From the IMG/VR virus record IMGVR_UViG_3300024262_000271, positions 1 to 22,599 of that record: a stretch of DNA of 22,599 nucleotides; one strand, 5' to 3'. The number at the start of each line of letters is the position of its first letter. Positions within the stretch are counted from its first letter, which is position 1. Positions 1 through 22,599 of this stretch are shown here, piece after piece. The translations under genes were made by a program, and so were the position numbers. The stretch comes from a virus. The notes beneath the pieces are model-generated. The model was not told the DNA's origin and did no database searches. It saw only the letters and a program-made list of their open reading frames with translations.

Positions 1-910
1 CATTAGTTAAAATTCTTTCCCCGGCTCCTGTTACAAGATCAACTGCAGTTTCAACTGCCCTTTCAATAAGATTACCAGGACTATACTGATCTAATCCTGT
101 TTTATTTAAAAGGAAATCTAAAACACTAGTTTCACCAATATTATCTTTACTTGATAATGTATAATAATTATAAGCAAAATTAACTTGTCTTCTAGTTATA
201 GCATCGGCACCGTAATTATATTCTTGAGTATCAATATCAATAGGACAAGCATCATGAAAAATCCATTTTGCTTTTTCTACTAAAGATTTTCCAGGACCGG
301 CTTTTGCTAATTGAATTACTGTAATGTTAGTTTTAAGAGATGAGTATTTGAGACTTTTATGACCAACCTTTATAGCCCACGGTCTTAAATTAAGATCAGT
401 AAATGAATTATTAGTTTCAAGGAATGATATATTTAAATTTTCCGGATCTTTTCTTCCATTACCAACTAAACCTTTTATTATACCAGCATTTGCAGGTCCG
501 GATCTTGAAACGTTAATACCATCACCAGGAATTTTAACAGCTTGAGCGAATATTAAACCTGGTTTATCTGATCCACCCAATGTTAAGTTGTTATTGCCAT
601 TAGTAAGATCCCATTCGTTTTTATTATTTTCATATATTTTAATATCCACATTTGATGGTATTATTCTATCAAAGTATACTAACCATAAGGATTGAATAGG
701 TACAGAATTTGTTGAAGTTAATAGGACATTATAAAACCATTCAGTTAAACCACTATAATCAGATGGAAAACCATTAGCCCCAATAGCGTTGCCTAAACCA
801 AAATCAGTTCCAACTGCTCCTCGTAATCTACGCGAAGCATTACCTAATGAATTATTTAAACCTTTAGATGCTGATGTTTTCGCAGCTGTTACTATATCTC
901 CTAAACCCAT
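1..910 (-). CDS. tail-tube-fold structural protein, C-terminus cut by window edge
   Basis: At least 303 codons read leftward from an ATG at 910 and run off the window, so the stop is not seen. The middle (SGLTEWFYNVLLTSTNSVPI) and the later part (KWIFHDACPIDID, then RRQVNFAYNYYTL) have the look of the gp19/gp48/gp54 tail-tube fold: beta strands ending in an aromatic 'FxYxYY' strand. The start is set by AAGGA about 8 bases upstream and a TAAATA box just before it. It follows the gp19 gene and its terminator. By position it could be a tube-related baseplate protein (gp48/gp54-like). The fold call rests on pattern only; the exact T4 counterpart is unknown. Confidence 0.6.
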   Translation of the reverse strand, partial: MGLGDIVTAAKTSASKGLNNSLGNASRRLRGAVGTDFGLGNAIGANGFPSDYSGLTEWFYNVLLTSTNSVPIQSLWLVYFDRIIPSNVDIKIYENNKNEWDLTNGNNNLTLGGSDKPGLIFAQAVKIPGDGINVSRSGPANAGIIKGLVGNGRKDPENLNISFLETNNSFTDLNLRPWAIKVGHKSLKYSSLKTNITVIQLAKAGPGKSLVEKAKWIFHDACPIDIDTQEYNYGADAITRRQVNFAYNYYTLSSKDNIGETSVLDFLLNKTGLDQYSPGNLIERAVETAVDLVTGAGERILTN

Positions 911-922
911 AACTATATTCCT

Positions 923-934
923 TTTAAATATTTA
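923..934 (-). promoter_or_regulatory. predicted late promoter for the 910 gene
   Basis: On the minus strand a TAAATA box (934-929) is followed by TTTAA, and the predicted start at 923 falls on the first A of AAGGA, the ribosome-binding site of the 910 gene. Known T4 late promoters are a single TATAAATA box ending at about -6. This one deviates in its first two bases. It lies downstream of the gp19 terminator, so it would restart transcription. Confidence 0.55.
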
Positions 935-956
935 ATTGAAAGTAACTATTAATAGC

Positions 957-990
957 CAGAAAAAAAGCCTTTCTAAGAAAGGCTTTCTTT
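957..990 (-). terminator. rho-independent terminator after gp19
   Basis: A perfect 10-bp stem (AAAGCCTTTC at 964-973, TAA loop, GAAAGGCTTT at 977-986). On the minus strand it is followed by a T-run ending in TTTTTTT. It sits about 20 bases after the gp19 stop codon. The plus-strand side also ends in CTTT, but no plus-strand gene ends here. Confidence 0.85.
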
Positions 991-1008
991 AAACTTTTAT
1001 AACTCGTT

Positions 1009-1512
1009 CTATCCGACGAGTCTCCAATACTGGTATGCGAAAGTTGCCGTAAATGTAAGTGGAGTACCAGTACCCTCAATATTATAATCGAGTCCTGCTA
1101 AATCTGTTGGATAAATTCCAATAAAATTATAACGTCTTACTGGTTCTAAATCTTTACCTAAAAGATCCATTGTTGCTTCTTCAACAGGAACGCCATACTT
1201 ACCAGTACTTGATTCGTCGTCAAAGATTTCTTTCATCCAATTTTCCATCTTATTACGGATATTAAGACCCTCATCACACCTGAATGTAACTGCCCACGCA
1301 TCAGAACCTGTATATGAAACTGATCCCGGAACATTAAATGGAAGCCCCATAAATGGAACTGGTTGATTATTAATAGTCTTACCAGGCAATTGAGCCGTAG
1401 TGATATATAATAAATCATCCTCTGTGAAAGGTCCTAATGTCCTAACGCGGAATTGGAAATCCCTTGCAAATTCCTTTGCTTGTGCAGCTGCATAAAAATC
1501 TTGAATACTCAT
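1009..1512 (-). CDS. gp19: tail tube protein, T4 gp19-like
   Basis: A 167-residue protein, close to T4 gp19 (163 residues). In T4-like phages this protein stacks as hexameric rings to form the rigid inner tube through which DNA passes, inside the sheath. Family-typical segments are the N-terminal 'EFARDFQFRV' strand, 'GKTINNQPVPFMGLPFNVPG' around residues 44-63, 'VTFRCDEGLNIRN' and a final 'FTATFAYQYW' strand. The start is chosen from AAGGAG at 1521-1526, 8 bases upstream. The gene has its own TATAAATA box and terminator, so it can be made as a separate abundant transcript. In T4, gene 19 directly follows gene 18; here a small gene and a homing endonuclease lie between them. Confidence 0.9.
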   Translation of the reverse strand: MSIQDFYAAAQAKEFARDFQFRVRTLGPFTEDDLLYITTAQLPGKTINNQPVPFMGLPFNVPGSVSYTGSDAWAVTFRCDEGLNIRNKMENWMKEIFDDESSTGKYGVPVEEATMDLLGKDLEPVRRYNFIGIYPTDLAGLDYNIEGTGTPLTFTATFAYQYWRLVG

Positions 1513-1562
1513 GTTTGTTTCTCCTTATATATTCTTTTTATATAAAAGACGTTTTGTCTTCT

Positions 1563-1576
1563 TTAAAATATTTATA
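1563..1576 (-). promoter_or_regulatory. T4-type late promoter of gp19
   Basis: A perfect TATAAATA on the minus strand (1576-1569), the T4 late consensus. The predicted start near 1563 leaves a leader of about 50 bases with AAGGAG before the gp19 ATG. Separate late transcription of gp19 makes sense because over a hundred copies are needed per tail in T4. Confidence 0.75.
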
Positions 1577-1633
1577 GCTAGCACTGTTTTTTAATTTAAT
1601 ATTAATATCAACTCTTTTCTTTTGAGTGGTTGT

Positions 1634-1647
1634 GGTAAATATTTATA
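1634..1647 (+). promoter_or_regulatory. late promoter fused to the start codon of the homing endonuclease
   Basis: GGTAAATATTTATATG: TAAATA occupies 1636-1641 and the ATG begins at 1647, exactly six bases after the last A of the box. By the T4 late-promoter rule, transcription would start on the A of the ATG, giving a leaderless mRNA. No Shine-Dalgarno sequence is visible upstream. The core TAAATATTTATA also reads TATAAATA on the minus strand (1647-1640). Confidence 0.6.
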
Positions 1648-3305
1648 TGAAAGAAAAAATACAAGAAATAATAAAGAATATTGAATCAAGAAATTGGCGT
1701 AGAACCACAAAAGAAATAGAGAAAATTTATGACAATGTTATTACAATAACAAAATTTCTTCCATCTAATAGCAAACTAAATGAACGATTTTATTGTATTT
1801 TAAATGATATAACATCTCAACAACTTTGTAATACATGCCATAATAAACCAGTAAAATATACCAACGGTTTAAATGGTTATAGACAATGTTGTGGTTATAA
1901 ATGTTCATCAAATAATAAAGATATTAAAGAAAAAACAAAACAAACAAATTTAAGCAAATATGGTAAGCATCCACAACAGGTAAAAGAAATCAGGAATAAA
2001 TCTAAACAAACATGCCTGGAAAAATACGGAACAGAATTCGCTACACAATCAAAGGAATTCAAACAAAAAAGAAAAGAAACATGTTTAGAAAAATATGGTG
2101 TTGAAGAATTTGCTCAATCTAAAGAGTTTAAAAATCAAATACCAAGTATTGTTAAAAAATATAAAGAAACTTGTTTAAAAAAATATGGTGTTGATAACCC
2201 ACAAAAAAATAAACAACTAAAAGAAAAATGGAAAAAATCAAGATTAAACAATTTTTATAATAAAGTCAAAATGCAAACAACTTCAAGTTATACAACCATG
2301 TTTAATATCATATCATATAATGGGGTTAAACATGAGTATCAATGGCAATGCAAGCAATGTAATAATACATTCATATCAAGTTTAAAAGATGGGTCGAGGC
2401 CAATATGCCCCATATGTTTTCCGTCAGTAACATCTACACCACAAGAAGAGATATATCAATATGTTAATTCTTTTTACAAAAAAGAAATTATTAAAAAGAA
2501 TACAAGAACAATATTAGATAATAATTTAGAGTTAGATATTTATATTCCCCATAAAAAAATTGCTATTGAATTAAATGGTAATTATTGGCATGCTGAATTA
2601 GCTGGTAATAAAGATAGAAATTATCATTTAGAAAAAACCCAATTATGTGAAAAACAAAATATTCAGTTAATTCACATATTTGAAGATGAATGGGGTTTTA
2701 AACAACAAATTGTTAAAAATAGATTAAAGAATATTTTAGGAATTTCAAAATATAAAATACAAGCAAGAAAATGTATAATAAAAGAAATAGATGTTAAATT
2801 AAAAAATAAGTTCCTTAATAAATATCACATACAAGGTGAAGATAAATCAAAAATTAAATTAGGTTGTTTTTATAAAGATAGGCTAGTTGCTGTAATGACT
2901 TTTGGTAAAAGAAAAATTACTGGGGCTGATAATATGGAATGGGAACTTATTAGATATTGTACTATAGCTAATTTTAATTGCATTGGAACAGCTGGAAAGT
3001 TATTAAAACATTTCGAGAGAAATTATAACCCAAAACAAATTACTACTTATGCTGATAAAAGATGGTCACAAGGTAATATGTACTACAAATTAGAGTTTAA
3101 ATTAAGTCATATTAGTAAACCTAATTATTGGTACATGAATAAAAACTATTTAAAAAGACATCATAGAGTTGCTTTTCAGAAACACAAACTCAAAGATAAG
3201 TTAGATAAATTTGATCCTAAATTATCTGAATGGGAAAATATGCAAGTTAATGGTTATGATAGAATTTGGGATTGTGGAAATATGGTGTTTAAGAAATTAT
3301 ATTAA
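1647..3305 (+). CDS. homing endonuclease, PD-(D/E)XK/Vsr-like, with KYG repeats and zinc motifs
   Basis: A 552-residue protein antisense to the flanking structural genes. An N-terminal zinc-finger-like part has CxxC near residue 61 and a second Cys cluster near 81-86. Four repeats of the form T-C-L-E-K-Y-G then follow, with KYG near 104, 126, 149 and 179. This type of array occurs in phage endonucleases and probably contacts DNA. Another CxxC pair is near 235 and 254. The likely nuclease core is 'LELDIYIP' (D297) and 'IAIELNGNYWH' (E308), followed by 'QLIHIFEDEW'. The C-terminal 200 residues are conserved in such phage proteins but unassigned. It probably cuts phage lacking the insertion and spreads by repair. 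The ATG at 1647 is preferred over an upstream ATG at 1626 because the late-promoter motif overlaps the 1626-1647 segment. The gene is very AT-rich, which fits mobility. Confidence 0.8.
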   Translation: MKEKIQEIIKNIESRNWRRTTKEIEKIYDNVITITKFLPSNSKLNERFYCILNDITSQQLCNTCHNKPVKYTNGLNGYRQCCGYKCSSNNKDIKEKTKQTNLSKYGKHPQQVKEIRNKSKQTCLEKYGTEFATQSKEFKQKRKETCLEKYGVEEFAQSKEFKNQIPSIVKKYKETCLKKYGVDNPQKNKQLKEKWKKSRLNNFYNKVKMQTTSSYTTMFNIISYNGVKHEYQWQCKQCNNTFISSLKDGSRPICPICFPSVTSTPQEEIYQYVNSFYKKEIIKKNTRTILDNNLELDIYIPHKKIAIELNGNYWHAELAGNKDRNYHLEKTQLCEKQNIQLIHIFEDEWGFKQQIVKNRLKNILGISKYKIQARKCIIKEIDVKLKNKFLNKYHIQGEDKSKIKLGCFYKDRLVAVMTFGKRKITGADNMEWELIRYCTIANFNCIGTAGKLLKHFERNYNPKQITTYADKRWSQGNMYYKLEFKLSHISKPNYWYMNKNYLKRHHRVAFQKHKLKDKLDKFDPKLSEWENMQVNGYDRIWDCGNMVFKKLY

Positions 3306-3402
3306 TAACCTTGTTTATTAGTAGCTTTTACACCAAATGAATAACCAACAGTAAATGCATTAAGTATTGTTAGAACTGTTCTAACCCTGGACCCAGATCT
3401 GG
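3302..3402 (-). other. open frame without start codon, possible gene remnant beside the endonuclease
   Basis: Between the endonuclease stop and the 192-residue gene there is an open minus-strand frame, ended by TAA at 3302-3304 and opening after a TGA near 3404. Its last residues read VLTILNAFTVGYSFGVKATN plus five more, which looks like a hydrophobic protein C-terminus. It has no ATG/GTG/TTG in a useful place and is in the -1 frame relative to the upstream gene. It may be a remnant left by endonuclease insertion or a frameshifted tail. Chance is also possible at this length. Confidence 0.25.
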
Positions 3403-3948
3403 ATCAATACCACCAGATTTAAAAGCCGCGGCTTTATATATTTCATCAAATAGTCTATTTTCTTCTTCTGACAATTTAGAATCTAAATAATTTTTAAGTT
3501 CTTTTATTGCCTTGGGTCTTGCTCTTTTAGCATCTGCAAATATTTGTTTGTCTGCTGATCTTGGTTCACCTCTTTTTGTATAAAGTTCTGGACGTTGTTG
3601 TTTTAAAGCGCGTTCAGCAGGGGCGTTATTCAAATTATTAACTAATTGCATAAATTCTTGGTCGTTTTTTAATTTGTTAATAACAACATTAATTTCTTTT
3701 ATTTTTAGTTGACGTAATTTTTCAGCTTTCATGTCACCTAATTTTTCTGCCGCGTTAAAAGCTAATGTTCCAAGACCTTTTACTAATAAACTTTTTGCTC
3801 CTTGTAGAGCTTTAACACCAAAATAACCACCAATAACAGCTGCGGCACCAATACCAATCATAGCCCCAACACCAAAATCTTCATTAATTTTTACTTGGTT
3901 ATATGCTTCTTCTAAAAGTTGTTTATCATTTCTATAGTCATTTTTCAT
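3370..3948 (-). CDS. small protein with possible capsid-targeting N-terminus and Gly/Ala-rich membrane helix
   Basis: A 192-residue protein of unknown function. Its N-terminus, 'NDKQLLEEAYNQV', matches a motif shared by other proteins here and contains a possible prohead-protease site (L-E-E before A). Residues about 26-50 form a Gly/Ala-rich hydrophobic stretch (GAMIGIGAAAVIGGYFGVKA), probably a membrane or hydrophobic helix. The rest is charged and helical, with many Lys and Arg. It lies between sheath and tube, downstream of a terminator, so it needs its own promoter or read-through. A TAAATA box sits only two bases before its ATG, too close for the usual spacing. It could be an internal head protein released with the DNA; this is inference. 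Confidence 0.65.
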   Translation of the reverse strand: MKNDYRNDKQLLEEAYNQVKINEDFGVGAMIGIGAAAVIGGYFGVKALQGAKSLLVKGLGTLAFNAAEKLGDMKAEKLRQLKIKEINVVINKLKNDQEFMQLVNNLNNAPAERALKQQRPELYTKRGEPRSADKQIFADAKRARPKAIKELKNYLDSKLSEEENRLFDEIYKAAAFKSGGIDPDLGPGLEQF

Positions 3949-3962
3949 AATATTTAAAAATA

Positions 3963-3986
3963 GGTGGGTTAAATTAATAACCCACC
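3963..3986 (-). terminator. rho-independent terminator after the tail sheath gene
   Basis: A perfect 8-bp GC-containing stem (GGTGGGTT at 3963-3970, AACCCACC at 3979-3986) with an 8-base AT loop. On the minus strand it is followed by TATTTTT. It lies 13 bases after the sheath stop codon and would close the sheath transcript before the 192-residue gene. Confidence 0.8.
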
Positions 3987-3999
3987 CATTTAATTTCTT

Positions 4000-6549
4000 T
4001 TATAATAATTCGTTAAAGTCTTGATCAGTACGAGTTGCTATGAAGTTTACTAAGATAAACTCAGCTATTCTAACTGGTTTGAGATAGATATCAACTTTCA
4101 ATTCGTTACTATCAATAACTTGTGGTGTGTTATTTCTTTCATCACATACGATTAAGTAGTCATAAACACCTTCGTTATTCTTTGCGATCTCAAATATTGG
4201 AGTAAGTACATTAACTACACGAGTCCTTGTAAATACTGTATTTGGTTCAAATACGAAATACCTTAAGATAGCGAGCGTAGCCTTTTCAAGTACTAAGAAT
4301 AATCTACGTACGTTAATTCTATCAAACGCACTTGGTTTCTTTTGAAGTGTCTTCTGTCCCCAAACAACATATCCATCCCCTGGGAAGAATACTACTGGGT
4401 TGACGTTTACCCTGTAAAGCAAATCTCTTTGCTTCTGAGTTGGGTTAACACCAATATCAACAAGGTCTCTTAAGACACCGTTGTTAAGACCAGCTGGAGC
4501 ATACCAAGGTTGTAAGTTAGCATCCATATTAGCCATAATACGTGCTTCATAACCTGACATTGGAAGCCAAGCGAAGTCACCTAAGCTATTATCATATTGC
4601 TTAACCCAGTTACCATAAGTACAAGCGTAATTAGAGTTCGTACCGGCGTTCAAGTTCTTTAAAGGCCAATAAACGTGTTGTGAGAAGTTTCTAGGATCAC
4701 CATCACTAGTGAAACCATCCATAACCTTAACTTCATCTGCATTCTCTTCTCCACCTTGAACAAATATATGCCTAAGTGGGTCGGCTATGAATAGACAATC
4801 TCTTCTTGTCTCTCCCGCGAATGTATTAAATAAGTTGAATATAACTTCCCAGTTGTTTTGAACACTACAAGTTGTACCTGTTGTTTGGCTAGCTAAGTAA
4901 CCATCAGATGCCCCAACTTCTTGTTCAAATACTCCATAGAGATATTTACCAGCCTGATAAGCACCAACCGAGTTGCCATCAGTGGTTGCAATTGGAGATC
5001 TAGAAGCAGCCCAAATAGTACTAAGACCACCATCAAGAACTAAGTCAATTGGGATCTGTTCTTTATTCTCTGCGAGTCTAAGTGAACGTTCAAGCTTCTC
5101 TGGAAGGTTACCAATTCTTTTACCAGTAACATCAGATGGATTAACTTGCTCACCTATTGCAAACGCACTAGATGAAGCTTTCGCACGTCTTACTTGCCTA
5201 CTTGGAGCAGTAATAGCTGGATCAGAACTAACCCAAGCGCCGTTTTGAGCGATATTAGGGTTAATATATATTTTCATATAATTTGAATCTTCGTTAACGA
5301 TTGAACCTAAGAAGTAATTAGCTCCAGCAATAGTCCTTGAAGCATCAAGTGAACCTACATGATTCTCTTGAAGTACTTTATCAAGTGATACTGTATTTTG
5401 TGATCCATAGATACTAGAGCGTACTCTGAATAATGAAATCGTTAAACTATCGTGATAAAGTTCATTACTAAAATCATAACTTGGGAATGTTTCAATATCT
5501 TCTGACATAGAATCATTAAGATCTGTTCCTGAAAGATTAAATTCTAATCTAGTTGTAGGAATTTCTCTCCAAGTACTAGTTGTATTATCTTCAAATTTAA
5601 TAGAAGTTACAGTATTAAATGTAGTATCACCAATATTTGAATTGTCATTAATTGCTACATAGTAACCGGCATTAATATCATCAACGTTTGTTTTTAATTC
5701 ATTAACAATGATTATACCAGCGTTAGCTGCAGTGTCAACACTACTTGCTGCTAAGTTACCATCTGTGTTCCAGATAAGCTGACCTGATTTCCAAGCTGCG
5801 TATTCTGTTTCACTAAGTGTGATAAGCGTTGGCTCACCAATCTCGTAAGATGTTGCAGCTGCATATGTAGTTGAGTTATCTAACTGATAAACATATGAAC
5901 CACTAATTGTAGTTCCAACGTTCATTCCTTCTGTCGTAGTTGTTACAGAGGTTGCACTAAGATCAACTGCCCATGCACCTGTAGTGTAATCAATTGTACC
6001 TGCAACTGATGAAAGACTAAGTGATGTAGCCGAAAGAATACCATTACCGTCATCAGTAAATGTATAATCAGTTCCACTAGTATTAACTGTTATAGTTACA
6101 GTTGTACCAGAAATAGGAAGATTAGAAATTGTTCCTGTTGATTGATAAACTACAGCAGTAGTTGTATCAAGAAGTTCACCCACTACAGCGATTTTTTCGC
6201 TTGAAAGGTTAGTTCCATCATAACCTATAACAGGATAAAGGAGCGCACTATAGTTGTCTCCATAACCACCACCACCACTAAGGCCGTATGGTAATCTAGT
6301 ACAAACTAGATTTCCTGGTGAATCCAATACTTGCTTACAAGTATGTCTAAAATATCTTTCTGCGGCGTTTGTAGGTGCACCGTAAACCTGTTCAAATTCA
6401 GTATTTGATGTAATGTTTACAAGTTCGTCGGTTGGACCATTAGATGCATAACCCTGTACAAGGATATTAGTTCCTACAGGTAATGTTGCGTTTAATGATA
6501 AATCGGTCTCTCGTATTTCGACGCCCGCACTCTCAATTGTTCTTGCCAT
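4000..6549 (-). CDS. gp18: contractile tail sheath protein, T4 gp18-like, with extra inserted domain
   Basis: An 849-residue protein that builds the contractile sheath around the tail tube. The N-terminus ('SAGVEIRETDLSL', then 'FEQVYGAPT') and the C-terminus ('YLIVCDERNNTPQVIDSNEL', then 'IYLKPVRIAEFILVNFIATR') are the conserved inner sheath domains that interlock between subunits. T4 gp18 has 659 residues. The extra length includes a Ser/Thr/Gly-rich beta segment at about 135-225 ('TFTDDGNGILSATSLSLSS', 'GTIDYTTGAW'), typical of exposed decorations. The start is supported by AAGGAGAG at 6557-6564, 7 bases before the ATG. It has its own upstream late box and a downstream terminator. The function is secure; the role of the insertion is not. 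Confidence 0.95.
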   Translation of the reverse strand: MARTIESAGVEIRETDLSLNATLPVGTNILVQGYASNGPTDELVNITSNTEFEQVYGAPTNAAERYFRHTCKQVLDSPGNLVCTRLPYGLSGGGGYGDNYSALLYPVIGYDGTNLSSEKIAVVGELLDTTTAVVYQSTGTISNLPISGTTVTITVNTSGTDYTFTDDGNGILSATSLSLSSVAGTIDYTTGAWAVDLSATSVTTTTEGMNVGTTISGSYVYQLDNSTTYAAATSYEIGEPTLITLSETEYAAWKSGQLIWNTDGNLAASSVDTAANAGIIIVNELKTNVDDINAGYYVAINDNSNIGDTTFNTVTSIKFEDNTTSTWREIPTTRLEFNLSGTDLNDSMSEDIETFPSYDFSNELYHDSLTISLFRVRSSIYGSQNTVSLDKVLQENHVGSLDASRTIAGANYFLGSIVNEDSNYMKIYINPNIAQNGAWVSSDPAITAPSRQVRRAKASSSAFAIGEQVNPSDVTGKRIGNLPEKLERSLRLAENKEQIPIDLVLDGGLSTIWAASRSPIATTDGNSVGAYQAGKYLYGVFEQEVGASDGYLASQTTGTTCSVQNNWEVIFNLFNTFAGETRRDCLFIADPLRHIFVQGGEENADEVKVMDGFTSDGDPRNFSQHVYWPLKNLNAGTNSNYACTYGNWVKQYDNSLGDFAWLPMSGYEARIMANMDANLQPWYAPAGLNNGVLRDLVDIGVNPTQKQRDLLYRVNVNPVVFFPGDGYVVWGQKTLQKKPSAFDRINVRRLFLVLEKATLAILRYFVFEPNTVFTRTRVVNVLTPIFEIAKNNEGVYDYLIVCDERNNTPQVIDSNELKVDIYLKPVRIAEFILVNFIATRTDQDFNELL

Positions 6550-6606
6550 AATTTTTCTCTCCTTATAAAAAAATACTATTTTAGTATGTTACAATACAAA
6601 TTTCTT

Positions 6607-6623
6607 TCTTATAATTATTTACT
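6607..6623 (-). promoter_or_regulatory. predicted late promoter of the sheath gene
   Basis: On the minus strand GTAAATAATTATAAGA: TAAATA at 6621-6616, then A-TTATA. This matches the extended motif seen before plus-strand genes. The predicted start near 6610 leaves a leader of about 60 bases that carries the strong AAGGAGAG site. The 6550-6655 gap holds nothing else I can name. Confidence 0.55.
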
Positions 6624-6655
6624 ATTTTACCAATCACTTTAAACAAAATCTCTTA

Positions 6656-7366
6656 TTATTCAGTATCAAGTAGGTTAACTTCCATCTGATTGAAAACAAA
6701 TTGAAACGAACTTTCTACTTCTTCTGGATCTCGATAGTTATATCCAATGCCACCTAATTGTGTGATAAAAGCATTATTATAATTAAATTGTATAATATTT
6801 TTATCATACTCATCTTTCCCATATATAGTAATAATTGTTTGATAATCTAGAAAATCATTTGCCATACGTATTTGTTGAAAGTCAATATCTGAGACACCAT
6901 CTGGTACTGTTTTCTTTCCTGCAAGATTTTTTGCTATTTGATTTGCCTTTTCTCTTGCATGAGCTTTTTCACTACCATCTGTTTTATATTCCGCAAACTG
7001 ACTTGGCATACCACTATCTTTCCAATTATTCAATACATCAAGCCATTTCCATAGTAACCAATAGTTATTAAAAAAGTTATCTACATTAAAATTAACAGTG
7101 ATTGGTGGGTATGCAGCTTTTGTTTGAGATGTAACATTATATGTCTGTCCTTGAACACCCATAGAAACTGATGGAACATTTACTTCAGGTACTGGCGAAC
7201 CCCAAATCGAAAATTGTAAGGTTTCTAACTGAATAAGTTCTTCGGTTCTTTTTGACAATATTCCCGAATTACTATTCCTTAATATATTAGGCAATGTTAA
7301 AACGAGTAAAAATTTGTCTTTACTAGCCTTATTAAAAACTGATTGCATTTGACTAATTTGTGTCAT
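6656..7366 (-). CDS. gp19-like tail-tube-fold protein between terminase and sheath
   Basis: A 236-residue protein. 'FSIWGSPVPEVNVPSVSMGV' near residues 50-70, 'PPITVNFNVDNFFNNYWLLW' near 90-110 and a C-terminal 'TQLGGIGYNYRDPEEVESSF' segment are typical of tail-tube-fold proteins in T4-like phages. A role as a tube-related tail component (initiation, completion or baseplate hub) fits. The ATG at 7366 is chosen because it overlaps the terminase stop as TAATG, which indicates translational coupling. An in-frame ATG at 7381 would lie inside the terminase gene with no properly spaced ribosome-binding site. T4 has no gene between 17 and 18, so this is an addition to the T4 layout. The exact role is not known. 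Confidence 0.65.
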   Translation of the reverse strand: MTQISQMQSVFNKASKDKFLLVLTLPNILRNSNSGILSKRTEELIQLETLQFSIWGSPVPEVNVPSVSMGVQGQTYNVTSQTKAAYPPITVNFNVDNFFNNYWLLWKWLDVLNNWKDSGMPSQFAEYKTDGSEKAHAREKANQIAKNLAGKKTVPDGVSDIDFQQIRMANDFLDYQTIITIYGKDEYDKNIIQFNYNNAFITQLGGIGYNYRDPEEVESSFQFVFNQMEVNLLDTE

Positions 7367-9066
7367 TATATGTTTCTCCATCCTTGTTGTTGTAACTCTA
7401 ATAAGTTATCATCACCATAAGCCTCTGGATTAATTCCAATAAATGATGGCAGTGGCGCATCCGGATCTTTTTGATACAACGGATCTAGTTTAAAATACTC
7501 GGGAGCAACCACATCAAACGGCTCTATCTTGAGAGGCATGCCTTGCTCGTCTAATGATACGACCTCATAATACTTTTGGGCTACCACAGGCTCCAGAGCA
7601 AATAAAGCCCAAATTAAAGAGTGAACTCTATCATCATAAATATAATCCCCTGCCTTCTTTTTCCAAGTACCATTTGGATATTTAACAAAGGTCTCCAATT
7701 CTTGAACTAAGGCTATATCATAAATCTCTACCACTCGTAAACTATTTAACCAATACCTCATATTCATAACACCTTTATACTTTGAGTTGGTATGTGAGTA
7801 AATTCCTAATCTATTATAATATTTTTGTTTCTGTGGGGTATAATCTACAATATTATTGTAATGATGAGTCTCTTTTAATGCATCAATTACTTGGCCACCA
7901 CAGTTATTTCTTTCAATAAGTAGATTTGGTTGACCCCATTGATGTCCCATTTTGTTTAATATAGTTGCGAAATGGAATGGATCAATTTCATTATCTGCAT
8001 ATGAAGCAACAAGTCTAATATTTGTTAAGTCAGTCAGATCGAGTACATTAGCAACAGAAGAGGCTTGTCCAATACCTTCACCCACATCAACACCTATTGC
8101 ATAAAGATGTTCTGCATCAGGCTCTTCCCAAATTTTATACTTACCATCTTCTTGTAAGAAATCTGGTTCTCTACATATTTCTCTAAAATGTGTTAACAAA
8201 TCACTATCAATAGCAGTCTGACCTGTCTCTAAGAACACGTTTCCGAATTCCTGATCAAAACTCTTACCTTCACCAGCCAAAGCTGCTAATAGTTCTTCTT
8301 TCCATTTAAGACCACGACCCGGTATCTCCCACCAGTCTACTCGTTCATGATGCCAATTCTTGAAATTTTTATCTCCACGTTCAGCCCCAGTATAAATCTT
8401 ATGGAACATATTACCAGCACCATTCGGAGTACTAACACAAAAGATCTTAGTACCTCTATGTGATGAAACAACAGGAACAACAGCGTTCCAAAACTCTTTC
8501 ATCATACCTTCAGGAATAAAGGCCATCTCATCAACGATTAGTACGTTAGCCGATTCGCCACGTGCTGCACTACCAGTCGTAGTTGAAATACCTATACTTG
8601 AATCATTTGTAAATATAACTTCTGTTTTACCCCATTGTTTAACACCAGGTTTTAACCATCCAGGTAATTGTTCATAAGCCATTCGCACCCTACGAAGAAT
8701 CATAATTGCTGTATCTTCTTTATTAGCAACAATAATTATACGCTTGTCATGTTGAAAGCATGCAGTCCACAATGCGTATATTGTCATAAGAGTTGTCTTA
8801 CCCATCTGTCTTGATGATAATAAAATAACAAATCTATTTTTAGCTAATGCCTTAAGAACTCTTTTTTGGGGTTTATATAACTCTATCTTAGTCTTACCAG
8901 TTGCTAACGTTGTAATGTAAAAATGGTTAATAGCGAAATGTTTAATATCTTTAGCACATTTCTTTATTTCCTTAACCATAGTTGGTGTATATTCAAATTC
9001 AGCTTTCCCTGTAGGCAAATTTGGGTCGCCCATATAAAACTGATTTTGGTCTACTTTCTTATTCAT
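7366..9066 (-). CDS. gp17: terminase large subunit, T4 gp17-like DNA packaging motor
   Basis: A 566-residue ATPase-nuclease that pumps phage DNA into the prohead and cuts the concatemer. The ATPase domain shows Walker A 'SRQMGKTT' (residues 85-92), Walker B 'VLIVDE' (175-180, catalytic Glu180) and the coupling motif 'STPNG' (212-216). The RNase H-fold nuclease domain shows Asp327 in 'GVDVGEG', Glu385 in 'LLIE' and the Asp478-Asp479 pair in 'YDDR'. All key residues are present and the length is near that of T4 gp17 (610), so it is intact. Its start lies 14 bases after a predicted transcription start. It overlaps the next gene by a TAATG junction. Confidence 0.96.
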   Translation of the reverse strand: MNKKVDQNQFYMGDPNLPTGKAEFEYTPTMVKEIKKCAKDIKHFAINHFYITTLATGKTKIELYKPQKRVLKALAKNRFVILLSSRQMGKTTLMTIYALWTACFQHDKRIIIVANKEDTAIMILRRVRMAYEQLPGWLKPGVKQWGKTEVIFTNDSSIGISTTTGSAARGESANVLIVDEMAFIPEGMMKEFWNAVVPVVSSHRGTKIFCVSTPNGAGNMFHKIYTGAERGDKNFKNWHHERVDWWEIPGRGLKWKEELLAALAGEGKSFDQEFGNVFLETGQTAIDSDLLTHFREICREPDFLQEDGKYKIWEEPDAEHLYAIGVDVGEGIGQASSVANVLDLTDLTNIRLVASYADNEIDPFHFATILNKMGHQWGQPNLLIERNNCGGQVIDALKETHHYNNIVDYTPQKQKYYNRLGIYSHTNSKYKGVMNMRYWLNSLRVVEIYDIALVQELETFVKYPNGTWKKKAGDYIYDDRVHSLIWALFALEPVVAQKYYEVVSLDEQGMPLKIEPFDVVAPEYFKLDPLYQKDPDAPLPSFIGINPEAYGDDNLLELQQQGWRNI

Positions 9067-9079
9067 AATAACTTCTTTC

Positions 9080-9091
9080 TTTAAATATTTA
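9080..9091 (-). promoter_or_regulatory. predicted late promoter of the terminase gene
   Basis: TAAATA on the minus strand at 9091-9086, inside the palindrome CTTAAATATTTAAG. The predicted start at 9080 gives a 14-base leader containing GAAAGAAG before the ATG at 9066. It faces a plus-strand promoter about 75 bases away, so 9067-9185 is a divergent control region. Confidence 0.5.
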
Positions 9092-9160
9092 AGAAAAAAC
9101 TTTAAAAAATGAATAAATAATTATGTTAAATAAATTAATGCTTTAAAAATACCCTAAATG

Positions 9161-9178
9161 GGTAAATATTTATAGGAG
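9161..9178 (+). promoter_or_regulatory. late promoter with start on the ribosome-binding site
   Basis: GGTAAATATTTATAGGAG: TAAATA at 9163-9168, and the predicted +1 at 9174 is the A of AGGAG (9174-9178). The ribosome-binding site would thus be the very 5' end of the mRNA. AGGAG is 7 bases from the ATG at 9186 and only 1 base from the ATG at 9180, which decides the start codon. The reverse strand reads TATAAATA at 9174-9167. Confidence 0.65.
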
Positions 9179-9185
9179 AATGATA

Positions 9186-9983
9186 ATGGCAAAAGACGAA
9201 TTAGCAGAAGCATATTCAAGTATCTATGTTGAAAAGAACAAAACAGTTCTTGAAGAGGCAGATACGAATAAAAAAATGACCGTGGGTAAACAAAAGTCCG
9301 GTGATGAATTGGAAGGTCCAACAAAGCAACTTGATGGTACCGGTCCTGATTCTGCTGACTTTGACAAAGCGGTTGAAGCTCCTAAGAGCATAAGCCCAGC
9401 TGGCAAAACAAGCAAAACAAGCAAGAAAAGCACAACGAAAGTTAATGAGGAGAGTACAGACATGTCAAGAAAAACATTCGAAGAACTTTACAATACAGTA
9501 ATGGTTTCTGAAGAAGACCTCGAAAGTGCAGAGTACAATGATGAAATGGGAGACTTTCCACCTTCTGGCGATGAAGGAATGGAAGGTGAAATGGGTGAGG
9601 AACGTGATGCACCGTCTATATTAGGCGAGATCAAGGACTTACTTAGCGAACTCATCAGCGTAATGGGTGGTGGAGAAGAGATGGATGTAGATGTCGATAT
9701 GGATATGGACCCAGCAGAAGAAGGTGGCTTCGGTGAAGCAACTTCTGAACCTGAACCAAGACCATTAACAACTACAGTATCACAGCTTCAATTACCTAGC
9801 CGTAAACTTGGAGGACCTGGAACAACGGTTGTCAAGAAGAAAGCTAGTGGAGCAGCCGCTACTAAAAAGCACAATGGTGAACTAGAAGCAGCACCTGCAG
9901 GATTCAAGCACGATAAGAGCAAGATGAAAGTAGATGGTTCTGGAGCAGCAGTTCAAGGCAACAATCAAAGCGCATTTGAATAA
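9186..9983 (+). CDS. acidic low-complexity phage protein with possible capsid-targeting N-terminus
   Basis: A 265-residue protein of unknown function. It starts 'MAKDELAEAYSS', with a possible prohead-protease site (L-A-E before A) and a second candidate at 'TVLEEA'. A Lys/Ser/Thr linker follows, then a very acidic Met/Gly/Asp/Glu region around residues 110-190 with a short hydrophobic helix 'ILGEIKDLLSELISVMGGG', then a basic Gly/Ala/Lys tail. The composition resembles head core or internal proteins of T4-like phages. The coding sequence is noticeably richer in G and C than its neighbours, which may reflect strong expression. It is monocistronic: own late promoter upstream, strong terminator downstream. 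A scaffold or internal head role is inference. Confidence 0.7.
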   Translation: MAKDELAEAYSSIYVEKNKTVLEEADTNKKMTVGKQKSGDELEGPTKQLDGTGPDSADFDKAVEAPKSISPAGKTSKTSKKSTTKVNEESTDMSRKTFEELYNTVMVSEEDLESAEYNDEMGDFPPSGDEGMEGEMGEERDAPSILGEIKDLLSELISVMGGGEEMDVDVDMDMDPAEEGGFGEATSEPEPRPLTTTVSQLQLPSRKLGGPGTTVVKKKASGAAATKKHNGELEAAPAGFKHDKSKMKVDGSGAAVQGNNQSAFE

Positions 9984-10002
9984 ACTTTAAATACAATTGA
10001 TT

Positions 10003-10036
10003 AAAAAAAGCATAGATTTTCATCTATGCTTTTTTT
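10003..10036 (+). terminator. rho-independent terminator after the acidic protein gene
   Basis: A perfect 15-bp inverted repeat (AAAAAAAGCATAGAT at 10003-10017 and its complement at 10022-10036) with loop TTTC, ending in a run of seven T. It lies 20 bases after the stop codon. The A-run and T-run are symmetrical, so it could act in both directions. Confidence 0.9.
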
Positions 10037-10057
10037 CTTGTCTTTTATCCGTTTATG

Positions 10058-10071
10058 GTTAAATAATTACA
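10058..10071 (+). promoter_or_regulatory. late promoter fused to the start codon of the nucleotidyltransferase gene
   Basis: GGTTAAATAATTACATG: TAAATA at 10060-10065, and the ATG starts at 10071, six bases after the last A of the box. The predicted +1 is the A of the ATG, with no Shine-Dalgarno. It sits just after a strong terminator, so the downstream gene pair needs a promoter here. Confidence 0.6.
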
Positions 10072-11993
10072 TGAATGATAGATTTGATAATTATATGAAT
10101 GGAGTGCTTCACAGTGAATCGACCATTCTAGAAGATATCCAAACAACAACAATACCTAGAAATTCTTTAGATCCAGTAGTTTTTCAATATACAGCTGATG
10201 GACCACCTTCAATGCAAGGACAAATTGCAACACAAATATTAGGTGACCTACAAGGCTTAGATAGAATTACTGCTATTAGAGATTTTTATGTTACTGGGCC
10301 TATATTGGATTATAACTGGAATGAAAAATCACCTATAGATGTTAAAATATTTGTCGATCCTGAAAATATGGATGATATAACAACTGAGAATGTTTATACT
10401 TATATTAAACTTGTAAACGCAAGAATGGGTACGGGTACAACACATCCTATATTTTATTATGTTATACAAGCTACGGAAAATGATCCAGCTAAAGAAAAAG
10501 CGGCTTATGACCTAGCAAATGAAAGATGGTTAAAAGAACCAAAGCCAAAGTACATCGGTGAATCGATTATTGACTATGCTCATAAATCACTTGACCCTAA
10601 ACTTTGGGACCTTTCAAAAGATCCAATATCCCTTAGACCTGATGTAAAGGATGAGATAATAAAACATCTTAAGGATTACTTTGGTAATAAATTTTCAAAG
10701 TATGTTGACGAGCTTCATATTACAGGTTCTATTGGAACTCAGCAATGGAAAAGTGATACCGATATAGATATTCATATTGTTCCAAAAAATATAAAAGCTA
10801 ATATGGCAGAGTATGAAGAGGCCAGAAGTAAGATCAAACATGACTTTGATAATAAAGGTATTACAATAGCAGGGCATCCATATGAGGTTTATTTACAATT
10901 AGATCCTGAGCAAGAAAAACGCGGCGACTCTAGTTATAGTGTTCTTGACGACAAATGGATTAAAATGCCTTTCTCGCTTTCAGATGATTTTGACCCTGAT
11001 GTAGAATTCGCTTATCTTAAAAAAGATCTAAGTGGAATATTTAAATCTATGGATTCAGCACTTGGTGAACTTCGTAGAGACTTAGTTGACTATGATATTA
11101 TTGATGACTATGTAGGACATCTTGAACCTGCTGAAAAGACATTCCTTAAAGATAAGCTTAAAGTTAAGTTACAAGAGATTGAAGATGATATGGCTAAGCT
11201 TATTAAGTATAAGACAAAATATCATGGCGCTAGAAAATCAGGTTACGGTCCAGAAGATCAAGAGAACGCTTGGAAAGAAGTTATTAAATCTAAAAGTTGG
11301 GCGCCTGGTAATGTTATGTGGAAGATGTTAGATCGTTATAAGTACGTTACATTAACCTTAGCTTTACAAAAGGTAATGAGAGAAGATGAAAATAAGAAAA
11401 TTGATCCTTCTGACATTAAAGATATTAAGAAAGTATTTAATTTTAAAGAGCATCACCAAATTCAAGAAAGAGCTCCAAGAGTTCATAGAAATTCTAAAAG
11501 AAAAAATAGGGGCAAGCCAACTGAGCCCTTTAAACCAACTGTTGGATCTATAGCTCAAGCTAAAGGTAAGAATAGATGGAAAGATCCATTAGCCAAACAT
11601 AGTATGGTAGCAGCTCGCGGAACAAACAGACAGTCTATGGATCAAGTCTCTCAATCAGATAGACTCGATAAGTTTTCAAGAAACTTACCATATGCAGAAA
11701 GAATTTTAGATATTGCAAAAGACGCACAAGCCGGCTCATGGAAATTAACTCAACGTCAGGTATTAGAAATAGCTGAGAAGTATGGAGTTAAAGTTCCAGA
11801 TATGGAAAATAGAATTAAGAAACTTGGTAAGACTGGAATTGTTCTTTTCAGACGATCACCTAAAAAGCTTTTATTAATGAAAACAGCAAGTACTGTAAGG
11901 GGGAATGTTTCTCCAGGTAAGAAATCAAAAGCTGGTCTTAAGAAAGCTTTCAAAATGCCAAGTTTTAAAACGAATTTTAGAAAGAGTAAATAA
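10071..11993 (+). CDS. nucleotidyltransferase-fold protein with two tandem domains
   Basis: A 640-residue protein. The second domain has the Pol-beta-superfamily signature 'TGSIGTQQWKSDTDIDIHIV' (residues 218-237), where Gly-Ser and the Asp-x-Asp (DTDID) would bind nucleotide and metal. A first, degenerate copy occurs at about 75-95: 'TGPILDYNWNEKSPIDVKIF', with the same spacing but GS and DxD lost. An acidic/helical middle and a strongly basic C-terminal part (from about residue 450) follow. The latter may bind nucleic acid. The substrate is unknown; related folds transfer nucleotides to RNA, proteins or small molecules. The start is at 10071, because an in-frame ATG at 10026 lies in the terminator stem. 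It overlaps the next gene by TAATG. Confidence 0.75.
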   Translation: MNDRFDNYMNGVLHSESTILEDIQTTTIPRNSLDPVVFQYTADGPPSMQGQIATQILGDLQGLDRITAIRDFYVTGPILDYNWNEKSPIDVKIFVDPENMDDITTENVYTYIKLVNARMGTGTTHPIFYYVIQATENDPAKEKAAYDLANERWLKEPKPKYIGESIIDYAHKSLDPKLWDLSKDPISLRPDVKDEIIKHLKDYFGNKFSKYVDELHITGSIGTQQWKSDTDIDIHIVPKNIKANMAEYEEARSKIKHDFDNKGITIAGHPYEVYLQLDPEQEKRGDSSYSVLDDKWIKMPFSLSDDFDPDVEFAYLKKDLSGIFKSMDSALGELRRDLVDYDIIDDYVGHLEPAEKTFLKDKLKVKLQEIEDDMAKLIKYKTKYHGARKSGYGPEDQENAWKEVIKSKSWAPGNVMWKMLDRYKYVTLTLALQKVMREDENKKIDPSDIKDIKKVFNFKEHHQIQERAPRVHRNSKRKNRGKPTEPFKPTVGSIAQAKGKNRWKDPLAKHSMVAARGTNRQSMDQVSQSDRLDKFSRNLPYAERILDIAKDAQAGSWKLTQRQVLEIAEKYGVKVPDMENRIKKLGKTGIVLFRRSPKKLLLMKTASTVRGNVSPGKKSKAGLKKAFKMPSFKTNFRKSK

Positions 11994-12835
11994 TGGCAAG
12001 ATGTGGAAGAAATCCAAAAGATAATTGGGAATCAATAAGATACCTAAATAAATCAGAAGCTAGTAATGAACAAGCTATCTTTGCTTCGTACTGGGAAGAA
12101 TTAACCAACCTATATGGAGTTAGAGTTGAATATTATCTTTATAACTATTCTTTAACAGGTCATGATTACCTTTACGGAGAAGAAACAACAGCATCATATT
12201 CTGGTCCATTTAACATGAACGTATTAATTGATATTCCAGATGAAGCTATTCTATTATCTAAATTTGGTTTGCAAACAGAATCTGATTTTACTGCTATCAT
12301 TCCTATTGTAACTTTCCAAGATGTATTTGGAGTAGGGGCAGAACCTAAATCACAAGACGTTGTTAGGTTAATTGAATCTGGTTGGTCTACAGATGAGTTA
12401 CCCCCATCGGGTGGGGAAGTATTAAGTGAGTTATGCACAATGACTAGTCCTATCTCTCCAGCTACTTTATTCTATACAGTCTCTGATAAGGATTGGGTTC
12501 GTTGTCCTAGGCTTTATGAAATCACTGAAAGAAATTGGCAAGACAATTCGATGGGTGTTAATACCTTACAAGGTCATTATGTTTGGATCATAAGAGGTAA
12601 AAGATTTGATTATAGTTACCAACCAGGCCTTACACCAGAATGTAAAGAAGGTGTTGTATCTGATGAAACAACTGATGTTGGAATTCTTTCGGGTGGAACA
12701 CAAGACCCATCATTACAAGATCCACAACCTGAGAAACCTTATTCAGATAACACTACAGAAGATAGTGATGAAAATATTTGGGATTATGATGTAGGTGATG
12801 AGACTAGAGATGATGATGTATACGGCGAGTATTAA
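11993..12835 (+). CDS. possible neck/head-completion protein, gp14-like pattern
   Basis: A 280-residue protein coupled to the preceding gene by TAATG. The order of features 'YWEELTNLYGVRVEYYLYNY' (about residues 31-50), 'LYGEETTASYSGPFNMNVLI' (about 58-77), then 'LSKFGLQTESDFTAIIPIVT' resembles the T4 gp14 neck protein family: 'Y-G-V-x-V' near the N-terminus, a skewed edge strand and an 'FG...D/E-x-T' strand. The C-terminal 60 residues are acidic and low-complexity. Gp14 joins head to tail after packaging, and neck genes lie near the terminase in T4-like genomes, which agrees with the location. The similarity is recalled by eye and could be wrong. Confidence 0.5.
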   Translation: MARCGRNPKDNWESIRYLNKSEASNEQAIFASYWEELTNLYGVRVEYYLYNYSLTGHDYLYGEETTASYSGPFNMNVLIDIPDEAILLSKFGLQTESDFTAIIPIVTFQDVFGVGAEPKSQDVVRLIESGWSTDELPPSGGEVLSELCTMTSPISPATLFYTVSDKDWVRCPRLYEITERNWQDNSMGVNTLQGHYVWIIRGKRFDYSYQPGLTPECKEGVVSDETTDVGILSGGTQDPSLQDPQPEKPYSDNTTEDSDENIWDYDVGDETRDDDVYGEY

Positions 12836-13146
12836 AGCAGTTTAATAAAAGCATCTTCTTTTGTTATTTCTTTATATAACGGACCGGGGCCATTACCATC
12901 ATATTTTTCATTCTTCCAATTATCAAAATTGTAATAATTCTTTTTCTGTGTTAAAGCCCATTTATCATTACTTGGCACATTACTACCAACAAACTTCCAA
13001 CCCAACGTGGTAGATTTATAAATTCTCCAATAAACAATATTGCGGCTGGTTGTAATAAAATATGGGTTCCCATAATCATAATCAGGTGTTTGATCTATTA
13101 AAAGATATGTTGTTTTTTTAACCGAAGATGTATCTAGTTTTGCCAT
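12832..13146 (-). CDS. solitary member of the KEEAFIEML-tail small protein family
   Basis: A 104-residue protein of unknown function. It ends 'PLYKEITKEDAFIKLL', the same tail as the eleven-gene array at 20194-22599, about 7 kb away. 'PLYKEITKE' matches the member at 22019-22261 best, and the aromatic middle ('YWRIYKSTTLGWKFVGS') has the same style. It is the longest complete member and the most divergent in its tail. It starts inside the end of the upstream 48-residue gene (29-base overlap), and its stop overlaps the stop of the convergent plus-strand gene. A duplication moved between loci, or an old remnant array, would explain it. Confidence 0.75.
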   Translation of the reverse strand: MAKLDTSSVKKTTYLLIDQTPDYDYGNPYFITTSRNIVYWRIYKSTTLGWKFVGSNVPSNDKWALTQKKNYYNFDNWKNEKYDGNGPGPLYKEITKEDAFIKLL

Positions 13147-13264
13147 TCTTAAGTTTAATTACCTTCTTGGCTGTTTCTTGTTTCTGACCTGAGAGTTCAG
13201 GGTAATTGGTCCAGTACTTTTGATAATCAACATCCTTGCGCCACTTGTCGCCTTTACCCGCCAT
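13118..13264 (-). CDS. short hypothetical protein, MAGKGDK type
   Basis: A 48-residue open frame starting MAGKGDKWRKDVDYQKYW and ending 'KNGKTRYIFG'. It is basic and aromatic and resembles short conserved phage proteins that start 'MAGKGD' and end near 'IFG'. The ATG at 13264 overlaps the TAA of the upstream gene (TAATG), strong evidence that it is translated. It overlaps the following gene by 29 bases in another frame. The function is unknown. Confidence 0.7.
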   Translation of the reverse strand: MAGKGDKWRKDVDYQKYWTNYPELSGQKQETAKKVIKLKNGKTRYIFG

Positions 13265-13479
13265 TATTGTCTCTCTGCAATATCGCTATACTTATTGATA
13301 AGTGTCTCAGCTGTATCAATAGAATCAAAATCCATTAGCACTTTACCATGCTGTGTAAAAAAGGTATATTCAACACCCTCTTTGATTGGGCTGATGTGAT
13401 GAATCCTATATGAAGTACCTTCTTCAAAATCTCTTACATTCTTTTTAATTGCGAACTCTGTTCCTGGTATGTATTTCAT
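13264..13479 (-). CDS. hypothetical small protein
   Basis: A 71-residue protein of unknown function, beta-rich by appearance ('TSYRIHHISPIKEGVEYTFF', then 'HGKVLMDFDSID'), with no membrane segment or known motif. The start is supported by AGGAA about 7 bases upstream. It follows the ClpP gene by 8 bases and is coupled to the next gene by TAATG, so it belongs to the same minus-strand operon. Confidence 0.7.
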   Translation of the reverse strand: MKYIPGTEFAIKKNVRDFEEGTSYRIHHISPIKEGVEYTFFTQHGKVLMDFDSIDTAETLINKYSDIAERQ

Positions 13480-13487
13480 TTTATTTC

Positions 13488-14054
13488 CTATAGGTTTATT
13501 TTCTTATATAATACATTTGGTTTAGTTATAATATGATCTACAAAACCATAACCAACTGCTTCTTCAGCTGTTATATAAGAATCTTTAGCCATAAGTTCTT
13601 TTAAAACCTTAGCATTAACTTTTGTATATTTGAGAGCTAACTTCTCAAGAACTTCTTTTTGTAAACGTTTAGCTTCTTCAATATCATTTTCAATATCAGT
13701 AAGTTTACCGCCAGACATTGTTGAAAGCTGATGCATTAACACTCTTGAATTTGGTGTAATAAATCTTTTACCTTTAGTTCCACTAATAAGTAACATCTGC
13801 CCACAACTCATAGCTTTACCTATACATACAGTAGCTACATCACAATGTATCATTTTCATAACATCATGTATTGCAACAAAACTATCTATATAACCACCAT
13901 AAGAATCAATAAACAATATAATATCTTTAGTGGGGTCGTCAGCTTCAAATTGAAGAAGTTTAGACACTATATGTTGTGCCTTTCTTTCATCAAATGCTCC
14001 GCTCATATATATGATTCTATTATTTTCAATGTGATCAACTATTTTATCCGCCAT
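13488..14054 (-). CDS. clpP: ClpP-like serine protease
   Basis: A 188-residue ClpP/crotonase-fold peptidase. The catalytic triad is complete: Ser83 in 'GKAMSCGQ', His108 in 'SRVLMHQ' and Asp158 in 'AKDSYITAEEAVGYGFVD'. The 25- and 50-residue spacings match bacterial ClpP (25 and 49). The substrate-groove segment 'IDSYGGYIDSFVAIHDVM' is also present. Bacterial ClpP forms a two-ring barrel fed by an AAA+ partner; no such partner is in this window, so it may use the host ClpX/ClpA or act alone. The ATG at 14054 gives the normal ClpP length; a longer in-frame extension to 14243 overlaps the upstream gene and looks non-coding. A role in host shutoff or virion maturation is open; the T4 head protease gp21 is a different family. 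Confidence 0.9.
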   Translation of the reverse strand: MADKIVDHIENNRIIYMSGAFDERKAQHIVSKLLQFEADDPTKDIILFIDSYGGYIDSFVAIHDVMKMIHCDVATVCIGKAMSCGQMLLISGTKGKRFITPNSRVLMHQLSTMSGGKLTDIENDIEEAKRLQKEVLEKLALKYTKVNAKVLKELMAKDSYITAEEAVGYGFVDHIITKPNVLYKKINL

Positions 14055-14334
14055 AATTATTTCCCTGTGTAGATCGAGCAATCTCTTTTGCAGCGTTCTG
14101 TCTTTTTTCTTCTTTAATCGTGCGGGCAATAATATCGCACGTCCCCTCAATATAGTTTCGTAAGGCTGGTTGCTTAATTGACATCTTTTTAAACACCATA
14201 CCTCTATCGTCAGCCTTATCAGCAATAATGTTAACACCCTCAACCAATGCCGTCCACCTTGCTAATTGAAAATCTGTCATTTCTTCTAGTGGTGTATTTG
14301 CATCTTTTATGATTTTATCTAACTTCTTGCTCAT
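14044..14334 (-). CDS. hypothetical protein
   Basis: A 96-residue helical, charged protein of unknown function ('EEMTDFQLARWTALVEGVNI' near residues 17-36). It has no membrane segment. GAGGAT lies 7 bases upstream of the ATG. Its last 11 bases overlap the start of clpP, so the two are probably translated together. The spacing to the upstream gene is 2 bases. Confidence 0.7.
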   Translation of the reverse strand: MSKKLDKIIKDANTPLEEMTDFQLARWTALVEGVNIIADKADDRGMVFKKMSIKQPALRNYIEGTCDIIARTIKEEKRQNAAKEIARSTQGNNYGG

Positions 14335-14336
14335 TT

Positions 14337-14885
14337 TTAATCCTCTTCATTTTCTATGTTGTTTTCAATAAAACTATTGACAAACCCTTGAAGTTGTGCA
14401 CAAAAGGCAATTACTTCTTCGGTGTCTTGTTTTTTATTATTTTTAGTTTTAACCGCTTGGCCTAGAAGTTTAAAAGTTGCTTCTAAGGCTTTAAAATTTT
14501 GATTAAGATCTTCTGCTGTCTCTTTATTGTTCCCTAAAACTGTCAACACAAGTTGTCTCACACTACTATATATTCTATCAAAAAAATTAGGAATAGTCAA
14601 TTCTTTTCGGCCGAACTTACCATCCGCGATCCCCTGCCTGTAAGCTATTAAATGGTCTGGATAATTAAGCCTCCAATAGTCTTGTGCCGCTAAAGTAAAA
14701 TCTTGAATATATTTTGTTGAATGTTCATCTTCAACACTTAGTGTAGTTTGTTTAAATGATTTGCTTTCAACTTCTTTATGAACGGGTTCTTTAGTTTTGT
14801 CTGCTGACTCCCTACCGGTTAGGATTACACTTCTTAAATCTTGTGTAGGGTCATTACGATCTGGTTTTGTTATAGGTTCGTTCAT
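14337..14885 (-). CDS. hypothetical protein with helical C-terminal half
   Basis: A 182-residue protein of unknown function. The first 60 residues are polar and probably disordered. Residues about 65-95 contain 'YWRLNYPDHLIAYRQGIADG', and the rest predicts amphipathic helices, possibly coiled coil ('EDLNQNFKALEATFKLLGQA'). It begins by TAATG overlap with the membrane protein gene upstream, so the two may work as a pair at the membrane. That pairing is inference from coupling. Confidence 0.65.
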   Translation of the reverse strand: MNEPITKPDRNDPTQDLRSVILTGRESADKTKEPVHKEVESKSFKQTTLSVEDEHSTKYIQDFTLAAQDYWRLNYPDHLIAYRQGIADGKFGRKELTIPNFFDRIYSSVRQLVLTVLGNNKETAEDLNQNFKALEATFKLLGQAVKTKNNKKQDTEEVIAFCAQLQGFVNSFIENNIENEED

Positions 14886-15388
14886 TATTTTGGTTTATCC
14901 TGCTTGTCGTGATCTGTTTCAACTTCGTCTGTGTTGACTGCGTTTTGCTTGGCAACAATTGGTTCGTCAGCAATCTTTTCAAATATTTGTTTAAGTGCCG
15001 AATCTGCTATAACAGGTTTGAGTGAACGTGATGTTGTTAACTTGATGTCTATAGAATTATTTTGATTACAACCTTGACAGTCAAAAGAATTTTCTTTTCC
15101 TAATGCTATTCGGGTAACGTTTTTAACTTGACAATATGAACAGGCTAGTTCAATATTTTGATATGCATCTGCAAGTCTTGTTTGTGCTTGAGCTTCTTCA
15201 AATAGAAGCTTAAATTTTAAGTTTAGATATACATTCCATAATCCACTTAAGAACCATTGGATTGCTAATGCTGATAATGCTACGGCCCAAAATGAATGAC
15301 CTAACATAAACGCCGCGGCACCGAAGCATGCAGCGATTCCTGATGAGACGGTAAAACCGATTATTATAACTAATATTGTTGCTAACAC
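14885..15388 (-). CDS. two-helix membrane protein with zinc-ribbon
   Basis: A 167-residue protein. It has two hydrophobic helices at about residues 3-28 and 34-55, then a short helical linker. A four-cysteine zinc knuckle follows: C83-x-x-C86 ('CSYC') and C104-x-x-C107 ('CQGC'), then a polar tail. The zinc domain probably faces the cytoplasm of the infected cell. The start is GTG at 15388 with AAGGA about 10 bases upstream; no ATG fits. It follows the KTSC gene after 1 base. The function is unknown; a membrane-tethered host-interaction role is a guess. Confidence 0.75.
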   Translation of the reverse strand: MLATILVIIIGFTVSSGIAACFGAAAFMLGHSFWAVALSALAIQWFLSGLWNVYLNLKFKLLFEEAQAQTRLADAYQNIELACSYCQVKNVTRIALGKENSFDCQGCNQNNSIDIKLTTSRSLKPVIADSALKQIFEKIADEPIVAKQNAVNTDEVETDHDKQDKPK

Positions 15389-15389
15389 T

Positions 15390-15707
15390 TTATTCTTTTC
15401 CTTCTGTTGGGGTTACTTTTAAGAACTTATATTGTCCTTTTATATGTTCGTTTAAATACTTGCCATATGAATCACTACAAATAAAACCTTCTGTAACACT
15501 TAATGGTACTTTGTAATAATAATAGCATGTCTTGTCTTTTGTTCTAAATACTATTTTTAATGTCCCTCTTGGATCATCTTTATATTTACAACAAGTTTGA
15601 ATTGGATCTTTAGCCCAACCAAATCTCATTATCATAGAACTTGCTTCTTTTTCTAAATCAAATTCGAATGCATATACATTTTTTATAAATTTTATCAATG
15701 TTGTCAT
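15390..15707 (-). CDS. KTSC-domain protein
   Basis: A 105-residue protein. Residues about 61-95 ('YYYYKVPLSVTEGFICSDSY', then 'GKYLNEHIKGQYKF') fit the KTSC domain pattern: aromatic-x-V-P, then S-x-G-x-Y-x-N-x-x-I. That domain was named for its occurrence at the C-terminus of lysyl-tRNA synthetases and is often found alone in phages. Its biochemical role is not firmly known. AGGAG lies 4 bases upstream of the ATG. A short inverted repeat (CCTTTA-TTA-TAAAGG) precedes the gene. Confidence 0.65.
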   Translation of the reverse strand: MTTLIKFIKNVYAFEFDLEKEASSMIMRFGWAKDPIQTCCKYKDDPRGTLKIVFRTKDKTCYYYYKVPLSVTEGFICSDSYGKYLNEHIKGQYKFLKVTPTEGKE

Positions 15708-15741
15708 CTACTCCTACCTTTATTATAAAGGAGAAATAAAA

Positions 15742-16278
15742 TTAGTCAAGCGTGATTTTTTGCAAGCTCTCGCCAATTTTTTTAACATTTCCCAATACGG
15801 TTTTAATAACACTTTCGATCGCTTCTAATTCTTTTATTTTAGCGCCACTGACCATTGGGTTTTTATGTGCTAACTTAATTTGACTTTCAATACTTTTTAT
15901 ACTTAAAAAAGCATCAGCTAAAAAACTGGTTACGTTCTCTAATGGGTAAGGAAAGATTTTTGGAGCTTCCGTCGCTTCCGGCGGTTGCAACTCAGCATTG
16001 ACTTGACTACTAGCTACATCTGAATAGAACGAATACGGTGGGTTTTGCCCTCTTCTCCCGGACATCTGACCAGCGCCAGCTGAGCGTTGCATTGTAAGCG
16101 TCCCAGTAGGTGGATTGCGACCATGACCATATCTTTCTTCTATGGCTTCTATGGTTTCTTTCTTTACCTTTTTTGCTTTCTTTTTTGGCTTAGTTTTTTT
16201 AGCTTCTTTATGACTTCCATCACAACGTTCAGCTAAAGCAGCATTAACAGCTTCTTCAAATGATCTACTCTGTCTCAT
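15742..16278 (-). CDS. hypothetical basic protein with low-complexity middle
   Basis: A 178-residue protein of unknown function. A Lys-rich run near residues 25-40 ('KKTKPKKKAKKVKKE') is followed by a Gly/Arg/Pro/Ser segment (about 46-85) and a helical C-terminus ('FLADAFLSIKSIESQIKLAH'). The basic run could bind nucleic acid or polyanions. The ATG at 16278 is preferred over one at 16329, because AAGGAT lies at 16285-16290 and the longer version would run deep into the upstream zinc-ribbon gene. Confidence 0.65.
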   Translation of the reverse strand: MRQSRSFEEAVNAALAERCDGSHKEAKKTKPKKKAKKVKKETIEAIEERYGHGRNPPTGTLTMQRSAGAGQMSGRRGQNPPYSFYSDVASSQVNAELQPPEATEAPKIFPYPLENVTSFLADAFLSIKSIESQIKLAHKNPMVSGAKIKELEAIESVIKTVLGNVKKIGESLQKITLD

Positions 16279-16288
16279 TTTTGTATCC

Positions 16289-16477
16289 TTATTTTTTAGG
16301 TGTTTCAGGTTTTTCAATACGTTCATCATGACGTATCACCATGTTACATTTACCACATACCCAACGACATTCATGAACAATCCCGCGTCTGTCTTTTGTT
16401 GTGGTCTCTCTACCTATGTTAGGTCCGTAACCGCAAAAGTTACAACTAACTGATCTATTTTCTATTAATTCTGGCAT
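16289..16477 (-). CDS. zinc-ribbon small protein
   Basis: A 62-residue protein with C12-x-x-C15 ('CNFC') and C41-x-x-C44 ('CGKC'), a classic two-knuckle zinc ribbon, plus an extra Cys37. Zinc ribbons of this size in phages usually contact nucleic acid or RNA polymerase; the target here is unknown. The start is supported by AAGGAG 7 bases upstream. It overlaps the upstream gene by 13 bases. Confidence 0.75.
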   Translation of the reverse strand: MPELIENRSVSCNFCGYGPNIGRETTTKDRRGIVHECRWVCGKCNMVIRHDERIEKPETPKK

Positions 16478-16791
16478 GTTTGTTCTCCTTCATCCGATGT
16501 ACCTGGTGTTGCTGTAAAAAACACTTTAAGTGCTTCTACAATGGCAGGAGTTAATTTGATAGATAGAACATCCATTCCTATATTAACACCACCATCTTCG
16601 TCTTCAGAAATATTTATTTGCTCTGTCGCAGGAGTCGATCCAAATTCACCAACATTTGAGTCAGTATCTTGTTGGATTCCACATCCACAACCTTCACCTG
16701 GATGTCCACCTTGTGGTTGATCACCTGCAAGGGCAGTTTTAATCATATCACCGACATCCATTTCACATATTTGTTTATATTTACTTTTCAT
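16465..16791 (-). CDS. hypothetical acidic protein
   Basis: A 108-residue acidic protein of unknown function. It has a Gly/Cys-rich stretch near residues 28-40 ('GGHPGEGCGCGIQQ'), a polar middle and a C-terminal hydrophobic helix ('IKLTPAIVEALKVFFTATPG'). Two nearby cysteines could bind metal, but no full motif is present. A late box at 16815-16810 lies just upstream and predicts a start on AGAGGA, giving a leader of about 13 bases. Confidence 0.65.
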   Translation of the reverse strand: MKSKYKQICEMDVGDMIKTALAGDQPQGGHPGEGCGCGIQQDTDSNVGEFGSTPATEQINISEDEDGGVNIGMDVLSIKLTPAIVEALKVFFTATPGTSDEGEQTCQN

Positions 16792-16803
16792 ATTGTAGTC
16801 CTC

Positions 16804-16815
16804 TGAAATTATTTA
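16804..16815 (-). promoter_or_regulatory. predicted late promoter before the 16791 gene
   Basis: TAAATA on the minus strand at 16815-16810, at the very end of the RNase H gene. The predicted +1 at 16804 is the first A of AGAGGA, the ribosome-binding site of the gene at 16791. It could let the genes downstream of RNase H be expressed late. Confidence 0.45.
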
Positions 16816-17720
16816 TTGTTTGAAGGCATACTATTTAGAAGTGTAAACAGTCTTGACTCTTTAAAAACATCTTCCCAAGCTGAAAATTTATCAAGAAATC
16901 TCTTAAATTCAAACTCTTCACAATATGATTTAAAGGAATCTAAATCAACTTCTATATCAAGCAACTCATCAAATTGACTCTGATATGTTTCTACTTCTTC
17001 TTTACCAGCCAATTTATACCCCAAAGACAAATCCATCAATTTAAGATTATTCCTAATAGTAAGTAGTTTTTCTTTAGTTAAACCCTTTGCTTCTTTATTA
17101 TAAATAGATTCTGCAAGTCTTTTAGCTTTAACTTTACCATAGCCATACAACCCAGGAATATTATCAGAAGAGTCACCCAATATAGCTTTATAATAAAGAA
17201 ATGATTTCTGAGGTACACCAACTTCCTCTTCGAAATTATTTTGATCAATTACTTTCTTTTTAAACGGATGATAATAAGAGGTTCTTTCATTAATAAGCTG
17301 ATACATATCTCCATCAACAGTAACAACTACATTAGGTCCATTCAAGTTATGACAAAGCCAAGCAATAACATCATCAGCTTCCATTATTCTAGGATACATA
17401 TTTTTAACACCTAGACAATTAAGCATTTTAACTAAGTCTTCTTCGTTACTAAAAACTTCTTTAGCTTTCTCTTTATCTCTGCCAGCTTTGTATTCTATCC
17501 CAGCAGCCTCAGTTCTAAAGTTAGTAGATGGATATAATATTTTTTTATCCCAAGCTACATATATACTCTTCGTATTGAATAGTTTAGCATAAGATCGTAA
17601 AGAATTTAGAAACATAAAAATGTCCCCAACGTTTCGTCCATCTGATGTTGTAATATTACCTTTACTATTTATCCAATGGACTCTGTGGAGCAAGCTGCTC
17701 CCATCTATTATTAAGTTCAT
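16809..17720 (-). CDS. rnh: RNase H / 5'-3' exonuclease, T4 Rnh-like
   Basis: A 303-residue flap-nuclease-family enzyme, almost the length of T4 RNase H (305), which removes RNA primers and adjacent DNA from lagging-strand fragments. Metal-binding acidic residues are visible: Asp6 in 'LIIDGSSLLHR', Asp58 in 'AWDKK', Glu114/Asp116/Asp117 in 'MEADDVIAWL', Asp136/Asp138 in 'TVDGDMYQL', and Asp183/Asp186 in 'LGDSSDNIPG'. The last lies just before the helix-three-turn-helix 'GYGKVKAKRLAE'. The start has GAGGA about 8 bases upstream and overlaps the upstream gene by 56 bases. No other replication gene is adjacent in the window. Confidence 0.93.
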   Translation of the reverse strand: MNLIIDGSSLLHRVHWINSKGNITTSDGRNVGDIFMFLNSLRSYAKLFNTKSIYVAWDKKILYPSTNFRTEAAGIEYKAGRDKEKAKEVFSNEEDLVKMLNCLGVKNMYPRIMEADDVIAWLCHNLNGPNVVVTVDGDMYQLINERTSYYHPFKKKVIDQNNFEEEVGVPQKSFLYYKAILGDSSDNIPGLYGYGKVKAKRLAESIYNKEAKGLTKEKLLTIRNNLKLMDLSLGYKLAGKEEVETYQSQFDELLDIEVDLDSFKSYCEEFEFKRFLDKFSAWEDVFKESRLFTLLNSMPSNNK

Positions 17721-18045
17721 TATATTTTTCCTCTTCGTTTTTATTTTTTAAATTCTCTCTATGCTCATGTTCTTTAAGACATGTTTCATAGACATCTTTA
17801 GGAAGTATCTGAACCAAATCTAGAATTTTCTTTTCTATTCCTTCCCTGACATCCTCTTCTCTTATATATAATAACGTCATTTCTGGGAAAGTTAAAGCTT
17901 TAAATTGGCCACCATCGGGTATTTCATTTACAAATACAAAGAACTTACCAACATGGTCCCCTGCTGTGCACGCGTATAATGCTCTTTGGATTGGTTTATA
18001 CCGTTTTTCTTTTATCTTTTCTGATAAATATTTAAAAGGATTCAT
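17665..18045 (-). CDS. hypothetical protein upstream of RNase H
   Basis: A 126-residue protein of unknown function. The middle looks beta-rich ('GDHVGKFFVFVNEIPDGGQF', then 'TFPEMTLLYIREEDV') and the C-terminal third is a charged helix. The ATG at 18045 is preferred to an in-frame ATG at 18057; both lack a good ribosome-binding site. The 3' end overlaps RNase H by 56 bases, which suggests coupling. In T4 the genes before rnh are dsbA and 33, but I see no clear similarity. Its first codons carry the promoter of the divergent 18050 gene. Confidence 0.65.
   Translation of the reverse strand: MNPFKYLSEKIKEKRYKPIQRALYACTAGDHVGKFFVFVNEIPDGGQFKALTFPEMTLLYIREEDVREGIEKKILDLVQILPKDVYETCLKEHEHRENLKNKNEEEKYNELNNRWEQLAPQSPLDK
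18023..18040 (+). promoter_or_regulatory. predicted late promoter inside the divergent gene's first codons
   Basis: GATAAATATTTAAAAGGA: TAAATA at 18025-18030. The predicted +1 at 18036 begins the AAGGA ribosome-binding site, 9 bases before the ATG at 18050. The box is embedded in codons 6-8 of the minus-strand gene that starts at 18045, so late plus-strand transcription would run against that gene's promoter region. Confidence 0.55.
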
Positions 18046-18049
18046 AATT

Positions 18050-18256
18050 ATGTCCATTGATTTAAATTTAGCTTTACAAGCATTAGATAACGCAGGCGAA
18101 ACTATTGTCATAAAACCAAATGGTAAAAATTACCGTAAGAAATTTAAAGACGGAAGGTATCGTTATACTAAACTAGGAAAGCTTATTTCAGCTAGTGCTT
18201 CTAATAAGAACGGTTTTAACATATCTAATGTTAAACCTAAGAATCCTAAGAAATAA
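18050..18256 (+). CDS. hypothetical basic small protein
   Basis: A 68-residue, Lys-rich protein of unknown function with an N-terminal amphipathic part ('LNLALQALDNAGETIVIKPN') and a basic tail ending 'NPKK'. It could bind nucleic acid. AAGGA and a late box position the start at 18050; upstream in-frame codons overlap the divergent gene. It is a lone plus-strand gene between minus-strand blocks. Confidence 0.7.
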   Translation: MSIDLNLALQALDNAGETIVIKPNGKNYRKKFKDGRYRYTKLGKLISASASNKNGFNISNVKPKNPKK

Positions 18257-18286
18257 TTCTAACTAACTCTATTCTCCATTTTGTTG

Positions 18287-19522
18287 TTACCATTCAAATT
18301 TGGGCATTGGATTTCCTTCTCCATCGAGACCCGTTTCACCTTCTTCATCCTCTTCAGGATAAAACTCTTTTGATAATACATCATGTAAAGGTTCTATCTC
18401 TTCTGGAAGCCAACCATCATCTTCTAAAAAGTCAGCATATTTTGATGCTATCTTTTTAAATTGTTTGTTTGTAAGTAATTCCTTTTCAACTAACTCTGCT
18501 AACCTTTTCTTACCTAACTGCCCTGCTAATTGAGCCATAGGTGTATGAATACCATACTCATCCCAATCATCTTCATATGGGTCTGGGATTTTATTATAAC
18601 GACGTTTAACAAATTCATCCATATATTTTTGAATAACAGCAATAGTAGCATCGTTTGTTTCAGCTGCTCCCATTCCTGGAATCTTATTAAGCATTTGCCT
18701 CCATGAGGAATCTTTAAACAATTTTTGAACATCTCTACTTGCGTATGGGATTAATTCTCTAATGTTAAGTGCTTGAGCTTTAAGGTCTAATATAAAATTC
18801 AACCAACCCTCTTCATAACCTTGAAACTTATTGGCTACATGACCTGTATTATGTACATAATCTATAAACCTATCTAAACGCTTGAAGAAATCTCCTTGCG
18901 AACCTTGTTGAAGTTTAATAGCTTGATTTGTAATAGTAGCCCAATTCTGCCCACCATAAGCCGTATCCCATTCCCAATTTTTAAATACTTTTTCGATTGC
19001 TTCTAATGTCCAAGGCAAACCAGATGCTTCTGCTAATTCTATTACATTGGTTTCACGTTGTTTCTTATAATTGTTACTGTATGTTTTTTGCAAATAACCC
19101 ATTGAATCTTCTAACCCTTCAATAAATTGTTTTGGCTGAATAACAACACCAAATATTTTTTTAGATTCTCTACGAAGATAATTTATAATATCACGATAAT
19201 CATAATCATTGGCAAATGGTTCATAATTAACACCCTTTAACTCTTCGCCATAATCAGTTAACGTTTTCCATGTTGATGTTTGATTATCTGTATGTCTTAG
19301 TTCACGAACAATAATACTTTCAATTTCATTAATAATTGTTCTACTGTGCTGTTTTGATATTTCGTCAGCAGTAAAAGCATTAGCAGGATCATCTGGTGAC
19401 GGCATAGACATTATAATGTATGCATCTATAATGTCACTTTTAGCAATTTTTTCAGTTAAGAATATATGTTCTTTGAATTTCAAACTATTGTTCCAATGGT
19501 CTATTTCTTGTATAGGATTCAA
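18287..19522 (-). CDS. hypothetical phage protein with 'HNTG' region, start uncertain
   Basis: About 411 residues, function unknown. The most family-like part is 'YGGQNWATITNQAIKL' (about residues 188-203) followed by 'LDRFIDYVHNTGHVANKF' (about 219-236), a G-G-x-x-W/H-N-T-G arrangement seen in other phage and prophage proteins of unknown role. The C-terminus is acidic and ends 'MPKFEW'. The only upstream start is TTG at 19522, with no ribosome-binding site; the first ATG codons are at residues 38 and 40. The frame overlaps the preceding 91-residue gene by 38 bases. Coupled re-initiation, a later start, or a frameshift fusion are all possible. Confidence 0.65.
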   Translation of the reverse strand: MNPIQEIDHWNNSLKFKEHIFLTEKIAKSDIIDAYIIMSMPSPDDPANAFTADEISKQHSRTIINEIESIIVRELRHTDNQTSTWKTLTDYGEELKGVNYEPFANDYDYRDIINYLRRESKKIFGVVIQPKQFIEGLEDSMGYLQKTYSNNYKKQRETNVIELAEASGLPWTLEAIEKVFKNWEWDTAYGGQNWATITNQAIKLQQGSQGDFFKRLDRFIDYVHNTGHVANKFQGYEEGWLNFILDLKAQALNIRELIPYASRDVQKLFKDSSWRQMLNKIPGMGAAETNDATIAVIQKYMDEFVKRRYNKIPDPYEDDWDEYGIHTPMAQLAGQLGKKRLAELVEKELLTNKQFKKIASKYADFLEDDGWLPEEIEPLHDVLSKEFYPEEDEEGETGLDGEGNPMPKFEW

Positions 19523-19760
19523 AATCTTGCATTAAACGTTCGCTTATCCAATTGTATGGATCGCCTGTTCTCGCTTTAGCAGTACCATATGGCATTTCAC
19601 CCGCGTTGATATAGTAATTAAAAGCAATTTCATAAGCTTCATCTGAGAGTTCCCTATCTGGGTTCATAACAAATTCTTGTATTGCTGGATGGTTAAACAT
19701 TTTCTGTATCGCAACGTTTCCGTATGCTTCCATTAGCAATTCTGTGTCTTTATCTTTCAT
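19485..19760 (-). CDS. small protein with possible capsid-targeting N-terminus
   Basis: A 91-residue protein of unknown function. It starts 'MKDKDTELLMEAYGNV', with an L-M-E/A site like those of the genes at 3948, 9186 and 19909. The rest is helical ('SDEAYEIAFNYYINAGEMPY'). AAGGAG lies 7 bases upstream of the ATG, with a perfect TATAAATA just before it. If cleaved, its N-terminus could deliver the protein, or a fusion with the downstream gene, into the prohead. Confidence 0.75.
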   Translation of the reverse strand: MKDKDTELLMEAYGNVAIQKMFNHPAIQEFVMNPDRELSDEAYEIAFNYYINAGEMPYGTAKARTGDPYNWISERLMQDFESYTRNRPLEQ

Positions 19761-19771
19761 ATCATTCTCCT

Positions 19772-19785
19772 TTAAATTATTTATA
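19772..19785 (-). promoter_or_regulatory. T4-type late promoter of the 19760 gene
   Basis: A perfect TATAAATA on the minus strand (19785-19778). The predicted +1 at 19772 is the first A of AAGGAG, which is the ribosome-binding site of the gene at 19760. It faces the 19896-19909 promoter in a 148-base divergent gap that otherwise shows only AT-rich sequence. Confidence 0.75.
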
Positions 19786-19895
19786 CTATAATATTAATAT
19801 ATAAACCGGATGATGTCAACAACAATGTAAAGAACTACATAACAAATATCATCGATTTATTTAGTTTTTATATTAATATAGATATTAACGAATAG

Positions 19896-19909
19896 GATAA
19901 ATACTTATA
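19896..19909 (+). promoter_or_regulatory. late promoter fused to the start codon of the 19909 gene
   Basis: GGATAAATACTTATATG: TAAATA at 19898-19903, and the ATG starts at 19909, six bases after the last A of the box. The predicted +1 is the A of the ATG. No Shine-Dalgarno is present. Confidence 0.6.
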
Positions 19910-20199
19910 TGAAAAGTAAAAAGAACGAATTATTAAATGAATCGAGCTTTAATATATTACACAATACACAGGATATTTCAAAAGCAATCCTTGATGCAGA
20001 ACAAAATCTAAAAGAACCTAAACAACCAAATACTTTATGCAGAGCTAAAAATCTATTAGTTCACATTGAAAGTATGTTAAATCAAACGTGGTTAGTTCCA
20101 AATGAAAACGTTGCAGAACATTCAAACCCTGCATATGCGAACCTAAAACTTCAGATCAAAGATATGATTAAAAATATTGATGAATCTGTTGATTTATAA
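19909..20199 (+). CDS. small protein with possible prohead-protease site at N-terminus
   Basis: A 96-residue helical protein of unknown function. It starts 'MKSKKNELLNESSF', with L-N-E before S in the same position as in the other motif carriers. The central part 'LCRAKNLLVHIESMLNQTW' is amphipathic. The mRNA is predicted to be leaderless. Its stop codon overlaps the stop of the convergent array gene (TTATAA), so transcripts from both strands meet here with no visible terminator. Confidence 0.7.
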   Translation: MKSKKNELLNESSFNILHNTQDISKAILDAEQNLKEPKQPNTLCRAKNLLVHIESMLNQTWLVPNENVAEHSNPAYANLKLQIKDMIKNIDESVDL

Positions 20200-20427
20200 T
20201 ATTTCTATAAAAGCTTCCTCTTTAGTTATCTCTTCATTCCAGACTCTATCATTAGTCTTTTTATCTATCCAAACAAATTTTGAATTAAAAGAACTATTCC
20301 AATGACCAGATGTTCTAATGTACTGCATATAAGTACCATCTTCAAATACTTTATAGACAGTCGTTGGAGCTAAAATTTTAGTTCCACTGATCATCATATT
20401 ATATTGTATTGCATATTTAAATTTCAT
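20194..20427 (-). CDS. array member 1 (3'-most), KEEAFIEML-tail family
   Basis: 77 residues. N-terminus 'MKFKYAIQYNMM', a middle with 'RTSGHWNSSFNSKFVWIDKK', tail 'EITKEEAFIEIL'. It is the last gene of the chain; no array gene follows, yet its tail is intact, so the tail is kept for protein reasons and not only for the next gene's ribosome-binding site. Its ATG overlaps the upstream stop as ATGA. The function is unknown. Confidence 0.75.
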   Translation of the reverse strand: MKFKYAIQYNMMISGTKILAPTTVYKVFEDGTYMQYIRTSGHWNSSFNSKFVWIDKKTNDRVWNEEITKEEAFIEIL

Positions 20428-20666
20428 AATATTTCTATAAACGCTTCCTCTCTACTTAGTTCTATAAAAAATTTTGATTCTTTAATAGGTACATGCCAAT
20501 TACACCATTCATTCGTTTTGTAGTTGAGGTACTGCCAACGTTCAAATGGTTTACCAGTTCTAGAATCAAGTGACCTAGCAATTTCTTTTCTCCAAATCCA
20601 GGTATGGTTATCGTTATATGGATCTGTTAGAGTGTCTTTATAATATGTCCAAAAATCTTTTTTCAT
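20424..20666 (-). CDS. array member 2, Trp-rich
   Basis: 80 residues. The most tryptophan-rich member: 'HTWIWRKE', 'FERWQYLNYKTNEWCNWHVP'. Tail 'LSREEAFIEIL', with Arg replacing the usual Lys. ATGA overlaps join it to both neighbours. It has no cysteine pair, signal peptide or membrane helix. Confidence 0.75.
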   Translation of the reverse strand: MKKDFWTYYKDTLTDPYNDNHTWIWRKEIARSLDSRTGKPFERWQYLNYKTNEWCNWHVPIKESKFFIELSREEAFIEIL

Positions 20667-20869
20667 AACATCTCCAAGAAAGCTTCTTCTTTAGATATTG
20701 GAATTAGGCCGTCAGTCCAACCATCTACTGGGTTATCTAACAATGACCAAACACCAACTAGTTTAGGATTGAAGTTACCTGAATGAAACCAGTATACATC
20801 ATCTACCAGTTTAACCACTACTCGAACATCTCTCTTTTTTGTTTTTAATATATCTATAAAATATTTCAT
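20663..20869 (-). CDS. array member 3
   Basis: 68 residues. 'MKYFIDILKTKKRDVRVVVK' forms a basic start, then 'VYWFHSGNF', 'GVWSLL' and 'GWTDGLIP', then tail 'ISKEEAFLEML' (Leu for Ile). The W-x-x-x spacing of short beta strands recalls the other members despite little direct identity. ATGA overlaps on both sides. Confidence 0.75.
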   Translation of the reverse strand: MKYFIDILKTKKRDVRVVVKLVDDVYWFHSGNFNPKLVGVWSLLDNPVDGWTDGLIPISKEEAFLEML

Positions 20870-21156
20870 AATATCTCTATAAAGGCTTCTTCTTTAGTGA
20901 TTCTTTTAAAATTTTCTTTAATTTGTTCTTTAACATAAGTACGATCGTTGGGCCTGATATAATTCATTTTCATATATCTTTGAGGTCCCCATAAAATATT
21001 CCAACCACGACTCTGGTCCTGATCAGTATTCCAACCCCAGAGATAATCTCTATCATCATGTTCATATGGTTCACTATTATTGGTTTTAACCTGCCTGTAA
21101 ACGATACCAGCTTTCCTATGAACATAATAATTATATTTTTCTTTTTTCATTCTCAT
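20866..21156 (-). CDS. array member 4, longest of the array
   Basis: 96 residues. It starts 'MRMKKEKYNYYVHRKAGIVY', is rich in Tyr, Arg and Trp ('YLWGWNTDQDQSRGWNILWG'), and has an extra basic stretch before the tail 'ITKEEAFIEIL'. A second ATG two codons in is an alternative start; the first overlaps the upstream stop as TAATG, which favours it. Confidence 0.75.
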   Translation of the reverse strand: MRMKKEKYNYYVHRKAGIVYRQVKTNNSEPYEHDDRDYLWGWNTDQDQSRGWNILWGPQRYMKMNYIRPNDRTYVKEQIKENFKRITKEEAFIEIL

Positions 21157-21380
21157 TACAACATCTCTATAAAGGCTTCTTCTTTAGATATTTCAACATA
21201 ATCACATTCTTCTAGTGGGTCCATATTGGTATCTGCCACATGAACCCATTTGGAAGGATCAGTCCCCCAACTATCATAAACACATTTCTCAAGACCATTT
21301 TTTTTGCGGCACCATATTACCCTATGACCTTTAGCTATACCAATATTAGGGTCGCTACTTTTCCATATAAAATATTTCAT
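21156..21380 (-). CDS. array member 5
   Basis: 74 residues. 'MKYFIWKSSDPNIGIAKGHR', then 'VIWCRKKNGLEKCVYDSWG', then tail 'ISKEEAFIEML'. Its core 'W-x-R-x-x-x-G-x-E-K-x-x-Y' also occurs in member 8 (21792-22019), which suggests these two are closer relatives. It is joined upstream by ATGA and downstream by TAATG. Confidence 0.75.
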   Translation of the reverse strand: MKYFIWKSSDPNIGIAKGHRVIWCRKKNGLEKCVYDSWGTDPSKWVHVADTNMDPLEECDYVEISKEEAFIEML

Positions 21381-21625
21381 AACATCTCTATAAACGCTTC
21401 CTCATGAGATATTTCTATCATTGTATGAGTAGACAATCCATAATAAATCCATTTCCATACACCCATCGAATCAGGTATCCAATAATCATAAAATTTTATG
21501 TTCTCTGACCATGGTCGTTCATGCCATGGCCCTTCGATGGCCTTTGCTGTTTTATCCCGAAGCTGAGAATCTCTAAATAATAAAGGTTCGTTATCATATA
21601 ATATTTTGTTTTTATAATATTTCAT
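21377..21625 (-). CDS. array member 6
   Basis: 82 residues. 'MKYYKNKILYDNEPLLFRDS', a charged middle, 'FYDYWIPDSMGVWKWIYYGL', then tail 'ISHEEAFIEML' with His in place of Lys. ATGA overlaps on both sides. The function is unknown. Confidence 0.75.
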   Translation of the reverse strand: MKYYKNKILYDNEPLLFRDSQLRDKTAKAIEGPWHERPWSENIKFYDYWIPDSMGVWKWIYYGLSTHTMIEISHEEAFIEML

Positions 21626-21795
21626 AATATTTCTATAAAGGCTTCTTCTTTCGTGATTTCAAATATCGTAGATCCAGCTGCCGGATAATGTCCATAATAT
21701 TGCCAGTGGTTATTAATCCATACATAAAAACTTTTATGAGGACCCTCATAAACCATCTTAAGCAACCTTCCATACTCCGTTTTATAATATTTCAT
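21622..21795 (-). CDS. array member 7, shortest
   Basis: 57 residues: 'MKYYKTEYGRLLKMVYEG', 'SFYVWINNHWQYYGHYP', tail 'ITKEEAFIEIL'. As the smallest complete member it shows the minimum: an aromatic N-terminus, one W-hairpin-like segment and the tail. ATGA overlaps on both sides confirm that it is a real gene in spite of its length. Confidence 0.75.
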   Translation of the reverse strand: MKYYKTEYGRLLKMVYEGPHKSFYVWINNHWQYYGHYPAAGSTIFEITKEEAFIEIL

Positions 21796-22019
21796 AACAT
21801 TTCTATAAAAGCTTCTTCTTTGCTTATTTCCACATACCCTTGTTCTTCAGTTATACGTCTGCCGTAGCGTTCTCCCCCAAGTGGGTCAACCCATTCATCA
21901 TCATCTGCCTTATTTCCACCGCCTCGAAAGTAGGTTCTATAAATTAACTTTTCCATTCCATCTTCTCTCATAGCCCATATAGCCACATCATCGTTTTGTT
22001 TATTAATAAAATATCTCAT
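21792..22019 (-). CDS. array member 8
   Basis: 75 residues. 'MRYFINKQNDDVAIWAMRED', 'GMEKLIYRTYFRGGG', an acidic turn, then tail 'ISKEEAFIEML'. Its core resembles member 5. It is joined by TAATG to the upstream gene and by ATGA to the downstream gene. Confidence 0.75.
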   Translation of the reverse strand: MRYFINKQNDDVAIWAMREDGMEKLIYRTYFRGGGNKADDDEWVDPLGGERYGRRITEEQGYVEISKEEAFIEML

Positions 22020-22261
22020 TATAATATCTCTATAAAAGCTTCTTCTTTAGTGATCTCTTTATACAGTGGCCAATGCTTATTTTTCATTAAAACTTCATCC
22101 CACAAAGGCCTGCCGCCAGGATATTCTTGTATGTCTTCCCATAAATTAAAACTAATATTATCATTAGACCCCCATATATCCCAAGTATTATCAGGATGAA
22201 CTCTCCATACATAAGTTACAGGACCATCAACATTCATTAATTTTCTACAATAATATTTCAT
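22019..22261 (-). CDS. array member 9
   Basis: 80 residues. 'MKYYCRKLMNVDGPVTYVWR', 'HPDNTWDIWGSNDN', then 'PLYKEITKEEAFIEIL'. The extended tail PLYKEITKE is shared with the solitary member at 12832-13146, making it the best candidate for that gene's closest relative. It overlaps by ATGA upstream and TAATG downstream. Confidence 0.75.
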   Translation of the reverse strand: MKYYCRKLMNVDGPVTYVWRVHPDNTWDIWGSNDNISFNLWEDIQEYPGGRPLWDEVLMKNKHWPLYKEITKEEAFIEIL

Positions 22262-22470
22262 AACATCTCTATAAAGGCCTCTTCTTTGCTCATCTGTATT
22301 ACATTTATATGATCGGGATATGTTGATGGTCCACCTTCACCTGGTCCAGTCCATTTACCACTAGCAAAATAAAACCATAAATTATCTTCACATTTCCAGA
22401 TGCAAGTCTCGCGGTCGCCATATGTTGCGCGGTCGCCATATGTTTCTTTATAATATAATACTTTACTCAT
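22258..22470 (-). CDS. array member 10, with internal duplication
   Basis: 70 residues. The N-terminal part contains a six-residue tandem duplication, TYGDRA then TYGDRE, from an 18-bp repeat. Then 'CIWKCEDNLWFYFASGKWTG' and tail 'MSKEEAFIEML'. It starts MSKVLYYKE in place of the usual MKYY. It is joined by TAATG to the upstream gene and by ATGA to the downstream gene. Confidence 0.75.
   Translation of the reverse strand: MSKVLYYKETYGDRATYGDRETCIWKCEDNLWFYFASGKWTGPGEGGPSTYPDHINVIQMSKEEAFIEML
22411..22444. repeat. 18-bp in-frame tandem duplication
   Basis: GCGGTCGCCATATGTT occurs at 22411-22426 and again at 22429-22444, period 18. It adds six codons to array member 10. The copies are identical over 16 bases, so the event looks recent. 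Confidence 0.85.
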
Positions 22471-22599
22471 TACAACATCTCTATAAAGGCTTCTTCTTTA
22501 GTGAGTTTTACTAATTTCTGATGACCCGACAGTTTACTTGGATGGGCAGCACCTCTCCACTCACCCTTACGATACCAAAACCATTTATTATCTTCCTCA
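22470..22599 (-). CDS. array member 11, N-terminus outside window
   Basis: The last 42 codons of a further member, reading leftward from the window edge: 'NKWFWYRKGEWRGAAHP', then tail 'LTKEEAFIEML'. The stop overlaps the next ATG as TAATG. The array therefore continues beyond the window, and its promoter is not seen. Confidence 0.75.
   Translation of the reverse strand, partial: EEDNKWFWYRKGEWRGAAHPSKLSGHQKLVKLTKEEAFIEML

Follow-up and report, generated by a model that had tools for sequence, protein, structure and literature searches.

Can a phage late promoter be placed so close to a gene that its transcript opens on the start codon itself? This question is raised by a 22.6-kb fragment of a T4-like phage (the window, that is, the whole stretch of 22,599 nucleotides analysed here), in which three TAAATA late-promoter boxes lie at one and the same short distance from the ATG of a long open reading frame. 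The fragment carries gp17, gp18 and gp19 genes whose products show only ~35% identity to the best of the HTVC008M, C48C1 and T4 references; gp55 and most late genes are absent from it. On the evidence assembled below, leaderless T4-type late mRNAs very likely occur occasionally in the window's clade and dominate in a sister group without Shine-Dalgarno (SD) sequences, although this reading is inferred from sequence alone and no 5' end has been measured.

Three probable late-promoter boxes close to start codons

With d defined as the spacing from the last A of TAAATA to the A of the ATG, all three sites are on the plus strand and have d=6. The first box (1636-1641) has its predicted +1 at A1647, the first base of a predicted leaderless gene of 552 codons (1647-3305) without an SD, whose identification as a homing endonuclease, already proposed in an earlier note made by reading the window alone, is firm (PHROG 3339, E 1.2e-132). 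The second (10060-10065, predicted +1 at A10071) precedes a predicted leaderless gene for a 640 aa protein (10071-11993); the label nucleotidyltransferase given to it earlier rests on weak, sub-threshold Pfam matches. The third (19898-19903, predicted +1 at A19909) precedes a small, predicted leaderless gene for 96 aa (19909-20199), which stands as an orphan without a family match. When viral contigs were searched with the 10071, 19909 and 1647 proteins, no close relatives were found.

The exact pattern TAAATANTTAYATG is present three times on the forward strand of the window, never on the reverse strand, and never in a reversed control. Counting only TAAATA..ATG combinations at d=6 that open a frame of at least 50 aa, the three observed compare with a mean of 0.024 in 2000 dinucleotide shuffles, none of which reached three. 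TAAATA itself is not enriched (51 copies vs 55 expected), and the special feature is the position of the box. Upstream of sites 1 and 3 lie divergent genes, and upstream of site 2 lies the intrinsic terminator of the preceding gene, a hairpin with a T-run (10003-10036, plus strand) ending 23 nt before the box and predicted to be strong (-15.5 kcal/mol, z -7.1); the same order of terminator and box is found in orthologues.

The earlier note had described all three boxes correctly as to position, but its motif requires trimming. The 'GG-N' that it placed before the box holds for sites 2 and 3 only, since site 1 reads gtggTAAATA with the GG abutting the box, and neither the GG nor the A after the ATG is conserved in relatives, so that the motif proper is (A)TAAATA-N5-ATG. 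Its claim that no SD is present holds strictly for sites 1 and 2. At site 3 an AGGA, lying upstream of the predicted +1, overlaps the upstream edge of the box and stops 11 nt short of the ATG; conceivably a longer transcript could use it, which counts against the leaderless reading at that site.

Two repeat features of these regions were also recorded. Close to sites 1 and 3, the gaps between divergent genes contain palindromes of the ATATTAATAT type (window 1598, 19788 and 19868). Further along, the minus strand at 20194-22599 carries small ORFs in tandem, ten of them complete (57-96 aa) and one cut off; most of them end in (S/T)KEEAFIE(I/M)L and mostly overlap the start of the next by 4 bases, and another copy with a similar end is found at 12832-13146 (minus strand).

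The spacing in related phages

Loci from related phages were gathered by protein similarity alone, blind to the motif: 80 by similarity to gp17 and 25 by similarity to gp19, with ten long contigs scanned whole. In 1.35 Mb of gp17 relatives, d=6 was met 261 times vs 0.9 in shuffles and d=7 146 times vs 1.35. The loci are partly redundant and overlap in ancestry, and these raw counts therefore overstate the number of independent events; removal of identical contexts leaves 318 sites in 101 protein families and 68 loci, and the family count is the safer figure. For hexamers of the same composition the highest count at d=6 is 38, vs 210 for TAAATA, and several of the peaks obtained with other hexamers come from the TAAATA sites themselves, counted in a shifted register, e.g. 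ATAAAT at d=7. Frames were opened at their first ATG, a method that lets in some false starts, and smaller peaks at d=9-12 are also seen. Even so, the excess of ATG at the exact spacing, the outcome by which the earlier note had proposed that its idea be judged, is large, and both the spacing and the excess are shown directly by these scans.

Within the window's own clade (419 kb, comprising the window, G008, G009, G010, L005 and others), genes use SD sequences, and the distribution is bimodal. At d=6-7 there are 36 sites (30 at d=6 and 6 at d=7), none with an SD, which at these sites was counted downstream of the predicted +1; d=8-14 holds 20 sites, and d=15-19 holds 50, of which 37 have an SD in the predicted leader. 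The existence of two discrete modes, one of them devoid of SD sequences, is likewise a plain result. In G010 (locus L157, 6456-6473) an 18-base palindrome, CATATAAATATTTATATG, makes up a divergent pair of leaderless-type promoters with a common core.

Outside these groups the mode is restricted. No d=6 mode exists in T4, KVP40, Syn9 or S-PM2, which have a single mode near d=25-29, and no d=6 peak was found in phiM9, XG4, AG-345-P14, DLP6, phiM12 or C48C1. Mosig and Melnitz, both close relatives of HTVC008M, have just one d=6 site each in 50 kb, and the mode is therefore not fixed in the HTVC008M group. A phage-encoded ribosomal protein S21 was considered as a companion of leaderless genes and rejected, as it was found only in HTVC008M and Mosig.

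Predicted placement of the transcription start

The T4 late-promoter box is numbered -13 to -6 (PMC2988020), which puts +1 six bases after the last base of the box. That the same holds in these phages is an inference, but one that several features of the sequence support. In promoters with leaders, the position six bases past the box is A in 29/38 cases in these phages and in 10/13 in T4. At sites with d=6 the base preceding the ATG is a pyrimidine in 197/210 (94%), and 42 GTG starts fall at d=6, as compared with a total of 5 at d=5, 7 and 8; TTG is met once at d=6. The ratio of ATG to GTG to TTG at d=6 is 90:19:1 in the SD-less contigs and 29:0:0 in the window's clade, GTG starts being confined to gp17 relatives and absent from that clade. 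A purine +1 at the first base of the codon would account for the preceding pyrimidine, the clustering of GTG and the scarcity of TTG.

A second promoter type leads to the same place. The SD-less relatives, contigs G001-G007, in which an SD excess is absent and A-rich bases precede gene starts, show a peak of TATAAT at d=7 (42 sites, vs 15 at d=6 and 17 at d=8), often with a TTGA-like -35 element. The -10 box of sigma70 promoters ends at -7, and TATAAT at d=7 would therefore also set +1 on the ATG. Since the TAAATA and TATAAT spacings each fit their own start geometry, a signal read by the ribosome is hard to invoke for both.

Two observations on these contigs stand apart. In G001 (e.g. loci L091-L093), a repeated GAACTCCgaTATAATAATA|ATG precedes many genes and appears to represent a separate promoter class, also starting on the ATG. 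The possibility that the SD-less contigs come from phages of Bacteroidota was considered and is not supported, because TAnnTTTG is unenriched whereas TATAAT is enriched.

Probable late-promoter identity of the boxes

The genes that carry the box point to a late promoter. In HTVC008M, the box is found at d=6 in 12/172 scanned annotated CDS, 7 of which are virion genes; stated by class, it precedes 7/33 virion vs 0/25 replication genes. The d=6 genes, taken at their annotated starts, include gp2, gp4, gp48, gp25, gp3 and the gene for the tape measure protein, and in six further virion genes the box lies at a distance of 8-40 bases, in most of them together with an SD. In G001-G007 together with the window, the box stands at d=6/7 for 10/40 virion vs 0/51 replication genes (p 1.3e-4). 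The link to virion genes is thus shown. Recognition by gp55 remains an inference; homologues of this late sigma factor are encoded in G002, G003, G004 and G006 (39-44% identity) and in G010 (40%), and gp55 is annotated in HTVC008M.

The composition around the box gives a less complete picture. The TAAATA core was fixed by the search; beyond it, an A precedes the box at 71% of d=6 sites, the T at -13 is unconserved, and the window sites read GG, GT or GA before TAAATA where the T4-like octamer would be TATAAATA. The nine bases before the box are flat in composition, and 84/295 sites at d=6/7 match TTGACA at -35 in at least 4 of 6 positions, a figure for which no background was computed.

Placement after terminators is also shown. 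The 10071 gene has a box at d=6 or 7 in 21 relatives, and in 22 listed members of its family a terminator lies directly before the box, so that the mRNA should start between the terminator and the ATG. Among all 317 sites, 45 match a strict terminator pattern, vs 2 in a control stretch. The N-termini in these families of box-bearing genes are alike from the first residues, which makes the ATG very likely the real start.

These features suggest a mechanism. The TAAATA box would be recognized by RNA polymerase in association with a gp55-type sigma factor of the phage, and the placement of the box would make transcription begin on the first base of the ATG. The mRNA leader would then be 0 nt, or 0-1 nt for the d=7 variants of relatives, and ribosomes would load at the 5'-terminal AUG without an SD, a step of translation that is itself only inferred. 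The window phage and its close relatives would combine leaderless late genes with ordinary SD-led late genes, while the SD-less sister group would use the leaderless layout at most gene-preceding boxes and an equivalent sigma70 layout at other genes. The central proposal of the earlier note, that T4-type late promoters start on the ATG and yield leaderless mRNAs, is in this sense supported.

Alternative explanations

The first rival holds that TAAATA-N5-ATG is a translation-initiation motif, either Kozak-like or an AU-rich site bound by S1, in an mRNA that starts further upstream. In its favor, genes in G001-G007 are without an SD excess and so need another start signal, and starts there are preceded by A-rich bases. 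However, the block is absent from replication genes of the same genomes (0/51 and 0/25), in other genes the same box stands 15-24 bases before the start with an intervening SD, in the 10071 family a terminator ends just before the box, and a different hexamer, TATAAT, peaks one base farther, matching its own start geometry. We regard this explanation as very unlikely.

A second rival accepts late promoters but has the RNA start a few bases earlier, giving near-leaderless mRNAs with leaders of ~2-6 nt. Start-point choice can indeed shift by a base or two, and the 146 sites at d=7 and the smaller peaks at d=9-12 exist. The sharp maximum at d=6, the pyrimidine before 94% of ATGs, and the presence of GTG but near absence of TTG at d=6 nevertheless leave it little room, and it too is judged quite improbable. 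Chance in AT-rich DNA, or common descent of a few intergenic regions, might be entertained because TAAATA is not itself enriched in the window, but is all but excluded by 0/2000 shuffles, by the spread over 101 protein families and by the lack of effect of hexamers of the same composition.

Relation to known systems

The leaderless late promoters proposed here resemble those of T4, which are served by gp55/gp33/gp45, in having a TA-rich box that ends at -6 (PMC2988020), one helical turn ahead of the predicted start, in serving virion genes, and in the presence of gp55 homologues in the relatives; T4 late promoters have no conserved -35 element, and the flat composition just before the box is at least compatible with the same here. 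They differ in that the ATG in T4 mostly lies 24-29 bases past the box with an SD between, whereas here a discrete mode has the ATG at the predicted +1, and in that the window sites (GGTAAATA, GTTAAATA and GATAAATA) do not keep the first two bases of the T4 octamer.

In mycobacteria, leaderless initiation has been found to require an ATG or GTG at +1, which is also sufficient for it (PMC4633059). The start codon at the 5' end and the lack of an SD are common to both systems, and the RTG rule fits the SD-less relatives, whose hosts may, by analogy, follow a mycobacteria-like rule. The mycobacterial mRNAs come from host-type promoters, in contrast to the phage late promoters and virion genes described here, and the window's clade uses ATG only. 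The cI mRNA of phage lambda is also leaderless, with its start codon at the 5' end, no SD and a host-type promoter.

Closer at hand, HTVC008M (Kyanoviridae), a cultured phage of SAR11 Pelagibacter, has d=6 boxes largely at virion genes. For the window endonuclease gene, the nearest parallel is I-TevI, in which a late promoter immediately before the homing endonuclease gene limits expression to late times; the I-TevI mRNA, however, has an SD leader that is hidden by an RNA hairpin in early transcripts (PMC2988022), whereas the window gene would be leaderless. The literature searched, which did not take in key cyanophage transcriptome papers, yielded no account of leaderless late genes in T4-like phages, HTVC008M included, and no mapped 5' ends for these phages.

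If the reading is correct, promoter and start codon are combined into one unit of 14 bases in a large, widespread and mostly uncultured group of aquatic T4-like phages, and leaderless translation would be a main route to virion proteins rather than a curiosity. It may also account for the failure of middle and late promoter prediction in pelagimyophages (PMC7029224). Promoter boxes could then serve directly to correct the annotation of start codons, orthologues that differ in having or lacking a leader would offer natural pairs for the study of how ribosomes choose between the two routes, and the start-codon pattern (AUG alone together with an SD, or RTG without one) would furnish a clue, readable from sequence alone, to the start mechanism of unknown hosts.

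Leadered boxes, apparent switching between modes and a probable internal start

The window also has leadered boxes, with TAAATA at 18-20 bases from the start and mostly an SD-like sequence between. The model leadered case is the gene starting at ATG 9186 (plus strand), whose box (9163-9168) has a predicted +1 at A9174, the first A of an AGGAG (9174-9178), and hence a 12-nt leader. Other boxes with leaders precede, on the minus strand, a tail gene starting at 910 (box 929-934, d=19, AAGG), the gp17 large terminase gene starting at 9066 (9086-9091, d=20, no clear SD), a gene starting at 16791 (16810-16815, d=19, SD GAGG) and one starting at 19760 (19778-19783, d=18, reading TATAAATA, AAGGAG) and, on the plus strand, a gene starting at 18050 (18025-18030, d=20, AAGG). 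The minus-strand gene at 3948 departs from the d=6 rule: here a hairpin is followed by TAAATA (3951-3956, region 3945-3990) only 3 bases before the ATG, an arrangement that the leaderless model does not explain.

Orthologues probably switch between the two modes, as inferred from the gene beside gp17. In many relatives this gene has a box at d=6/7, whereas the window has TAAATATTTAT-AGGAGAATGATA-ATG. The case for homology between the window protein and that family is built on gene position and on a profile comparison that reaches a probability of 92, with matches falling mostly around an internal segment.

The gp17-divergent gene also has a conserved internal in-frame start ~80-170 codons from its beginning. 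In the window (9447-9464, plus strand) an SD, GAGGAG (9447-9452), precedes ATG 9462, and most relatives have an internal TAAATA-N5-ATG instead. Of 34 internal pattern matches collected, some of them unrelated, 25 represent this conserved Met preceded in frame by TAAATA at d=6/7, a box that is missing at that spacing from L060 and L061. It is likely, though again only inferred, that a second, shorter protein is made from this gene.

A bolder reading joins these strands, and as a whole we consider it likely, with less assurance than the core proposal. The lineage would have largely dropped 5' leaders, placing both late promoters (TAAATA-N5-RTG) and sigma70-type promoters (TTGA-N17-TATAAT-N6-ATG) on the start codon; the internal in-frame late promoter beside gp17 would make a second leaderless mRNA for the shorter protein; and SD-using phages, the window's included, would switch single genes through gain or loss of a 9-14 nt leader.

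A further feature of some of these proteins is an N-terminus such as MKRTFEQFIYEA or MKHRFDTFFEAT, which we take to resemble the T4 capsid-targeting sequence. Such N-termini are present in the products of window genes 10071, 9186, 3948 and 19760 and of G010 genes 10140 and 167401. They are found in 9/33 leaderless genes vs 39/441 (p 0.003; p 0.017 for SD-less relatives), an enrichment that is modest, was noticed after the fact and is absent from HTVC008M. It is possible that some leaderless genes encode proteins packaged in the head. Finally, in the close relative L005 (4912-5428) the gp17 gene is split by ~500 bases between residues 175 and 176, which could reflect an intron or an endonuclease insertion.

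Follow-up and report, generated by a model that had tools for sequence, protein, structure and literature searches.

Why should four proteins of one virus that are otherwise unrelated begin with the same kind of short, charged peptide? The question is raised by a 192-aa protein encoded at positions 3370–3948 (minus strand) of the stretch analyzed here, a 22.6-kb fragment of a virus record (22,599 nt, in the following called the window). Together with proteins of 265, 91 and 96 aa it starts with a peptide in which an initial annotation had seen a capsid-targeting sequence removed by a prohead protease. On the same fragment a terminase large subunit (TerL) of T4-superfamily type, a tail tube and a head-closure protein were identified, and an 849-aa protein looks like a tail sheath, judged by its position and sequence. 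TerL (7366–9066, minus strand) was recognized by profile and sequence matches and assigns the contig to the T4 superfamily. It is 71% identical to its counterpart in the closest relative, L002; for most of the other uncultured relatives the value is about 50%, and for the nearest isolates about 33%. According to these comparisons the source is a deep, uncultured T4-superfamily myovirus that is represented by a fragment. A homing/HNH endonuclease gene (1626–3305, plus strand; phrog_3339, E 1e-132) separates the tail tube gene from that of the 192-aa protein. The terminase gene of L002 (L002:4391–6603) is broken across two reading frames and contains additional sequence, which may be an intein or an intron.

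The four N-termini read MKNDYRNDKQLLEEAY (192 aa; from 3948, minus strand), MAKDELAEAY (265 aa; from 9186, plus strand), MKDKDTELLMEAY (91 aa; from 19760, minus strand) and MKSKKNELLNESS (96 aa; from 19909, plus strand), the start codons being predicted ones. In each of them, residues 6–15 include an [LI]-x-E directly before A or S, and all four tags lie within the first ~10–20 residues, close on [LI]-x-E and sit on unrelated bodies; BLASTP among the four proteins found no similarity. For the 34 genes of the window, residues 2–20 were compared with shuffled sequences and with internal 19-mers in 20,000 trials. [LI]xE[AS] occurs in four of these N-termini compared to a mean of 0.60 in the shuffles (P=0.002) and 1.10 in internal 19-mers (P=0.011). 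The fuller form [LI]xE[AS][YF] occurs in three, with means of 0.05 and 0.00, respectively, and none of the 20,000 trials reached this number. The observation of the initial annotation, L-x-E before A/S at the start of four unrelated proteins, is thereby confirmed and exceeds shuffled expectation. Bare [LI]xE shows no N-terminal excess over internal stretches of the window (10 vs 8.2, P=0.28).

Since the pattern was picked after the sequence had been seen, independent data weigh more. We therefore rely on 265 protein families from the window and related contigs, for which residues 2–31 were searched with L or I required before x-E. The [LI]xE[AS][YF]-type pattern was found N-terminally in nine families, whereas five internal blocks gave 0, 1, 0, 0 and 0 matches and the shuffles a mean of 0.7 and a maximum of 3. 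Seven of the nine come from outside the window, and at least two of these seven look like chance (a 549-aa protein at L083:7372–9021 and L092:11107–11907). When the position before the small residue and [YF] was left unconstrained, it was occupied by Glu in 10 of 36 N-terminal but only 3 of 53 internal matches. The surroundings of the N-terminal Tyr are enriched in E at −2, A at −1, I at −4, F at −3 and V at +3. In related uncultured viruses, too, the motif is found on families that are unrelated to one another. An N-terminal [LI]xE[AS][YF] is absent from T4 and phiM12, and so the AY form is not superfamily-wide; the isolate phiM12 shows no N-terminal enrichment of [LI]xE[AS] despite having gp21. 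No earlier description of the motif was found in the literature searched, the coverage of which was partial.

We favor, with a probability of roughly 0.6, the explanation that the four proteins carry N-terminal tags which bind the prohead core and are trimmed after [LI]-x-E by a gp21-type protease, as are the T4 head propeptides. The charged, amphipathic N-terminal helix with its aromatic residue would dock to the prohead core, and a gp21-type protease, active upon prohead completion, would then cut the tag. The body would be retained in the head and might be delivered to the host along with the DNA. The simplest cut in the 91- and 96-aa proteins would fall after E11; in the 265-aa and perhaps the 192-aa protein it would more likely fall at the [LI]xE that follows the Tyr, or both sites would be cut. 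The shared N-terminus likely predicts a set of head passenger proteins, and the tag system of this uncultured clade is likely a modified form of a mechanism already known. It counts against the proposal that [LI]xE is a short and common pattern.

The T4 protease gp21 cleaves after L/I-x-E (PMC9026906). The tag of the T4 internal proteins IPII and IPIII (MKTYQEFIAE/A, a slash marking the cut; that of IPI is related) resembles the window tags: it is short and N-terminal, is found on unrelated bodies and ends in [LI]xE. Residues 4 and 7 of IPIII serve mainly targeting, residues 8 and 10 processing (PMC9026906). In the T4 tag the aromatic residue precedes the cut, whereas in the window proteins it comes after the first [LI]xE. 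An aromatic before the cut, as at IPIII positions 4 and 7, is present for the downstream sites of the 265- and 192-aa proteins but not for the sites of the initial annotation. Similar to the window tags are also the propeptides of T4 gp24 (MAKINELLRE/S) and gp21 (MNEPQLLIE/T), with a charged start and [EQ]LLxE before S or T, 9–11 residues in. gp24 loses its first 10 residues, and the structure of gp21 indicates self-cleavage of nine (PMC9958956). Closest of the four in form to gp24 is the 96-aa protein with NELLNE/S. Profile searches did not identify the window proteins as homologs of gp24, a shell protein, or of gp21, the protease itself. In the giant phages SPN3US and phiKZ a gp21-like protease cuts after Glu at several sites per propeptide, and identical N-termini occur on diverged proteins; in these phages, however, the motif reads S/A-x-E, and the majority of propeptides are longer than 100 residues (PMC5694885).

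The protease on which this reading depends was looked for in the window and in its relatives. In the 22.6-kb fragment no capsid, scaffold or protease gene was recognized, and a PF03420 search for a gp21-type protease gave no match; as the controls of this search were equally silent and the record is a fragment, the missing protease and capsid genes are uninformative. Among 23 relatives, most of them fragments as well, PF03420 and PF07068 gave a match in only one. An S77 (gp21-type) protease (E 5.6e-33) and gp23 (E 9.5e-89) are encoded by the relative G023, and in the head modules of the clade the gp21-type protease adjoins gp22 and gp23. T4 positions H85 and S140, which we take to be catalytic, are conserved in the aligned clade gp21 sequences. 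Suitable sites are frequent in these proteins: [LIV]xE stands within residues 3–18 in 27 of 30 gp21 sequences, [LI]xE close to the N-terminus in all 49 of the gp22 sequences, and ENQExWC..[LIVM]xE in 26 of 37 gp23 sequences, where the site directly after ENQExWC is likely the cleavage site.

The exact register of the T4 internal proteins was found only in the relative L148 and is absent from the window. At L148:3055–4145 two neighboring genes with unrelated products both start with MKTFKQYFLES; the cut form MKTFKQYFLE/S is in register with the T4 tag, so that a T4-register tag exists in the wider clade. The first product is a GNAT acetyltransferase (E 3.8e-9). For the second, Pfam gave no match; in our reading it resembles ADP-ribosyltransferases. 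Other tagged candidates in relatives are cytidylyltransferase-like (G007), PcfJ-like (G023) and weakly SprT-like (L121). In phage C48C1 (L103:7293–18408) several mostly hypothetical genes have T4-like N-termini, for example MLSFKQFVSE, MITFKKYLEE and MKKFKQYIDE; their products are possible head cargo. The initial interpretation is partly supported: the N-terminal placement, the T4-like form and the protease with its sites in relatives hold up, and the exact position of the cut is uncertain.

This becomes evident from the 265-aa protein (9186–9983, plus strand), which is acidic and of low complexity and whose gene adjoins the terminase gene in divergent orientation. Its N-terminal region, codons 1–24 (9186–9257, plus strand), reads MAKDELAE/AYSSIYVEKNKTVLEE/AD, and a second, internal cassette, KTFEELYNTVMVSEE, is located at 9471–9515 (plus strand). 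Two codons upstream, at 9180, there is an in-frame ATG. A scan of viral contigs with the single protein gave no relatives; orthologs were found by their position next to TerL, and the protein belongs to a cluster of 48 members. The L002 ortholog (42%) has the N-terminus MNDKLADLYTTMISE/A. Among the four proteins orthologs are known only for this one, the search for the 96-aa protein having covered profile libraries only. The Tyr is present in all of 23 non-redundant positional orthologs, an invariance that is partly built in, as these were collected by a loose hydrophobic-to-Tyr pattern; Glu two residues before it is found in three. The downstream [LI]xE was no part of the collection pattern. 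It occurs at most 17 residues after the Tyr in 16 of the 23 orthologs, compared to a shuffle mean of 4.0, and none of 20,000 shuffles reached 16. With the Tyr and the downstream site kept and the upstream Glu rarely so, a downstream cut is better supported for this family. The site after codon 8 given in the initial annotation does exist, but VLEE/AD, after residue 24, is the better supported candidate cut of the 265-aa protein.

Judged by its sequence features, the 265-aa protein probably belongs to the prohead core rather than to the injected cargo. It is likened to core proteins on account of the second internal cassette and the acidic, low-complexity sequence, to which the conserved position by TerL is added; the likeness to gp22, gp67 and gp68 lies in features of this kind. 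The second cassette would fit a core protein that is cut at several places. In the short homolog L009 the equivalent of the internal cassette stands at the N-terminus.

For the 192-aa protein, the N-terminal peptide is followed by a glycine-rich hydrophobic stretch and then by predicted helices. The candidate propeptide of the initial annotation comprises codons 1–14 (3907–3948, minus strand), MKNDYRNDKQLLEE, with the cut before AY; a second candidate site, KINE/D, ends with codon 23 (3880). Pfam gave no match, PHROG only weak ones (best E 0.0055), and neither the viral contig scan nor tblastn of phage records found relatives. The AF2 model is poor (mean pLDDT 53.5). A G023 protein shares the LLEEAY start, has a comparable glycine-rich stretch and reads LLEE/AYSEVNE/G.

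The 91-aa protein (19485–19760, minus strand) has its candidate propeptide in codons 1–11 (19728–19760, minus strand), MKDKDTELLME/AY. It was without match in PHROG and Pfam and without relatives in the viral contig scan and by tblastn of phage records. Codons 1–11 (19909–19941, plus strand), MKSKKNELLNE/SS, form the candidate propeptide of the 96-aa protein (19909–20199, plus strand), which has no match in the profile libraries PHROG and Pfam. No nearby downstream site comparable to those of the 192- and 265-aa proteins was found in these two, and the site of the initial annotation is the best candidate cut.

Besides tagging with cleavage, three other explanations have to be considered. It is quite conceivable, although we would not bet on it, that the tagged proteins do go to the head, but serve there as parts of the core or scaffold and are degraded, instead of being injected as effectors. 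The 265-aa family, with its second internal cassette and several sites, speaks for this, as T4 gp22, gp67 and gp68 are likewise cleaved into fragments (PMC9026906). A repeated cassette of this kind is missing from the bodies of the other three proteins, however, and the tagged proteins of relatives include the GNAT enzyme. We regard it as unlikely that the N-terminus is an uncleaved docking helix by which the proteins are brought to the prohead core or to a different assembly (neck, tail, replication body), with Glu and Tyr retained for binding. Three observations would agree with docking alone. Near the N-terminal Tyr, the enrichment of Glu at −2 is approximately matched by that of Ala at −1 and Val at +3; in some members the cut position is occupied by N, T or D; and a T4 capsid-targeting sequence (CTS) whose position 10 is Asp still directs targeting but is not processed (PMC9026906). 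What speaks against mere docking is that each of the four window proteins has at P3 the L or I that gp21 requires, and that in the 265-aa family [LI]xE is over-represented downstream of the Tyr.

Rather improbable is, finally, that some or all of the four N-termini arose by chance, L-x-E being short, the starts predicted and the examples picked post hoc. The lack of N-terminal enrichment of the bare pattern in the window would agree with this, as would the lack of orthologs for a conservation test of the 192-, 91- and 96-aa proteins (for the last, in profile libraries only). The fuller pattern, however, far exceeds the shuffles and recurs in independent families.

Under the cleaved-tag proposal, peptides such as KKNELLNESSFN are predicted substrates of the clade protease. 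We further suggest, tentatively and with somewhat less than even confidence, that a recurrent head-loading signal of roughly the form [LI]-x-E-[ASCQ]-[YF]-xx-[VIL] exists on many unrelated proteins of the clade beside the classic T4 tag. If so, injected effectors could be recognized from their N-termini alone, and a short pattern would flag passengers of the head and proteins of its core among the many products of uncultured T4-like viruses that have no assigned function. The tagged GNAT, cytidylyltransferase-like, PcfJ-like and SprT-like candidates would then point towards host-takeover or counter-defense proteins that are delivered together with the DNA.

Some further features of the window were recorded. 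A sequence similar to the T4 late promoter, xTAAATA, precedes each of the four genes by at most 27 bases. It was discarded as evidence, since TATAAATA occurs at chance frequency in the window (6 vs 5.2) and the match nearly abuts the start codon of the 192- and 96-aa genes. A 641-aa protein (10068–11993, plus strand) gave weak nucleotidyltransferase matches below the cut-off, and its N-terminus, MNDRFDNYMNGVLHSES, is loosely tag-like. At 20194–22470 (minus strand) ten consecutive small ORFs of 57–96 aa abut or overlap by a few bases; their bodies are divergent, and they have a common C-terminus like xxEEAFIE[IM]L. A 104-aa ORF at 12832–13146 has a similar ending, ITKEDAFIKLL.

Follow-up and report, generated by a model that had tools for sequence, protein, structure and literature searches.

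The DNA studied here, a virus record of 22,599 bases that we call the window, is a fragment of an uncultured myovirus of the T4 superfamily, in which the genes for tail sheath, terminase and tail tube could be matched in PHROGs. With the terminases of the best 30 phages listed (cyanophages, rhizobial phages and T4-like phages among them) its own shares 30-34% identity, and a megablast search of named phages with the whole window found nothing. The hexamer TAAATA stands before late, that is virion, genes (sheath, tube, a tube-like gene and terminase) and also before several genes with no assigned function. Between the tail genes, and antiparallel to them, lies gene 1647-3305 on the plus strand, which matches phrog_3339 (E 1.2e-132) and has its own predicted leaderless late promoter. 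The minus strand at 20194-22470 carries ten consecutive small ORFs (57-96 aa, overlapping by 1-4 nt) which, by eye, seem to share a C-terminal tail like ITKEEAFIEIL, as the ORF at 12832-13146 seems to as well; a Pfam search with four of the ten and with 12832-13146 returned no match.

Five sites of the window show the same succession of a TAAATA box, a spacer, a purine-rich Shine-Dalgarno (SD) sequence and an ATG (Table 1). A preliminary description of this DNA had singled out these five sites, and every one of them is present in the window. The gene that follows the site at 923 (gene 910) is tail-tube-like, with a weak match to phrog_45, and runs off the edge of the window; the one that follows the site at 9174 is 265 to 267 aa long, there being a second in-frame ATG at 9180 besides that at 9186. 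The frame at 18036 is open for more than 20 codons upstream, and the site nevertheless fits the pattern of TAAATA, five bases, a purine run with GG, and ATG.

Table 1. Boxes, translation signals and predicted transcription starts (+1) in the window
Feature	Position	Strand	Elements
SD site 923	908..934	-	box 934-929; predicted +1 on AAGGA; AAGGAATATAGTT-ATG(910)
SD site 9174	9163..9188	+	box 9163-9168, 5-nt spacer; predicted +1 on AGGAG; AGGAGAATGATA-ATG(9186)
SD site 16804	16789..16815	-	box 16815-16810; predicted +1 on AGAGGA; AGAGGACTACAAT-ATG(16791), 108 aa
SD site 18036	18025..18052	+	box 18025-18030; predicted +1 on AAGGA; AAGGATTCATAATT-ATG(18050), 68 aa ORF
SD site 19772	19758..19783	-	TATAAATA box, core 19783-19778; predicted +1 on AAGGAG; AAGGAGAATGAT-ATG(19760), 91 aa
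Sixth box, same layout	9064..9091	-	weak purine stretch AGAAAGAAG; predicted +1 9080; ATG 9066 of terminase gp17
Leaderless form	1636..1649	+	TAAATA TTTAT ATG; gene 1647-3305, homing-endonuclease-like
Leaderless form	10060..10073	+	TAAATA ATTAC ATG; gene 10071-11993
Leaderless form	19898..19911	+	TAAATA CTTAT ATG; gene 19909-20199
Exception, tail tube	1510..1574	-	TATAAATA box (predicted +1 1563); predicted 51-nt leader, distal AAGGAG, ATG 1512
Exception, tail sheath	6547..6621	-	TAAATA box (predicted +1 6610); predicted 61-nt leader, distal AAGGAG, ATG 6549

The preliminary description had placed the transcription start on the first A of AAGGA, AGGAG or AGAGGA. Because the "first A" is a flexible definition, we replaced it by the offset from TAAATA to the GG of the SD, which at the five sites is 6, 7, 7, 7 and 8 (7 at the 18036 site); the register thus stands, to within 1 nt on either side, while the wording that first described it was somewhat elastic. 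The leaders had been put at 12-15 bases, and they are indeed short, with a predicted range of 12-14 nt.

A motif search with fixed spacing had been proposed as one way to check this register, and it bears the register out, both in the window and, as described below, across related contigs. Five of the 51 TAAATA boxes of the window are followed by five bases, a purine run with GG and an ATG, and 300 dinucleotide shuffles of the window contain the same pattern 0.24 times on average (maximum 2). When the gap is varied there are no matches at gaps 0-3 and 8-12, and 3, 5 and 3 at gaps 4, 6 and 7, counts that partly repeat the same sites because the pattern allows its start to slide; the 14 other A4T2 permutations yield at most 3 matches at any gap. 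Under a stricter count, which leaves out the sites at 18036 and 10071 because their frames are open upstream, 12 starts of the window are preceded by a box: four are in register with an SD, two are leaderless, one has a distant SD, and five are of other kinds, having no counted SD and other gaps, some of these five being probably chance boxes. Since TAAATATTTA is palindromic, several boxes can be read on both strands, and the window has such pairs at 925/934, 1636/1645, 9082/9091, 9163/9172 and 18025/18034.

Three further genes of the window have the ATG itself in the place that the SD takes at these five sites (Table 1), although the start of gene 10071-11993 is less certain, its frame being open upstream with a further ATG at 10026. 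Tail tube and tail sheath follow neither arrangement. The suggestion that late mRNAs of this phage carry minimal 5' ends is only partly supported: the predicted leaders of the five SD sites would agree with it, and it fails as a general rule on the predicted leaders of these two genes. The tube leader (1513-1563, minus strand) folds into a strong predicted 5' hairpin (z -4.91). We had considered conserved 5' hairpins in long leaders and dropped the idea, for among eight that were folded (two of tube genes and six of sheath genes, the latter from contigs other than L002 and L095) that of the window tube alone was significant, the other seven having z values from -1.74 to 0.74.

Relatives of the window were gathered through its terminase (80 loci), sheath (7) and tube (25, of which 22 were new); searches through the nuclease gene and through the 640-aa gene found none. 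What we call the close set consists of twelve contigs that have no large stretches in common (the window, L002, L003, L087-L089, L093-L095 and L097-L099); L096, which has most of its sequence in common with L097, was left out of it and was kept, after deduplication by sequence, in the gene-free scan. L100-L115 make up a mid group, and 81 loci (L004-L081 and L090-L092) a distant set.

The SD register is conserved across the close set. Pairs of a box and an SD-bearing start were counted within 45 nt, and 35 pairs were found, corresponding to 34 distinct starts because the window start at 16791 pairs with two boxes. In 28 of the 35 the offset from TAAATA to the GG is 5-10 nt, a bin that was fixed only after the data had been seen, and in 20 it is exactly 7 nt; the full series of offsets is 4, 5, 5, 6, 7 (20 times), 8 (three times), 9 (twice), 13, 17, 20, 23, 26 and 30. 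These 28 register sites span 12 protein families and have leaders of 8-15 nt. The result does not hinge on the window, since without it 23 of 47 box-preceded starts still have their GG at 5-10, 17 of them exactly at 7, and an SD in register is the commonest arrangement of the close set (27/59 box-preceded starts). The scan that ignores gene calls likewise has its TAAATA peak at gaps 5-6 (24 and 17 out of 337 boxes, with many a site entered at both gaps), and the top peaks of AAATAT, AATAAT and ATAAAT fall at the offsets expected for words that overlap TAAATANTTA.

What kind of element, then, is the box? SD and leaderless sites have in common the motif TAAATANTTAW: in the 41 close-set sites the box is followed, after one free base, by T, T and A in 39, 38 and 34 cases respectively. 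Between -51 and -12 of these sites no column exceeds 0.35 bit; nothing like a -35 element is seen there, only a slight A/T richness. In T4 the octamer TATAAATA occupies positions -13 to -6 (as given in the part of PMC1524935 available to us), so that the start is predicted at gap 5, and by this rule the predicted +1 of the SD sites is the first purine of the SD. At gap 5, 27 of the 28 register sites have A or G, and all 13 leaderless sites of the close set have A. The preceding base is also A in 21 of the 28 register sites (NTTAAAAGGAG), so that the start could be 1-2 nt to either side of the predicted +1. The octamer's two leading bases are not conserved in the 41 sites, which were selected by TAAATA (T at -13 in 11/41, A at -12 in 17/41); the same source reports, in that part, that several T4-like phages show poor conservation of T(-13) and that the box of Aeh1 is CTAAATA. 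Of 12 related records searched, 7 contain homologues of gp55 (phrog_234), and all 7 are mid or distant relatives; none was found in the close-set fragments L094 and L097 (32 and 51 kb), nor in three other records.

The leaderless companion form proposed in the preliminary description is real, and in more distant relatives it is the commonest predicted form. Over the 81 distant loci, 179 of 360 counted starts have their ATG at gap 5 or 6 from TAAATA, a figure inflated by near-identical contigs, since these loci were deduplicated for identical stretches only; an SD in register is found in only 4/360, and 103/360 lack an SD and have their ATG at gaps of 7-13. A scan of 1377 distinct ATG sites in the first 80 relatives together with the window places TAAATA at gap 5 in 107 and at gap 6 in 79, with single digits at most gaps above 13, and other permutations of the hexamer are raised mainly where the words overlap. 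This ATG peak coincides with the +1 of the T4 rule and thus gives indirect support for the start point. The mid group is mixed, with a weak register: its 49 starts include 6 leaderless ones, 9 with GG at 5-10 and 9 with GG at 11-20, and the test of box-GG spacing was not significant there (n=9, p 0.23).

The two forms are both found within four protein families. In the family of gene 910, L099 has the leaderless TTAAC-ATGGGATTA, and L088 has an SD cassette in ATTAT-AGAGGAATAT-ATGGGATTA; among the box-bearing members of this family the predicted leaders are of 0-4 nt in distant relatives and of 5-41 nt in the mid group. Among the matches listed for the sheath, L097 and L098 have an SD in register after the box, predicted leaders of 31-61 nt are seen in 8 of the 11 close contigs, the window among them, and L099 has no box; 30 of the 40 distinct distant rows listed have leaders of 0-8 nt, and in the other 10 the leader is 13-23 nt long and any SD is weak. 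Members of the sheath/terminase and gene-910 families without TAAATA are listed and left unclassed, some having TAAGTA instead. Among the matches listed for gp17, a variant box, TAAGTA followed by TTTA, with a very short leader, was seen in several distant loci, such as L014, L016, L045 and L055; it occupies there the place that TAAATA has in other relatives.

The preliminary description had called the SD sites a second promoter class. This we do not retain: the box with NTTAW is common to both groups of sites and four families contain both kinds of start, which argues for one promoter with two kinds of start. With the +1 at gap 5, SD-led and leaderless forms both place their predicted start on a translation signal. 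On its sequence features, the promoter is best read as one class, of the T4 late kind, whose start would coincide with the translation signal of the gene, be it an SD or the AUG.

The likeness to T4 is indeed close as regards the promoter itself: the T4 late promoter (TATAAATA, served by gp55, gp33 and gp45) has the same TAAATA core, no -35 element, the same association with late structural genes and the same predicted +1 at gap 5. The differences lie around the box. The leading TA is a feature of the T4 octamer that the clade sites do not conserve, and after the box T4 has only a preponderance of AT (according to the part of PMC2988020 at hand), whereas the clade sites have a defined TTA. Above all, of 15 starts counted in a 50-kb late stretch of T4, 10 have the GG at an offset of 11-20 nt from the box and 1 has it at 5-10 nt, compared with about 7 nt here (Fisher p 2e-6, T4 versus the close set). 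That single T4 start, gene 19 for the tail tube, is a precedent: it reads TAAATA CTACA GAGGCTAAT ATG, the T4 rule puts its +1 on the G of GAGG, and its 9-nt leader resembles GAGGATAAT-ATG of L094. A looser count adds T4 gene 51 (offset 8). Among other phages of which 30-50 kb each were scanned, phiM12, Syn9, P-SSM2, C48C1 and DLP6 have no GG at 5-10, and Mosig, OspM_OC and avDM6 have two such starts each. In 50 kb of the Pelagibacter phage HTVC008M (L085) a box precedes 10 starts, of which 7 are leaderless and 3 have their GG at 9, not 7; the prediction of late promoters in pelagimyophages has been reported as unsuccessful (PMC7029224, in the portion available).

Leaderless transcripts offer a second comparison, phage transcripts being often leaderless according to a passing statement in the accessible part of PMC5312081. 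The three window genes of Table 1 and the distant relatives are predicted to start on AUG from the same box as the SD sites; the five SD sites themselves differ from leaderless mRNAs in that their short predicted leaders keep the SD.

We think that these observations are best explained by promoters of the T4 late (gp55) kind, with the sequence TAAATANTTAW and no -35 element, on whose fixed start point selection in this clade would have set the translation signal, and we give this reading a probability of about 0.75. An RNA polymerase of the gp55 type would start 5 (or 6) nt past the box, promoter use and +1 being here what we infer from the letters, and selection would place the SD or the AUG exactly at that start. 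Genes with an SD would then have an mRNA that opens on the first purine of the SD (AAGGAG..., GAGGA..., AGAGGA...), with a leader of 8-15 nt that would hold little beyond the ribosome site and its spacer; genes without an SD would have an mRNA that opens on AUG. A possible benefit is that the ribosome site would be spared pairing with upstream RNA: over 29 sites the mean predicted accessibility of the SD is 0.73 for transcripts beginning at the +1 and 0.49 for read-through RNA. Somewhat less firmly, we consider it probable that this holds for a broad branch of mostly uncultured phages of the T4 superfamily, HTVC008M included, in which the gp55-RNA polymerase start would be superposed on the first purine of the SD or on the AUG, and that lineages switch between the two through the gain or loss of an SD cassette of 8-15 nt that separates the 5-nt spacer from the start codon.

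The most serious objection is that the register could be a mere by-product of compact intergenic spacing, the SD being tied to the ATG in any case and the box squeezed near the gene. The leaders are indeed short, and at least one box, that at 16815-16810, overlaps the TAA stop codon of the preceding gene, as read from the sequence. However, for 26 short-leader sites the box-GG spacing is tighter than it would be if box-ATG and GG-ATG distances were independent (permutation p 0.00025). Leaders of 8-15 nt nearly all open with an SD at gap 5, from GAGGATAAT (9 nt) to AAGGAGATAAGATAT (15 nt), and GG offsets of 11-16 are nearly empty (1/54 sites) even though longer leaders exist. The box at 9163, moreover, is separated from the divergent gene 9066 by about 95 free bases, as read from the sequence. 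We therefore regard compact spacing as an unlikely explanation of the register.

Less probable still is a design like that of T4 I-TevI, in which the late promoter lies within a hairpin that hides the SD of read-through RNA and thereby confines translation to late transcripts. There is a precedent in I-TevI and in other T4 late genes (PMC2988022, the part available to us), where the late promoter is likewise set so that the late transcript starts near a free ribosome-binding site, and the lower accessibility of the SD in read-through RNA at our 29 sites is what such a design predicts. But when the flanks are swapped between genes the read-through accessibility is 0.489 (sd 0.028, 60 swaps), compared with 0.488 observed; since swapped flanks leave it equal, there is on average no gene-specific sequestering hairpin, and in this the clade sites differ from I-TevI, which has one. 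Two single genes, at 7106 in L097 (modelled accessibility 0.02) and at 2201 in L093 (0.08), could be exceptions with a hidden SD.

The notion that TAAATA is not a promoter at all, being instead an A/U-rich translation enhancer or a ribosome standby site just 5' of the SD, can draw on the general knowledge that A/T-rich sequence is common in that place, and it seems to us the least credible of all, since such an element should keep a fixed distance to the SD or ATG, whereas the 5 nt that follow the box lead to the SD in some genes and to the ATG in others, even within one family, and since it fits the T4 late promoter core and start rule (PMC1524935, in the part cited above) and gp55 homologues are present in mid and distant relatives.

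A search of the open-licence PMC literature found no paper that describes, for T4-like phages, late promoters whose transcripts are leaderless or begin on the SD. Within that literature, and on the evidence seen, the lineage-wide lock between transcription start and SD, together with its exchange with leaderless starts, appears to be new.

If late promoters of the T4 type do have their start superposed on the translation signal, late expression in a large T4-like group known mainly from metagenomes would obey one rule, that of a box, five bases and a translation signal. For uncultured phages the sequence alone would then suffice to predict late genes, start codons and transcription starts, and start-codon calls would be corrected in the process. 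The families that hold both forms would, in addition, offer a series in which SD-led and leaderless mRNAs come from one promoter, which would be useful for asking when phages abandon the Shine-Dalgarno site.
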